Shown: in pieces, positions 1 to 64,000 of the stretch
Position numbering within the stretch: the first letter of the stretch is position 1
How the letters are laid out: every line of letters starts with the position of its first letter
Assembly: GCA_038503065.1 (NCBI GenBank)
Contig: JBCAMK010000011.1
Span: forward strand, 186,001 to 250,000
DNA: 64,000 nt
Direction of reading: 5' to 3'
Source: Paragyromitra xinjiangensis
Lineage: Eukaryota > Ascomycota > Pezizomycetes > Pezizales > Discinaceae
Made by a program: the position numbers and the translations under genes
Notes under the pieces: model-generated
The model's input: only the letters and a program-made list of their open reading frames with translations
Told to the model about the DNA's origin: nothing
Database searches by the model: none

Positions 1-81
1 CTTGGCAGTTTGGCAACTGGTGGGGGCCGCTCTTCCTAAAAACCCTCTCCAACCTATGGAATTAATCGTTTGACATGTGGT

Positions 82-1516
82 CTAAAGATAAATACACGGG
101 ACACTTATTATGGGGGCCCTCATCGATTCGACCTCCAGGTTGATGGTGCCGTTTACAATAAATGGTTGTGTAAACCCTAACCCTAGTAAATATGTTCCTA
201 CCCACTGATGTTTAGAATATAGGTCTACCACTCACTATGGATCCCGTCACGCAAATATTACTAATGGGTTCGATAGAACTTTTGGACCTCAAGCGCTGTA
301 CTTTAACGGCGGTAGAGGCAAATCTCTATCAGAGCTTCGAGAGGACGCTTACTCAAAAGCTCATGAGGAATGGAATTCTGAATTTTATGACTTTCTCGGC
401 GAGAGATATATCAATACCTACACGCGTACATCTCAGCGGGGAAAGTTGGTGGGACAAGTTAGGGTGCCCCGAGGAGCCTGGAAGAGCCAAGCCGTTCTAG
501 CGCAAAATGGGGTTGATTATTCAGAGAATGTGGGCGATCAAAAGGCCCACCAACATTGGGCAGAGGTGGATCTGAATACAGGAAAGTTCGAACTTGACAG
601 AGTTGCTGCAGGGACCTAGTAAGCTTCCAGGAAACTTTAGGCGCCTATGAGTGCCCGTGAGTATCTGGAAACTGATGTTTGGCACTTAGTCGATTGACGA
701 TAACATTCTTTGGTGTTTTTGGCGACTATCAAGAGGATGATGTTGTTGTGACGGAAGGGCAGACGACAAAAAGATTTGGTTTAGAGCATGAGGGCGAGAA
801 GTACGGAGAGGAGTTATGGCGTGTTGGTACGCCCGATCGCAGTGCGGGAGAGTTTAAACATGGTTATGAATTAGATCAGGTTCACTTCCCTAGACAAATC
901 CTAAGCTTTATTCAGGGTCTTAACTCAGTTCGTATTCCCACCATCGCAGGTTCATACTAGCCACTTTGCCGAATATCGACAGGTTTGGCAAGCTTATGAC
1001 TTCCCTACTGAATTCCCCAGCGGTGTCAACTTTACTATCGGAACATCTTCTGAGCTTACGGACTGGAATTACATACATTGGTCTACGTACGGACCGACCT
1101 ACGATCGACCCGAAGTTGTTTATGGCGTCAATAACTTCACCATCAACTTTTATCTGAATGAGATACCTCTGAAATCGGACAATTACACGTTCACCATAGC
1201 TCTGGCAGGAGCGAAAGGGAGTTCGGCTCCCCTTTCCTTTGACTCCAACAATATATTGATTGACTGGAGTCTAGCCCCAGTCGAACTCTACACGGTTGTC
1301 AATGACAATGCTCCATTCAAATGGTGGATTTGGGAAGGCTATCACAGTAGTCTAGGAGTTAGGAGTGGGATTAGTGGGTACAATCTAAAGACATATTGGA
1401 ATTGGGATGGGAGCTTTCTCAAGGAAGGGTGGAATAAAATCATTCTGAGCTTGCCTGAAAACCAGACAGCATACGTTCAGTATGATGCAGTAAGATTAGA
1501 GAGGGCAAGAAATTAG
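82..1516 (+). CDS. Rhamnogalacturonan lyase, PL4-like (5' end outside window)
   Basis: A secreted fungal enzyme of this family cleaves the rhamnogalacturonan I backbone of pectin by beta-elimination. I read four exons, about 82-167, 223-618, 690-879 and 950-1516, joined by GT..AG introns of 55, 71 and 70 nt; phases match at every junction. Visible family landmarks in order are NGFDRTFGPQALYFN in exon 2, a fibronectin-III-like segment (GQVRVPRGAWKSQAVL), then GVFGDYQEDDVVV and ELWRVGTPDRSAGEFKHGYELD in exons 2-3. The C-terminal carbohydrate-binding-like module has GVNFTIGTS, DWNYIHWS and the ending AYVQYDAVRLE. The stop is at 1514-1516. Exon 1 has an in-frame stop at 37-39, so another intron or exon boundary lies between there and about 82 and the N-terminal half lies off the left edge. 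The donor of intron 3 (GTTCAC) is weak, so that boundary is less certain. The gene looks intact in what is visible. Confidence 0.75.
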
Positions 1517-2597
1517 ATTAGAGATTTGACTGTACGATAGTTACAAATCTTATGTTTTGGTTCACCAGTCATCGCGGGCTTAATTTTTGTCTGTGAGCTA
1601 AGAAAAAGGACATTTGAAAGTTGGGAATAAATCCTGGGTTAAAACAGCATTATGTGTACCTGGAGAGTTCGATGCCAAAGCTTTAGTTTGCCGTTATACT
1701 TATTAGCCCTTCAGACTTCCTAAGAAAAATTCGGATAGATTGACTAACTTCGGATTCGGGCTTGCAACTTGGCCCTGCCGCGGGATGTATCTCTAGAAAC
1801 TGGAATTATGTATAAAATAGGGTTATAGCTATGAACGTGGGAATAAAAATAAGAAATCCCTAAACCAGTACTTGTTTGAAGTGTTCTTCTACTCTGACAA
1901 CTGCAGGCACTGAATGCCATCTGCCCCACTAGCAGTTATGTCCAACAAGTTCTTGCGGTTTTTGAGGTACCACGATGCAACGAATTCGAAGTGTTATGAG
2001 CCCCACAGCACAACACCCCTAAATCCACCATCCCTCCCACAACTGAACCTGAACTATGCCGGCACAATAAAGGACATACTGTTATTAATTTAAGCAAACA
2101 TGATGCTTTCTTTTTGTTGAGTAGTAAATATTTTCATGGTTCATTGTTAAATGGTTCATGGCACCTTGTTGCATCAGATACCTCAAAAACCGCAAGAACT
2201 TGTTGGACGCAACTGTACAAGTGAACCCTAACCTTAAACTGAGTCACGAAGGAAACTCCAAAACTTGAAGGGCCCTCAACATTTCTATGGAATATACTTC
2301 TGCACCTATAGGATAATTGATCAATTTTCAAGATATTCAGGGCTCAGCCAGCCTGTTGGTGCTCCAGCTATATTCACGGATTTTCGTTAGCTCTTGAGTT
2401 TACGCGTAGGTTATCCCACTAAAGCCTTTTTAGCTAAGGGTTCTAGGTAACGGAGCCGGACAACAGCTAGCAGTCAATACCACCGCTCTGGTTCTTCAAG
2501 CCACACTTTAATTTGACTACTTGCGTAACCGTTCAAGCTAATGTAGTAGGTATTTCGATCACACAGCGCATGCTGACTATCTTTCTTGACTGGGGCA
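1517..2597. other. Intergenic, with a 29-bp perfect inverted repeat
   Basis: No convincing coding sequence. The only structure I see is a pair of inverted arms at 1941-1969 and 2179-2207 (29 nt identical, extended by GATGCAAC / GTTGCATC), separated by about 210 nt. Confidence 0.6.
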
Positions 2598-2949
2598 CAT
2601 CAGCAAAAAGCCGGGTCTGCGTCCAGTCACGCCTAGAGCAGTAGGCGCACTGGGCGCACTGGGCTCAGATTTTTTTTAGGCACTGCGTTAGGCGCATCGT
2701 CTAGTATGGCCTGCGTGTGGGCGTGCTGGACGTAGGTCCTGCCTCATCCACGCCCAGGCGCAGGCCTGGGAAATCCGAGCCTGACATACTGGACGTACAG
2801 CCTCCCATGGGCGCGTTGGGCGGCATTGGGCGCATTGGACGTACGATGTCACGCTGCTTGTCACGCTGCTTTGCACGCTGCTTTGTATGGCACTAATAGT
2901 CTATTCTGCTCTATGTACATGTAGGACGCAATTCCACCCATTATCTTGC

Positions 2950-4235
2950 TTCCGCTGTTGATCAAACTGCCTCCGAATCGACTCCCACACAGCCTCCCAA
3001 GCAGCCTCCGAATCGACCGCTGAATCGACTGCTGCATTGACTCCGAATCGGCTGTTTCTAAGCCTCCGAATAGACTCCTGAATAGACTCCGAATCCTGCC
3101 GAATTGACTGCCGAATAGACTCTGAATCGACTCCTGAATAGACTCTGAATCGACTCCTGAATAGACCCTGATTCAGCTGTTTCTAAGCCTCCGAATTGAC
3201 TCCTAAATAGACTCCGAATAGACTCCGAATCGGCTGTTTCTAAGCCTCCGAATTCTGCCGAATCGACTCCCGAATAGACTCCAAATCGACTGCTGAATTG
3301 ACTCACGAATAGACTCAGAATCGGCTGTTTCTAAGCCTCCGAATTCTGCCGAATCGACTGCTGAATCAACTCTGAATCGAAGCCCGAACCGCTGCCGAAT
3401 AGACTCCTGAATAGACTCCGAATCGGCCGTTTCTGAGCCTCCGAATCCTGCTGAATTGACTGCTGAATTGACTGCTGAATAGACTCCGAATCGGCCGTTT
3501 CTGAGCCTCCGAATCCTGCTGAATTGACTGCTGAATAGACTCCGAATCGGCTGTTTCTAAGCCTCCGAATCCTGCTGAATTGACTGCTGAATTGACTGCT
3601 GAATAGACTCCGAATCGGCTGTTTCTAAGCCTCCGAATCCTGCTGAATTGACTGCCGAATTGACTGCTGAATAGGCTCCGAATCCTGCCGAATTGACTGC
3701 CGAATTGACTCCTGAATAGACTCCGAATTGACTCCTGAATAGGCTCCAAATTGACTGCTGAATAGGCTCCTGAATAGACTCCGAATTGACTGCTGAATTG
3801 ACTCCCGAATAGACTCCGAATCGGCTGTTTCTGAGCCTCCGAATCCTGCTGAATTGACTGCTGAATTGACCCCTGAATAGAATCTGAATAGGCTGTCCCC
3901 GAGCCTCCGAATCCACTGCTGAATTGACCGCTGAATTGACTCCTGAATAGACTCTGAATGTGCTGTTTCTGAGCCTCCGAATCCTGCTGAATTGACTGCC
4001 GAATAGACTCCTGAATAGACTCCGAATCGGCTGTTTCTAAGCCTCCGAATCCCGCTGAATTGACTGCTGAATTGACTGCTCAATAGACTCCGAATCGACT
4101 CCCGAATAGACTCCGAATAGACTCCTGAATAGGCTCCTGAATAGGCTCTAAATTGACTCCTGAATTGACTCCGAATCGGCTGTTTCTAAGCCTCCGAATC
4201 CTGCTGAATTGACCGCTGAATTGACTCTATAGTAC
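2950..4235. repeat. 12-nt-based minisatellite (TGAATTGACTGC)
   Basis: Irregular tandem array of TGAATTGACTSC and TGAATAGACTCC modules interrupted by a conserved spacer, CGGCTGTTTCTAAGCCTCC. The minus strand reads as S-I-Q-Q / S-Q-F-S type peptides in several frames, which explains the overlapping open frames. The same repeat recurs at about 5455-5730, 20185-20690, 44460-45740 and 63530-63735. Confidence 0.85.
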
Positions 4236-4304
4236 GGCATGTTAGCACAGTCGACTGACGGGTAAAAGGTGGGGATTGGAGAGGTAGGGCAAGCGGGAGA
4301 TGGA

Positions 4305-4405
4305 GAGGTGGGAGGTGGAGAGGTGGGAGGTGGAGAGGTGGGAGGTGGAGAGGTGGGAGGTGGAGAGGTGGGAGGTGGAGAGGTGGGAGGTGGAGAGGTG
4401 GGAGG
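4305..4405. repeat. 15-nt minisatellite GGTGGAGAGGTGGGA
   Basis: About seven near-perfect 15-nt units. The plus strand would read as GGGEV repeats and the minus strand as PPPTS repeats. A shortened version lies at about 20735-20790 in the sister element. Confidence 0.85.
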
Positions 4406-4559
4406 CAAGCAGGAAGTGGGAGGCGAGCAGGAGGTGGGGTGTGTAGTTGATATAAGGAAATTGCTGGCGGAAGGCGCGTGTGAGGTCATGATGAGCCCAG
4501 GAGGGTCGGGTAACCGAGGGTTAGGGTTTCGACTTGGCTGAATTTGCGGCCAGGAGACA

Positions 4560-4930
4560 GTATATGGGTGCATGGGCGTATGATAGAGTGATTGGGCATA
4601 TGATAGAGCGATTGGGGTGTGCAAGGGCATATGTGGGCGCATGGGCGTATGAACGTGCTCGGGCGCGCAATTGAGTGATCGTATGGGCGTACTAGGTGTG
4701 TATGTGTGCTGGAGCGAGCAATAGAGCAGGCATATGGGCGTACTAGGTGTACAAACGTGCTGGGGCAGCAATAGAGCAAGCGTATGGCCGTACTAGGCGT
4801 ATATGCGTGCTGGGGCAGGCAATAGAGCGGGCATATGGGCGTACTAGGCGTACAAACGTGCTGGGGCGAGCAATAGAGCGAACGTATGGGCGTACTAGAC
4901 ATATAGATGTAGTTGGACGCAGTTGGACGC
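4560..4930. repeat. About 60-nt tandem repeat (GGGCGTACTAGGCGTA...CAATAGAGC)
   Basis: Roughly six diverged units sharing GGGCGTACTAGGYGTA and a conserved GGGCRAGCAATAGAGC. A truncated version is present at about 20940-21068. Confidence 0.7.
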
Positions 4931-5008
4931 AAGCAGGCGTACTGGGCGTTGGGGCCACGCCCAGGTTCTTGCCCATCGCGCCCAGGCGGGCATCCCTTTT
5001 TGCTGATG

Positions 5009-5096
5009 TATTTCCTATTTTACTATTATTTTCTTCATTGATTAATTGATTCTTGATTATCGGATAGGCACTATGTGATGTTGTGCAGTAGGAGTA
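5009..5096. other. Short unique segment between two CATCAGC elements
   Basis: 88 nt of AT-rich sequence between the right end of one element and the left end of the next. It ends ...GTTGTGCAGTAGGAGTA. Together with the transposase relic at 46983-47306 it could be a former insertion target, but this is speculative. Confidence 0.3.
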
Positions 5097-5730
5097 CATC
5101 AGCAAAAAGCCAAGTCTGCGTCCAGTCGCGCCTAGAGCAGTAGGCGCACTGGGCGCACTGGGCCCGGATTTTTTTTAGGCACTGCGTTAGGCGCATCCTC
5201 TAGTATGGCATACGTGTGGGTGCGCTGGACGTAGGTCCTCCCTTGCCCACGCCCAGGCGCAGGCCTGGAAAATCCGAGCCTGACATACTGGACGTACAGC
5301 CTCCCGTGGGCGCGTTGGGCGGCATTGGGCACATTGGGCATACGATGTCACGCTGCTTCTCGCACTGCTTTGTATGGCACTAAAAGTCTATTCTGCTCTA
5401 TGTACATGTAGGACACAATTCCACCCATTGTCTTGCTTCCGCTGTTGATCCAACTGCCTCCGAATCGACTGCCTGCCTGTCTCCAAATCGACTACTTGCC
5501 TGCCTCCAAATTGACTCCAAATTGACTCCAAATCGGCTGTTTCTAAGCCTCCGAATCCTGCTGAATTGACTGCTGAATTGACTCCTGAATAGACTCCGAA
5601 TCGGCTGTTTCTAAGCCTCCGAATTGACTACTCAATAGACTCTGAATAGACTCCGAATTGACTGTTTCTGAGCCTCTGAATTGACTGCTGAATTGACTCC
5701 TGAATAGACTCTGAATCGGCTGTTTCTAAG
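5097..5730 (+). mobile_element. CATCAGC element, left part, split by gypsy A
   Basis: Begins TA|CATCAGCAAAAAGCC and repeats the first 365 bp of the 2598-5008 element nearly exactly (5097-5463 versus 2598-2965). It then enters the 12-nt minisatellite and is cut at CTAAG (5726-5730) by gypsy A. The array resumes at 20180 after the retrotransposon, so the right part is at 20185-21073. Confidence 0.65.
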
Positions 5731-6157
5731 TCTCAGGGAACAAGGTCTTGTCAAGCCCTTCGGTATCCCAAAGGTGAGCAGTGCTACTTGAACAAAACTT
5801 CGCTACAATGATAATACAATGATTTCCACAGGCCTCACGTAGGGTAAGAATCGAAGTGATTCTGGGGTGTGACAGCGGCAGCGATAATGATGTTTCTGAG
5901 GTAGAAACAGAGATGGTATTTCTATAACAGTACGGTAGAAGTAAAGTAAGAGACGTTGCTTAAGGAAAGAAAGAAAAGAACAATCACAACCGCAGAAATC
6001 CATCGCTTATATACCCAATCTTCCCCTTTCCATGACTCATCCTTGACTCACCCAACCGAACCGCAACAAACACAACGAAAGAATACAATTACTAATCCTT
6101 AACCCTGCCCATGATGTAGCCCCGTTCCATTCTCTGGGCCTGACTCTGTCCATGAAA
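5731..6157 (-). repeat. Gypsy A 3' LTR
   Basis: 427 bp, matching 19752-20179 with about four substitutions and one 1-nt indel seen by eye. Confidence 0.85.
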
Positions 6158-6192
6158 GTAGCCCCCTCCTTCAATCGTGAGCTCCTGCGAAC

Positions 6193-6573
6193 CTAAAGTA
6201 CCATATCGGTAGGTTTATCGGGATACCGTTGGTGAAAAATCTCCATGGCCTGTGTTTCTTGGTGATCTTTTGCTGATTCCCAGGTAGGTTGAGCGTAGCC
6301 CGTCCATTTGACCAAGTATTCCAGGTTTCCATATTGTATCCTCAAGTCCAGGATTTCGTCAATGTAATATTCCTCATGATCGTTGACTTGTACCGTGGGT
6401 GGTGGTAGGATTATCTGCCCTGGCAAGGGGTCTGTCGCGGTTGGCTTTATCAAGGATACGTGAAAAACGGAGTGATATTTGACTGAGGAGGGGAGGTCAA
6501 TGTCATAAGCGTAGGGTGACACGACTCTTTTAACCGGGTATGGGCCCATCCATTTCCAGTCCAGTTTCTTCAA
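6193..6573 (-). pseudogene. Gypsy A pol: integrase C-terminus and chromodomain
   Basis: Reads GPYPVKRVVSPYAYDIDLP then VFHVSLIKP, followed by a chromodomain core (EILDLRIQYGNLEYLVKWTG and W..S..H). It ends FHQRYPDKP like the other two elements here. It belongs to the same polyprotein as 6646-7529 but is separated from it by a frame break at about 6574-6646. The chromodomain probably directs integration to modified chromatin; that role is family knowledge, not seen here. Confidence 0.8.
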
Positions 6574-6645
6574 AGCCCGGGAAGTGCGTATGTTCTTGGT
6601 AGATACAAAAACTTGATCTCTGACTCGATATGGTGGGGCTGGGGT

Positions 6646-7529
6646 TCAATGCCTGTTGGTACTTGTTTCATAAACATCTTGGGCCGTCCGGATCTGTGTT
6701 CGTAGGAAGTTTCGAAGTTCTTCCATACGCTGGGCAAAGTCCTTGGCATCGCGGGCTTGTGGGTCCCGGGATGTTGGCATTATCAAGGTGTTAAAGCGAG
6801 GGTGGTAACCGTAATTGGCAAAGAAAGGTGTCACCTTTGTACTTGCCGATTCTTGATTGTTTGCTGCGAACTCCGCAATTGGTAACCACTTGACCCAGTC
6901 TTCTTGCTGATAAGACACGTAGCACTGGAGGTACTGTTCCATTACTGCATTGAGTCTCTCGGTTTGTCCGTCCGTTTCTGGGTGGAAGGAGGTTGACATT
7001 CTGGCATTGATTTGTAGCCGTTGGCATAACTCTTTCCAAAACTTGGCAGTGAACTGTGTACCACGGTCAGAAGTGATGTGAGAGGGTAAGCCGTGGATTT
7101 TCCAGACATTCAGGAGGTACAAATCAGCCACTTGTCGGGCATTCACAGTGGTGTTGCAAGGAATTAGGTGTCTCATTTTCGACAATCGGTCAACAATAAC
7201 CATTATTGCATTGAAGCCTTCTGATTCCAGTAACCCTGTCACAAAATCCATTGATAATTCTTCCCAAGGTCTATTCGGAATAGGTAGGGGGCGTAAAACT
7301 CCTTGCGTGCCTTGCGTTGTTGGCTTTGCTCGTTGACAAACGTGGCAATTCCTAATAAAGCGGCCAATATATTCCCTCATCTTTGGCCAATAAAAATCTC
7401 TGGATGCCAGCTCGAAGGTTTTTTCTTGTCCTGAGTGCCCTGCTGCCGGTGTATCGTGATATTGCTTCAGAATTTCAATGCGTAATGAGTCGAAATCGGG
7501 GACGAAGAAACATTGGCGGTACTTGAGGA
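6646..7529 (-). pseudogene. Gypsy A pol: integrase core
   Basis: Contains the HHCC zinc-binding region (YHDTPAAGHSG...CHVCQRAK) and the catalytic DDE contexts SMDFVTGL, SDRGTQF and ETDGQTERLNAVMEQYL. Upstream it should follow RNase H, but the reading frame is cut at 7530 by a CATCAGC element. Joining the two sides and removing one GA duplication restores the linker length seen in gypsy2 exactly (19 residues from ECT/ECS to FVPD). Confidence 0.85.
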
Positions 7530-7904
7530 CATCAGCAAAAAAACGGATTGTCGCCCGGTCCGCCCAATGCATCAGGCGACCGGGGCGGTCGGGGCGGAAT
7601 ATAGCCCTCCCTCAGGCTGTAAATTTTGCCCTTCACGTCTGGGCGACAGCTTACTAGAGGTCGGCATGGGGGCGCCCCAGGTTCAGGAGGCTATTCTCTG
7701 GGCGACCATGGAGGATTGACGAGCATCTGGAGGAGAGCAGCGCGCCCACAGAATCACATTTTCAGCAGGTCACCCTGTAGTCTAGTTTGGAGGCTTTAGC
7801 CCATATGCTTGTTTACAATCGTTCTATTATTTCTATGGATCTATATAGTTCTATATGTACATGTATCTGTTCTTCGTACTCTACGGGTAGGGGGGGGGGT
7901 TGAG

Positions 7905-8446
7905 CAGCGAATTGACCATATGGCGCAGGCAGCGGAGGCTGCAGCAGCGAATCGATCAATTGACTGAGGCGGCGGAAGCTCAGGCAACGAATTGACCATA
8001 TGGCGCAGGCAGCGGAGGCTGCAGCAGCAAATCGATCAATTGGCGGAGGCGGAGGAAGCTCAGGCAGCGGATTGACCATGTGGCGGAGGCGGCGGAAGCT
8101 CAGGCAGCGAATCGACCATATGGCGCAGGCAGCGGAGGCTGCAGCAGCAAATCGACCAATTGACTGAGGCGGCGGAAGCTCAGGCAGCGAATCGACCATA
8201 TGGCGCAGGCAGCGGAGGCGGCTGCAGCAAATCGACCAATTGGCGGAGGCGGAGGAAGCTCAGGCAGCAGATCGACGACCTCCAGGAGGCGGCGGAAGCT
8301 CAGGCAGCGAATCGACGACCTCCAGGAGGCTGCAGAGGCTCAGGCAGCGAATCGACCATATGGCGCAGGCAGCGGAGGCTGCAGCAGCAAATCGACCAAT
8401 TGACTAAGGCGGCGGAAGCTCAGGCAGCGGATCGACCATATGGCAG
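7905..8446. repeat. 40-nt minisatellite, left part
   Basis: Units of the form GCTCAGGCAGCGAATCGACC...GGCGGAGGCGG, interrupted at 8446 by gypsy2 and continuing at 14424. Confidence 0.8.
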
Positions 8447-8862
8447 TGTTACGAACGAGTCCTGGGACGGGGAAACACAGGTATCACGCAACTCAACCAG
8501 GTACTTAGCGTACGGTGACTATCCGCCACACAATATACTCTAAGTTCAAGGAATTGTTTACGGACGTGGGCGTGGGTCAAGGTTTATACGAGGTGTATTA
8601 AACAAGATACAGGATGAAGAAGAAAGAAAAGAAACCACCAACGCTCACCAACAGCTCGCCTATTTATCTCCATGAATCCATCAACCCTAAACCCTTCCTT
8701 CTCGCTAACATGACTCACAACCGAACAAACACTACCAAATAAAGAAACGCAACACAACCGAAACCTCCCGACCGACATGAACCCGTAACCGAATAAGGAA
8801 ATCCCAACACTAAGCCCGCGACGCATAATCCTAACCACAACTAAACTACCCGAGCCGTGACA
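8447..8862 (-). repeat. Gypsy2 3' LTR
   Basis: 416 bp, TG...CA on the minus strand, one substitution relative to 14008-14423. Confidence 0.92.
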
Positions 8863-8873
8863 GTAGCCCCTCC

Positions 8874-11800
8874 TCAAGGTCCGAGGTCCCTCGAGGACTC
8901 AGTTGAATAACCGGACGGGCGAGGTTTGTCAGGATAGCGACGATGGAAATCGTTAACAGATTGTGATTCATCAAGATCGAAGATTGAAGATGACTTCCAT
9001 TCCGCTTGGGGGTAACCAGTCCACTTTACCAAATATTGAACTCCTCTCCCTCGTTTTCTAGAATCCAGAACCTCTTCAACTTCCCATTCCTGTTCTCCTT
9101 CAATTTCAACCGGGGGCGGGGGAAATATTTTTTGACCAGGAACAGGGTCGTTGGGTGCGGGGTCCATCAACGATACATGGAACACAGGGTGCACATTCAT
9201 AGTATCGGGGAGTTCGAGTTCATAGGCATAAGGGCTAACCACACGTTTAACTTTGAACTTGCCGATTCGTTTATGATCCAGCTTGCGTGAAGGTCGTTTG
9301 GTTCTAAGGTTCTTAGTAGATAACCAAACTTCATCACCGACGTTATACTTCGGTGCAGGGACTCGGGTTCGATTAGCATATTCTTCATATCTTGCTTGGG
9401 CATACTGCATTTCCAAGACCAAGGTTTCATGCAGTTCCTTCATCTTGTCTGCTATGTCCTCTGCATGCGTATTGCTTGGTCCGTAGTTTTCTTGGAGTTC
9501 CATATCAAAATCAGGGTCAAATCCATAATTCGCAAAGAAAGGTGATAATCGTGTGGATTCGGAGGTGGCGTTATTGGCTGCGAATTCTGCCGACGATAAC
9601 CATTGGGCCCAGTCATCTTGTTGATATGATACAAACGCTCGAAGGTACTGTTCCATGACTGCATTGGCATTTTCCGTTTGTCCATCAGTTTGAGGGTGAA
9701 ACGCTGTAGATAGTCTGACATCAATTTTCAGACGGGCGCAGAGGGATTTCCAAAACTTCGAAACAAACTGGGTACCACGATCCGATACGATAGATTTCGG
9801 TAAGCCATGGAGTTTCCAAACGTAATCGAGGTACAATTGAACGAGGTCTTCAGATCCTGTAGTAGTATGGCATGGGATCAGGTGTCGCATTTTGGATAAT
9901 CGGTCCACTACTACCAGTACAGCATCAAATCCATTGCTTTCTGGTAGTCCTGTCACAAAATCCATTGAAATGTCCTTCCAGGGTCGTTCTGGGATGGGTA
10001 GCGGGCGTAATACTCCGTAGGGTGCGTGGCGAGGCGCTTTACTTCGGCTACAGGTATGGCAGTTTCGGACATATCTTTCGACATATTGTCTCATCTTTGG
10101 CCAATAATACTTCCTGGCAAGGAGGTCAAAGGTCTTTGTTCTTCCCGGATGTCCTGCTGCGGGTGTATCGTGATGTTGTTTAACTAAATAAAGTTGAAGA
10201 TCAGAATGATCGGGGACAAAAAGTCGGTCTCGGTAACGAAGTCTCCCTTCATCATCGGAACATTCCGCTAAAGAAATTTCTTTGGACTGTTGAACTTTAT
10301 CGTTGAGCATCTTGAGTACCTTTTTTGGGAACGGGTCAGCTTTATAGGCGTCTTTGAACAGCTTTTCCAGTGTGGACATTCCTTCAACGGATTCATTTAA
10401 CAAAGAACCCGCGAACAAACTTAGCTTAGGATCAAGATTTTCTTTTTTCAGCACCGTCTGAATCTGACTTGACAGGCGTTCATCCCCCTCTTTAGGTAGG
10501 TCTCCTGACCTTCTTGTTAATGCGTCTGGTTTTCCGCTTTGTTTTCCTGGTCGATAAATAATTTTAAAATTAAAACGGGATAAAAATTCAGACCAGCGGG
10601 CTTGGCGACGGTTGAGGAGCTTTGTCGACATGAAATATTCCAGGTTTCTGTGATCGCATAGTACTGAAATGGGGTCCTTAGTTGCTTCTAGTTCTGGTCT
10701 CCATTCCTCAAATGCTCTCACGATTGCTAACAATTCTTTATCATAGATTTCGTAGTTACATTCAGCTGGGGAATGTTTCTTGGAATAAAACGCAATGGGG
10801 TGAAGGAGGCCATCAGGACCGTATTGGGATAGGATCCCTCCCGAAACGTAGTCTGATGCGTCTGTTTCCACAATAATGTCTTTTTCCGGGTCGAAGTGTA
10901 TCAGGATTGGGGCGGAGGAAAACATGCGTTTGAGTTTATCAAATGCTTCCTGGCATTCTGGTGACCATAGAAACTTAACCTCTTTTTTGGTCAACGTCGT
11001 TAGTGGAGTTACTATCTTGGAGTACCCAAGGATAAATCGTCGATAGAAATTCGCGAAACCTAGGAACCCTTGGATATCTTTCACTGATCGTGGGGTCTCC
11101 CATTCGAGGATAGCTTGCACTTTCTTGGGGTCCATCTTGATGCCGTCTCGAGTAATGATTAGACCGAGATATGTTGTCTCCGTGGCATGGAAATGACATT
11201 TTCGTGGTTCTAGATACAGTCCTGCTTTCCTCAATGATTCTAGGACCTTCCTTACGTGCTCTTCATGTTCTTCCAATGAATTGCTATAGATGAGGATGTC
11301 ATCGAGGTATGCAGTGCAGAACAGGTCTAGGTAATCTCGGAGGGTGTCGTTGATAAAACGTTGAAAAGTGGCAGGGGCATTTGTGAGACCAAAAGGCATG
11401 ACGTTATACTGGAAGTGACCATATCTCGTTCTGAAAGCTGTTTTCCATTCGTCTCCTTTGTTGATCCTTACCAAATGGTACGCATGTTTAAGATCGAGTT
11501 TGGTGAACCAACGGGCCTTGCAGAGACGATCCAGAGTTTCTCTGATTAACGGTAATGGATAACGGTCTTTGATGGTAACAGCGTTTAGTCCCCTGTAATC
11601 GACGCAAAATCTGAGGCCCCCTCCTGGTTTCCTAACAAACAGGACTGGTGCACCGGCAGGTGAAGAGCTGGGTTCTATGAATTGTCGTTTTAAATCTGTT
11701 TCCAGGCTCTCTTTCATTACTTCCAGTTCTCCTCTCGACATTCCATATAGAGGGCTGAAGGGTGGAGCACATCCTTCCTGAAGGATGATTTTATGATCAT

Positions 11801-12512
11801 ATGGTCGGTGGGGGGCGAGAGTATTGGCTTTGCTTTCAGAAAATACGTCCAGATAATCATGGTATTGGCTAGGCACCACTTCCTTGGGATCCAGGGCGTC
11901 TTTCTTTTTTAATGCAAGTTCGATGTCCTTCAGTGTGACTGAGAAGATTTGGATTCCTTTGCGTTTCAAAAGTTTCTTCATGTTGACGGCCTTAACGGCA
12001 CAGACATCTGTTTTTCCCAAGTCGACAGAAATGCCTTTGACGGTGACGGGGGTGCCTTCCTTAAGGCAACATTTGTGACAGAAGAGGGAATCGAAGGAAA
12101 GGGTCCGTTGTGCAAATTGTAGGTGGACATCGTGGAGTTGTAGCCATGGTAATCCAAGGACAATAGGGTATGCCCCTAACGAAGTAACAAAGAAGGGGGA
12201 GAACTCATGATGTCCTCCTACGTCCATGTCCAATTTGATCATATGGGTGACTTTTCCAGATGATATGGGAGTTCCATCAATAACTTCAACGTTACGGGGT
12301 TTTTTTAAAGGCAAAAGATCAAAAGAATGGTGGCGCGCGAAAGATTCATCAATGAAAGCATAAGCAGAGGCTCCAGTGTCAACGAGTGCGAAGGTAGAAA
12401 CTGATTTATTTTCGGTAGACAAAGTACAAGAAATCAAAAAATGTTCGTTATCAAGTTTCTTTTCCAACAACACATCGGACACTGAAAAGCCAAAAACTGA
12501 AAATGCAGACAA
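8874..12512 (-). CDS. Gypsy2 Pol polyprotein (PR-RT-RH-IN-chromodomain)
   Basis: About 1212 residues from the first candidate start codon, with no stops. Domain order: aspartic protease (VDTGAS, DTG at 45-47); reverse transcriptase (VDYRGLNAVTIKDRYPLP near 304-321, catalytic YLDD at 402-405); RNase H (ETDASDY at about 549, DHRNLEYF at about 620); integrase HHCC (HHDTPAAGH...CHTC) and DDE (D851 in SMDF, D911 in SDRG, E947 in TEN); C-terminal chromodomain (EVLDSRKRGRGVQYLVKWTG). The frame stays open upstream of residue 1 into the end of gag, where it is in the -1 frame. Pol is therefore probably made as a Gag-Pol fusion by -1 frameshifting and not from its own start. It looks competent for transposition. 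Confidence 0.93.
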   Translation of the reverse strand: MSAFSVFGFSVSDVLLEKKLDNEHFLISCTLSTENKSVSTFALVDTGASAYAFIDESFARHHSFDLLPLKKPRNVEVIDGTPISSGKVTHMIKLDMDVGGHHEFSPFFVTSLGAYPIVLGLPWLQLHDVHLQFAQRTLSFDSLFCHKCCLKEGTPVTVKGISVDLGKTDVCAVKAVNMKKLLKRKGIQIFSVTLKDIELALKKKDALDPKEVVPSQYHDYLDVFSESKANTLAPHRPYDHKIILQEGCAPPFSPLYGMSRGELEVMKESLETDLKRQFIEPSSSPAGAPVLFVRKPGGGLRFCVDYRGLNAVTIKDRYPLPLIRETLDRLCKARWFTKLDLKHAYHLVRINKGDEWKTAFRTRYGHFQYNVMPFGLTNAPATFQRFINDTLRDYLDLFCTAYLDDILIYSNSLEEHEEHVRKVLESLRKAGLYLEPRKCHFHATETTYLGLIITRDGIKMDPKKVQAILEWETPRSVKDIQGFLGFANFYRRFILGYSKIVTPLTTLTKKEVKFLWSPECQEAFDKLKRMFSSAPILIHFDPEKDIIVETDASDYVSGGILSQYGPDGLLHPIAFYSKKHSPAECNYEIYDKELLAIVRAFEEWRPELEATKDPISVLCDHRNLEYFMSTKLLNRRQARWSEFLSRFNFKIIYRPGKQSGKPDALTRRSGDLPKEGDERLSSQIQTVLKKENLDPKLSLFAGSLLNESVEGMSTLEKLFKDAYKADPFPKKVLKMLNDKVQQSKEISLAECSDDEGRLRYRDRLFVPDHSDLQLYLVKQHHDTPAAGHPGRTKTFDLLARKYYWPKMRQYVERYVRNCHTCSRSKAPRHAPYGVLRPLPIPERPWKDISMDFVTGLPESNGFDAVLVVVDRLSKMRHLIPCHTTTGSEDLVQLYLDYVWKLHGLPKSIVSDRGTQFVSKFWKSLCARLKIDVRLSTAFHPQTDGQTENANAVMEQYLRAFVSYQQDDWAQWLSSAEFAANNATSESTRLSPFFANYGFDPDFDMELQENYGPSNTHAEDIADKMKELHETLVLEMQYAQARYEEYANRTRVPAPKYNVGDEVWLSTKNLRTKRPSRKLDHKRIGKFKVKRVVSPYAYELELPDTMNVHPVFHVSLMDPAPNDPVPGQKIFPPPPVEIEGEQEWEVEEVLDSRKRGRGVQYLVKWTGYPQAEWKSSSIFDLDESQSVNDFHRRYPDKPRPSGYSTESSRDLGP

Positions 12513-12562
12513 AGAAAAAACATTAGGAAAACCATGGACTAGGCCACTTGATAGGCCATGGT

Positions 12563-13771
12563 TTACTCTTTTCCCGACTCGATTTCCTCCACTTCTTCTA
12601 CTTCCTCCGTTCTGGCTGCTGCTATCCTAGCCGGGCGTTTATTTGGACATTCTTTGACAGAATGTCCGCTCTGTCCACAATAAAAACAAAGCCCTGCTCG
12701 GGCGCGACGTTCTCTTTCTTGAGGGGTCAAAGGCCCTCTTGGTTGTGCTCTTGATAAGTCCATCGGGGCCAATCCTCCAGGAACATGCGAGGGGTGTGCA
12801 GGGGCAATGGGAGCAAGCGGGACGGTAGCGGGAATTTGAACGGTCCTAGCGGCTGGGGTAACGGACTGGGATGGTCGGCTACTGGCGGCAGGACGGAAAG
12901 AATTCTTGCTTGTGTCAGATCTTCTAGCTTTGATCCTGTTGTCCAGTTTCTGTAATTGGGCAACGTAATCAGAAAAGCGGTCGGCTGGGTCAAGGTATAC
13001 GAGAGCGTCCTGGAGTTCGGTGGAAAGGCCACGGGTTAATGCGGCTTTCTTAGCACGGTCATCCCATTTTAGGTCTGCCATGTATCTTTGGAACTCAGCG
13101 AAGTACAGGGAGAATTCTTTGTTTCGTTGGTACAGGCTCTGGATTGCTCTCTCGGCTGTCGCAATCCTATCCGGGTCTCCGAAAGCGTCCTCCAAGATCT
13201 TGATAATGTCCGCGAAATCCCCAAGGTCCACCTTATCATCAGTAATATAGGGCAAAACTTGGGCGAGAGCATCACCCTTTAGTTTATTAATAGTGAATGC
13301 GAGACGGGATTGGGAATCAGGGAACCGGTCGGCGTTGGCGATGAACTTGAGACGTAGTTGAGCGACAAAGGGACGTAATTGGGAACGGGTGCCAGTGAAC
13401 TCAGGGGGGTCAGGGATTTTTTCTGATCGATAAGACTTAGTGGTGGGTGCGAGAGGGAGTGATGTGGAACCAGATGACGAGCTGATAGGCACAATGGGCT
13501 TTTCTACCCCTTTTCCCTTATCCTTTGCCTTGAAGTCTTCGACTTCTTGGCTCAGGGCAGCATTTGACTCTATCAGTACCTCGACCTCATCATTCTTCCC
13601 GTTGGCCCAAGTTTGCCAATTATTGCATGCTTGAACAAGATCACGGATGATTTCTCGTCCTTGTTGAACTTGGGCAGAATCGGCGGCGTCTGTGGGGAGG
13701 TCTAGTGCTATCCATGCGCTGGCTCGTTCAAAAACGGAAGGCTGGTCTGTGGTTCCGGATGACGAGGCCAT
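12563..13771 (-). CDS. Gypsy2 Gag
   Basis: 402 residues. Starts at ATG 13771 (MASSSGTTDQP). The capsid-like region has RPFVAQLRLKF, INKLKGDALAQVLPYI and FGDPDRIATAERAIQSLYQ. A zinc knuckle, CFYCGQSGHSVKECP, lies near residues 362-375 and would bind the genomic RNA. The acidic C-terminus ends ...ESGKE, stop 12563-12565. The final codons contain the heptamer G GGA AAA, a candidate -1 slippery site. Confidence 0.93.
   Translation of the reverse strand: MASSSGTTDQPSVFERASAWIALDLPTDAADSAQVQQGREIIRDLVQACNNWQTWANGKNDEVEVLIESNAALSQEVEDFKAKDKGKGVEKPIVPISSSSGSTSLPLAPTTKSYRSEKIPDPPEFTGTRSQLRPFVAQLRLKFIANADRFPDSQSRLAFTINKLKGDALAQVLPYITDDKVDLGDFADIIKILEDAFGDPDRIATAERAIQSLYQRNKEFSLYFAEFQRYMADLKWDDRAKKAALTRGLSTELQDALVYLDPADRFSDYVAQLQKLDNRIKARRSDTSKNSFRPAASSRPSQSVTPAARTVQIPATVPLAPIAPAHPSHVPGGLAPMDLSRAQPRGPLTPQERERRARAGLCFYCGQSGHSVKECPNKRPARIAAARTEEVEEVEEIESGKE
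12569..12575 (-). promoter_or_regulatory. Candidate -1 ribosomal frameshift heptamer GGGAAAA
   Basis: On the coding strand the last gag codons are tcg gga aaa gag taa. In the gag frame this gives G GGA AAA, which fits the X XXY YYZ rule for -1 slippage. The pol frame is the -1 frame and is open from here onward. I did not identify a downstream stem-loop or pseudoknot by eye. Confidence 0.65.
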
Positions 13772-14007
13772 GGTGTCCTTTCTAGAATTCTTGGGTGGTT
13801 GCAGGTGAAACTCTGCACGAGGAAGCTAAGTATTCAGAGTCTAACCACTCAGGTGTCCACTCAGAGATACTGTCGGTGTTAGGTTTTGAGCTCCTAACCT
13901 TGGGACGCGTTACGCAAGAGGTGATAAATGTCCAGATTGTTATCCAGTTCATGTATTATTTTGGTCAAATGGCGTTGAGTTGGATGAATACAGGAGATCC
14001 TGTATAG

Positions 14008-14423
14008 TGTTACGAACGAGTCCTGGGACGGGGAAACACAGGTATCACGCAACTCAACCAGGTACTTAGCGTACGGTGACTATCCGCCACACAATATACT
14101 CTAAGTTCAAGGAATTGTTTACGGACGTGGGCGTGGGTCAAGGTTTATACGAGGTGTATTAAACAAGATACAGGATGAAGAAGAAAGAAAAGAAACCACC
14201 AACGCTCACCAACAGCTCGCCTATTTATCTCCATGAATCCATCAACCCTAAACCCTTCCTTCTCGCTAACATGACTCACAACCGAACAAACACTACCAAA
14301 TAAAGAAACGCAACACAACCGAAACCTCCCGACCAACATGAACCCGTAACCGAATAAGGAAATCCCAACACTAAGCCCGCGACGCATAATCCTAACCACA
14401 ACTAAACTACCCGAGCCGTGACA
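14008..14423 (-). repeat. Gypsy2 5' LTR
   Basis: 416 bp. The internal sequence just inside it on the minus strand (CTATACAGGATCTCCTGTATTC) includes a short self-complementary stretch where the primer-binding site should be. I could not assign a primer tRNA. Confidence 0.92.
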
Positions 14424-15290
14424 GGCAGAGGCGGCGGAAGCTCAGGCAGCGGATCGACCATATGGCGGAGGCGGCGGAAGCTCAGGCAGCGGATCGACCA
14501 TGTGGCGGAGGCGGCGGAAGCTCAGGCAACGAATCGACCATATGGCGCAGGCAGCGGAGGCGGCTGCAGCAAATCGACCAATTGGCGGAGGCGGAGGAAG
14601 CTCAGGCAGCAGATCGACGACCTCCAGGAGGCGGCGGAAGCTCAGGAAGCGAATCGACCATATGGCGGAAGCGGAGGAAGCTCAGGAAGCGGATCGACGA
14701 CCTCCAGGAGGCAGCGGAAGCTCAGGAAGCGAATCGACCATATGGCGGAAGCGGAGGAAGCTCAGGAAGCGGATCGACGACCTCCAGGAGGCAGCGGAAG
14801 CTCAGGCAGCGAATCGACCATATGGCGCAGGCAGCGGAGGTGGCTGCAGCAAATCGACCAATTGGCGGAAGCGGAGGAAGCTCAGGAAGCGGATCGACGA
14901 CCTCCAGGAGGCAGCGGAAGCTCAGGCAGCGAATCGACCATATGGCGCAGGCAGCGGAGGCTGCTGCAGCTGTGGCGGAGGCGGCGGAAGCTCAGGCAGC
15001 GGATCGATGACCTCCAGGAGGCAGCGGAAGCTCAGGAAGCGAATCGACCATATGGCGGAAGCGGAGGAAGCTCAGGCAGCGGATCGACCATGTGGCGGAG
15101 GCGGCGGAAGCTCAGGCAGCAGATCGACGACCTCCAGGAGGCAGCGGAAGCTCAGGCAGCGAATCAACCATATGGCGCAGGCAGCGGAGGCTGCTGCAGC
15201 TGTGGCGGAGGCGGCGGAAGCTCAGGCAGCGAATCGACCATATGGTGGAGGCAGCGGAGGCTGCAGCAGCGAATCGATCAGCATATTGAG
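14424..15290. repeat. 40-nt minisatellite, right part
   Basis: Over 20 units of 40 nt, e.g. CTCAGGAAGCGGATCGACGA + CCTCCAGGAGGCAGCGGAAG alternating with TATGGCGGAAGCGGAGGAAG versions. Because 40 is not a multiple of 3, each frame cycles through the unit with a 40-residue period. All three plus-strand frames are open, so the long open frames here are not evidence of genes. Confidence 0.9.
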
Positions 15291-15594
15291 CTCGCTTAGG
15301 CGGAAGCAGAGGAAGCGGATCGAAGCGAGTCTAGGAGGCATATCAGCGGGAGTCAAATAAACGGAATCAAGACGTTACTTAGGAGGTTCTTTGCAAGCAG
15401 AGCTTGGTACTTTGAGCCTAAAAGTCATGATGTTAGCGAAGTACTATGGTACAGCGAGGTAGGGAATGGGTGTGAGGGAATAGGGGATGGGTGGGAGGGA
15501 ATAGGGGAAGCAATAGTAGGAAGGACGGGAGAGGTGGAGATTGGTGTCTTATTAGGCGTTGCTTTGGCGACGGCATGGCGACTACTAAGCGATG

Positions 15595-15922
15595 ACTAAG
15601 CGACCTGGAGATTTTTGAAAATCGCTAAGTGCCTGGGGGGAGGCGAGGTGAATTTTGCTAAGTCCCGAAGTTTCAGGGACTTAGAAAAAAATCGATCGGG
15701 CAGCCTGCTGGATTTCGCTAAGTGCCACATCCGGGTGCGGGTGGTCGCAGCTAAGCTGCAGCCGAGCGCCAGGAGGCCGGAGCGCTGTGCAGCCTGCGCC
15801 CACACAGGCCAGCGCTTGGAGCAGCTCGCCTAGGCGATCTGGAAGGCCACAAACGCAGCGGGCGGAATATGGCCTTCCAGAAGACAGGAAAGTGTCGGGG
15901 CGACATTTTTTTTTTGCTGATG
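15595..15922 (+). repeat. Conserved tail of 40-nt-type CATCAGC elements
   Basis: Shares GCTAAGTGCC, ATCGATCGGGCAGCCTGCTG and the terminal GGCCTTCCAGAAGACAGGAA with 21074-21410 (reverse complement) and 46660-46980. Confidence 0.8.
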
Positions 15923-15929
15923 GAGTCCG

Positions 15930-16582
15930 TTACTGTTAGTGCATTCGGCCAGTGAGATTTCCTTTGATTGTCTATCTCCTTTTTCTAATGCTGTAAGGAT
16001 TTTTTCCGGGAATGGGTCAGCTTTATATCCTTTTTTAAATAATGAAAATAGGGTGGCGTCCATTTCAGCGGGTTCGTTTGATAAAGAGCCCGCCAACAAA
16101 CTTAGCTTAGGATCCAAATTTTCCTTTTTTAATACCACTTGACTCTGATGTGCGAATCTTTCATCCCCTTCTTCAGGGAGATCTCCTGATCTCCTTGTCA
16201 ATGCGTCCGGTTTTCCCCCTTGTTTTCCTGGTCGATAGGTAATAACGAAATTGAAACGTGAAAGGTACTCAGCCCATCTTGCTTGTCGATGATTTAATTG
16301 TTTGGTGGTCATGAAATATTCCAAATTCTTATGGTCGGAAATAACTGAGATGGGATGTGCTGCCCCTTCCAATTCCGGTCTCCATTCCTCAAATGTGCAA
16401 ATAATGGCTAGTAGTTCCTTGTCGTATATTTCATAGTTGCACTCTGCGGGGGAATGTTTCTTTGAGAAGAAGGCTACCGGGTGTAAAACTCCATTATCAT
16501 CATATTGAGATAGAATACCAGCGGATACATAATCAGAAGCGTCGGTTTCCACAAAGATTTTCTTATCGGGGTCAAAGTGCAT
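15930..16582 (-). pseudogene. Gypsy A pol: RNase H region, interrupted
   Basis: RNase H motifs [37 protein letters not shown] and DHKNLEYFM, then [20 protein letters not shown]. The frame runs to ...[14 protein letters not shown] and is then cut by the CATCAGC element at 15922; pol continues at 7529. A stop codon (TAA) near 16612 separates it from the RT block in the same frame. Confidence 0.85.
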
Positions 16583-16612
16583 GAGGATTGGGGCGGTAGT
16601 AAAAGCAAATTT

Positions 16613-18154
16613 TTATGCATCGAAGGCTTGCTGTGCCTTAGGGGACCATTCAAACGGAGTGTCCTTTTTTGTTAATGCCGAAAGGGGGGAGGAAAGTCGT
16701 GAAAATCCGAATATAAACCGTTGATAAAAATTCGCATACCCCAAAAAAGCCTGGACATCTTTAACCAATCTAGGTACACCCCACTCTCTTATAGCTTTTA
16801 GCTTTTCCTCATCCATGCTGATGCCATCTGGGGAGAGGATCAATCCCAAATATTTCGTTGATTGGGTATGAAATTCACATTTCTCAGGTTTGAGGAGGAT
16901 TCCTTGCTGTTTCAGAGCTTGCAGTACCTTATTAACGTGTTCCTTATGCTCCTCCAGGTTGTCACTGTAAATTAAGATATCATCGAGGTAGGCAGTACAG
17001 AAAATATCCAAGTATTCAGTGAGGCAATCGTTAACGAAGCGTTGGAAGGTACCAGGTGCATTGGTGAGTCCAAAGGGCATAACTTTGTACTCGTAGAGGC
17101 CATAACGGGTACGGAAGGCCGTTTTCCACTCTTCCCCTTCTCCCATTCGTATTTGATTGTAACCCATGCGAAGGTCCAACTTGGTATACCATTTAGCTTT
17201 GGCCAGGCGGTCCAGGGTTTCCCGGATGAGGGGGGAAGTGTAGCGATCTTTAATGGTGATACTGTTTAATCCACGGTAATTCACACACAAACGGAGGGAT
17301 CCATCAGCTTTCTTCCCAAAGAGAACCGGGGCTCCGGCTGGTGACGAGCTGGCTTGGATAAACCCTTTTCCAAGGTTATCTTCGATATACTCTTTTAATA
17401 CCAAGAGTTCTTCTCTTGACATTCCATAGAGAGGCCCAAAGGGTGGTTCTTTCCCGGCGAGAAGGGGTATCTTATGATCATAAGGACGGCGTGGGGGAAG
17501 TCCATTGGCTTTGGATTCATCAAACATATCCAGGAACTCATGGTATTCCAGGGGGATCCATTGTTTCCATTCTTCCTTTGTGGCTTGTTTGTCCAAAATT
17601 TTATTAATTTCGCCCAGGGAAATGGCGTAAATCTGGGATGTCCGTTTCTTAGCTAGCCGGCTAAAAGCTGCAGCTCCGATGAAATGGATTTTAAGTTCTT
17701 TGGCAGGTTGAATGCTGTGAGTCGTGACCGGAGTTTTGGTGGGGGCGCAATGAGTGCAGCAGTGTTCGGATCCAAAGGTAACTTTATTGGCCGCGAATTG
17801 TAGGGAAACGTCATGATGCTTCATCCAAGGGATTCCTAAGACCAGCGGATAGTGACCAAGTTGTGTCACAAAGAAGGGGGCTTTTTCCTGATGATCTTGA
17901 ATAGAAAGCCCGCAATGTACAAGATGAGTGATGGCGCCCGAAGAAATGGGCCTACCATCAATAACCTCGAGTTGGCAAGGAATTTTGAGGGGGATAAGGG
18001 GGAAATTATGGTGACGCGCGAATTCTTCATCCATGAATGCAAATCCCGAGGCTCCAGTGTCCAACAGTGTGTGAGTTTGTATGGTTTTATTGTTACTTGA
18101 AAGATTACAAGAGATAACAAAATGTTCCCCATCCAATTTATCCTCCATGCACAC
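16613..18154 (-). pseudogene. Gypsy A pol: protease and reverse transcriptase
   Basis: Protease motif LLDTGASGFAFMDEEFARHH near the N-terminus. Reverse transcriptase motifs NYRGLNSITIKDRYTSPLIR, TRYGLYEYKVMPFGLTNAPG and FCTAYLDDILIYS, then FLGYANFYQRFI. One in-frame TAA after QQAFDA ends the block; RNase H resumes immediately downstream in the same frame, so this is a nonsense mutation and not a domain boundary. Confidence 0.85.
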
Positions 18155-18240
18155 ATCAGATACCGAAAATCCCGAAATAGAAAAGACAGACAGAGAAGAA
18201 GAAAGAGAAACCAGAGCAGGGTCACATAGCGACTCTGGTT

Positions 18241-19529
18241 TTACAAGTTTAAAGACTGGGAAACATCTGCGGCCGTGAAAGAAGGTAATGGATCAACAGA
18301 TCCCGACGAGGAAGACGCTGCGGGAGCCGTATTGACCAGGGCTTCCCTCATTGCGGGTTTTTTTGGCACGGAGGGGCAGTTGGCGTAGGAGTGGTTTTCA
18401 CCCGCACAGAACATACATTTGCCAGTGGACCAACGCCACTGTTTCTCAAGATCCAAAAGCTTTTTCCGTCCATTAATCATGGTGAACCTTTGATCTGGTG
18501 CGGGGCGATCCATATTACTGGTTCTTCCAAAGGAAAGGTCCATGGGGGCCAGCCCTCCCGGGGTGTGAGAAGAATGGGGTGTAAAGGAGGCAGGAGCGGG
18601 GGCGACAAATTGTCCCATGTTGTTTCGGTTGGTATTTTTCTTCTCCTTCTTGTGGGCCCTGATACGATTATCTAGCTAAAGGAGGAGCGAAGTGAAGGTG
18701 TTGAAGGTAGTAGGAGGATCTATTATAACAACCATTGCTTCCTTCAGCTCCTCCGAGATCCCATATTCCAAGGCGTCCATTTTTGCGGTTTCCCCATACT
18801 GAAGGCGCCCCATGATGTGTTGAAAATCTGCTAGGTAGGCGGAGAACTCCCTCTTTCCTTGTTTCAGTTGGTGGAGTTCCCTCCTTGCTGTTCCGGTTGG
18901 GTCGGGGTCGCCAAAGGCGGTTTCCAGGGCAGTAATGAGTTTGGCGGCGTTGGTCCAAGTGGTTGTCCCATTAGGGAGGACAGTGTGACGGACTTGTTCA
19001 AGAGCAGCCCCCTCCAAACGATTGATGGTATAGAGAATTTATTATTCTCGTTGGTGAAGCGGTCGTTATTGACCGATAGCTTGGAACGGAGCTGGAGAAC
19101 AAAGCCGGGGAGTTTATCGCGGGACCCATCGAACTTCTCTGGGTCGGGCATTTTTTCTGACCGGTGTTGACTTACCAATGGGGGGGGTGGAGGTGGTGCT
19201 GGGGAGTGAGGACGTGATTCTCGTTGTGCTCCCAAGCGAGCTTGATCCCTTTCCCTTCGTAAGCGGTCAGTGGTTTGGTTGGCTTGTTGGAGGGTTGCAT
19301 TGGCGTTGGTGAGCTGTATTTGGGTCGTGCCCAGGGTTTGTTCTGCGTTTTCACGGGCTTCATCGCTTGCTTCGATTTGTAGTTCAAGCCTATGGATGTA
19401 GGCACGGGTATCTTGGTAAAGTCTACCGATATCCTCGCTAGCCAGTTCAGTGAAATGGTCTTGGGTTGGGAAATCCCAAGTTACGGATGTTTGGGCATCG
19501 GAAGGCGCGGGGTTGGGTACAGCCGACAT
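18241..19529 (-). pseudogene. Gypsy A gag, frameshifted
   Basis: Starts MSAVPNPAPSD at 19529 and has a coiled-coil-like segment (LELQIEASDEARENAEQTL), then a capsid-like RSEKMPDPEKFDGSRDKLPG. The frame shifts near 19020-19040, continues as GAALEQVRHTVLP...FGDPDPTGTARRELHQLKQG, meets a TAG near 18674, and resumes with LDNRIRAHKKEK. The zinc knuckle CMFCAGENHSYANCP is at about 18390-18430. At least two disabling lesions. Confidence 0.8.
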
Positions 19530-19751
19530 GGTAGAGATATTTCCTTAGGTGATTTTGGAAATGGTGGAGTGTGTAGAGTTGGTCCTTAGGTATTTGTGGT
19601 CCAACCAGTCGGGTACAACTAGCATTTGTTCAGGGGTTCTTCGGGCAGTTGTGCAAGGGAAAAGGTGAAGGATGGATTGGTAAATCCGCGACGCGATGCC
19701 CATAGAGCATGTGTTCTTATGGTGAGGGGTGTGGATGAGGAAGCAACGTAA

Positions 19752-20179
19752 TCTCAGGGAACGAGGTCTTGTCAAGCCCTTTGGTATCCCTAAAGGTGAG
19801 CAGTGCTACTTGAACAAAACTTCACTACAATGATAATACAATGATTTCCACAGGCCTCACGTAGGGTAAGAATCGAAGTGATTCTGGGGTGTGACAGCGG
19901 CAGCGATAATGATGTTTCTGAGGTAGAAACAGAGATGGTATTTCTATAACAGTACGGTAGAAGTAAAGTAAGAGACGTTGCTTAAGGAAAGAAAGAAAAG
20001 AACAATCACAACCGCAGAAATCCATCGCTTATATACCCAATCTTCCCCTTTCCATGACTCATCCTTGACTCACCCAACCGAACCGCAACAAACACAACGA
20101 AAGAATACAATTACTAATCCTTAACCCTGCCCATGATGTAGCCCCGTTCCATTCTCTGGGCCTGACTCTGTCCGTGAAA
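19752..20179 (-). repeat. Gypsy A 5' LTR
   Basis: 428 bp, partner of 5731-6157, followed by the CTAAG duplication. Confidence 0.85.
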
Positions 20180-20184
20180 CTAAG

Positions 20185-21073
20185 CCTCCGAATCGACTCC
20201 TGAATAGACTCCGAATCCACTGCCGAATTGACCACTGAATTGACTGCAGAATTGACTCCGAATCGGCTGTTACTAAGCCTCCGAATCCTGCCGAATTGAC
20301 TGCCGAATTGACTGCTGAATAGGCTCCGAATCCTGCCGAATTGACTGCCGAATTGACTGCCGAATTGACTGCTGAATAGGCTCCAAATCATGCCGAATTG
20401 ACTGCCGAATTGACTGCTGAATAGGCTCCGAATTGACTGCCGAATAGACTCCGAATCGGCTGTTTCTGAGCCTCCAAATCCTGCTGAATTGACTGCCGAA
20501 TTGACTGCTGAATAGGTTCCGAAGTGACTGCTGAATCGGCTCCTGAATAGACTCCGAATTGACTCCTGAATAGGCTCCGAATCCTGCTGAATTGACTGCC
20601 GAATTGACTGCTGAATTGACTGCTAAATTGACTCCCGAATAGACTCCGAATTGACTGCTGAATTGACTGCTGAATTGACTCTATAGTACGGCATGTTAGC
20701 ACAATCAACTGACGGGTAAGAGGTGGGGATTGGAGGGGTGGGGCAAGCGGGAGGTGGAGAGGTGGGAAGTGGAGAGATGGGAGGCAAGCAGGAGGTGGGA
20801 GGCGAGCAGGTGGTGGGGTGTGTGGTTGATATGAGGGAATTGCTGGCGGAAGGCGCATGTGAGGTCATAATGAGCCTAGGAGGGTCGGGTAACTGAGGGT
20901 TAGGGTTTCGACTTGGCTGAATCTGCAGCCAGGAGACAGTATATGGGCACATGGGTGTATGATAGAGCGATTGAGGTGCGCAAGGGCGTATGGACATGCT
21001 GGGGCGCGCAATAGAGCGATCCGATGGGCGTACTAGGCGTATGGATGTACTGGGGCGTGCAATAGAGAGATCA
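20185..21073 (+). mobile_element. CATCAGC element type 1, right part
   Basis: Continues the minisatellite cut at 5730 (to about 20690). It then has CTATAGTACGGCATGTTAGC as in the complete copy at about 4230, a shortened 15-nt repeat and the start of the 60-nt repeat. It is broken at 21073 by another CATCAGC terminus, and its own right end is not found. Confidence 0.6.
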
Positions 21074-22086
21074 CATCAGCAAAAAAAAAATGTCGCCCCG
21101 ACACTTTCCTGTCTTCTGGAAGGCCATATTCCGCCCGCTGCGTTTGTGGCCTTCCAGATCGCCTAGGCGAGCTGCTCCAAGCGCTGGCCTGTGTGGGCGC
21201 AGGCTGCACAGCGCTCCGGCCTCCTGGCGCTCGGCTGCAGCTTAGCTGCGACCACCCGCACCCGGATGTGGCACTTAGCGAAATCCAGCAGGCTGCCCGA
21301 TCGATTTTTTTCTAAGTCCCTGAAACTTCGGGACTTAGCAAAATTCACCTCGCCTCCCCCCAGGCACTTAGCGATTTTCAAAAATCTCCAGGTCGCTTAG
21401 TCATCGCTTAGTAGTCGCCATGCCGTCGCCAAAGCAACGCCTAATAAGACACCAATCTCCACCTCTCCCGTCCTTCCTACTATTGCTTCCCCTATTCCCT
21501 CCCACCCATCCCCTATTCCCTCACACCCATTCCCTACCTCGCTGTACCATAGTACTTCGCTAACATCATGACTTTTAAATTTTCAAAGTCTTAAAGCTCT
21601 GCTTGCAAAGAACCTCCTAAGTAACGTCTTGATTCCGTTTATTTGACTCCCGCTGATATGCCTCCTAGACTCGCTTCGATCCGCTTCCTCTGCTTCCGCC
21701 TAAGCGAGCTCAATATGCTGATCGATTCGCTGCTGCAGCCTCCGCTGCCTCCACCATATGGTCGATTCGCTGCCTGAGCTTCCGCCGCCTCCGCCACAGC
21801 TGCAGCAGCCTCCGCTGCCTGCGCCATATGGTTGATTCGCTGCCTGAGCTTCCGCTGCCTCCTGGAGGTCGTCGATCTGCTGCCTGAGCTTCCGCCGCCT
21901 CCGCCACATGGTCGATCCGCTGCCTGAGCTTCCTCCGCTTCCGCCATATGGTCGATTCGCTTCCTGAGCTTCCGCTGCCTCCTGGAGGTCATCGATCCGC
22001 TGCCTGAGCTTCCGCCGCCTCCGCCACATGGTCGATCCGCTGCCTGAGCTTCCGCCGCCTCCGCCACATGGTCGATCCGCTGCCTG
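21074..22086 (-). mobile_element. CATCAGC element, 40-nt type, inverted copy truncated by gypsy3
   Basis: Begins CATCAGCAAAAAAAAAATG and is the reverse complement of the 14424-15922 region: tail at 21074-21410, then 40-nt repeats at about 21709-22086. The gypsy3 LTR starts inside the array. The missing half is not found beyond the right LTR of gypsy3. Confidence 0.75.
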
Positions 22087-22789
22087 TGTAACGGGTACGC
22101 CGTTACTGCCTCCAGTATGTGAGTAGATCAGGGCCGGACTGATGGGACTGTAGGAGCCTGCATCGGTGGGGTTGCTTCCACATGCAGAGAGCTACCGCGT
22201 CCCACTGATCTGGTTGATACAGAGGAACCGCATGTGCGTCAGCTGACGAGCTGGAAGCACATGGACGGCTGCATCTACCACTCCGAGGAAGTGGTAGAGT
22301 TCTGAATCAACCTGTGCAGTATGCATCAGCGGAAGCTGATAGGCAACGCACTGGCAGCGCTATCTACTAGTAAAACACATGCGGATTAGACTGAACTGCA
22401 CCGTGCATGTAGGACTGCAGTGTGCAGGACTATGCCGGTGGTTCATAGAGTCTAGAGTGGTCAGATTGCTAATGGAGGTGCGGCAGCTCTTGAAGCATAG
22501 CCCCCGGAAGTACGGAAGGTCTTCCGGAGTAGAACACCAGTCCATTTGGCAATAGGACTCCGGGTCAAACCCAGTCCCCCACTAGAGCACGGCAGAGCGA
22601 GGACTGCGGAACGCAGGTGTTAAATACATCGCGAATGCTCCACCCTGCTGCTCTGTTCTTCAAGCGATAGTTGAGCCCTTAAGATTCTTGAGTAGTTTGC
22701 ACGAAAAGAATCGGATTCTGAACCTGATCTATATCCATTTCGCAACGGCCGTACACCTAGCCTATCTACCTAGGCCTACCCCCGTTACA
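22087..22789 (+). repeat. Gypsy3 5' LTR
   Basis: 703 bp, TG...CA. Followed by GTAGAATCTTATTTCTC, where the primer-binding site should start; tRNA not assigned. Confidence 0.92.
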
Positions 22790-23025
22790 GTAGAATCTTA
22801 TTTCTCTACCTCACCTTCAGAATCACTTCCTGTAGCCCACCGGTACATGAGTTGGCTTTCGATCCTCTTCAGCTGTTTGAAGAGGAAACCTTCGATTCCT
22901 GACCACATCTATTGGCAGGAGACCTACCCTGAGTGGCTGGACGAGCAGTATCTGCGAGATCACTGTTCCAGCACCAGTACAATCGAACTACCGGAACAAG
23001 CACTCCTTTACACCAAGCTACAGCA

Positions 23026-24656
23026 ATGGCATCACGTTCTGGACAATCCTCCAGCCGCAACACCCCTGCGTTAGGAGCCCCCGCTCCTCCCCTTCAGATT
23101 CAATGGGAGAAGAAGACGCTGGCGGTTGGAGATGGAGAAGATGCACAGCTAGTCAAAGCCCCAAAGACAACCCTCGAGAAGTACATCCCAGGTGTCCAGA
23201 CCAACTGGACAGACCGGTCCAAGGTCACCATCGCTGAGTTCTTTGAGCACTACCAAGAGCACATGAAGAGCTACATTAACAGCACGGTTGCCCAGGCAGG
23301 ACATGCCTTACGGATGCTAGAGGAACGGCAGTCAGCTGAGCAGACCCTCATGAAGGATGCCATGAACTACCTGAACGATCAGGCCCAACACCTACAGCAG
23401 CGAGTGCAACACCTGCTGCTGTCAAGAGACGAACTAAGCGGAACGGAACCTATGGACCTAGATCTACCGGAGCAGGCTGCTCCACCGGACTACCTAACCA
23501 TTGTGCAGGAAGCTATCCGGAGTGGACAGCTACACATCAAGGCTCCGGAAGAAAGGGTAGGAAGGCCCAGGTCTAACACTACGTTCCCTTTAGAGTCCTT
23601 TCCCCTACCACTCGCACCCCCACCTCCAGCACCACAACCTCGACGAAGGGCACGAAGCCAGGCTCCTATAGACGAGTCCTGGATGCCCCTCGGCCTTTCT
23701 GGCGGATCCAGAACACCCCTACCCCCTTCACGCGGCTATGGTTCGAGTACCTGGGGACTCGGAGGATCTCAGCGCTCTGGTGGTGGTGGTTTGCCTCCTG
23801 TAACCCCTCGGGGTACAACAGGACGGACACCACAGAGAACACCACCTGCTAATTCACCTCCGCCCCCCTTCGACCGGCCGGCAACACCAAGGGAGGAGAA
23901 TAGAGGAGAAGGAGAAGCAGCGGGCAACGAAGGAGATAATGGTGGACAAGGAGGAGGTGGAGGAGGAGGCAGAAGGGTAGGAGGAGGTGATGGTGGTGAC
24001 CCGGATTCCAGTGATAGTGAATCTGAACCTGAGGGTGCAGATCCTAAAGCCTGGAAGAGGTACTACCATCGCAAGATGAGGAAGCAGGAGAAGAGGATGA
24101 TGGAGATGATGGCCACGATGATGGGAGCAGGCGGCGGCATGTCAAATGCTGCCAGCAGGACCCGAGAACCCAAGGCACCACAGCCTGCTAAGTTCAAGGG
24201 AGAAGCCCATGATGTCAACCGTTTCCTGCGCCAGTGTGAGAACGTCTTCTCGATAGAGGCATCCTCCTTTCAACAGGACGTCATGAAGATCCGTTATACT
24301 GGTAATCTCCTGGAAGGCAACGCAGTGCTCAACTGGTATGAGGCCTACTATAACCTCATCGACCAAGGAGCAGCTGATAGGGCCGCAGGGCGTCCAGTAG
24401 TCTTGGATGCTCACTGGTTCTCTTGGGCCACCTTCACGCTTTCGTTTCGGTCTTCGTTTGGGGATAGAGTCACCAGGGAAGAGGCGGTAGCCAAGTGGGA
24501 TAAGCTCTCACAGACCGCCGGTATCGATGCCTTCTTGGACCAGATTGTGCAGTTGATGTGGAAAACAGGCTATAGCGGCGAGGTAGTGGATGATAAAATA
24601 TCCCAAGGCCTCAACGCAGAGTTAGCCCTCGATTGGGCTAAGGTAGCTGTTAAACC
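23026..24656 (+). pseudogene. Gypsy3 gag, 5' part, interrupted by solo LTR
   Basis: Chosen start is ATG 23026 (MASRSGQSSSR), in a better context than the upstream codon at 22933, which is still in leader sequence. A long proline/glycine-rich middle is followed by a retrotransposon-gag capsid segment (DVNRFLRQCENVFSIEASSF, GNAVLNWYEAYYNLI). The frame is intact to AVKP at 24656, where the solo LTR enters. Reading on gives only a dozen foreign codons and a stop at 24693. The remaining gag resumes in frame at 25702. Confidence 0.85.
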
Positions 24657-25696
24657 TGTAAGACCGGTACTTCGCACCACTACTGAATTCTAAGCGAAGC
24701 TTTAGATAGCTCTCTAGACTCTGTAACTCGACCGGCTACTATCCGTAGCACAATACCCGAGCGCACGTCCTGACAACTTCTTATGAACCGCACAAAGGCA
24801 ACGATAGTTTAAGCGAGATAAGGGTCGGGGCTGTTCCGTTGAAAGAACTTTCTCAATAGGAAGGACACGAGTGTTGAAGCGCGAAGCTATGCTAAACAAC
24901 TCGATACGATGGAGAATTTATCACGGAACAAAGTATGTTGGTAACAAAATAATATTGATAAGGCTCGTTAACTTATCGATGATGATCGACTCGGAATTGA
25001 CGTCCAATGCAAGAGTATTTATATCCCGTCCTCTTTACTACTGTGTGTTCTTTGTAGCTTGGGTCGACGGACTAAACTATCTCCTATTACAAATTGAACT
25101 AACTCGCTTATCCATTTATCCGACATCCTATCGCGGCTCGATATCTCCAACTTCCGACGCTTACCCCTCGTTCAGTAATCCTCAGATCGCCTCGGTTCGA
25201 CGTGGCGATGATATGGTTGCGACGGTTGCGTTCGCCCGATCGAGTAGGTGGTTACACGATATCGTTTTGTTGCGACAGCTGGTGTTTGGAGCCCCGTAGC
25301 GCGGGCAGGAGACCTCTGATGACTAATCCGAATACCCCACGTGACTCGGCGCCCCAAGTTGCCCTATGAAGACCTCTCATACATACCCTCCGGGTCACGT
25401 TCCGCGGGAAGGGCGCCGTTGACGACCAAAGGGTTACTTTTAGTCTCCGGGACGCGGATATTTTGCGGGTGTCCCCCCTTCTCGATCTACTCGCTGCTGA
25501 AGGCAGGGTAACGGCCGGGTAACCGGGGAAGGCAGGGTAACTGCCTGGGAATAGGCTGGGAAGGCCAATATCGCAACAGGCAGCCACAGAGGGGTCCAAC
25601 GAAGACGGGAAGGTGACCAAATGGAAGGTAGGGTAACTCCCTATGTAGGTAGGGTAACAGGGAGACCACTGCACGCCTATAGCCATAGGTATAACA
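24657..25696. repeat. Solo LTR (1040 bp) in gypsy3 gag
   Basis: Starts TGTAAGACCGG and ends GGTATAACA. It is flanked by the 5-bp duplication AAACC (24652-24656 and 25697-25701). Removing it with one duplication rejoins gag in frame (A-V-K-P-T-S-L-H-E-R). It has no internal coding region and shares no sequence with the three gypsy LTRs here, so it represents a fourth LTR family. Confidence 0.85.
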
Positions 25697-25701
25697 AAAC
25701 C

Positions 25702-26285
25702 CACCTCTCTCCATGAGAGGATTCAACTAGTCCGGCACATGGGTCATGTTCTTGAGAGATACAAGAAGACAAGGCCCCCGGAGCGAAAGGAAGAGAAGAA
25801 GGGAGGTGGTGAGAGTAGTGGAAAGAAGAGGGGTGAGCAGAAGGGTCAGAGTACCGCTGCTACCTCTGATAGAAAGGCCGCTGGTGAGAATAAGACTCCG
25901 CCAGCGAAGAAGGATAAAGCTGTGGAGCTAAAAGGTATGTCTGAGTACTACCTTCCTTTAAGACAAGTACCTGACTGACCCGTCCGCATTCACAGGAATA
26001 CCAGAGAGTATCCTGGCAGAGAGGCGTAAGGCCGACGTCTGTTTAAAGTGCGGAAAGAAGGGCCATTCATGGGGAAAGTGTTGGACTCAGGTTCCTGTGG
26101 TAGCTAGAGTAGCAGCCACGAGGAAGAGGAAGAGAGCAGGAGAGCTAGAAGCCTCTGCTGTTCCACCGGAGTCTAAGAAGGGAAAAGCAGCCGCAGTAGC
26201 GGCAGTCCATAGTCCTGTTCCTCTCAAGGCAGAGCCTGAGAGATTGTTTGTAGTAGATGAGGATAGTGATCCTGAGATCTACTAG
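25702..26285 (+). pseudogene. Gypsy3 gag, 3' part with spliceable intron and zinc knuckle
   Basis: Exon 25702-25934 continues gag (HERIQLVRHMGHVLERYKK, then a Lys/Glu-rich stretch). A 61-nt sequence at 25935-25995 has donor GTATGT, branch-like CTGAC and acceptor CACAG. Splicing joins K|GIPESILAERR in frame and leads to the zinc knuckle CLKCGKKGHSWGKCW and a stop at 26285. Without splicing the frame ends at 25978, before the zinc knuckle. Confidence 0.75.
25935..25995 (+). other. Candidate intron within gypsy3 gag
   Basis: GTATGT...CTGACTGAC...CACAG, 61 nt. Splicing is needed to read the Gag zinc knuckle in frame. Confidence 0.65.
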
Positions 26286-26483
26286 ATAGCCGTTCATTAG
26301 TCTTAATATCATCTCGTTCATACAACAGTTGTACTGAGGAGGCCTGATAGGCCGAAATCGCTGGATCGATATGCAACTTCTCCTAGTTAATACCCAGCTC
26401 AGAACCATAATCGATACCTGCACAGAAACCTGCTCAACGATCATTGACATCGTTGGTTGCACTAGTATCACAGTACAACAGTC

Positions 26484-27149
26484 ATGTCCACAGGCTACAC
26501 CCCATACAATGACGGCATGCGTAAGACCTTGTCCGAGAGACAAAAGGCAAAGCGTCAGCGAAGCCATAGCCCTAGTGGAAACCCACCATCGAAGAGAAGA
26601 CTAGAAGAACCGCCAGCACAGCCAGTACATGGTCAGAGGCCTATACTGAAGGCTGAGTTGAACTGGAAGGTGCGGAAGCATATCAACAGGTGCCATGGTA
26701 AGTTCCTGTTTGATACTGGCTGCACCGGACCTATCCTCAGCGAGGAGTTTGTAAGGAAGGAAGGGATACCAACGGAAAAGCGTGAGGTTCCCATCCAGAT
26801 GCTTGATGCCCAGGGTGACCTGATGATGGGAGCTGGCGAGTATTTTACTGCCCCCCTAGACATGGTCATGGGCAAGCATGAGGAACTGATCCGTTGGGAG
26901 GTTGGACCTCTAGAGGGAGGCATCTCCGGGTATCTGCCTATCTCATGGGCACAGAAGCACAACCCAGACATCGATTGGCATACCGGCCGCATCCATTGGC
27001 GTTCCGATTACTGCCACAAGAACTGCATCCCCACTGACGTCCACATACAGGTGTGCGAAGACTGGGAGATGATGGCAGAGGACCGGGCCAATGTGCACCA
27101 GATTGGAGCTGCGGTTTGGCATGATCGTCGCGAAAAGCTTGATTTGCTA
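26484..27149 (+). pseudogene. Gypsy3 pol, 5' part: protease
   Basis: Starts ATG 26484 (MSTGYTPYND), 199 nt after the gag stop, so pol may be expressed from its own start. Protease motif FDTGCTGPIL (DTG at 77-79) and the conserved downstream block CHKNCIPTDVH...IGAAVWHDRREKLDLL. The frame is cut at TTGCTA (27144-27149) by the 13-kb element. Only a few foreign codons follow before a stop. The second half is at 40122-43169. Confidence 0.88.
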
Positions 27150-27166
27150 CCACCCGCCTTTTGCGT

Positions 27167-27198
27167 GTTACCATAGCCTTTGACACGCTATGGTAACA
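27167..27198. repeat. Terminal hairpin at the left end of the 13-kb element
   Basis: TGTTACCATAGC and GCTATGGTAACA are perfect 12-bp inverted arms with a 9-nt loop, about 17 bp inside the left end. Confidence 0.7.
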
Positions 27199-27414
27199 AA
27201 AATAGGCGAAATAGGCGAAAACGACCAATCGAGCTTTTTAATGTCTATCAAGAGACAACCAAAAGCATATCCCATGTTTTTCATTTGCTTTGACCGTGCT
27301 TTTACCGTGCTTTCACCGTGCTTTCAATAAGCTTTGACAGCCAATAGGTAAACTATCGAGACCTTTGGAAATGTAACTTGCGCGGCTCCTCGAAGCCATT
27401 CTGTAGATTCCCTG

Positions 27415-27690
27415 TACGCGATGATAGTCCTCTAGGAGCATTCTTGTACGCTGTCAGAGTGAATTGGGGAGGCTTTGTGTACACTTCTGAGCGTGTGTTG
27501 GGAGGCTTTGTGTACGTGATGATAGTCTTTTGGGAGCGTTCTCGTACACTGTCAGAGGGAATTGGGGAAGCTTTGTATATGCTTCGGAGCGTGTTTTAGG
27601 AGGCTTCGTGTACGCGACGATAGTCTTCTGGGAGTGTTCTCAAATCTCTCTAATTGTCATTTCGTATACTACTCTGACGCTGTCAGAGTG
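27415..27690. repeat. Left subterminal repeats with GTCAGAGT
   Basis: About three diverged units of 110-120 nt sharing GATGATAGTC, GTACRCTGTCAGAG and GGAGGCTTTGTGTAC. They end in the palindrome ACTCTGACGCTGTCAGAGT at 27671-27689. Confidence 0.75.
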
Positions 27691-27834
27691 ATACATTGTG
27701 CCCGGAGATTATATTTATTTCTTCTATTCTCTGCTATGCAATGCTATGCTATGCTACGCTAATCTATGCTAATCTATGCTAATCTATCATTCTATTCTAC
27801 GCTGTAATATACTTTCCCCTAAATCCCATTCCCA

Positions 27835-29780
27835 TCAACAGCCGTCACCAGAATCATCGCTATCGTCCGCAAGCAAATCCACCTCCGGGTTCCACACCAC
27901 CGCCGGTTTCCCTCCATCGCCAGTCTCCCATCCCGATAACCTTTTTACCTCCGTTAGTTGGATGCCGAGGATAATTCGCTGCGATTCTTTCGGTATTGTG
28001 TTCCACTGATTGGTATACTCATCGTAGACCCCTTCGCCTTGCAATCAGCTCTGATAATTGTACAATATCCCCCGTCGTGCAGACTCTGACGTGCAGACTC
28101 TGACATGCCGACTCTGACATGCCGACTCTGACGTTCCGACTCTGACGTTCGAATGGACACGGTATACACACAGGCTCACCTTTAAACGTCCCTCCTTCAA
28201 AGTTTTTCCTAAGATACTCCCCGAAGACCAATTGTCAAGAGCGTACCGGATAGCTACTGTCGCCAAAACCAAGGCCACTTAGCTAATCTCGTCGCTATAT
28301 TTTCGGGTGTGAGGTCGGCGTGCATATGTTTTTGCCGTACCAAGCACCGTGAATTACATTAGCGATTGCGAAATGGCAAAACATTTTCTTCGGGACCTGT
28401 GTTCGGGTTAGCACTCTACTGTGATCTGAAGGACGAGCGGTTAAGGAAACTACTGGTAACTCGCCTTTTTCTTCTCATCCGAAAAGTGGAAACGATGACT
28501 GTTATCGCGTATAAGCCTACGAACGCGATTAAGGAGGTCGTCTCCCTTCAATGTATCAAGGCCGTACACCTTACAAACACACTCCCTAGCCGCTTCGGCA
28601 AAGTACCCTCGGGAGGTTGATATACGGTCTGCCAACTTTATGCCAGAGCCTCAGTGTCAGCCTCCACTAACTGCGTACAGGAAAGGAAGGTTGATACCAT
28701 GTGAATTTCGGTATCGCCGATCTCGCTGAGTCGAATCGATCGCCCGATTCCCCATACGCCTCTCGAAACACAGAAACAGCCATCATCTCCTGCACGTCTG
28801 GCCGGGGTAGGGGTTTTCCGTCTGTATTCATAGTACGAATATATCTCTTGCAATTGACCAGTTGGGATTAAGCTCACCTCTATCCCTCAGTGTGCCTATT
28901 TTTCTCTTGTCCCGTGATCTTGCCTCACTAGGCGGGACCGAGTCTGACACCGTCGAGGCCGACCTCCTTTTCGGAAATTGCTGCCGGCATAGCTACCGCT
29001 CCCATTACTATCGTGTCCACTGCTTGAAGACAAATTGGAAACGGAGGACTATCAGTATGAGTAAGTAAATGTCAGAGTAAATGTCGAGTTGAAGCCGATG
29101 CAGGATACATATCCTATTTGAAGGGGATAGCTTACGCCAGGTCCAATAGACTTCCTCACAGGCGGCTGAAATGGCGTCGCAGGTCTATTGCAAGAGTATA
29201 GCAAGTACGGCCCGGAAGAATCATCATCAGCTTCTAGTTGCCCCCAAGTCCTCAAAATCTCCTAGATCTGGGCTTTGCTGAATGCTGGGGAGCGGGGTCT
29301 GGGAGTTAAGTCTAGCTCTCTCGGACTCCGCTGAGCACAAGGCGGATGTTGGGTAGCGGTGACAGCAACTGGAGGAGACGATAGTATGCTCAAGGGCTCG
29401 GTTTGGGGTGTCTGCGAAGGGGGAGGAAGAGTAGGGGGAGGAGGTGGCGGAGTAGGGGGAGGAGGTGGCGGAGTAGGAGGAGGAGGAGGAGGAGGTGGCA
29501 TGGTAGAAGGTTCGAAAGGAGTAGCTGGCACCAAAATGTTGGAACTTGCGAGAACATCTGCCCCCGTCGCCGTGTCAGAGTCGTACTCTGACTGGCTGGC
29601 TGCCTGGCTGTCTGGTAGTGTCAGGGCAGTGGTGGCCCTTCGACGTGTCGACGCGTGACCACCCGAGGGTTTTCTCGAAACTCTGCCACGTCTGCTGTCA
29701 GTATTTGTAGACGACGATGCAGCTGAATTACGCGTCTTTCGTTGTGTATCAGGGTATATTGCTTGACTTTTTGGAGGCAT
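27835..29780 (-). pseudogene. DUF6532-like cargo gene (tentative), probably frameshifted
   Basis: Start ATG 29780 (MPPKSQAIYPDTQRK). The disordered N-terminus has an S/T-rich segment and a long polyproline tract (about 29410-29500). Later blocks read RTWGQLEADDDSS, YFAEAARECVCKVYGL...NRVRRLIRDN, then VALVLATVAIRYALDNWSSG and GIQLTEVKRLSG. The order (disordered N-terminus, Tyr-Gly-Leu block, IAL-x-x-TAI-x-x-x-LDEW-like block) resembles the DUF6532 proteins of fungi, whose function is unknown. An intron at 29049-29135 contains GTCAGAGT motifs. A 14-nt tandem repeat of the same motif (28079-28150) lies within the 3' part. Several blocks are in different frames without clear introns between them, so I treat the gene as decayed. 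Family assignment is from memory of its pattern only. Confidence 0.4.
28079..28150. repeat. 14-nt tandem repeat CCGACTCTGACATG
   Basis: Five consecutive units, each carrying ACTCTGAC, the reverse complement of GTCAGAGT. Confidence 0.85.
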
Positions 29781-31072
29781 GGCGAGGATGTTTAATACAA
29801 ATACAATCAAGGGGGGGAAACAAGGGTGATGGGGCGAAACAGGGGAGTGAAGGCAGTAATGCAAGGCTATGATGGTTGGTAGAAGAGGGAGAGGGATCGT
29901 AAGAAGAAAGGGGGATAGATAAAGGGGGATCCACGGTACTGGGAGGCCTGAGACCCGCGGAGCTGGAAGGATCTGCGACGCTAGGCTCAAGTCGAATATC
30001 ATGTCTTCTCACTCGAAAAAAACCTTCCTATTCCTCCCAATAAATACAAATTTGCAGTACTCCGAGCCCGTCCCCATAGTAAAAGTAAACCCTCCGCCAC
30101 ATAATAAAGATAACCCATGGAAAAAACAGAAACGAAATAAAGAAAACCAAAATATGCCCCCGATACCCGTCCCATACCTATAGTAATATCCTGACAAAAT
30201 AAGAAGGAAACTGATACCCCCGACGGCGCAACTCTGACAGAATAGGAGGTCTGACAAATATCGAGTCAGCCGCCTGTTTCGAGCTCATCGGGCTCCGGAC
30301 AAAACTAGTAAGAAAACGAATACCCATATCCCCCCGATACCCGTACCCGCAGCAGCACCCAGACAAAAGAAAAGAAAACCAATACCCTGTCCCCCGATAC
30401 CCATCCCGTACCCATCCCGTACCCATCCCGTACCCATAGTAATACCCGAACAAAACAAGAAAGAAAACCAATACCCATATCCTAACCGGCGCAACTCTGA
30501 CAGAATAGAAGTCTGACGAGTGCCGAGTCAGTCCTCTATTTCGAGCTCATCTGGGCCCCCGCGTCCAATAATCTAGTCTCTTAAAACCGCTGGAGGTATC
30601 TTGCCGATCAACGTGTCAAAGACCTCGTCTGTGTCTGCTATTAGGCTCTCCATAATTCCCCATGCATATAGCATAGGGCTCTGGCGCTCCCGCTGGGCCT
30701 TCTCGATCAATGTATCGATCGTTTGGAGATTAACTAGACGCTCGGTGTTTTGCTCTTCCTTTTGCCCGATGCGGCGGACCCGACTCCATGCCTGATGCTC
30801 CGATGCATAGGAAAGACCTTGCTCTACCATGATGGTATCAGAAGCGTTGATAGTGAAGATTGATGCCCTCGTTGCTGCAGAGATAGGAGAGGACCAGAAC
30901 GTCGATGTCCTTGGTTTTATTGAATGAATCCTTTATTTTGTCACGATTCTTATTGCTTAGACCACTGTAGACAGCGAAGCAGGTAATCCCGAGCAGTCGA
31001 ACGTACTAGTTTTATGTTAGAACATGATCGAGCGATTAGAAGACCAGGTGGGCCCGACCCGGCCGCCAACAC

Positions 31073-31162
31073 TGACGCTGACGCCAACACTGACACTGAC
31101 GCTGACGCCAACACTGACACTGACACTGACACTGACACTGACACTGACACTGACACTGACAG
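31073..31162. repeat. (ACACTG)n array inside an SNF2 intron
   Basis: About 14 copies of ACTGAC/GCTGAC within the 169-nt intron 31006-31174; on the sense strand it is TGTCAG repeated. Confidence 0.85.
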
Positions 31163-33439
31163 AAGGCTACTTACTTCTTGAATTAGCCATTGCGACAGAG
31201 GCCAATAGACCCACAATATAACCTTCTTCCCGCCCAAAGTGACCAATTCGTGCAATCGATCTTTGAGTCGACCCAATTTTGGACTGCAGAATTCCATTGC
31301 CCGGACCATATCCTCATCGCTCATGTTGGCCATAGATTCCGGGTAGAAATCTGTTCCCCTGTCCGGCATTTGCTCGCGGAACTTCGTCAGCAGAGATTTC
31401 ACCTTCAAACGGTGTGGACGGCCTTCATCCGCCCGGTCCTTGCTGAATAAGTTCTCCGTGGAAAACTCCTCGGCAAAGGAAGCATAGGCAAGCAAAGGGG
31501 ACAATGAAACCAAACGAATATAACGCCAACGGGGGCCAAATTTATGGCCTGGAATTGGCGCTTGCTGCCCTTCTGCTATTGACCTGCCAAAAGAAGCGCG
31601 TCTTCGGGCGTAATTGTCGACTAGGCAGGAATAAACATCCTTGGATCCGTCATTTGCGAACTGCAGGCGAGTGGTGACAGTCTTCATGACGGGTATATCG
31701 ATAATCGACCCACCCGAAACGGAATCCTGCTGACCATCGAGCGGCGGAGTATCAGAGTACGCAAAATCTCTTGCGCATATCCTCCCACTATCCGCAGGAG
31801 TCTGACAAATGTTGCCGCTGGCTCGGGGTGATCATTCCTGTGCGCTGGAGGTGCTGCAACTTCGATGCATTATTGAGATTGCCCCAGATAAAGGCGTTCC
31901 AGGCTTTTGTTGTGCAGTGGACATAAGAGCCATGTGCCTTATAATCCCGGAACGGATCTGCGACAGGAGTAAAGGCTGCATCCAGATTATTTCCGTCCTC
32001 GCTGGGTCGATCAGGGTTTTGGAACCACGCTCCTAACTCGATGTCGTGTTTATTGGCAAACGTATCTGGGGCAGGTGGTCCGATAGCCACTCAGGCCGTT
32101 GTAGGACCCGACATCCCCACCGGAGGTCTGACATGGTACTTACTAGAGGGGTGGCCGTTAACATCCATTTGGCCTCTGGATTTAGCGAGTCCAAATTTTT
32201 TGCCCACATTGCCATGGCATTGTTTGGGTCGCTGCGGGAAAGTAATCCTGTGGTGGGGCTAATGACGCCTGCTGTGGGCGCCGGACACTCGGAAGCGATG
32301 AGCTTCGTCGAGTACTAAACGCTGAAGAAGCAAGTCTTCAGTACCCCAAAATCTTGGCCCCGGAAGTCGCTTGGTGTTCCAACGTTTCATCAACGTTTCC
32401 TTTGTGGTAATGATGACATGGCGCCACGGGAATTTGCTGGCAGAGTTGATTTGGTGCCAAGCCCTCCTATCGAAAAAGTGTTGCCGTAGTGGAGAATCGG
32501 AGTGAGTAGAGTGTTGCTACGAATTGCCTCTTGCCATTCAGAAATCATTGGAACCGGACTAAAGATCACAAACGTCAGAGTCAGTACTGACAGTGTCGAG
32601 TGAGTGTCAGAGTTATTGGTACCAGATTATCAACGTCGGTCCCATGAAGATCTTATCCGGGTTCCGGGGCTTCATATCTCCCTCCTTGAGTGTCCCTTCC
32701 CTTTTGGATCGTTCGTAGGTCCCGAGAGCCTGCTGGTAGAATTCCGTAGTCAAGTTTTGCTGGACCCGACGTGCTTCGTACTCATGAGCTTGAATACACA
32801 GTAGTCCCAGCAGTGTCATTGTCTGGTTGGTCCGAGTCAGGAATAAGAAATAATATCAGAGTGATGTGGAACGGTTTGATTGAACACTTACTTTACCCGT
32901 GCCACAGTCATCAGCGAGAGTCCCCCATTTGCTAAACCCTCTTCCTTTTCCTTCATCCAATTGATGCCGATTATCTGGTGGTCCATAAATTTGAATGGAG
33001 GTTTGATCAATGGAAAAGCCCGTGTCGCCGGGTCTATGCCCAAGGCAGTGAACGACTCTTGGAGATTCTCCCTTTGGAAGATCTCGTTATCCAGGATTCT
33101 GTGCAACCTAAATTAAACGCCGACTGTCGAGTGTACTGTCAGAGTGGGTTGTCAGAGCATGACTCGTACCATTCAACACTAGCTGTATCTCCTTCGGCGT
33201 CATCGGGCCCTTCCTTCCGAGAATCATCTCCAGTCTCACCAAGAACTATTTTATCGAATGGAGCGGCAATTAGATCAAAGTCGGCATCTGTGTTGATCAG
33301 AACCTTCGGCCTGGGTTTAACCTGGCTGTCAGGCCCGCCCGGCCAATGCCGGTGAGACGCCAGCGTGGGTTTCACTATTTCACCGATATCTGGTTCCGAC
33401 TGCGAACTGGCCGAATCTTCGCTGCTATCCGCCGGTGGG

Positions 33440-33600
33440 TTATCCCCTCCCCCCTCCTCCCCCTTCCTCCCCCCTTCCTCCTTCCCTTCCTCCCCCTCCC
33501 CTCCTTCTGCTTCCCCTTCCCTCCAGCTGCGCCCTGATCCTCCCCTCCCCTCCCTTCCTCCCTCTGCTTCCCTTCCCTTCAGCTGTGCCCTGATCTTCTG
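33440..33600. repeat. CT-rich low-complexity tract in the SNF2 N-terminal region
   Basis: Polypyrimidine sequence (CCCCTCCTTCC variants) that reads on the minus strand as Gly/Arg/Glu-rich peptide. Confidence 0.7.
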
Positions 33601-35102
33601 TTTCATCCTCCATCGGGTCCTGCTCATCAATGGGTGTGGGTGTTCTAGCAGCCAGGCCTGATTGCCTAGCCGGGTTGCGCGCGGGGGATAGCGTCTCACT
33701 GGGGCCGGTCAGGCATTTCAACATCTTGATCTTCAGGAGCTTCGTTGCCAATGCGAAGGTTTGCCACTCTGCTGGTGGATCGCCGGAGGCTTTGGTCGGT
33801 CCTCTCCCTCTCCCTCTCCCTCTCCCTCTCCTCATTGTCTGCGGGTTCGGTGTTTCGTCCTGCGCTGCCGACTCTGACACTGACACATGGGGAGGTGCTG
33901 GGGCTGGAGCTGGAGCTTGTGGAAGCGGTCGTGAGTGATACCATTAAGATCCCCATGCGGCTAGCATTGGATACAGCAAACTCCCAATCCGCCTCTGTAA
34001 GCTCATAAGCGTCCAGATCAAACTTCGGTTGCGGTGATGGCGTGGTGCTGGCCAAGTACTGAGCGACTGTAACCCAAGGAAAGATAGGCCATATTCGGTC
34101 TCTACCCAGCGCTCGAAGTCACCCCAGTACTGCAGGCGGCGTTGGATGTTTGCCTGAAACTTTAGGGCGCTCCTTTTCGGCACTTCCGGTGGGTGATTAT
34201 CCCATACCATTTGAAGATCGACTCGTTTCTCAATCGTGGGTTCCGGATCTCCACGGTCTTCCACTCGAATCCTGCTGCGTGGTGGGCTCCCAGAGTCTCG
34301 CTGGGATGGAGCTGTACGGGCTGCAGGGACGGCATCGCGCCTTGCCAAAGTTCGAGACCGAGAAGTACTCCTAGCACCAGTGCTTCTTCTAGCACCGACC
34401 TGGGTCGAAGGAGAGGCTTGAGAGGTAGAAGGGGCCCGGGTTGCTGGCCTTCTCGCACTTGAGGTGGCGGTCGAAGGAGTGGCAGACGAAGAAGAAGTGC
34501 CTGCGGTTGCTGATCGTCGAGATGCCCTTGGAGTAGTAGCTACAGAAGCCGGAGCTGGAGCCGCTGGCCGTCTCGGGGTGGCAGCCGGGGTGCCGCCACT
34601 GCGTACGGCCTGCCGAGCAGCACAGCCTAGAACCCGATGGGCATCGCGAATATCGTTGAGAACTACGGGGTCATTGGGACCAAGAGCAAAAAAACCCGAG
34701 CACCATCGACTAGGCCCTCGAGTATGGTCATATATTCCTATTTATATCAAGAGAGGTCAGAGTGTGCGATGTCAGAGTGTGCGATGTCAGAGATAACGGA
34801 GGTCAGAGTACGGGATGTCAGAGTGGGGGTTTAGATTGGTATACCTGAAGTTTCCCCACTTGAGGTTGCGGGCCGGCGGGGACAATATTCCTTGTGGTAA
34901 CTTGCGCTAGTGAAGGCGACTGAGCAGTGGCATACTTCGTCTTCCATGCTACTAGCTCTGAAACGGCATCGGTAACAGCATCTGAGCCGAGAAATTCCTG
35001 CGTCTCCGACTTGTCCAACTTAAAGGCAGTTCTCACATTTTCGACGGTATAATTAGATGCGGCTATCGGCCACTCTCGAATATTACCACCTGCTTGTGCC
35101 AT

Positions 35103-35656
35103 TGTCAAGTCGCTATCGTAGTAGGTATGCTAGTGCTGTCAAAGAAGTCGCTTGGGTGGAGGACTCGGATAGGCGAGTATAGACTTGCAGCTAGCCGGGC
35201 GAGCGGTCTCTTTATATACATAGCGGGGTATAGTCCTCTGACGTTGATTGTTCGATGTCTCTGATGCCCAAATGCTGCTTCCCGAGATTGCAAGGGTGGT
35301 GGTGGTTGTGGTGGTGGTGGTGGTGGTGGTGGTAGTGATGGCGAGGCGGAAGCGGAGGTTGAGGTTGCTGTGTTTGTTCAATGACGTTGGCGGCTGGTCT
35401 AGCCAGGTTAGGTGCTTCCGGCTGCAGCCTCGTTTCCCGATTCGGCTTATCCCTTTAACAAGCAAACAAAGGCAGTCAACAGCCACACGAATCTGACCTA
35501 CAATCCAGAACTTATATACGTCCGCCCAGATCTCACCACGTCAGAGTTAGAGTCGGTTGGTGTCAGTGTCAGTGTCAGTGTCAGAGCTAGAACCCTTTGT
35601 TTTTGCTTCGTTTGTTTGATTGTCTAACTTCAAGCAGCGATCCCGCCGCCCTTTCA
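35103..35656. promoter_or_regulatory. Divergent intergenic region between SNF2 and transposase
   Basis: Holds a (GGT)n tract at about 35296-35335 and a cluster of TGTCAG/GTCAGAGT motifs at about 35538-35587. It presumably contains both promoters; no core promoter element was identified with confidence. Confidence 0.4.
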
Positions 35657-36313
35657 ATGCCCTCTGGACTGGATTTTCTTTGTGGAATCTGCGGAAAGTC
35701 CTTTGTTAGCCCAGGTGGCTTGACTGTCCATCATCGTCGAACTCACAATAAGCAGTCCCGAGATCGTGTAAGGTTCGATGAAGACGACGCGGACAATAGC
35801 TGTCCCGGACAGGAGGAGGAGGAGGAGGAGGAGGAGGGTGCGCCCCGAAGACCAGATACTTTTCCTGATGCGGGCATCGCTCTACCATGCCCACCAGTAA
35901 CTCATCCATGTGATAGCCCCGATTGGCATCCTTTGTTTCCTTTCGAATCAAAGTTACAATGGGACTTCTGCCGTACCCATGTAGAGGAGAATACGGGAAA
36001 GGCCGCCCTGGATCGTATGATACGTCGTGGAATATTCAATGATAAGATCAATATTAAAAGTGCCGATCATTTCCGCGAGTTGATACATGCTATGGATGAC
36101 GGACTTGACTGCGAATGGATGGAGGGTACGGTTAATATCGAAGGTGAAGAGGTGGAATACTGGTATCGAGATCCAATGGCAATCCTAAGATATCTTTTCG
36201 GCCACCTACCTTTCAAAGACCACTTGACTTATTCTCCGATAAAGGAGTATGGGTCCGACGGCAAACGATTATATTCTGAGATGTGGACAGGCAACTGGTG
36301 GTGGCGGCAACAG

Positions 36314-36408
36314 GTAAAAGCCCTTCTAGTCTCGGCTCCCTGACTCTGACACTGACACTGACACTGACACTGACACTGACACCGATGTTTATATTGACTT
36401 CGAACTAG
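36314..36408 (+). other. Transposase intron loaded with TGACAC repeats
   Basis: Donor GTAAAA, acceptor CGAACTAG, 95 nt. It contains CTCTGAC followed by six tandem ACTGAC units. Splicing keeps the frame (WWWRQQ|ENAPKG). Confidence 0.8.
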
Positions 36409-37761
36409 GAGAACGCTCCCAAGGGGGCAACGATTGCACCGATTATTATCGGTAGCGACAAAACAATGCTATCCACATTGAGCGGTGATAAGAGTGCATG
36501 GCCAGTATATATGTCGGTTGGAAACCTCGCGAAAAAGAAACGACGAGCCGTCAGAATGAATGGGTTGGTCTTGCTTGGAATCCTCCCTAAAATCCCAAAG
36601 AACCCAGCAAGAGAAACGACGAGAAAGACCTTTCACGAGGCAATCCGGCAGATGTTGCGCCCTTTTGAATCCACAGGCCAGGAAGGGGCAGATGTCGTTT
36701 GTGCAGACGGATATACAAGGAAAGTCTTTCCCGCATCGCGACATGGATAGCCGATTACCCAGAAATGGTCACTCTGACATTGGTAAAGTCTATGTGGTGC
36801 CCTAGGTGCGAATGCACCCCGACAACTTAAGTACTCTGACTGGGGTCCCGCCACCCCCAGAGATCCCACCCGCTATGCTCTAATGTCGACAGCGGAGCTC
36901 GAAGCCGTAGGGCAGTGGAGATTTGATTTCGAAAACTTTACCGCCCACCACGTTCACTGCAATATCTATCATGCAATCAATCCAGACCGGCTTCATCAAT
37001 TACTCAAGGGCGTCCTGAAGGACCATACATGGAAGTGGGTATGTACATATCTCGTACAGGAGCATGGACCACACGTCATCGCGGAGATTGATCAGCGGTT
37101 CGCAGAGATACCCCTGTTTAGTGATCTGAAGAACTTCGGTCACAAATTTTCCCAGATTTCTCAGTGGACGGGGGCAGAATACAAGCACATGCTGAAGGTG
37201 TGGATCGGGGTCTTAGCACCATTTTTTAAAAGACGAGCGGAGCACTTGAGATGTCTGAAACATCTTACTGAATTCATTATGTTTGCCGGCTATCACTCCC
37301 ATACAGAGAACACCCTGGAAATGATGGATAAAGCAATGGCGGGCTACGAGTCTCTTTTGGGGAACTTCGTGGAATCCAGGGACTCTGGAAACTTTGACCG
37401 CATACCAAAGCTTCACATGATGCGCCATTACACCGAGAGTATACGCGACTTCGGATCATGTGACAACTCTGACACAGAGCAAAGTGAAGCCGCGCATTCC
37501 TGGATGATCAAAGAGGCCTATCGATCAACGAACAAGGTAAAGCCGCTTTTGCAAATGCTAAGATGGGAGGATAGATTGTTCAAACTTAAAGCACGAACCG
37601 CGCTGCTGCAACATCTGATAAAGACCGGCTCACGATGGGCAACAGTCTGTTTATCTCTTGTGGATGAGTTACGAGTCGGTCGGAAAGAAAGGAAAACTGT
37701 CATAAGTGGGCATATTCCCAAGCAAGTTTTGATGGGAAAACTGCAGCTACCGCGCCACATC

Positions 37762-37885
37762 AACGTGTCAGCGTCAGAGTTGACGCCCACGTCAGAGCTG
37801 GCCCCCACGTCAGAGCTGGCCCCCACGTCAGAGCTGGCGCCCACGTCAGAGTTGGCGCCCACGTCAGAGTTGGCGTCCGCGTCAG
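37762..37885 (+). repeat. 18-nt in-frame repeat encoding TSELAP
   Basis: About seven units of ACGTCAGAGYTGGCNCCC. Each contains GTCAGAG and is read in phase as T-S-E-L-A-P within the transposase. Confidence 0.9.
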
Positions 37886-38604
37886 AGTTGCTGAAGCTTG
37901 TACGGGATTATCTCTTTACAATCCAATCCGGGGCGAACACTAGTTATCATTTGACACAATATCGAAGCAGTATCCCCTGGATTGCAGCACAAAAGGTTAC
38001 GATGGGCACAGGAGTGGTGGCCAGCTTCCCTTCTCACAACGACCCCGAGGAATTCTGCACAGAATTTGCGCGATGTGTGACCGATTGGAGGGGAGATGGC
38101 TCCCGGTACGACCACGTCCTCATTCAAACAGGCGCAGGGTTAGTGGCCCTAACCAGAGCTACTTCAATGAGACTGGCTTGAAGCCGGCAGAGCTCATTTG
38201 TGTTTTCACCTTCATCGACAAGGTCCCCGATGGAAATAAAGACAACGGTCGTCCAAAGTTTCGCAAAATAGGCCACGAACTGGCGTTGGTGGAATATCTG
38301 ACTGTGATGAATGCCGGTAGGCCTAACCCAAACAGCGGCATGATAGAAGTCCGTAAACAATCGGAGCTATCGGATACCGGAGTCACGACAAAGCGGAGAA
38401 TTATTCCAGTGAGCCGTATATCCCGTGCTGTTCACCTCATCGCTGCAGAAGCAGGCAAAAAGGCGATATTTCACCAACAACTACATCGATGCAGAGACGT
38501 TTAACACGGTTTATTAGGGAAGGTCCGCGTTAGAGGGTGGGTGTCAGAGGGTCGGTGTCAGAGTGTTGGTGTCAGACTTGGTGTCAGAGTGTTGGTGTCG
38601 AGGC

Positions 38605-39445
38605 GAAGTCCGAGTGTGTCGAGATTGAGGACAACAAAGAGGGAATTCCTCCAGACCAGCAGCGTCTCATTTTCGACGGCAAGCTAGGCTACTCAGAAGG
38701 AATCGACTTTGCACTTGGTCCTTAGCGCCGTGGTGGTTCCCAGTAGATCGGATGGCAACTGCAGGACGCGATTACGGGAAATGTTTTCATATTGATGTTG
38801 GATGAGAACAAGAAAGGCATTCCTCCAGACCAGCAGCGTCCCATTTTCGACGGCAAGGCTAGGCTACTCAGAAGGAGTCGACTTTGCACTTGGTCCTTAG
38901 CCGTGGTGGTTCCCAGTAGATCGGATGGCACTGCAGGACGTGATTACGGGAAATGTTTTCATATTCATGTTGGATGAGAACAAGGAGGCCATTCCCCCAG
39001 ACCAGCAGCGTCTCATTTTCGACGGCAAGCTAGGCTACTCGAAGGAGTCGACTTTGCACTTGGTCCTTAGTCTTCGTGGCGGTTCCCAGTAGATCAGATG
39101 GCAACCGCAGGACGCGATTACGGGAAATGTTTTCATATTCATGTTGGATGAGAACAAGGAAGGCATTCCTCCAGACCAGCAGCGTCTCATTTTCGACGGC
39201 AAGCTAGGCTACTCAGAAGGAGTCGACTTTGCACTTGGTCCTCGGTCTTCGTGGCGGTTCCTAGTAGATTAGATGGCACTGCAGGACGCGATTACGGGAA
39301 ATGTTTTCATATTCATGTTGGATGAGAACAAGGAAGGCATTCCTCCAGACCAGCAGCGTCTCATTTTCGACGGCAAGCTAGCGCCACCCAGAAGGAGTCG
39401 ACTTTGCACTTGGTCCTTAGTCTTCGTGGCGGTTCAGTAGATCAG
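38605..39445 (+). pseudogene. Array of five truncated polyubiquitin-derived units
   Basis: Five direct units spaced 173-174 nt (ATTCCTCCAGACC at about 38645, 38819, 38992, 39165 and 39339). One frame reads [19 protein letters not shown], which matches ubiquitin residues around 32-48. A second frame in the same unit reads [16 protein letters not shown], matching the ubiquitin C-terminus. Normal polyubiquitin units are 228 nt; here the segment between GK and QKEST is deleted, which shifts the frame. Each unit therefore has a stop in every relevant frame. It is a captured and amplified host gene fragment, not a functional gene. Confidence 0.85.
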
Positions 39446-39539
39446 ATGGCAACCGCAGGACGTTATTACAGGGAATTTTTTCATATTCATGTTGGATTAG
39501 GATAGGTCTTTAGCTAGTACTTGGGGTGTTTCTGTTTCT

Positions 39540-39960
39540 TGTGGCATACTGGTAGCGAACATAGCGAAAGCACGTCTAGTAGCGAATCAAAGGACTTAAA
39601 CTAGCAAACATAGCGAAAGCACGTAAAATAGTAGGCATGTCAGAGTTAGTGGTAGCAAAATGGTAGACATGTCAGAGTTAGCAGTAGAGTGCACGGATAT
39701 TAGCGAGCATAGTAAAAGCCCGCGGTAGCAAAGGTAGCAAAATGGTAGACATGTCAGAGTTAGCGGTAGAGTGCACGGATATTAGCGAGCATGGTGAAAG
39801 CCCGCGGTAGCAAAGGTAGCAAAATGGTAGACATGTCAGAGTTGCACAGATATTAGCAAGCCCGGTGAAAGCCCATGGTAGCAATGGTAGCAAAATGGTG
39901 GGCACGTCAGAGTGGGTGGTAGAGTGCACGGATATTGGCGGGCATCGCGAAAGACCATGA
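39540..39960. repeat. Right subterminal repeats with GTCAGAGT
   Basis: Four to five units of about 85 nt: GTAGCAAAATGGTAGACATGTCAGAGTT followed by GTGCACGGATATTAGCGAGC. Each carries one octamer. Confidence 0.85.
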
Positions 39961-40121
39961 AAGGAGAGCTAACACACAAAGCCTCCCGAAAGTATACGGG
40001 AAGGCTACGAGATTGCTCGCTAAAGGCGCCATGCGCTTTGAGAGACTACCAAAAGCACGGATATGCTATGGGAGGCGTGTGGTAGGACCCATATGTTAGG
40101 CGAGGCTACCGGAAATTGCTA

Positions 40122-43100
40122 AATTTTACCGCGGCCTACGACCCTTTTGGGGCTTTTCGCGACGATGAGAGTGGAGGGGATGTGAGCCTGAGGCTACCAG
40201 TGGAGTATAGGGAATGGGCGGATGTCTTCAGCAATGAGAAGAGCTCAAAGCTGCCGGAGCATGGTGCTTTCGATCACCACATCAACCTACAACCAGGAAC
40301 AAAGCCACCATTCGGGCCCTTGTATGCTTGCTCTGAATCCGAGCTCAAGGCCCTCCGAGAGTTCCTGAACAAGGCCCTGCCATCCGGAAAGATATCAAGG
40401 TCCAATTCCCCCGCCGCTGCGCCTATCCTGTTCGTTCCTAAGCCTAATGGTACTCTCCGCATCTGCGTCGACTACCGGGGCCTTAACAGGATCACAGTGA
40501 AGGACAAATACCCGCTACCATTGATGTCTGAGTTGAGGGACAGGCTGAGAACCGCTAAGGTCTTTACCAAGATTGACCTGAAGGATGGGTTCAACCTGTT
40601 GAGGATAGCCAAAGGGGACGAGTGGAAGACGGCGTTCAGGACCCGGTATGGCTTGTATGAGTACAATGTCATGCCCTTCGGCCTCTGTAATGCCCCTTCG
40701 TCGTTCCAGGCTATGATCAATGAGGTGTTGCATGACCTATTGGATCTGGGCGTGATAGTATACTTAGATGATATACTTATCTACACAGAGACAATTGGGG
40801 AGCATCAACGCCTCGTTCAGAAGGTGCTGCAGAGGCTTCGAGAGGCAAGTCTGCATGCACACATAGACAAGACCTTCTTCCACTTGAAGGAGGTTGAGTA
40901 CTTGGGATACCAGATCTCCGAGCGTGGCATTTCTATGTCTAAAGAGAAGGTCAACGCCGTGAAGGACTGGCCAGTCCCTAGGAACGTGAAGGATGTGCAA
41001 GCCTTCCTAGGCTTTGCCAACTTCTACCGCAGGTTCATCGCCGGGTTTAGCAAGGTGTGCAAACCACTTACTGACCTGCTGAGGAAAGAAGGGAAGTGGC
41101 ACTGGACCACTGCCTGTGACAGGGCTTTCGAGGAACTCAAGCAGCTGTTCACCAGCGAGCCTATCTTGGTCCACTTCCACCCACAGAGACGCACAGTTGT
41201 AGAGACTGATGCTTCTGACTTTGCGAAGGGAGCTGTGATGTCCCAGTATGGCGAGGATGGCAAGCTGCATCCTGTTGCTTTCTATAGCAAGAAGCACTCG
41301 CCAGCTGAGATCAACTATGACATCCATGACAAAGAAATGGGTGCCATAGTAGCTGCGTTCCGGGAATGGGAGCACCTTCTTAAGTCCGTTGAGGGAGAGG
41401 TTGTGGTCTTCACCGATCATAGCACTGAGTACTTCAACAGTACTAAGGTTTTGACCCGCCGACAGGCCAGATGGGCTGAGGACCTGGCGGGGTTTGATTT
41501 CAAGGTCATCTACAGACCCGGTGAGCGGAATGGCAAGCCTGATGTCCTATCTAGACGTTGGGATCACCGTCTGGGAGAGGGAGGTGAACCTGCTGCCCCA
41601 CAGCCGCAGTTGTTTTTCCGTCCTGGACAGCTTGTCATGAACTCAGCCAGACTCAGTGCTGTGAGAGTTCACCAGCTGCAATCGCCGTTCCTGCAGAAGC
41701 TGAGAGATGTGTCGTTGGGAGATGAGCAGTGGCAAGGGATCCGTAAGGCTTTGGAGGAGAAGAAGACTGGACTCGACCAGGCCTTGTCCCTTTCTGAGGG
41801 ACTGGTGTTCTTCAAGAACCGCTGGTACGTCCCGGAAGGCAGAGACCTCCGGCAAGAGATCTTCTCTGAGAACCATGATAGCGGGATCGCAGGGCACTTT
41901 GGGCAGTACAAGACCGCTGAGAGAATCAAGGCGAACTTCTACTGGCCCAACATGGACAAGGACATAGAGGAATACGTCCGCAGCTGTGATAGCTGTCAGA
42001 GGAATAAGACAGCTCGCCACAAGAAGTATGGTGAGCTGCTTCCCTTGGAGATTCCCTATCGTCCCTGGGCATCGATTTCTATGGACTTCATTGTGGGACT
42101 ACCTGAGTCCAATGGGTACACCAAGGTGTGGGTCATAGTTGACCGCTTCTCCAAGATGGCTCACTTTATTCCGCTGCCAACGCTGAATAAGACTGAGGAC
42201 ATGGCGAAGCTCTTCCTTACTGAGGTATGGAGACACCACGGGCTCCCTGAGGACATAGTCTCGGACAGAGACAGCAAGTTCCTGTCCCACTTCTGGCAAT
42301 CATTGATGGACCTCCTCTCAGTTAAGCTGAACCTATCGACGGCCTTCCACCCACAGACAGATGGCCAAACGGAACGGGTTAACCAGACGCTAGAGCAGTA
42401 CATGCGTACGTACTGTTCCTATCAACAGGACGACTGGGCAGAGTCACTACCTCTTGCGGAGTATGCCTACAACTCTGCCATCTCCGAGGCCACCAAGTAC
42501 TCGCCGTTCTGCGCCAACTATGGGTTTGAACCTAGAACCAACTGGCCCAAACCAAAGCCGTCTACTGAGTGGAGCAATTCAGCGAGCGAGGTGATCATTT
42601 CCCAGTGGGAGACTATCTGGGGACACATGAACGCAAACCTGGCAAAGGCAAGACTCCGGATGGCCTGGTGGTATGATAAACACCACATGAAGGCGCCAGA
42701 GGTAAAGCCTGGGGATGAAGTGATGCTTGATCGCCGCAATGTGCAAACAAAGCGGCCAATGAACAAGCTGGACCGCAAGAAGCTCGGTCCCTTCAAGGTT
42801 GTGAAGGCTGTAGGCAAGCGTGCTTACCAGCTAGACCTACCCCCGCAGATGAAGATTCATCCTGTGTTCCATGTCAGCCTACTGGAGCCATACAAAGCTC
42901 CTGCAGACCCGCGGAGAAGAGTGCCCCCGCCGGAGCCAGAGGAGATAGAAGGCCAGGAGAACTGGGTGGTCAACGAGGTGGTGGATTCGAGGGTGAACCG
43001 GCAGGTGAAGAGGGTGGAATACCTAGTGCTCTGGGAAGGATTTGAGCAGGAGGACGCTACTTGGGAACCATGGGAGAACCTGAAGAGGACTGCGGAGAAT

Positions 43101-43169
43101 GCACTCCTGGACTTCCACAAACGCTACCCCAAGAAGCCTAGGGATGCTCGAGTGAAGGGGCTATCGTAG
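40122..43169 (+). CDS. Gypsy3 pol, 3' part: RT, RNase H, integrase, chromodomain
   Basis: Open frame of about 1015 codons, continuing the protease frame after the 13-kb insertion. RT: VDYRGLNRITVKDKYPLPLM and catalytic YLDD near residue 216. RNase H: ETDASDFAKGAVMSQYG and a slightly shortened FTDHSTEYF. Integrase: HHCC region (HDSGIAGHFGQ...CDSCQRNK), SMDFIVGL, SDRDSKFLSHFW and QTDGQTERVNQTLEQYM. Chromodomain: VVDSRVNRQVKRVEYLVLWE then ATWEPWENL. No stops, so this half was still intact when it was split, but it now lacks a start. Confidence 0.92.
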   Translation, partial: NFTAAYDPFGAFRDDESGGDVSLRLPVEYREWADVFSNEKSSKLPEHGAFDHHINLQPGTKPPFGPLYACSESELKALREFLNKALPSGKISRSNSPAAAPILFVPKPNGTLRICVDYRGLNRITVKDKYPLPLMSELRDRLRTAKVFTKIDLKDGFNLLRIAKGDEWKTAFRTRYGLYEYNVMPFGLCNAPSSFQAMINEVLHDLLDLGVIVYLDDILIYTETIGEHQRLVQKVLQRLREASLHAHIDKTFFHLKEVEYLGYQISERGISMSKEKVNAVKDWPVPRNVKDVQAFLGFANFYRRFIAGFSKVCKPLTDLLRKEGKWHWTTACDRAFEELKQLFTSEPILVHFHPQRRTVVETDASDFAKGAVMSQYGEDGKLHPVAFYSKKHSPAEINYDIHDKEMGAIVAAFREWEHLLKSVEGEVVVFTDHSTEYFNSTKVLTRRQARWAEDLAGFDFKVIYRPGERNGKPDVLSRRWDHRLGEGGEPAAPQPQLFFRPGQLVMNSARLSAVRVHQLQSPFLQKLRDVSLGDEQWQGIRKALEEKKTGLDQALSLSEGLVFFKNRWYVPEGRDLRQEIFSENHDSGIAGHFGQYKTAERIKANFYWPNMDKDIEEYVRSCDSCQRNKTARHKKYGELLPLEIPYRPWASISMDFIVGLPESNGYTKVWVIVDRFSKMAHFIPLPTLNKTEDMAKLFLTEVWRHHGLPEDIVSDRDSKFLSHFWQSLMDLLSVKLNLSTAFHPQTDGQTERVNQTLEQYMRTYCSYQQDDWAESLPLAEYAYNSAISEATKYSPFCANYGFEPRTNWPKPKPSTEWSNSASEVIISQWETIWGHMNANLAKARLRMAWWYDKHHMKAPEVKPGDEVMLDRRNVQTKRPMNKLDRKKLGPFKVVKAVGKRAYQLDLPPQMKIHPVFHVSLLEPYKAPADPRRRVPPPEPEEIEGQENWVVNEVVDSRVNRQVKRVEYLVLWEGFEQEDATWEPWENLKRTAENALLDFHKRYPKKPRDARVKGLS

Positions 43170-43357
43170 CCATGTTTCCTTTGTCTCTATTTCCTATCAA
43201 CGATACAAGCTACCTTTCCTGCATTTCAATCATTTCCTATCGGCGGTATTCTCTCTTTATTCATTTCACTTGTACAACACCATCATAGACTTAGACCTAG
43301 ACATAGAACGAGTATTGTAACTAGACCCTGAGGGCAGGTTCTTGGAGAGGGAGGTAC

Positions 43358-44060
43358 TGTAACGGGTACGCCGTTACTGCCTCCAGTATGTGAGTAGATC
43401 AGGGCCGGACTGATGGGACTGTAGGAGCCTGCATCGGTGGGGTTGCTCCCACATGCAGAGAGCTACCGCGTCCCACTGATCTGGTTGATACAGAGGAACC
43501 GCATGTGCGTCAGCTGACGAGCTGGAAGCACATAGACGGCTGCATCTACCACTCCGAGGAAGTGGTAGAGTTCTGAATCAACCTGTGCAGTATGCATCAG
43601 CGGAAGCTGATAGGCAACGCACTGGCAGCGCTATCTACTAGTAAAACACATGCGGATTAGACTGAACTGCGCCGTGCATGTAGGACTGCAGTGTGCAGGA
43701 CTATGCCGGTGGTTCATAGAGTCTAGAGTGGTCAGATTGCTAATGGAGGTGCGGCAGCTCTTGAAGCATAGCCCCCGGAAGTACGGAAGGTCTTCCGGAG
43801 TAGAACACCAGTCCATTTGGCAATAGGACTCCGGGTCAAACCCAGTCCCCCACTAGAGCACGGCAGAGCGAGGACTGCGGAACGCAGGTGTTAAATACAT
43901 CGCGAATGCTCCACCCTGCTGCTCTGTTCTTCAAGCGATAGTTGAGCCCTTAAGATTCTTGAGTAGTTTGCACGAAAAGAATCGGATTCTGAACCTGATC
44001 TATATCCATTTCGCAACGGCCGTACACCTAGCCTATCTACCTAGGCCTACCCCCGTTACA
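43358..44060 (+). repeat. Gypsy3 3' LTR
   Basis: 703 bp, at least three substitutions from 22087-22789. Confidence 0.92.
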
Positions 44061-44459
44061 TCGGGACATCAGCAAAAATAATTATTTCCTCCCTCAGCTC
44101 CAGGAGGCGCTGGAGACTCCTGGAAAAAATGTGCCTATCTGGAGGAGCAAATGGTGACCAACCTCCTTCGGGAGGCACTGGGAGGAGCCAGCAAGCACTC
44201 CGGGAGACTCTAGGAGATCGATATAAGCGCTCTTAACGTGCCATGGAGAGCCATGGAGAAGCATAAGTTATACCTGTCACCCTACTCAATTCACTGATGT
44301 CACACTGTCACTCAGGTTTTGAAAATTATTTTGACTAATTATTGACTATCTAATGGATCTATATACATCGAACGAGTCCCCGCATCTTCAAGCTTGCCCC
44401 ACTGCATCCTACTCCTCCCACTCCTCCCACTCCTCCTATTCCGAGCCTGCTGCTGAGCT

Positions 44460-45740
44460 TGCCCTGGAGTCAATTCGGAGGCAGAAAGGCACGGGATTCG
44501 GAGTCTATTCAGCAGTCTATTCAGCAGCCAATTCAGCAGGATTTGGAGGCAAGCAGGCAGCTGCTTCGGAGGCTGCTCGGGAGGAGGTTCGGGAGTCAAT
44601 TTGGAGGCAGGAAAGCACGGGATTCGGAGTCTATTCAGCAGCCAATTCAGCAGCCAATTCAGCAGGATTTGGAGGCTTAGAAACAGCTGATTCAGAGTCT
44701 ATTCAGGAGTCAATTCGGCAGTCAATTCAGCAGGATTCGGAGGCTCAGAAACAGCTGATTCGGAGTCGATTCGGAGGCAGGAAAGCACGGGATTCGGAGT
44801 CTATTCAGCAGTCAATTCAGCAGCCAATTCAGCAGGATTTGGAGGCTTAGAATCAGCCGATTCGGAGTCTATTCAGGAGTCAATTCAGCAGTCGATTCAG
44901 AGGCTCGGAAACAGCCTATTTGGAGGCAGGAAAGCATGGGATTTGGAGTCTATTCAGGAGTCTATTCGGCAGTCTATTCAGCAGTGGATTCGGAGGCTTG
45001 GAAACAGCCGATTCGGAGTCTATTCAGGAGTCAATTCAGCAGGATTCGGATGCAAGCAAGCAGCTGCTTCGGAGGCTGCTCGGGAGGAGGTTCGGGAGTC
45101 AATTCGGAGTCTATTCAGGAGTCAATTCAGCAGGATTTGGAGGCTCGGAAAGAGCCTATTCGGAGGCAGGAAAGCACGGGATTCGGAGTCTATTCAGCAG
45201 GATTTGGAGGCTTAGAAACAGCCGATTCAGAGTCTATTCAGGAGTCAATTCAGCAGTCAACATCAGCAAAAACAAACGACATTCCTCTGTGGCCTATTTG
45301 ACCTCTGTGGCCTATTTGGCTCCTATTTGGCCTCTGTGGCCTCTGCAAAGGTCAACATTCCTCTGTGGAGGTTTCCGAGGAAATTTCGATATTTTCCTCT
45401 GCAGAGGCCACAGAGGCCACAGAGGTCCAAATAGGAGCCAAATAGGTCACAGAGGTAAGAACATGATCCTAATTTCAAATAGGTCATTTTTTGTTCTTGC
45501 TGATGAATTCAGCAGGATTCGGAGGCTTGGAAACAGCCGATTCGGAGTCAATTCGGAGTCTATTCAGGAGTCAATTCAGCAGTGGATTCGGAGGCTCAGA
45601 AACAGCCTATTTGGAGGCAGGAAAGCACGGGATTCGGAGTCTATTCGGAAGTCAATTCAGGAGTCAATTCAGCAGTGGATTCGGAGTCTATTCAGGAGTT
45701 GATTTGGAGGTAAGCAAGCAGCTGATTCAGCAGCTGTTTG
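44460..45740. repeat. 12-nt-based minisatellite, plus-orientation copy
   Basis: Reverse complement of the 2950-4235 array (GATTCGGAGTCTATTCAGCA modules). It also contains a larger Gly/Arg-type module, GAGGCAGGAAAGCACGGGAT. Confidence 0.85.
45261..45505. mobile_element. 245-bp foldback MITE with CATCAGC ends
   Basis: Begins CATCAGCAAAAACAAA and ends TTTTTGTTCTTGCTGATG, flanked by AA (45259-45260 and 45506-45507). Nearly the whole element folds: CCTCTGTGGCCTATTTGG motifs on the left pair with CCAAATAGG...CACAGAGG on the right. Removing it and one AA restores the minisatellite unit exactly. Confidence 0.85.
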
Positions 45741-46175
45741 GTCGTTGATTTTGTGGGTAAGGGGCCTATTCAGAGTTAGCTACTGTGCATGCGTCTATGT
45801 TGGAGATGCAGGAGGGGAGGAGGTATGGGCGTCGCAAAGGGGGTTAAAAGGGGTGGGTGGATAGGAGTGGGTGTTGGGGCAGCAACGGTGAGTTGAAAGA
45901 AATTCTTCTAAGTCCCTAAGCGATATCCAATAGTCTGCGATTCAGGGAGTCTCTGGCAGTGGTGTTGAGGTCCAGGAGTGGGGTGGAGGCTTAGCATTGT
46001 GCCTTTGGCTCATGGAGGATACCGCATATCTCGGGAGAAGCCATATCCTCCGGGAGATGCAGGTTGGGGTGCTCGTGCCTCCAGGCGCCCTGGGAGCGCA
46101 CGGAGCGCCTGGAGGAGATTGCCTCCCCAGGAGACGTGCCCATGCTCCTGGAGGCATTAATTATTTTCGCTGATG

Positions 46176-46980
46176 GCGGCGGAAGCTCAGGCAGCGAATC
46201 GACCATATGGTGGAGGTAGTGGAGGCAGCAGCAGCAAATCGATCAATTGACTGAGGCAGCAGAAGCTCAGGCAGCGAATCGACCATATGGCACAGGCAGC
46301 GGGGGCTGCTGCAGCGAATCGATCAGCATATAAAGCTCGCTTAGGCGGAAGCAGAGGAAGCTGAAGCCGCAGATCAAAGTGAGTCTAGGAGGTATATCAG
46401 CGGGAGTCAAATAAACAGAATCAAGACGTTACCTGGGAGGTTCTTTGCAAGCAGAGCTCGTTGCTTCGAACCTAAATGTCACGATGTCAGCGGTACAGCG
46501 AGGTTGAGAATGGGTGGGAGGGAATAGAGGATGGGTGGAGGAATAGGGGATGGGTGGGAGGGAATAGGGGGAAGCAATAGTAGAAAGGACGGGAGAGGTG
46601 GAGATTGGTGTCTTATTAGGCGTTGCTTTGGTGACGACTCAGCGATGACTAAGCAACCTAGAGATTTTTGAAAATAGCTAAGTGCCTGGGGGGAGGCGAG
46701 GTGAATTTTGCTTAGTCCCGAGTTTTCTGGGACTTAGAGAAAAAAAAAATTGATCGGGCAGCCTGCTGGATTTTGCTAAGTGCCACATCCGGGTGCGGGT
46801 GTTCGCAGGTAAGCTGCAGCTGAGCACCAGGAGGCCAGAGCGCTGTGCAGCCTGTGCCCACACAGGCCAGCACTTGGAGCAGCTCGCCTAGGTGGTCGGG
46901 AAGGCCACAAACGCAGCGGGCAGAATATGGCCTTCCAGAAGACAGGAAAGTGTCAGGGCGACTTTTTTTTTTTGCTGATG
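46176..46980 (+). mobile_element. CATCAGC element, 40-nt type, 5'-truncated
   Basis: Four or so 40-nt units (46176-46330), then the conserved tail and the terminus TTTTTTTTTTTGCTGATG at 46980, followed by TA. The head is missing. Confidence 0.7.
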
Positions 46981-46982
46981 TA

Positions 46983-47306
46983 GGTGACGAGACTCAATTT
47001 GGTGCCTTACGTGGGCGTTTACCTGGTCAATTGAGATGTTTATTCAAACTGCGGGACCCTACAACCGGATACAGTCATCGTTTAGCACTGGTAAGAATGC
47101 TTTGGGTGGAGGGCGCCGGACACCTAGAGTCCGACAGCAGCTTGGTGAGAGTGGCTTCACGCAAAGTAAACACACCATATAGTGATGAATGAGTTATTAG
47201 CGGGGCTTCAATTATAGGCATGGCACACCTGATTCCAGTTGAGGAAGAGGAACAATGGTTGGTAAACAGTAGAATAGACCTAGAAACGTTCAACGATATC
47301 TATTAG
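46983..47306 (+). pseudogene. C-terminal relic of a second Plavaka/KDZ-like transposase
   Basis: Reads GDETQFGALRGRLPGQLRCL, FKLRDPTTGYSHRLALVRML and, after a frame change near 47190, GMAHLIPVEEEEQWLVNSRI and DLETFNDIY with stop at 47304-47306. This parallels the C-terminus of the transposase at 38100-38517 (HLI..., ...ETFNTVY) but is clearly a different family member. The rest of the gene is absent because a CATCAGC element ends immediately upstream. Confidence 0.65.
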
Positions 47307-47417
47307 GATGTGGAGTAGCGATGTACAAAGCCTTTTACCGACCTGCTAGAAGTTGTCGCCGTATTATAAGTAGCTGAATAAATTGGATTATGCAGGAGTA
47401 GCGATATCTTCCAGGTG

Positions 47418-47673
47418 CATCAAAACCAAAAGCAGCCCCGCCATGAGGGCAATAGGGGCAAATTGAAGCACCAGGAGGGCATTTCACCTCCTAGAAATGA
47501 AGTATAGGGAGAGTATTTCCGGGCGGTGATGTAATATAAGCAGGCTCTCCAGGGAGGGTGCCGGACGCAGAGAGGTTGTTCAGGAGAACTAAAGACGCAG
47601 GCAAATCTCCTAGGCGGCCTAGGCGGTAGGGCGGAATATGTACCTAGTGGGCAAGAATTTTTTTTTACTGATG
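47418..47673. mobile_element. Possible small CATCAG-type element
   Basis: Left end CATCAAAACCAAAAGC and right end TTTTTTTTTACTGATG are poor inverted repeats; flanks are TG and TA. Internal GGCGGAATATG resembles the 7530 element head. Weak. Confidence 0.3.
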
Positions 47674-47717
47674 TACGCAATAGCTGGTGTAGACGTTGAG
47701 TTATAACTATAAGGATG

Positions 47718-47983
47718 TGTCATGTATTAATAGTTAGCACTGTTATAAGGGGCCCAGGGAAAGATATATAAGGGGGCCATATCTCTAGTTAGTTGAGGTT
47801 CTTCACAGAACCACTTGAATATCACTTTATTGTTACCTTTGAAGTCTTGAACCACTCCTGTCTTGTCTAGAACAGCGATTCTTGTCTTGTCTAGTGATTC
47901 AAATATACGAATAGTCAATCTTCTCGATAAGAACAAAGGTTGTTTACTAGTTAGAACTACTGTTGATAGAGTTTTCTGTTACA
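47718..47983 (+). repeat. LTR-like segment with TATA box
   Basis: Begins TGTCATG and ends CTGTTACA, with GATATATAAGG at about 47764. It could be a solo or truncated LTR, but I found no target duplication and no recognisable primer-binding site after it. Confidence 0.3.
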
Positions 47984-48922
47984 ATTGTTGGGGCCCCAAC
48001 AGGGCCCTGCCAGTTATTGCCCCATTGGGGCAAGGCGGAGGCCAATATTTTTGCCCCACCCCATCAATGGGGTGTGGTGAAGGTGGTCCACCCTGCCCCG
48101 CCCTGCCCCAAGGCCTTGGCTAGTCATGCTGGTTCAAGGGGACTCACTCTAGGTTTACAAATACCATGACAGTTCCCACATGACACTGGATCCTCATCCT
48201 TTCATGGAGTATTGCGAACAAGCGAGTTTTCCTGTGAAGACAAATCTTATTTATATTAAGTTTCTGTGAACTACTTTGCATCTTGACTATTTTATTTCTT
48301 TCTACACACATTCATACGGTTGGCTCTGTAGTCCTTGTCTATAGGAGGGCTCCTGTTACAGGCTTTTTGCGATGTTACATCCCGAATTCCCGAATTCCAC
48401 TCATTTTTTGAGTTTTTAGCTTCTAATCTTGTAAAAATTTATAGTGATCTGAAATCCATTATTTTATGAGAAGCGCAATGCAAAGTTACATAAGTGCATG
48501 TAGGTTTGGGTCAATAAAATAAAATCCTTAAATCATGTTTACATTCAACTTTGTTTTCAGTGAACTTTACTTGGAATGTAATAACTATGGTGAGATTTAA
48601 GAAAATGATACTGCCCTCCATGTGTACAAACAGTAGAATTTGATGAAGAATTTTTTGCAGTAACGGGATTTCCAATAGCTTTAGTATATCAAAAGTTAGA
48701 AAACTTGGGAAATCGGGATGAACTTCGGTTGCATGCAATATTCTTGTCCCCTTAAAAACAATGAAAATATGAATTAACAAAAAAAACAAAAAAACCGTTA
48801 CTACATGTAACTACCTAAAGTAAACCTCGGAGTGAAATAATTCAGAAGCATAAAATAGTAGGCTAGCTAGCTAGCTAATAATATATATATTTGTATCACG
48901 GGTGGACCTTAATCCAAACCAT
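47984..48922. other. Intergenic, palindromes only
   Basis: No gene seen. It contains the short palindromes TTGGGGCCCCAA (47987-47998) and TTGCCCCATTGGGGCAA (about 48017-48033), and AT-rich sequence upstream of the reductase 3' end. Confidence 0.5.
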
Positions 48923-50305
48923 TTAATCTATAGGTTCTTCAACATGCTCGTTGTAGATATCAAACCCGATGTGATTTCTTGAATCGTTCATGCGCACAGA
49001 GGTCACCTCATCCCGCAAGAATTCAATTTTTTCGAAATCACTATCCTCCAATCGGATCACCTGAGTGTTCAAAAGTATGCGCTCAGGCCTGTTGCTTTTC
49101 GGAACTATGCTAGTGCCTCTTTGAAGGGCCCAGGAGAGGAGGATTTGCGATGGGGACACTTTATATTTTTCAGCCAGCTCAATTATCTGAGAGACCGCAA
49201 AACGTGTTAGTATTGCCATCGATCATGATCAGAAGGTATCTGGGCGGCTATTTCTCGACCAGGCAAATGGTTATACCAACGGATCATCTAGCGGCCCAGG
49301 TTCACCAGCGTGCAGAGCTACAACTCCAACTGGGGCTCCGCCAAGAGGGGAGTGAGCTGTAACGTGGATATTTTTCTCTTTGCAAAACCCGAGCAACTTG
49401 TGTTGGGGAAGATAGCTATTTATAAGTAAGTTTTAGGGTTCAAAATGCCGCTGCGCTACAACCCTGTAGGTTCAAGTAAGCCAATAGCTACTTACGGGTG
49501 CAGTTCGACCTGATTCACCGCAGGTGGTATTCTCGCTTTTCCTAATAGTTTCTTTGTCTTGAGAGCGGAGAAATTAGAGGTTCCTATGGCCTTTACTCTC
49601 CCTGCATCAACGAGAAGCTCCATTGCTTTCCATGTTGCCGCGTAATCTTTTGAGAGTTTATGGTCAATGACAGGCTGTAATGTCTTAGTAGATTCCTATG
49701 CTTCCCTTTGGGATGTAAACACATACCTTTCCATTTAGCTGCCGGACAGTATCAAAATTCTCGGTCGGAACGTAGGCGTGGGGAACTGGGTTTGTTGGTT
49801 TCTCTGCGCGGTTTTATAGCGGAGGGTTTAAGGTTTAATCGACTTACAGTGCATCAAGAAGAGATCGACTAGAAAAAGTAAGAAGGTACCCCACCACATT
49901 AGGTAAGAACTTACTATAATCTAGCCCCAATCGTTCGAGGCTTATATCCAACCCTTTTTCTACATGTTCCGGTCTGTGAAAAGTATTGTGTCTTTTACCG
50001 TACCATGAGAGTTAACTAATGCCTTGAATGCTAGATTCGTAGTGATAATTTTCGGGTCCTCACAACTTGGTCACTATAAAGAGTTCCTCTCTAGGTATAC
50101 CACTTTCACGGATTGCTTCCCCAACTTCTTTCTCTGTTCCATAAGAATAAGCCGTATCGATATGACGAACTCCAGCTTTCAACGCATCTAGAACAGCCTT
50201 CTTGCAAGTCCCTAGAGGCGACTTAGAGTCGGACTGGAATGTTCCAAATCCGATTGCCGGGATAGAGACTCCAGATGAAAGTTCAAAAGAGTCTGTCAGA
50301 GGCAT
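48923..50305 (-). CDS. Aldo-keto reductase, seven exons
   Basis: NAD(P)H-dependent reduction of carbonyls; glycerol dehydrogenase-like members are common in fungi. Exons on the minus strand: 50305-50064, 49991-49915, 49868-49848, 49785-49727, 49674-49496, 49415-49277 and 49186-48923. All have GT..AG introns (46-90 nt) and compatible phases, giving 326 residues, normal for the family. Motifs: [35 protein letters not shown] (catalytic Asp and Tyr), IVTKL (catalytic Lys), FLMHFPHAYVP (catalytic His), [24 protein letters not shown] and [20 protein letters not shown]. Exon 3 is only 21 nt. Two positions that are normally Trp (after TKL and after LMH) are read as His and Phe; exon edges there are inferred. 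The gene looks intact and its promoter faces the kinase gene. Confidence 0.85.
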
Positions 50306-51456
50306 AGGTCGTGAGGTTTCGTAGGCGCTAAGTATTATGTTGAGGTTTGAGTGATCATCATAGGCGGGGTACGGTATTCATAGGCAGTTTCTGCCTTGCA
50401 ACCCCGCAATCACAGTGTATCTATATGCGCCTAATAGCGTCTTTGAATAGGGGCAACGGAAGTACATATGGTACTGGTTCAAGAAACTAAACGATTATAG
50501 CAACGGCAGGGCCCGTACCCCTGGACTCCTGCAGTGCAATTGTTGTTCTTCAGGTTTCCGCTAAAATGCACTCTAAGAAGTAACCGAGTTTTTATAGATG
50601 TGTGATAAAGTTTTGGCAAACTCAGTGAGATAAAATTTTCACCACCTCGGTGACATGGGAAGTATGAGCTAATGTGATATCATTTTCAGAGCCCCAGGTG
50701 ACTCAGTTACTTCAAGACCAGCGATCGTAGACCATAACCATTTGGGAAATCGGTTGAGGAGGATGGTAGCATGGTGTTGAGGTGTTAGGCTCATAACTGT
50801 ATTACCTGCAGTACCGATGTTCAATCTGGAAGCGGAAGCTCAATCCTGGAAGGTTCAGGCTTCACCTCTAGCGGATATGCATCCGGGTGTGCTTTTAGCT
50901 TAGGTACTCCCGACTCGTTTGGAACATTCCAAGCATAGTGAGCTTATGATTAACCCCGTGGAACATCGAAAATGGCAATATTAAATAATTTTGGCCTAAA
51001 CGATAACTTCCAAACTTCATTAGGTTCGTAAGTTCCTCGCTGCTGAGTGCTCAAGGTCTTGCGCAACCTGGTATAGTGCTCAGGGTGTGGCACAAGCAGA
51101 TAGATTAAGGTGCTAAAAAGTTCTGCAAGCAGTTCCCTGCACTCTTCGCCTCTACTATAAGCGGGGTAATTTGTATCTACTACCCTAGACGTAACCAGGA
51201 GCGGGGGAGTGACGAAAGAGGCTCAAGACATTCCCCTCCGGGGGTAGATGGCCAATGGGATGTTTGGTGGGCGGTCGTGCGATAGCTGCAGAATGATTTG
51301 GTAATTCTAGATAAGCTAATCGTCTCGCGCACGAGTTAATATGGGAAGTGTAGGACTCCAAGCGGGTTGTTTTATTCTATTTCACAAAAGCCCGTCTTCC
51401 ACGATAGCAGAAAGGCCCATATTAAACACTACGAAAATAGCCTTTCGATTTTTGCA
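50306..51456. promoter_or_regulatory. Divergent intergenic region, reductase and kinase
   Basis: About 1.15 kb without coding potential between the starts of the two divergent genes. A shared promoter region is plausible; no specific site identified. Confidence 0.4.
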
Positions 51457-52700
51457 ATGCCGGGACTTCGCGAAAATGATCATGGGCCTAACCTCCAAGA
51501 TATTATTCCTGATGTAGGTCAGGTGGTAATTCAGGTTGATGAGGCCGTCCTCGATGGTGAGGCTCCTTCATAATATCACAGTGTGTTTGAAAGTTGATCA
51601 AATTCTCTAGAACTTCCGCACGGAACCAGTATCCTCAGTGCCAGTAGTTATGGAACTTCCTTGTGGACGAGAACCGCAAAAGTTGTTGCCTCTCTACCGG
51701 ATGGAACCACCAAGGATTACTTCTTGAAGGTCAGCCGTTGAAACCGTCATATTCATCGTTGTGAGCTGACGTGAAATACCACAGTGCGCAACAGGAGATA
51801 ACGGCAAAGTGATGATGAATGGGGAATTTGAATCTATGAAAGCCATTTACTCGATTTCGCCTGCGTTCTGCCCAAAGCCTCTCGCTTGGGGAACCTACAA
51901 AGGGAGCCCATCAACTTACTTTTTCCTCTGCGACTTTCACGAGATGGGGAAATCCCCGCCCGAGCCTGCGGAGTTTTGTGCAGCTTTGTTCGATTTGCAC
52001 ATGAGAGGAACATCTCCAAACGGGAAATTTGGATTTCACATAACCACCTGCAACGGATCTGTTCCACAAGAAAACTCGTGGAAGGATACATGGGAGGAAT
52101 TCTTTACGGTGGGGCTCAAGCATATGCTAAAATTGGACAAGGAGGTCAATGGACATAGCGAGAAACTCGAGAGCCTGTCGAAGCCATATTTTGAGATAGT
52201 GATACCGAGGCTGTTGAGGCCGTTGGAGACGGGTGGGAGGCAGGTAAAACCTAGCTTGCTCCACGGGGATTTGTGGTTTGGGAATGCTGCGACGGTGATA
52301 GAGACTGGACTGCCAATGGTGTACGACGCGTGTGCGTTTTATGGACACAATGAGTACGAGATGGGGAACTGGCGACCAGTAAGGAATAAGTTTGATCGCA
52401 GGTATATCAGGAATTACACCAAGCATTTCACAATTTCGGAACCAGAGCTAGAGGAGGATTTCTATGACAGGAACGCACTTTATTCTGTGTCGGTGGCCCG
52501 TTCCACATGGAAAGGCTATCACTAATGGTATTTCTAGACGATTCAATCTACATGCATCAATCTTGTTTCCCGAGTCTTCTGAGTTTCGCAACATGTAAGC
52601 ATCTACCTATATGTGCCACTAGATGGTTGAATTTAGGGCTGATGGTGGGATCGATTATCAGGGTAATTACAGAGATGGAGCGATTGATTGCGAAATTCAG
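51457..52700 (+). CDS. Fructosamine-3-kinase family protein
   Basis: Members phosphorylate ketosamines or ribulosamines on glycated proteins, triggering deglycation. Start ATG 51457 (MPGLRENDHG) is the first Met in a plausible context. Exons: 51457-51556, 51611-51729, then 51785 onward, with GT..AG introns of 54 and 55 nt. Motifs: ILSASSYGTSLWTRTAKVV, GEFESMKAIYSI..FCPKPLAWG, the kinase loop LLHGDLWFGNAA and the metal-binding YDACAFYGHNEYEMG. A further splice near 52482-52540 (S-V|R-F-N-L-H-A-S-I-L-F-P) removes an early stop at 52525 and gives the usual family ending. I could not settle the final exon, so the 3' end is approximate. Confidence 0.8.
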
Positions 52701-53235
52701 TTGAGCGAATTCTTCTGCTCGACGTTATTGTTCATGATCAAAAGTCTGCGTGTTCCCAGCGTGGCAACCATAACCATCGTCTTTTTTTGCGAAAAAATAA
52801 ACTTTGTCAAAACTCTACCAATATTGTAGGAAGAAAACCCCGATTTTGTATGGGAAATTAGGGTTTTCACAAAAAACCTCACCACTCAACAACCACTGGG
52901 CTTCTAGGTCTAATACTTACTAGTCATATACTTGATATATCAAACTTGGACCTTATAACCCGCCAGGAGTAAATAAGTTGCCCCCGGTGGTCATGGTATG
53001 CACTAATAGGGGGTGTACTCATAGGTGATTTTTTCCCATCCTTGGTGGCCTCCAAACCACCAATAAATAATTTTGAACAAAAGAAACAACTCATTTAGAT
53101 TATCCAGAGGCTTCTCCCAAATCTCAAAGCAATTGGCCTACTGATTGTTAAGATAGAGCAAATTTTGCTCGCTATACTCTCGTTGCCAGGCGTGGTCGGA
53201 ATCCCGGTCATGGGTGGTTACTCTACTACGGCAGT
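52701..53235. other. Intergenic
   Basis: No gene or clear repeat seen. Confidence 0.4.
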
Positions 53236-53239
53236 AAAT

Positions 53240-54090
53240 GCATCAATTTACACATTGCCCATACAAATCTGAGGGGAAAAGGGATGAAATGATGCATTTA
53301 CTGTTGAGGCCTTGTGTAAATGCATCACTTGATGCATTTACAAATGATTTTACTAGTGTCCTTTTTAAGAAAGGCATCAACAAATGTGTATATAAGGAGA
53401 CTACTAGAAAAGGCATCAAGAAAGGCATCAGTGAAGGCATCAGTAAAGGCATCAGTAAATGGGTACTTTGGAAAGTCGTCGGGAAAGGCATCAGTAAAGG
53501 CATCAGTAAAAGCATCAGTAAATGTGTACTTTGGAAAGTCGTTGGGAAAGTCGTAGGAGAATGTGTATTTGGGAATGTCGTCGGGGAAAGGCATCAGTAA
53601 AAGCATCAGTAAATGTGTATTTGGGAATGTCGTTGGGAAAGGCATCAGTAAAAGCATCAGTAAACGTGTATTTGGTTACTTTTTTGGAATAAATGGGCTA
53701 TTTAGAAAGTTAAATTATATGATGGATAGTGCAAGTGGTAAAGAACTCAGTAGATATGCTGAATACTCTGGGTTCAACTCCTGGACCTGGTTACTTTTTG
53801 CTTTTGACCCTTTTAGATTAAGGTTTGGAAAGTTGTAGGGAAATGTGTATAATGTCACTAATGATGCATTTACTGATGCATTTCTTGATGCATTTCTTGA
53901 TGCATTTCCCGATGCCTTTCCCATACAAATTTTTGCTGTGCTTTTGATGCATTCCCCCCTGATGCCTTTCCTGATGCCTTTCCCATGATGCATTTACCAA
54001 CGACTTACCCATAGAAAATAATGGGTGGGTAAATGATGCATTTGCTGATGCATTTACTGATGCATTTACTGCGCTGGTAGAGTTACACAG
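53240..54090. repeat. GATGCATTTAC minisatellite in two opposed arrays
   Basis: About 53395-53670 is built of AAAGGCATCAGTAAAAGCATCAGTAAATG units. About 53865-54070 is the opposite orientation (ACTGATGCATTTACTGATGC). The two arrays face each other around a unique centre at 53690-53860, so the whole block can fold. Open frames here (poly LLMPLLMPF) are repeat artefacts. Confidence 0.8.
53723..53795 (+). ncRNA. tRNA-like sequence with pol III A and B boxes
   Basis: TAGTGCAAGTGGT fits the internal A box and GGTTCAACTCC the B box, about 45 nt apart. A T-arm (CTGGG TTCAACT CCTGG) folds with wobbles. The anticodon arm and acceptor stem are poor, so this is more likely a SINE head or tRNA relic than a working tRNA. 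Confidence 0.4.
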
Positions 54091-54099
54091 TCAAATACG

Positions 54100-54515
54100 T
54101 TAATATGCAATGGCAAGCGGGTGGCATGCGCTGTAACCACTAAAAATAACTCTATCAGATCGAGGCTTATTATTTCCCGTATTACATGCACCAGCAGCAA
54201 AGCTCTGGCGACTTCTACAATAGACTCTCGCTACAAGAATACGCTCGGGGCCGAAAACTAGTCTTAGAATATTCTTATAGAGCGAATATTCTTAGTCATA
54301 ACAGCCTACTTAGGACCGAGCGAAAACACCCCTTCAAACCGAGTGTTCTTATAGACAATATTCTTATAGCGAGAGTGTACTGCATTGGTAAAAAAATATA
54401 TCTCCAGTTTCAAGTACTTCCAACTAGGGCCTGCAGCACACTAAATAACGTACACCCTTATGTCTAATACACCCATAATTCTCCATGCCACACCCCCGCA
54501 CCCTAGACCCGAGTA
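54100..54515. other. Intergenic, short inverted AT repeats
   Basis: Contains repeated and inverted GAATATTCTTATAG motifs at about 54268-54370. One 93-codon frame at 54186 has no recognisable features. Confidence 0.4.
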
Positions 54516-55118
54516 TCACCATGGCCTGAAAGAACCCACACCCGTTCCTGTCTTGAATATCTCGTTTGATTCCGCATTGTCTGAGATCGCCCCGCTTGAG
54601 GCTACCTCATTTGGGATTTCGTTTAAGGTCGGCTCGTTCGGGATAGTCTCCCCATCTGACCCACTCGGGGTTTTATTCGAGACCGCCTCGTTCGGGGTAG
54701 TCTCCTTATCTAGCCCTTTTATTAGGTTTTTAGCTTGTTCATATCGGTTATCTAAAGGAAGACTTACTTTTTCTAGCCATCGCATGTCTCATATTCCTCC
54801 AACTCCTATTCCAAGCATCGTTTATCAAACGAGTCAAACATGCGTAAAAATTATCCCGCTCTTGATCATCCCGGGGAACTAATGAGGGCAAAACCATCTT
54901 TTTAATCTCCTCCTCGACACTTTTTATGATATCAGCCTCCAAATTCGTCCAGCTTTCGAGGCTTTTGTCCCAGTTTTTTCGAAAAATCTTCTATACCTCC
55001 TTTAGTCAAGTAATCTGGTTACCATGTACGAGAACCGACCTACCTGAAGGGGCCCTGACCTAAGTGTGCGCCCCATTTTTTCCGACAGTGCCTCAAATTC
55101 TGGTGCTTGCTTCGACAT
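54516..55118 (-). CDS. Hypothetical small protein, three exons
   Basis: Exons 55118-55044, 54990-54768 and 54715-54516 joined by 53- and 52-nt GT..AG introns give 165 residues: MSKQAPEFEALSEKMG at the start, a charged helical centre (ADIIKSVEEEIKKMVLP, DAWNRSWRNMRHAMARK), and an acidic Ser/Thr/Pro/Asn tail with a PNE(A/P/V) repeat. No known domain recognised. The second acceptor is the least certain. Confidence 0.45.
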
Positions 55119-55674
55119 CTCAGACGTGTGTTCGTGTTATAGTGCTGACAAGAAGCGGGGCAAACCACCCTCGCTTGGGTTATATACTCACATCAAGCTT
55201 TTCAGCCTCCTCCACCGATTGACGCTTACTGGCCTAAGGAAACTATGGTTCTTGGCAACAACCAAACTTCGCACACCCCGTAACAACGCACTTTGCTGTG
55301 CGTATCGAAATTTACTAGGGTCGCTGTTAGTCTTTTGTTGCTAAAGGACAAACCAATTACACCGTTAGAGCACCGGTTTCCCGGGCGCGAGCGTGTGTTT
55401 ATGGGATAAAATGCATAGTGCTAGCGGTTTGCGTTTGGCTAGCATGCCGTATGCTAAAACGTAATGAGACTAAGCCTGATTTGAGGACCTGCATGTCTTA
55501 CGGCACTGAGGATGATATCTTAATGTCTTGAAATTATAAGAAACTCCTAGCCATTTTTGATCCCAGACCAACTGCAACAGCATCTAAAGCACAACGTGAG
55601 GGTGAAAGATAAGTATGCTTATATGGCTGGATTTCATTTGTCACTTGGGATAATGCGCGCATTTTATTTATTTC
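55119..55674. other. Intergenic
   Basis: No gene or repeat recognised. Confidence 0.4.
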
Positions 55675-56524
55675 CTATCCTAGGCGAGACGAGCCAGGCC
55701 GCCGGCCAATACACAGAGAAAAACTAAAAAATCGCTGTAGCTTCTTGGGATATTCCAAATATCGTTTTTTGGGGGGGCATAATAGGATGGACATGCACTG
55801 TTCGATCTCCATAGATTGACCGAGTAATTTGCACAAATCCACCAGGTGTAGGTAGAGAACAGGAATCCGCCCTAGTTTTTCGCGAGTTCTCTGCTCAAGA
55901 TTGCGGTAGTATTTTGTGTTGTCCATTCCTGTTTCTGGCAGCTCTTTGCTCAACAAGGCGATACTAAGTTTGCTATGCTCGGGCAGAGCTCCGGGGTATG
56001 AAGACAATCCTAAAACTAGAGCTAAGGCTAAATTGTAGTTTCCTCGCCTGCACAACTCCTATTCTATCATGAGTAAATGATACCCTGGAAGATCGGGCGT
56101 TTAATCTTACCCACGCTACAGTGACCAATTGCTCAACCCCTTCGGTATCCTGTTCACTCGCAAATTTGCGCAAGGCTCTGACATGAAGGCACATTTCGTG
56201 GTAAGGACTTCCCGGTACGGAATTGGTACGGGTGAGGTCGATCAAGGCTTCAGATGTAATTTTACGGTAAGGTTTCATATGCTCTGTTGTAAGAATCTCG
56301 GCTACAGTCGCTGGCGATTCACTCCGCAGGTCTAAAAGGAGGGCCTCAAAATCCAAAGGCCCTGATAATACATTAGCTTGTGTGTAGGTAAGATGCGGAT
56401 GGAGTATACCATTGACGACGGTCTCGTTCTCTGATAAACTTGCAGAGGGTGACGCAGAGGTTTGCGGGAGAAGAGGCAGAAAAAAAGGCGGAAGGCAAGA
56501 CAGGAGAAAATTTTTCGTTGACAT
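55675..56524 (-). CDS. RasGEF-like protein, short
   Basis: Start ATG 56524 (MSTKNFLLSCLPPFFLP); exons 56524-56111 and 56058-55675 joined by a 52-nt GT..AG intron give 265 residues. The segment FEALLLDLRSESPATVAEIL resembles the start of a RasGEF catalytic domain. HEMCLHVRALRKFASEQDTE, LVTVAWELCRRGNYNLALAL and VLGLSSYPG follow the usual INR..I..C..LNN(F/Y)..L..I..GL pattern, and IPVLYLHLVDLCKL matches the P-x-(I/V)-x-x-L-x-x-x-L-x-D-L block. It lacks the RasGEF_N and SH3 regions of Cdc25-type exchange factors, and the N-terminus looks hydrophobic. It may be a degenerate paralogue. Confidence 0.5.
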
Positions 56525-57694
56525 CTTGTTATCTACGGAGTGCACAAGGCTGAATAAACTCGTAGTATAACAGGGTGCGCAAGGCTGGATATGCACCTAA
56601 TATAAATACCTCGGAAATGTTCAAATCTCCTTTTCCCCACCAGGGGTCCCAATATACCTTCGAACGGGGCCGAGAGCTTTGCTCGATCGTGCTTACCTTC
56701 TATATGTGAGCTCGAATAGATATTCTGCGTCCTGTTCGTGTGAAAGATTTACTATCTTGACTACCGTATGTCCGAAATATGCTCTGGCGCTACCCCATAG
56801 CTTACACCTCTGGATCGTAGAGTTCCGGTGGTTCGGGTTCTTTTTGCCACATTCGAAATCGTATCACGTATAGGTTGGGGTAGGATCGGCTGTATTTCGA
56901 GAGCGTATAGGATATTCATTGGATGAAATAGGCGAAAGGGCGGGTGAAGCTGACCCCGTATCATTTCCCATACAAAATGGCCCCAAACGTAGCCCAACAC
57001 CCTCAACGTACTCCAATACCCCCAACGTACTCAAACACCCCCGACGTACTACAGCGCCCCCAACGTACTCCAGCGCCCCCAACGTATCGTAACGACTCCA
57101 AGGTAGTGGGTCGCCCCCAGCAAACCGTGTAACAGGGGGGGCTGTACGCCTACCCCCTCTTTGGCTGGGGGCTGTTCCCCGAGACATGTTTTAATGGGGC
57201 TACAATATGCTAAACGTGATATGCTACGCATGTGATAGAGCAACAGTCCTAGGAAGGGAGAACGCTTAGGATAATGTTAGGCCCCGGGAAGTTATCCTAA
57301 GGCATCAGCCAAAATCGAAATCACAAAGATAGCTAAGTAAAGAAAGCCAAGCATCCTATATCAGAGAACATTGGCTGATTGCTCCAGGCCGCTCAGGGAG
57401 AAGACATTTTCCTTTGGTTGGTCCACGTCCTGGTCATCCAGACACGAGCACAAAGCTATTTCTTGGATTAACTATCGCGTATTCCTGAAAGGCACACCAG
57501 GAGCGGTAATTGGGTTATTCATGGCTGAAATCTCTCCAAAACCTGTATAGTACGTACGTGTGATTCTAAGGTTCTTGGTGTTATCACTCAAATAGTAGTT
57601 GTTGATTACTAACACCCCTGATTATGGATTACCCGGATACTGATAAACTCAGACTGATGCCACTTTCCTTGATCAAACATCAACCCCCCATGCC
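56525..57694. other. Intergenic with a 20-nt tandem repeat
   Basis: About 56985-57095 holds five units of roughly 20 nt (CCCCCAACGTACTCCARYRC). The plus strand would read PQRTPxPPTYSN. Otherwise no gene seen. Confidence 0.5.
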
Positions 57695-58762
57695 ATGGCT
57701 GACACCACGTTATCACCTTTTGCTATTCCCGCAACGCCCGTCGTCCTCACTGAAACCCAGCAAACAACTATACACCGTCGCCTCACCCAGCTTAACTTAA
57801 CCCCTACGCAACGAGACATCATTGCGCTTCTCCTGACACGCAGTTACAATCCCGAACTCATTTCCCAGCTGGCCGGTCCCGAGAGCGTGTCGCAGGATGA
57901 TCTTTCTAACCTTTATGCATATGTCGCCGATACTGCTCTTGCTGGAATCAAGGCATTTGTGACTAGCCGTCACAGCAGTACCTCGATTATGGGGTCCTCC
58001 ATGCCATCCCCCCACGATCACTCAGATCCAACGATTCCACGTTCGAAAGTCGCGGCGGATATGTGCCGTAAAAGGGATCGTCACAGGTGTATCATAACTG
58101 GCCGCGGCGGCGATGATTGGCCCCTTGAGGTGGCGCATATTATTCCCTATGGCACATCGAAGGAACTCAGCTGCCGCCAAAGGCCATTTTGGAAGCTCCT
58201 TGAGCTGTTTATTGGTACCAATAGAACCAACGAACTCTGGCGGTATATCGGCGGCGCCAATATCAATCGACTCGAGAACTTGGTCGTTCTCGATCCCTCG
58301 ATGCACAAACTCTTGGATAAGGGTAAATTTTTTCTCATTCCGCGGCGTACCCCCACCGGTACACCCACCAGTATGATCGATGTCGACTTTACTTGGAACG
58401 GCAAAGGAGCTCTTCCGGGAAACTCGATAAGCACACTGTGGTCTGCCAACCTTGGAGAGCGTTCCCTGCTGTCTTCCGCTAGACAGGTCACTGCGCATGA
58501 ACCTTTCCGCGTCATCACCCCAGACCCAACGTACATGCCCCTGCCAAATCCCGAGCTCCTTGCCATTCACCGTGCCGTTAATAGCCTACGGGTTATTAGA
58601 GCAATGGCTGATTTCGAGGACCTTGACGACGATGACGAAGCTTACTTCTCCGATGGCATCGATAGTCATGGTCTTTCAAGCGAGGATGCGCTGAGGCGTT
58701 TAGGGGAAAAGCTCGCGGAGATAGAAATGCAAGGGGCGAGAGATAACACTAGAACTAATTGA
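57695..58762 (+). CDS. HNH nuclease-domain protein (HNH_2 type)
   Basis: 355 residues, single exon, start ATG 57695 in the context GCCATGG. A helical N-terminal region precedes an HNH core at about 130-210: RCIITGRGGDDWPLEVAHII (Cys132, His148), then NINRLENLVVLDPSMHKLLD (Asn, His204). The C-terminus has an acidic stretch (DFEDLDDDDEAYF). Single-exon HNH_2 proteins of this layout are common multicopy genes of unknown function in filamentous fungi. No homing-endonuclease context (host intron) is visible. Confidence 0.8.
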   Translation: MADTTLSPFAIPATPVVLTETQQTTIHRRLTQLNLTPTQRDIIALLLTRSYNPELISQLAGPESVSQDDLSNLYAYVADTALAGIKAFVTSRHSSTSIMGSSMPSPHDHSDPTIPRSKVAADMCRKRDRHRCIITGRGGDDWPLEVAHIIPYGTSKELSCRQRPFWKLLELFIGTNRTNELWRYIGGANINRLENLVVLDPSMHKLLDKGKFFLIPRRTPTGTPTSMIDVDFTWNGKGALPGNSISTLWSANLGERSLLSSARQVTAHEPFRVITPDPTYMPLPNPELLAIHRAVNSLRVIRAMADFEDLDDDDEAYFSDGIDSHGLSSEDALRRLGEKLAEIEMQGARDNTRTN

Positions 58763-59576
58763 AACGAAAAGAATTGTGGTTTTGATTCTGTTTTCCTTTA
58801 CAGTTGTATTAGTAACTGTTTCTTCATGGGCTCCTCGGGCTTAGCCGCTATAGGATGCAAAATATGCTAGATGTTCTTAGGCTTGATACAACTTTCCTAT
58901 GATTTCCGTCCCTTCGCATTGTAGGCCGTGATACTGTGATAGACCAGTTATCAATTCTTCTAGTTATAAAAAAATAAGTAATATCCAATCGGCTGAACAT
59001 ACTGCGCCAGTTGCACTTGATTAGTCGCTGCTTGACCCATTGGCCATAGCTCATTATTTGCCGGGCACACCAAGCCGCCTCCCCATCCAAGACACCAACA
59101 GAGATCCATGATATTTCAGCGCTCGGTATAGCCGCTTTCTTGCTTTTGCATGTGTCCATCCCTGCTAGTGCTGGATACCATGCTCAGGCCACGAATGTGA
59201 AATGTGAAATGTGAAAATGGTAAACGTGAAATACTAAATGTGCAACGCTAAACATGCAACATTGAATGTCATGTAGGTAGGTGCGCCTGGCATTACGATA
59301 TGATACAACACAGGTATTCATTGCGAAAAAGTAAAACTAGTTATTTCCAGCCATAATATATGAATCGGACAGGCCAGAAACGTGATTCTCCGAGCGAATA
59401 AATTGCTAAATAGTCCCCCCCATTTTTTATGGCTTCTCTATCTACACATGCCACGGCAGAGCCTAGCCTATCAATGACCTCAAGTAAATTACCTCTACTC
59501 AAAAACCTTCCTCTATCTATCACAGTTAGTGTAAAATATATTCTATTTCCGTGATAGATATTAACAGAGTGATCAG
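58763..59576. other. Intergenic, small frames only
   Basis: Minus-strand frames of 103 codons (58848-59159) and 84 codons (59341-59595) show no recognisable motif. A short AAATGTGAAATGTGAAA-type repeat lies at about 59195-59260. Confidence 0.35.
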
Positions 59577-59789
59577 ATGTCATCAACCGAATCATTTAAT
59601 CAGCTTGGAGCGTCTGGCTCTTCAATGTCTTTCATGACGCCAATGGCATTCCTAGGGGTTTATATCTGGCTAGGATTCTTGGCTTGTATCCTTGCCTGCT
59701 GTCTGTTCGCGCTTTTATACGTACATTCCAAGAATTTGTTCCGGAACACTCCATACCGCCGGAAATTACTGACAAACGAGTATGCGTAG
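59577..59789 (+). CDS. Possible 70-residue membrane protein
   Basis: ATG 59577, one predicted transmembrane segment (GVYIWLGFLACILACCLFAL) followed by a basic tail (NLFRNTPYRRKLL). No family recognised; may be a chance frame. Confidence 0.3.
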   Translation: MSSTESFNQLGASGSSMSFMTPMAFLGVYIWLGFLACILACCLFALLYVHSKNLFRNTPYRRKLLTNEYA

Positions 59790-60009
59790 TACTACCGCAA
59801 TAGAAAAAAATCCTGGGCCTATTTGGATATAGATTCTGGTTATGTTGGAACCTCCGGTATGATTTCTCAACATTTAACACTGACAAGCAAGAGCTAATTG
59901 CTAGACACCGTAGATTTGTAGAAATGTTTATCTAATTGAAGGTAAACGAACCTGGCTATTTCCATTACTCCTCTCCTAGAAAATGTCCAAGTTTTAGTTT
60001 GTAGCGGAA

Positions 60010-60746
60010 ATAAATTACTGGTCAAAACATACCTTGTTCTTCGTCGTCACCTGGTGTAGGTGTTCCCTCAGGATCGTCTTTCTTTCTGCCTAGTTCTTCA
60101 TCATCACCGGACGTAGGCGTTCCCTCGAGCTTGTTTCTCTTTTTTTTCGGCCGAAACCTTCCCCTGTGCCGATTATGTAACGCCCATAGCCCAAACCAGT
60201 CCCCATTACATTGTTCGAATATGTCAGGCAATTCTTTTTTTAGATCTTCCACCGCCTTTCTCATAAGCTCTTCAGGTATTTGCTCGAACGCAACCTCAAT
60301 ATCTTTTAGGTGAGTGTTATAGACGCTTCGAACTACTATCGAAACAATCAGGTTAGTTCATCAACCATCATTATGTTATCATTCCGAGCTCACCCCCGTT
60401 TATCTCTACCCGGCGGGTATAAGAAACTTTGACAAGTTTGTAGACTGTCGCCGCCGTCAACTGGTGAGGTTTTGATGTAGGTGCTGAAACTTTGGTGGCT
60501 GAAGCCGAGGCTGCTGTATTCACGTCCATCATACCGTGAAGAAGGAAGTGGGGGTGGGTGAGGTGGGGCAAAAAATGATTGTTTGGCTTGGCAGAATTCA
60601 GACATCCGAGGTCGATTTTTCAGAACATGTATTTGTGTGACAACACTTGGGATCGGTAGATCCTCGGGCCATCTTGTGAAATTATGGATAATATCGCTTC
60701 CATTGTACGTTGGGGGTGTTGCGATACGTTGGGGGGGCTGAGGCAT
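60010..60746 (-). CDS. Hypothetical protein, intron-containing
   Basis: The 5' part begins MPQPPQRIATPPTYNGSDII at 60746. A C-terminal exon region reads LMRKAVEDLKKELPDIFEQC then RGRFRPKKKRNKLEG and two copies of EGTPTxGDDEE. Exons cannot be joined with confidence. No family recognised. The N-terminal PPQRxxTPPTYN motif echoes the repeat at 56985-57095. Confidence 0.35.
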
Positions 60747-61345
60747 GGTTTAGTCCAATGTAATTACGGTACTAAATGTGGTAACTGCGCCGCCGCACAG
60801 CCAACAATAATTGCGAGATCTTTGGCGCGTAGCACATGTAGCATTTCACGTTTCAAGACATGGCGAGGATCCATTGACGATAGTCCAAACGTAGAGACTG
60901 TAAGAAAGGGGTGACTAAATTGCAAATTCTTGCCTAGGAGCGTATGGGACTTTATTTGCTTATAAGCATAGTTGAACCCAAACATTCCAATCAACCAAGG
61001 CGACAAACATGGATATACAATATTTGATACACACACTGGAGATGGACAAGTCTCTCCCCATTCAAAACGGGACAACAAAAGTCAGAATCCCCCCACTGGA
61101 AATCAATAGGATCTCGGCAGTTCAACCCAGCGCAGTATATTCACCTGCGGCAACGAATATGAATATTCGCTACTTCTGGGAGACAGATAGGATCTTTGAA
61201 GTAAGTGCCAATCTGACGTAAGCTCCCCTGATGCCGTATTCTCATCATTAAGCTGACAAGCCATAGAAAGGATTCTAGAGAAGGATATCCCGAAAAAGAC
61301 CCCGAAAAAGAAAGCGTCATCCTCCCAGTTACTTGTAGCTCGAGT

Positions 61346-61795
61346 ATGGATAGAAATATTCCCTTCTCTACGACGGCTCAAGGCCAGGGCCCACAAGAAA
61401 AAAGCGACCTTGCTAGGGTAATACTCCAGCTGATGAAGAACCGGCCCCGGCGGAAACAAGCCGCAAGGAGAGTTAAATGGACCCAAAAAGAAACAGACAC
61501 CCTTGATTCCACGATGAGTCTGAGGTATTCCCGGAAGCAGATCACAGCTGCTTTCCCTAATAGGACCTGGGATGCCGTAAGGTCATATGGCTACCCACGC
61601 CATTATGATAAGAGAGATAAGGCCTATCCGCGCCAAGGGGTTTCGGCGCCGGGGGGAAACAACACCCTTCGACATGTCACCTACGATACCCGGAAGTCGA
61701 GTTGGCCGGAGTCATTAGATGCTCTGCTTGACAAACCGAAGCAGCGTCGGACGTTTTATAACTGCACTAGATTAGACCGGATCGCTCAGGATTAG
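61346..61795 (+). CDS. Myb/SANT-like DNA-binding protein, partial model
   Basis: 149 codons from ATG 61346; the frame is open a little upstream and may join an exon at 61009-61203 through an intron with donor GTAAGT and acceptor CCATAG, although the phase does not fit. A SANT/Myb-like unit is visible at RRVKWTQKETDTLDSTMSLR then QITAAFPNRTWDAVRSYG (W..E...L...........I...F..RT..AV). Role likely DNA binding; the target is unknown. Confidence 0.45.
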   Translation: MDRNIPFSTTAQGQGPQEKSDLARVILQLMKNRPRRKQAARRVKWTQKETDTLDSTMSLRYSRKQITAAFPNRTWDAVRSYGYPRHYDKRDKAYPRQGVSAPGGNNTLRHVTYDTRKSSWPESLDALLDKPKQRRTFYNCTRLDRIAQD

Positions 61796-62425
61796 GATTT
61801 CCCGAAATCTATGTAAGAACTTCCCCCAAGTGTCCCAGCGCGCTTTCTTGGCTGACACGAAATTTGGGTTTATAGGAGTTCATTTTAAGCCTTTTAATTG
61901 CGCGGTTTTGGTAGATTTTACTCCCACATACTAGTTTTTGCTCCATTACCGTATTCTTAGCTCAGCTAGCCCGCCCTCTTTGTCTCTGCCACCTTATTCT
62001 TTTACCATTTTCTGGCTCGGCTGGTCTTCTGTTTCGTTTCTATTACTCTCATTTATTGGTGTTCTTATTCTTCAGCAGTTTTCTTGGCTCTAAGTTCATT
62101 CTAGGTGTTGATACTTCACTTGTTTACGCTGGCTGTAGGTATGGGTGTTCATCGATAGGGATTTGTAACACGAAAAACAAATTTTAGGATTTAATATGGA
62201 AAAAAAACAAACATTTCGAGAAATCAAATTTTTGAAACAAAAAATGAAAGAGGAAACAAAGAAATAAGGCTGGAAAAGGAGTAATAAAGAAAAATGCGCA
62301 AATACAAGCAAGTAAACCTTCCTCCATCGTCTTAAAACTAATTAGTGTCATGCCGCGACGTTCCATATCAACTTATTACTCCTGATCTTCAACCTTCACA
62401 GATTTCCTCTTCTTTGCCTTCTAAG
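61796..62425. other. Intergenic, T-rich
   Basis: No gene or repeat recognised. Confidence 0.4.
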
Positions 62426-63347
62426 TTGCTTTCTTCTTCTCCGCCTTCTCCCTTGTCTCCGCCTCCTTCTCCGCCTTCTCCTCCTTCTTTTGTGCCTTCT
62501 CTTTCCTCTTTCCTATCTCCTTCTTCTCCGCCTTTGTCTTGCTTGCTCTCTTTCTTACCTTCCTTCCTGGCGATTCGAAGCCAGAGTCAGAATCGGAGGA
62601 GTCGGAGGAGTCGGAGTTGGAGTCGGAGTCGGAATCGGAATCGGAATCGGAATCGGAATCAGAGTCGATCTTGATAGGATCATCCGTGTCCTCAAATTTG
62701 ACACCTCTTGCTCCCCAAGCCGGGTCTTCTATGTTGTGCCAGTCCGGGTTCGCCTTGATAAATTTCGCTGCGCCCTTCTCGAATTTTTTTGCAGCATTAA
62801 AAAATGATTATATCCCCCCCAGCTTTTCCATGATATGAACGGAAAACCGTCCTAGTTTCTGAAGTAACTTCCTTATCATCCTAGTGAATCTTCATGTAAG
62901 TAGCTGGGAACCTTTTTTTGTGACTGACGTATAGAGGGCTAGATCCAGAATCTTTAGCCCCTGGCCCTTATCGTCGTACGCAACCCCAATAATCACAAAA
63001 GTGTGCCTATCACTCTTTTCGACTACCTTTCATGGTTGGGAGCTTCTTATTCCACACACCCGGATACGCAGGCGATATGTGCAGAATCTTTGTGGCCCAC
63101 GTGCTATGAGCAATCAATTACCAAACCCAACTTCCTAAATTGCTCCCCCTTGGAGCTGTTCTTTGGTGTATTGCCCTCCCTTCTTGGTTTTCCCCTTGGG
63201 ATTTTTAGGGTTTCGTTTATCTGCGGGCCTTTCCCCTTCCTTTTCCCCTTCCTTCTCCCCTTCCTTCTCTTCATCACCCACTTCTTCCGCACTGATTTTC
63301 TCCAATTTCTCAGCCTCCTCCGCCCAAATGGCCTCCTTCAACTCACT
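62426..63347 (-). pseudogene. Lysine/acidic-rich nuclear-type protein remnant
   Basis: The minus strand reads EAIWAEEAEKLEKISAEEVG then a (EKEGEKEG) tract and KGKTKKGGQYTKEQLQ (63341-63135). After unclear splicing comes FEKGAAKFIKANPDWHNIED, a Ser-Asp repeat (DSDSDSDS, about 62590-62665) and a Lys/Glu-rich tail. A stop near 62428 within the tail and a TAG at 63345-63347 separate blocks that are otherwise in frame. No family recognised. Confidence 0.4.
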
Positions 63348-63737
63348 CTAGCGCCGCAAGCTTTCTGCTATCTCCATCGTTAAGTCAACCAATGGAGGGT
63401 TTCCTTGCAAATCGACGAGTCGCTTGTTAACTCCCTTTGAACCCCTAAGGGCCTCGAGGTATGAGCGCTTCTGTTTCTTTATCAGCGAATCCTGGGAGTT
63501 CTGCTCGGAATCCCCTGCGTCATCACCATCAGACTGCGAATCGGCTGTTTCTAAGTCTCCGAATCCTGCTGAATTGACTCCCGAATAGACCCCGAATCGG
63601 CTGTTTCTAAGCCTCCGAATCCTGCTGAATTGACTGCTGAATTGACTGCGTGCCAGCGCCTGAATCGACGCCCGAACCGCTTCCGAATCCACTGCCTGCC
63701 AGCGCCTGAACCAACTGCTGAATAGCAGACCAAACAA
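63348..63737 (-). pseudogene. Continuation of the same remnant with minisatellite insertion
   Basis: C-terminal part reads SLIKKQKRSYLEALRGSKGV then LVDLQGNPPLVDLTMEIAES and ends in a TAG, after which the 63341-63135 frame continues in phase. The N-terminal half is the 12-nt minisatellite (63530-63735), so the array has entered or extended an older gene. Confidence 0.4.
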
Positions 63738-64000
63738 TTGATTTGGGCACAGGTGAGTTTAGTGCGGGGGGGGGGGTTGCCCCTAGTGGCGACTGCTTGA
63801 TTTTGTACATAGAGACCCCGTAGTGCAGCTTTCCAATATACATAGCCAAATTGATACCAATAATCATGAACATTCGCGTACCCCCAGTAGTATAGGCGAC
63901 CTACAAGCGACAGTGCGGTCCACAGGAATTGATAGAGCTCCAGGAAGGTCCGCCACGCTTGGTGTGTGGTCCAGGGAGGTCCACGAGGGTCCGTGAGATC
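63738..64000. other. Window edge, no gene seen
   Basis: Contains a G10 run and a repeated GGTCCACGAGGGTCC-type motif at the edge. Confidence 0.4.

What the first reader, a model, noticed from the sequence alone, without database searches (positions are those of the whole stretch)
27150..40115. 13-kb Plavaka-like transposon with helicase and DUF6532-like cargo, inserted in a retrotransposon
Seen: a duplication TTGCTA brackets 12,966 bp, and its removal restores gypsy3 pol in frame and at the expected length. Inside are a Plavaka-like transposase, a divergent SNF2 ATPase and a third gene resembling DUF6532. From the families: CMC-type transposases normally travel with at most one accessory protein. 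Inference: the helicase and the third protein may be part of the transposition machinery, because they share the element's motif in their introns. A 6-bp duplication and the absence of long terminal inverted repeats are also unusual for CACTA-like elements.
Basis: partly seen in the sequence, partly recalled or inferred. Interest (0 to 1): 0.93.

Follow-up and report, generated by a model that had tools for sequence, protein, structure and literature searches.

The report
Fungal jumping gene carrying chromatin remodeler
A 13-kb fungal transposon carries its transposase together with a SNF2-type chromatin-remodelling enzyme and a protein of unknown function (DUF6532) that often sits beside this kind of transposase in this genome; both extra genes look selected, so they probably help the element move or escape silencing.

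Summary
The transposon is real, but its ends were misplaced. Comparison with 17 uninterrupted paralogues of the host retrotransposon and nine other copies puts it at 27126-40164 (13,039 bp), with a perfect 13-bp inverted repeat (CGTCGCGAAAAGC) and a 2-bp duplication (AT). TTGCTA is internal, so the "6-bp duplication" and "no inverted repeats" fall away: the ends are ordinary for Plavaka. The cargo claim holds and widens. All ten copies read carry DNA of the Plavaka transposase, SNF2 ATPase and DUF6532 genes. Between two subfamilies (copy J against F and G) these genes show dN/dS of 0.17-0.31. A distant second family (30% transposase identity, CATCA..TGATG ends) carries DUF6532 plus two SNF2 genes of another lineage. 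Genome-wide, 53 of 97 Plavaka loci have a head-to-head DUF6532 within 10 kb (rotated mean 1.5, maximum 11; retrotransposon control 2 of 124). So DUF6532 looks like a regular partner and SNF2 a recurrent extra. The motif GTCAGAG(T) is dense through the element, densest in introns; a homologous intron from elsewhere seems to keep it. My reading: a sequence-directed chromatin-opening or anti-silencing module, like plant VANC. That mechanism is inferred. The window copy is broken. Neither association turned up in the papers searched.

The parts
27126..40164 (.). whole Plavaka element, 13,039 bp, inserted in a Ty3/gypsy pol
   Evidence: element-empty site junctions (17 of 17 listed empty sites); ends shared by 10 copies
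27124..27125 (.). target site duplication, left copy (AT)
   Evidence: 2-bp match in 8 of 10 copies
40165..40166 (.). target site duplication, right copy (AT)
27126..27138 (+). left terminal inverted repeat CGTCGCGAAAAGC
40152..40164 (-). right terminal inverted repeat (CGTCGCGAAAAGC on the minus strand)
35657..38514 (+). Plavaka transposase gene, two exons (35657-36313, 36409-38514), N-terminal C2H2-like zinc finger; reading frame broken in this copy
   Evidence: exons mapped from sister copy J; PF18759 1.5e-82, 7.1e-19 and 3.9e-10 on the window's own pieces; frame breaks seen
30528..35102 (-). SNF2 ATPase gene, six modelled exons (35102-34845, 34737-33151, 33107-32892, 32822-32623, 32558-31175, 31005-30528): roughly 600-aa N-terminal part of unknown fold, then the helicase core; frame broken in this copy, core open exon by exon in sister copies J and K
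   Evidence: dN/dS 0.28 for J against F and G
27835..29781 (-). DUF6532 gene, four modelled exons (29781-29149, 29048-28698, 28650-28184, 28038-27835); exon borders approximate, frame broken in this copy
   Evidence: PF20149 7.2e-22; genome hit C11:214216-214845; dN/dS 0.24-0.29 over three stretches
28039..28183 (.). DUF6532 intron with 5 GTCAGAG motifs
   Evidence: homologous intron read-through in P0061
31006..31174 (.). SNF2 intron with 11 GTCAGTG-type motifs
34738..34844 (.). SNF2 intron with 5 GTCAGAG motifs
36314..36408 (.). transposase intron with 1 GTCAGAG and 5 GTCAGTG-type motifs
37760..37895 (+). 18-bp tandem array in the transposase coding region, units holding GTCAGAG (TSELAP repeats in the protein)
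   Evidence: sequence; seven motif positions 37773-37881
38630..39480 (+). five tandem ~174-bp units derived from a polyubiquitin gene, not a continuous reading frame
   Evidence: unit positions 38651, 38825, 38997, 39171, 39345; PF00240 7.7e-5, below Pfam's cut-off, on a 33-aa piece; outer borders approximate

Best explanation
This is a complete-ended, now broken copy of an autonomous-type Plavaka (CMC superfamily) cut-and-paste transposon. Shown: ends, 2-bp duplication, three-gene content in ten copies, selection on all three genes between two subfamilies, and recurrence of DUF6532 (at about half of the Plavaka loci) and SNF2 (in some families) beside Plavaka transposases in this genome. Inferred: the transposase cuts and joins; DUF6532 is the general Plavaka partner, probably a DNA-binding or transposase-assembly protein (the role TnpA plays in plant CACTA elements, from recall); the SNF2 ATPase is drawn to the element through the amplified GTCAGAG(T) sites, by DUF6532, by its own unknown N-terminal part or by the transposase zinc finger, and there moves nucleosomes or strips host silencing factors so that the element stays expressed and its ends stay accessible. 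In effect this would be a fungal counterpart of the plant VANC anti-silencing system, with an ATPase as the effector.
For: Junctions and ends. Gene identities. Selection, J against G, changes per sites: SNF2 core 36/1773 nonsynonymous vs 36/509 synonymous (p 1.5e-7), SNF2 N-terminal part 24/898 vs 28/309 (p 1.1e-5), transposase 32/1786 vs 50/505 (p 1e-14), DUF6532 22/691 vs 23/205 (p 2.6e-5). Recurrence: family 2 at C11:1526418-1543631 with DUF6532, two SNF2 genes and transposase between CATCA..TGATG ends and a TA duplication. DUF6532 linkage: 53 of 97 Plavaka loci within 10 kb, other orientations 8, 6 and 3; rotation null mean 1.5, max 11 over 2000; integrase control 2, 5, 7, 5 of 124. Motif: GTCAGAGT 37 in the element vs 0.45 expected, 2 in 51 kb of flanks; in copy J 20 GTCAGAG per kb in introns, 5 in other non-coding, 1.5 in coding. 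P0061, 75% identical to our DUF6532 exon, reads into what looks like the same kind of motif array at the same intron. C-to-T changes are about 8 times more frequent per site at CpG than elsewhere in copies B-F pooled (82 against 37 changes), as CpG methylation would give.
Against: No protein was shown to bind the motif. No methylation, expression or excision data. Family 2 lacks GTCAGAG (1 in 18.5 kb) and its strongest own word is only 21-fold enriched against 83-fold, so motif arrays are not general to SNF2-carrying Plavaka. Part of the motif set (GTCAGTG runs) looks like a slippage microsatellite. The CpG excess is absent in A (0.7-fold) and H (1.2-fold) and slight in G (1.8-fold); B-E were compared with F without an outgroup. 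dN/dS against copy H is higher for the SNF2 core (0.41). 44 of 97 Plavaka loci show no head-to-head DUF6532 within 10 kb (36 of 97 within 16 kb). One SNF2 near a Plavaka (C10:1039826 and 1047055) is on the same strand, not divergent. In the divergent relative on C6 the SNF2 gene is split by a rearrangement and its DUF6532 was not found in the expected place. The C7 copy of family 2 has no DUF6532 hit in the expected orientation nearby.
Confidence: 0.5

Rival explanations
1. The SNF2 ATPase and DUF6532 protein act in the transposition reaction itself (synapsis, strand exchange, gap repair or target access, in the manner of Rad5-like ATPases), not against silencing. The motifs are then ordinary binding sites of the transposition complex.
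For: Best solved relative of our SNF2 is RAD5, a repair ATPase. DUF6532 goes with many Plavaka loci, including those whose ~4.5-kb spacing leaves no room for SNF2, as a core transposition partner would. Some motifs lie near the right end.
Against: Motifs are spread over the whole 13 kb and densest in introns, not confined to the ends. SNF2 hits lie upstream of only a few Plavaka loci (the PF00176 search misses most family-1 copies, so this is a lower bound), so SNF2 is not required for transposition as such.
Confidence: 0.25
2. SNF2 is a captured host gene riding as a passenger with no benefit to the element.
For: The same element carries an obvious passenger, the polyubiquitin repeats at 38.6-39.5 kb. 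The SNF2 genes of family 1 and family 2 look like different lineages, so acquisition is repeatable. The eight close copies may descend from one recent ancestor.
Against: dN/dS 0.28-0.31 between subfamilies (J against F and G) for core and N-terminal part; the passenger ubiquitin units have no continuous frame, the SNF2 core has; relatives exist elsewhere at 33-59% identity, one (P0003) with all main helicase motifs, P0005 with an altered Walker A, the other four fragments; recurrence in the same place between DUF6532 and transposase.
Confidence: 0.12
3. The GTCAGAG/GTCAGTG arrays are slippage products of a simple repeat and not protein sites; only the gene linkage is meaningful.
For: GTCAGTG arrays are short tandem repeats; copy number varies between copies (29 to 51 GTCAGAG in six copies).
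Against: GTCAGAG units stand at varied spacing, on both strands, in six of nine modelled introns and both intergenic spacers of copy J; the divergent C6 relative keeps 21 in 10 kb; P0061 and the translated introns of P0002 suggest the same motif in other genomes.
Confidence: 0.3
4. One reading: a 12,966-bp element with a 6-bp duplication TTGCTA and no long inverted repeats.
For: TTGCTA does occur at 27144-27149 and 40116-40121, and cutting there keeps the frame.
Against: Empty sites end at 27125 and resume at 40164; other insertions share the sequence outward to CGTCG/CGACG and differ immediately beyond; TTGCTA is as common as chance and part of the element in other copies.
Confidence: 0.01

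Closest known systems
PlavakaB DNA transposons (CMC/CMCT superfamily; Kojima 2025, PMC12730594: abstract, section 3.2.2 and search passages seen)
   Same: Plavaka transposase domain over its whole profile; 2-bp duplication; family 2 has exactly the reported CATCA..TGATG ends
   Different: our family ends in CGTCG..CGACG, which resembles CATCA..TGATG but is not identical; carries SNF2 and DUF6532: 'SNF' does not occur in that paper's main text and 'DUF' only in an author's name
TET-bearing Plavaka and KDZ elements of fungi (PMC12730594)
   Same: fungal cut-and-paste elements that carry a chromatin or DNA-modification enzyme, proposed there to escape silencing
   Different: the enzyme here is a SNF2 ATPase, not a TET/JBP dioxygenase
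VANDAL elements with VANC anti-silencing proteins, Arabidopsis (PMC5735166: abstract and the section on tandem repeats; PMC10398659: abstract)
   Same: short motif amplified in tandem arrays in non-coding parts, introns of the element's own genes included; family-specific; extra protein beside the transposase
   Different: unrelated transposase superfamily and unrelated proteins; binding and loss of silent marks are reported there, not shown here
En/Spm (CACTA) two-protein elements with TnpA (recalled)
   Same: transposase plus a partner protein; short motif repeated near the ends
   Different: genes here are divergently transcribed, the motif is spread through the whole element, and DUF6532 has no shown relation to TnpA
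Rad5/SNF2 ATPases
   Same: helicase core with conserved motifs; best solved match RAD5 at 7.5e-14
   Different: a separate clade with P0003 and P0005 (Trichophaea hybrida) in the quick tree; no RING domain in the Pfam scan of core and first 436 N-terminal residues (the low-complexity linker was not scanned)

Membership tests
Plavaka transposon | Plavaka transposase domain PF18759 above cut-off | tested here: met
   277.9 bits against a cut-off of 26.3 on copy J; two window pieces also above cut-off
Plavaka transposon | 2-bp (PlavakaA, B) or 3-bp (B) target duplication | tested here: met
   2-bp match in 8 of 10 copies; none in J and K
Plavaka transposon | terminal inverted repeats | tested here: met
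   13 bp perfect in 9 of 10 copies, copy E with 1 and 2 mismatches to it
PlavakaB lineage | termini CATCA..TGATG (PMC12730594) | tested here: not met
   our family has CGTCG..CGACG; family 2 on C11 meets it. No transposase tree was built, so the lineage is not assigned
PlavakaA lineage | termini TGT..ACA | tested here: not met
CMC/CMCT superfamily | C(2)C motif between second D and last E; catalytic DDE residues | tested here: inconclusive
   CPRC seen in the transposase by eye; catalytic residues not checked one by one
SNF2 ATPase family | SNF2 domain and C-terminal helicase domain with Walker A, DEAH and QAxxRxxRxGQ motifs | tested here: met
   PF00176 4e-25, PF00271 4e-6; GTGKT, DEAH and QAWSRVRRIGQ in the sequence of copy J
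DUF6532 family | PF20149 above cut-off | tested here: met
   78.7 bits against cut-off 24 on a hand-joined model; uninterrupted frames of other family copies reach 72.1 bits
VANC-like sequence-specific anti-silencing system | short motif amplified in element non-coding DNA | tested here: met
VANC-like sequence-specific anti-silencing system | element protein binds the motif and lowers silencing marks in trans | not testable with these tools
   needs binding and methylation experiments
TET-bearing fungal transposon | TET/JBP dioxygenase gene inside the element | tested here: inconclusive
   no TET/JBP domain in the Pfam scans of the pieces and models scanned; no six-frame TET search was run

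The most novel reading that the evidence does not exclude
Plavaka elements have evolved a dedicated, element-encoded chromatin-opening system: DUF6532 is the general DNA-recognition partner of Plavaka transposases, and several lineages have independently recruited SNF2 ATPases as effectors that are steered, in our family, by motif arrays bred inside the element's own introns. It would be a fungal, ATPase-driven parallel of plant VANC anti-silencing.
Probability: 0.3. Interest if true: 0.85.

Novelty: new variant of a known kind. Interest (0 to 1): 0.66.

Why it matters
Fungal transposons were known to carry TET/JBP enzymes; a chromatin-remodelling ATPase kept under selection inside a cut-and-paste element would be a second, different way of meddling with chromatin. 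The DUF6532 link gives a role and a testable partner to a domain of unknown function that one paper lists beside Plavaka among the additional domains of two Ganoderma species (PMC8955403, one passage). The intron motif arrays make the anti-silencing idea directly testable.

Tried and rejected

Led nowhere: a protein-database search with a first DUF6532 composite found nothing, probably because part of it was read in a wrong frame; a search with a six-sequence alignment found two proteins, one of them a relative of our family's DUF6532 (P0061), the other close to the one at L058 (P0062). A scan of viral contigs for the SNF2 family found no relative. KDZ (1 hit) and hAT (7 hits) were too few to serve as controls for the linkage test, so integrase was used. 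DUF6532 structure prediction could not be run: the queue was full three times. The short left-end-only copies were looked at in one of eight cases (L060): about the first 210 bp match, no right inverted repeat in the ~980 bp read, so whether they are mobile non-autonomous elements is open.

Limits: gene models have no RNA support; as modelled five of nine introns have GT..AG borders, and the borders of one SNF2 intron and the three DUF6532 introns are approximate. Merged locus counts include many copies of the same families, so they are not independent; five DUF6532 lineages at 34% identity or less in all pairs were read (L054 with L057, L051, L055, L058, ours), plus the family-2 exon at 22% to ours. 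In the rotation null, eight contig lengths were not known and were set to the mean of the rest. The first-pass linkage run used guessed lengths and is replaced. The C7:212-226 kb and C10 cases and the C1 and C7 copies of family 2 are read from hit tables only. Copies I, L, M and N seen were not fetched. Earlier wording of mine that the motif is 'mostly in introns' was wrong (15 of 46 in the window copy) and has been changed to 'densest in introns'.

Full report
WHAT IS THERE. A search of that genome with the left junction gave two main groups: element copies that start at window 27126, and copies of the host gypsy element that run only to 27125. The right junction mirrors this: element copies end at 40164, gypsy copies resume at 40164. 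I paired the two capped lists by eye: all 17 gypsy places listed continue with a 3-base overlap, so these are uninterrupted sites. The overlap GAT is one base too long for the duplication, because the element itself ends in G: in the other copies the element ends in G after the inverted repeat and the bases beyond differ. The scripted check gives a 13-bp perfect inverted repeat in 9 of 10 copies and a matching 2-bp flank in 8 of 10 (A AT, B TA, C AA, D GG, E TG, F TG, G TA, H CA; J and K do not match). Ten copies were read in full: A (window), B-H at 96-99% identity over the main aligned blocks, J and K at about 95% by full alignment with A, F, G and H. B, C, D and E contain further nested insertions. 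Four further partial or rearranged copies in the lists were not fetched.

TTGCTA appears 30 times in the window against 29.7 expected. The left one sits at element positions 19-24 in copies A-H; J and K differ there; TTGCTA lies within 100 bp of the right end in all ten.

GENES. The window copy is broken by frame shifts in all three genes, so the gene models were read from copy J and mapped back. Plus strand: transposase, two exons, Plavaka domain 1.5e-82 over nearly the whole profile, N-terminal zinc-finger-like stretch just below Pfam's cut-off; J itself has one late stop. Minus strand, head to head with it: SNF2 gene, six modelled exons; its 764-aa core is open in J, with GTGKT, DEAH, TATP and QAWSRVRRIGQ motifs; its N-terminal part, roughly 600 aa of which the first 436 were scanned, has no Pfam match, and the two are joined by a low-complexity stretch whose length and frame differ between copies. 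Farther left on the minus strand: DUF6532 gene, four modelled exons. The right end holds five ~174-bp units of polyubiquitin origin without a continuous frame. I did not look for a copy in which all three genes are intact.

SELECTION. Counting changes between the two subfamilies (J against F, G, A and H), dN/dS is 0.28-0.41 for the SNF2 core, 0.28-0.32 for its N-terminal part, 0.16-0.17 for the transposase and 0.24-0.29 for DUF6532 over three stretches (a first DUF6532 row was in the wrong frame and is discarded). J against G tests reject equality at p 1.5e-7, 1.1e-5, 1e-14 and 2.6e-5. Within the young subfamily changes are few and, where there are enough to count, mostly nonsynonymous, as for dead copies (A against F: SNF2 core 11 N and 4 S, ratio 0.79; N-terminal part 7 and 1, 2.4; transposase 5 and 1, 1.4; F against G: transposase 7 and 1, 2.0; DUF6532 5 and 1, 1.5; but SNF2 core only 1 and 1, 0.29). 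The extra genes were therefore kept while the element was moving.

NOT ONLY HERE. (1) A divergent relative on C6 has the transposase at 53-72% identity and SNF2 exons at 45-72%; the SNF2 gene is split by a rearrangement (second half at C6:1468131-1469410, other strand), and its DUF6532 was not found where expected. (2) A distant family, read in full at C11:1526418-1543631 (17,214 bp), has a 20-bp inverted repeat with one mismatch beginning CATCA, a TA duplication, a 1003-aa open frame with the Plavaka domain (4.8e-67), a DUF6532 exon (1.8e-10) and two SNF2 genes (one with PF00176 at 4.4e-23; of the other, a PF00176 hit at 1.5e-16 and Helicase_C at 1.2e-10). The hit tables show a like set on C1 (DUF6532, two SNF2, transposase) and parts of one on C7, where no DUF6532 hit lies in the expected orientation. 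(3) C7:212-226 kb shows transposase, SNF2 and DUF6532 hits in the same order and orientation (hit tables only). (4) C10 has a SNF2 and a Plavaka hit 6.6 kb apart on the same strand, which does not fit the arrangement. In a quick tree our SNF2 groups with P0003 and P0005 (Trichophaea hybrida) and the two family-2 genes form a separate clade on a long branch; the program warns about long branches, so 'two acquisitions' is likely, not proven.

DUF6532 AS PARTNER. Hits for PF18759 (125, merged to 97 loci), PF20149 (88, merged to 82) and, as control, integrase PF00665 (126, merged to 124) were compared. Within 10 kb, 53 of 97 Plavaka loci have a DUF6532 divergently upstream; same-strand upstream 8, convergent downstream 6, same-strand downstream 3. 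Rotating DUF6532 positions 2000 times gave a mean of 1.5 and a maximum of 11. The integrase control gave 2, 5, 7 and 5 of 124. Seen from the other side, 54 of 82 DUF6532 loci have such a partner (63 of 82 within 16 kb). The median distance in the first-pass run was 4.5-4.7 kb, too short for a SNF2 gene of this kind, so DUF6532 is the usual partner and SNF2 an addition. The Plavaka count is a lower bound (123 of 168 candidates scored). Copies of one family are counted apart; five DUF6532 lineages at 34% identity or less in all pairs were read, plus family 2.

THE MOTIF. GTCAGAGT occurs 37 times in the element against 0.45 expected from its own three-letter make-up, and twice in the other 51 kb. 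In copy J the density of GTCAGAG is 20 per kb in introns, 5 in other non-coding DNA and 1.5 in coding DNA (18, 16 and 13 of 47), six of the last in an 18-bp array inside the transposase gene. Six of nine modelled introns carry GTCAGAG, and seven of nine carry it or GTCAGTG, in copy J and likewise in the window copy. The C6 relative keeps 21 GTCAGAG in 10 kb. P0061, 75% identical to our DUF6532 exon, reads into an intron whose translation (repeated SES, CQS) fits the same array; P0002 reads into runs of SDSDSD and LALALTLTD that fit it too. For these two only protein letters were seen, so the DNA motif is inferred. Family 2 does not share the motif.

MECHANISM. The closest model in print that I read is VANC of Arabidopsis VANDAL elements: a short target motif, multiplied by tandem repeats in introns of the element's own genes and upstream regions, varying fast between related elements (PMC5735166, abstract and one section; PMC10398659, abstract). 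Here the arrangement of motifs is alike; the proteins are not. A SNF2 ATPase could supply the remodelling. A hint that the host methylates the element is the ~8-fold per-site excess of C-to-T at CpG in copies B-F pooled (82 CpG against 37 other changes); single copies range from 4.8 (D) to 10.2 (E), while A (0.7), H (1.2) and G (1.8) show little or none, and B-E are not polarised. The step from 'selected and motif-rich' to 'anti-silencing' is inference.

LITERATURE. Kojima 2025 (PMC12730594; abstract, section 3.2.2 and search passages) gives the Plavaka ends and duplications and TET-bearing Plavaka; 'SNF' does not occur in its main text and 'DUF' only in an author's name. Searches for Plavaka with transposase, DUF6532, Plavaka/SNF2/CACTA combinations (none of the 8 papers listed holds both Plavaka and SNF2), transposon with SNF2 and accessory-protein terms and Plavaka or DUF6532 (of 10 papers listed one holds both) found no paper whose title, abstract start or viewed passages describe a Plavaka with SNF2 or name DUF6532 as its partner. 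Only open-licence papers are held, and the original Plavaka description (Iyer et al. 2014, recalled and cited in passages seen) was not read. The one paper with both names lists Plavaka and DUF6532 among domains additional in two Ganoderma species (PMC8955403, one passage), in line with the linkage. Passages of two Marasmius oreades papers were also seen: one reports KDZ and Plavaka as dominant DNA elements there (PMC8290104), the other mentions one Plavaka-related deletion and does not contain SNF2 (PMC9674265).

VERDICT. Ordinary ends, unusual cargo. The two firm and apparently new points are that DUF6532 is a regular head-to-head partner of Plavaka transposases in this genome, and that SNF2 ATPases have joined that pair in at least two families, in ours under purifying selection. 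On checking, several details were mended (intron counts, core length, copy identities, relatives' completeness); none called for a change of the odds.

Noticed in passing
38630-39480: Five tandem ~174-bp units derived from a polyubiquitin gene in the right part of the element, without a continuous reading frame: a captured host gene fragment.
   Followed up: partly
37760-37895: An 18-bp tandem array inside the transposase coding region, units holding the GTCAGAG motif and coding TSELAP; J and K are one unit shorter.
   Followed up: partly
L060 and C2, C5, C7, C8, C11, C14, C17 hits: Eight short hits share only the first ~200-218 bp of the element's left end at 91-95% identity; in the one read (L060) no right inverted repeat was found in ~980 bp. 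Possible non-autonomous relatives or composite ends.
   Followed up: partly
L048:1418-1577: The first ~160 bp of family 2's left end recur at 36 further short hits (79-93% identity), apparently a shared left end of a large group of elements.
   Followed up: no
L044-L045 and L046-L047 (copies J and K, C17): Two 99.7% identical copies in opposite orientation about 57 kb apart, neither with a matching 2-bp duplication; possible recombination or segmental duplication.
   Followed up: no
3366-4185, 20059-20864, 44335-45702: Repetitive arrays encoding the same low-complexity peptides (VNSAVNSAGFGG, SIQESIQQ) on different strands; a second repetitive family (RRRRKLRQRIDDLQEAAEAQ) at 8076-8543, 14396-15360 and 21639-22191.
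   Followed up: no
57647-58762: Open frame of 371 aa with a stretch that looks like an HNH nuclease core (recalled resemblance, not searched).
   Followed up: no
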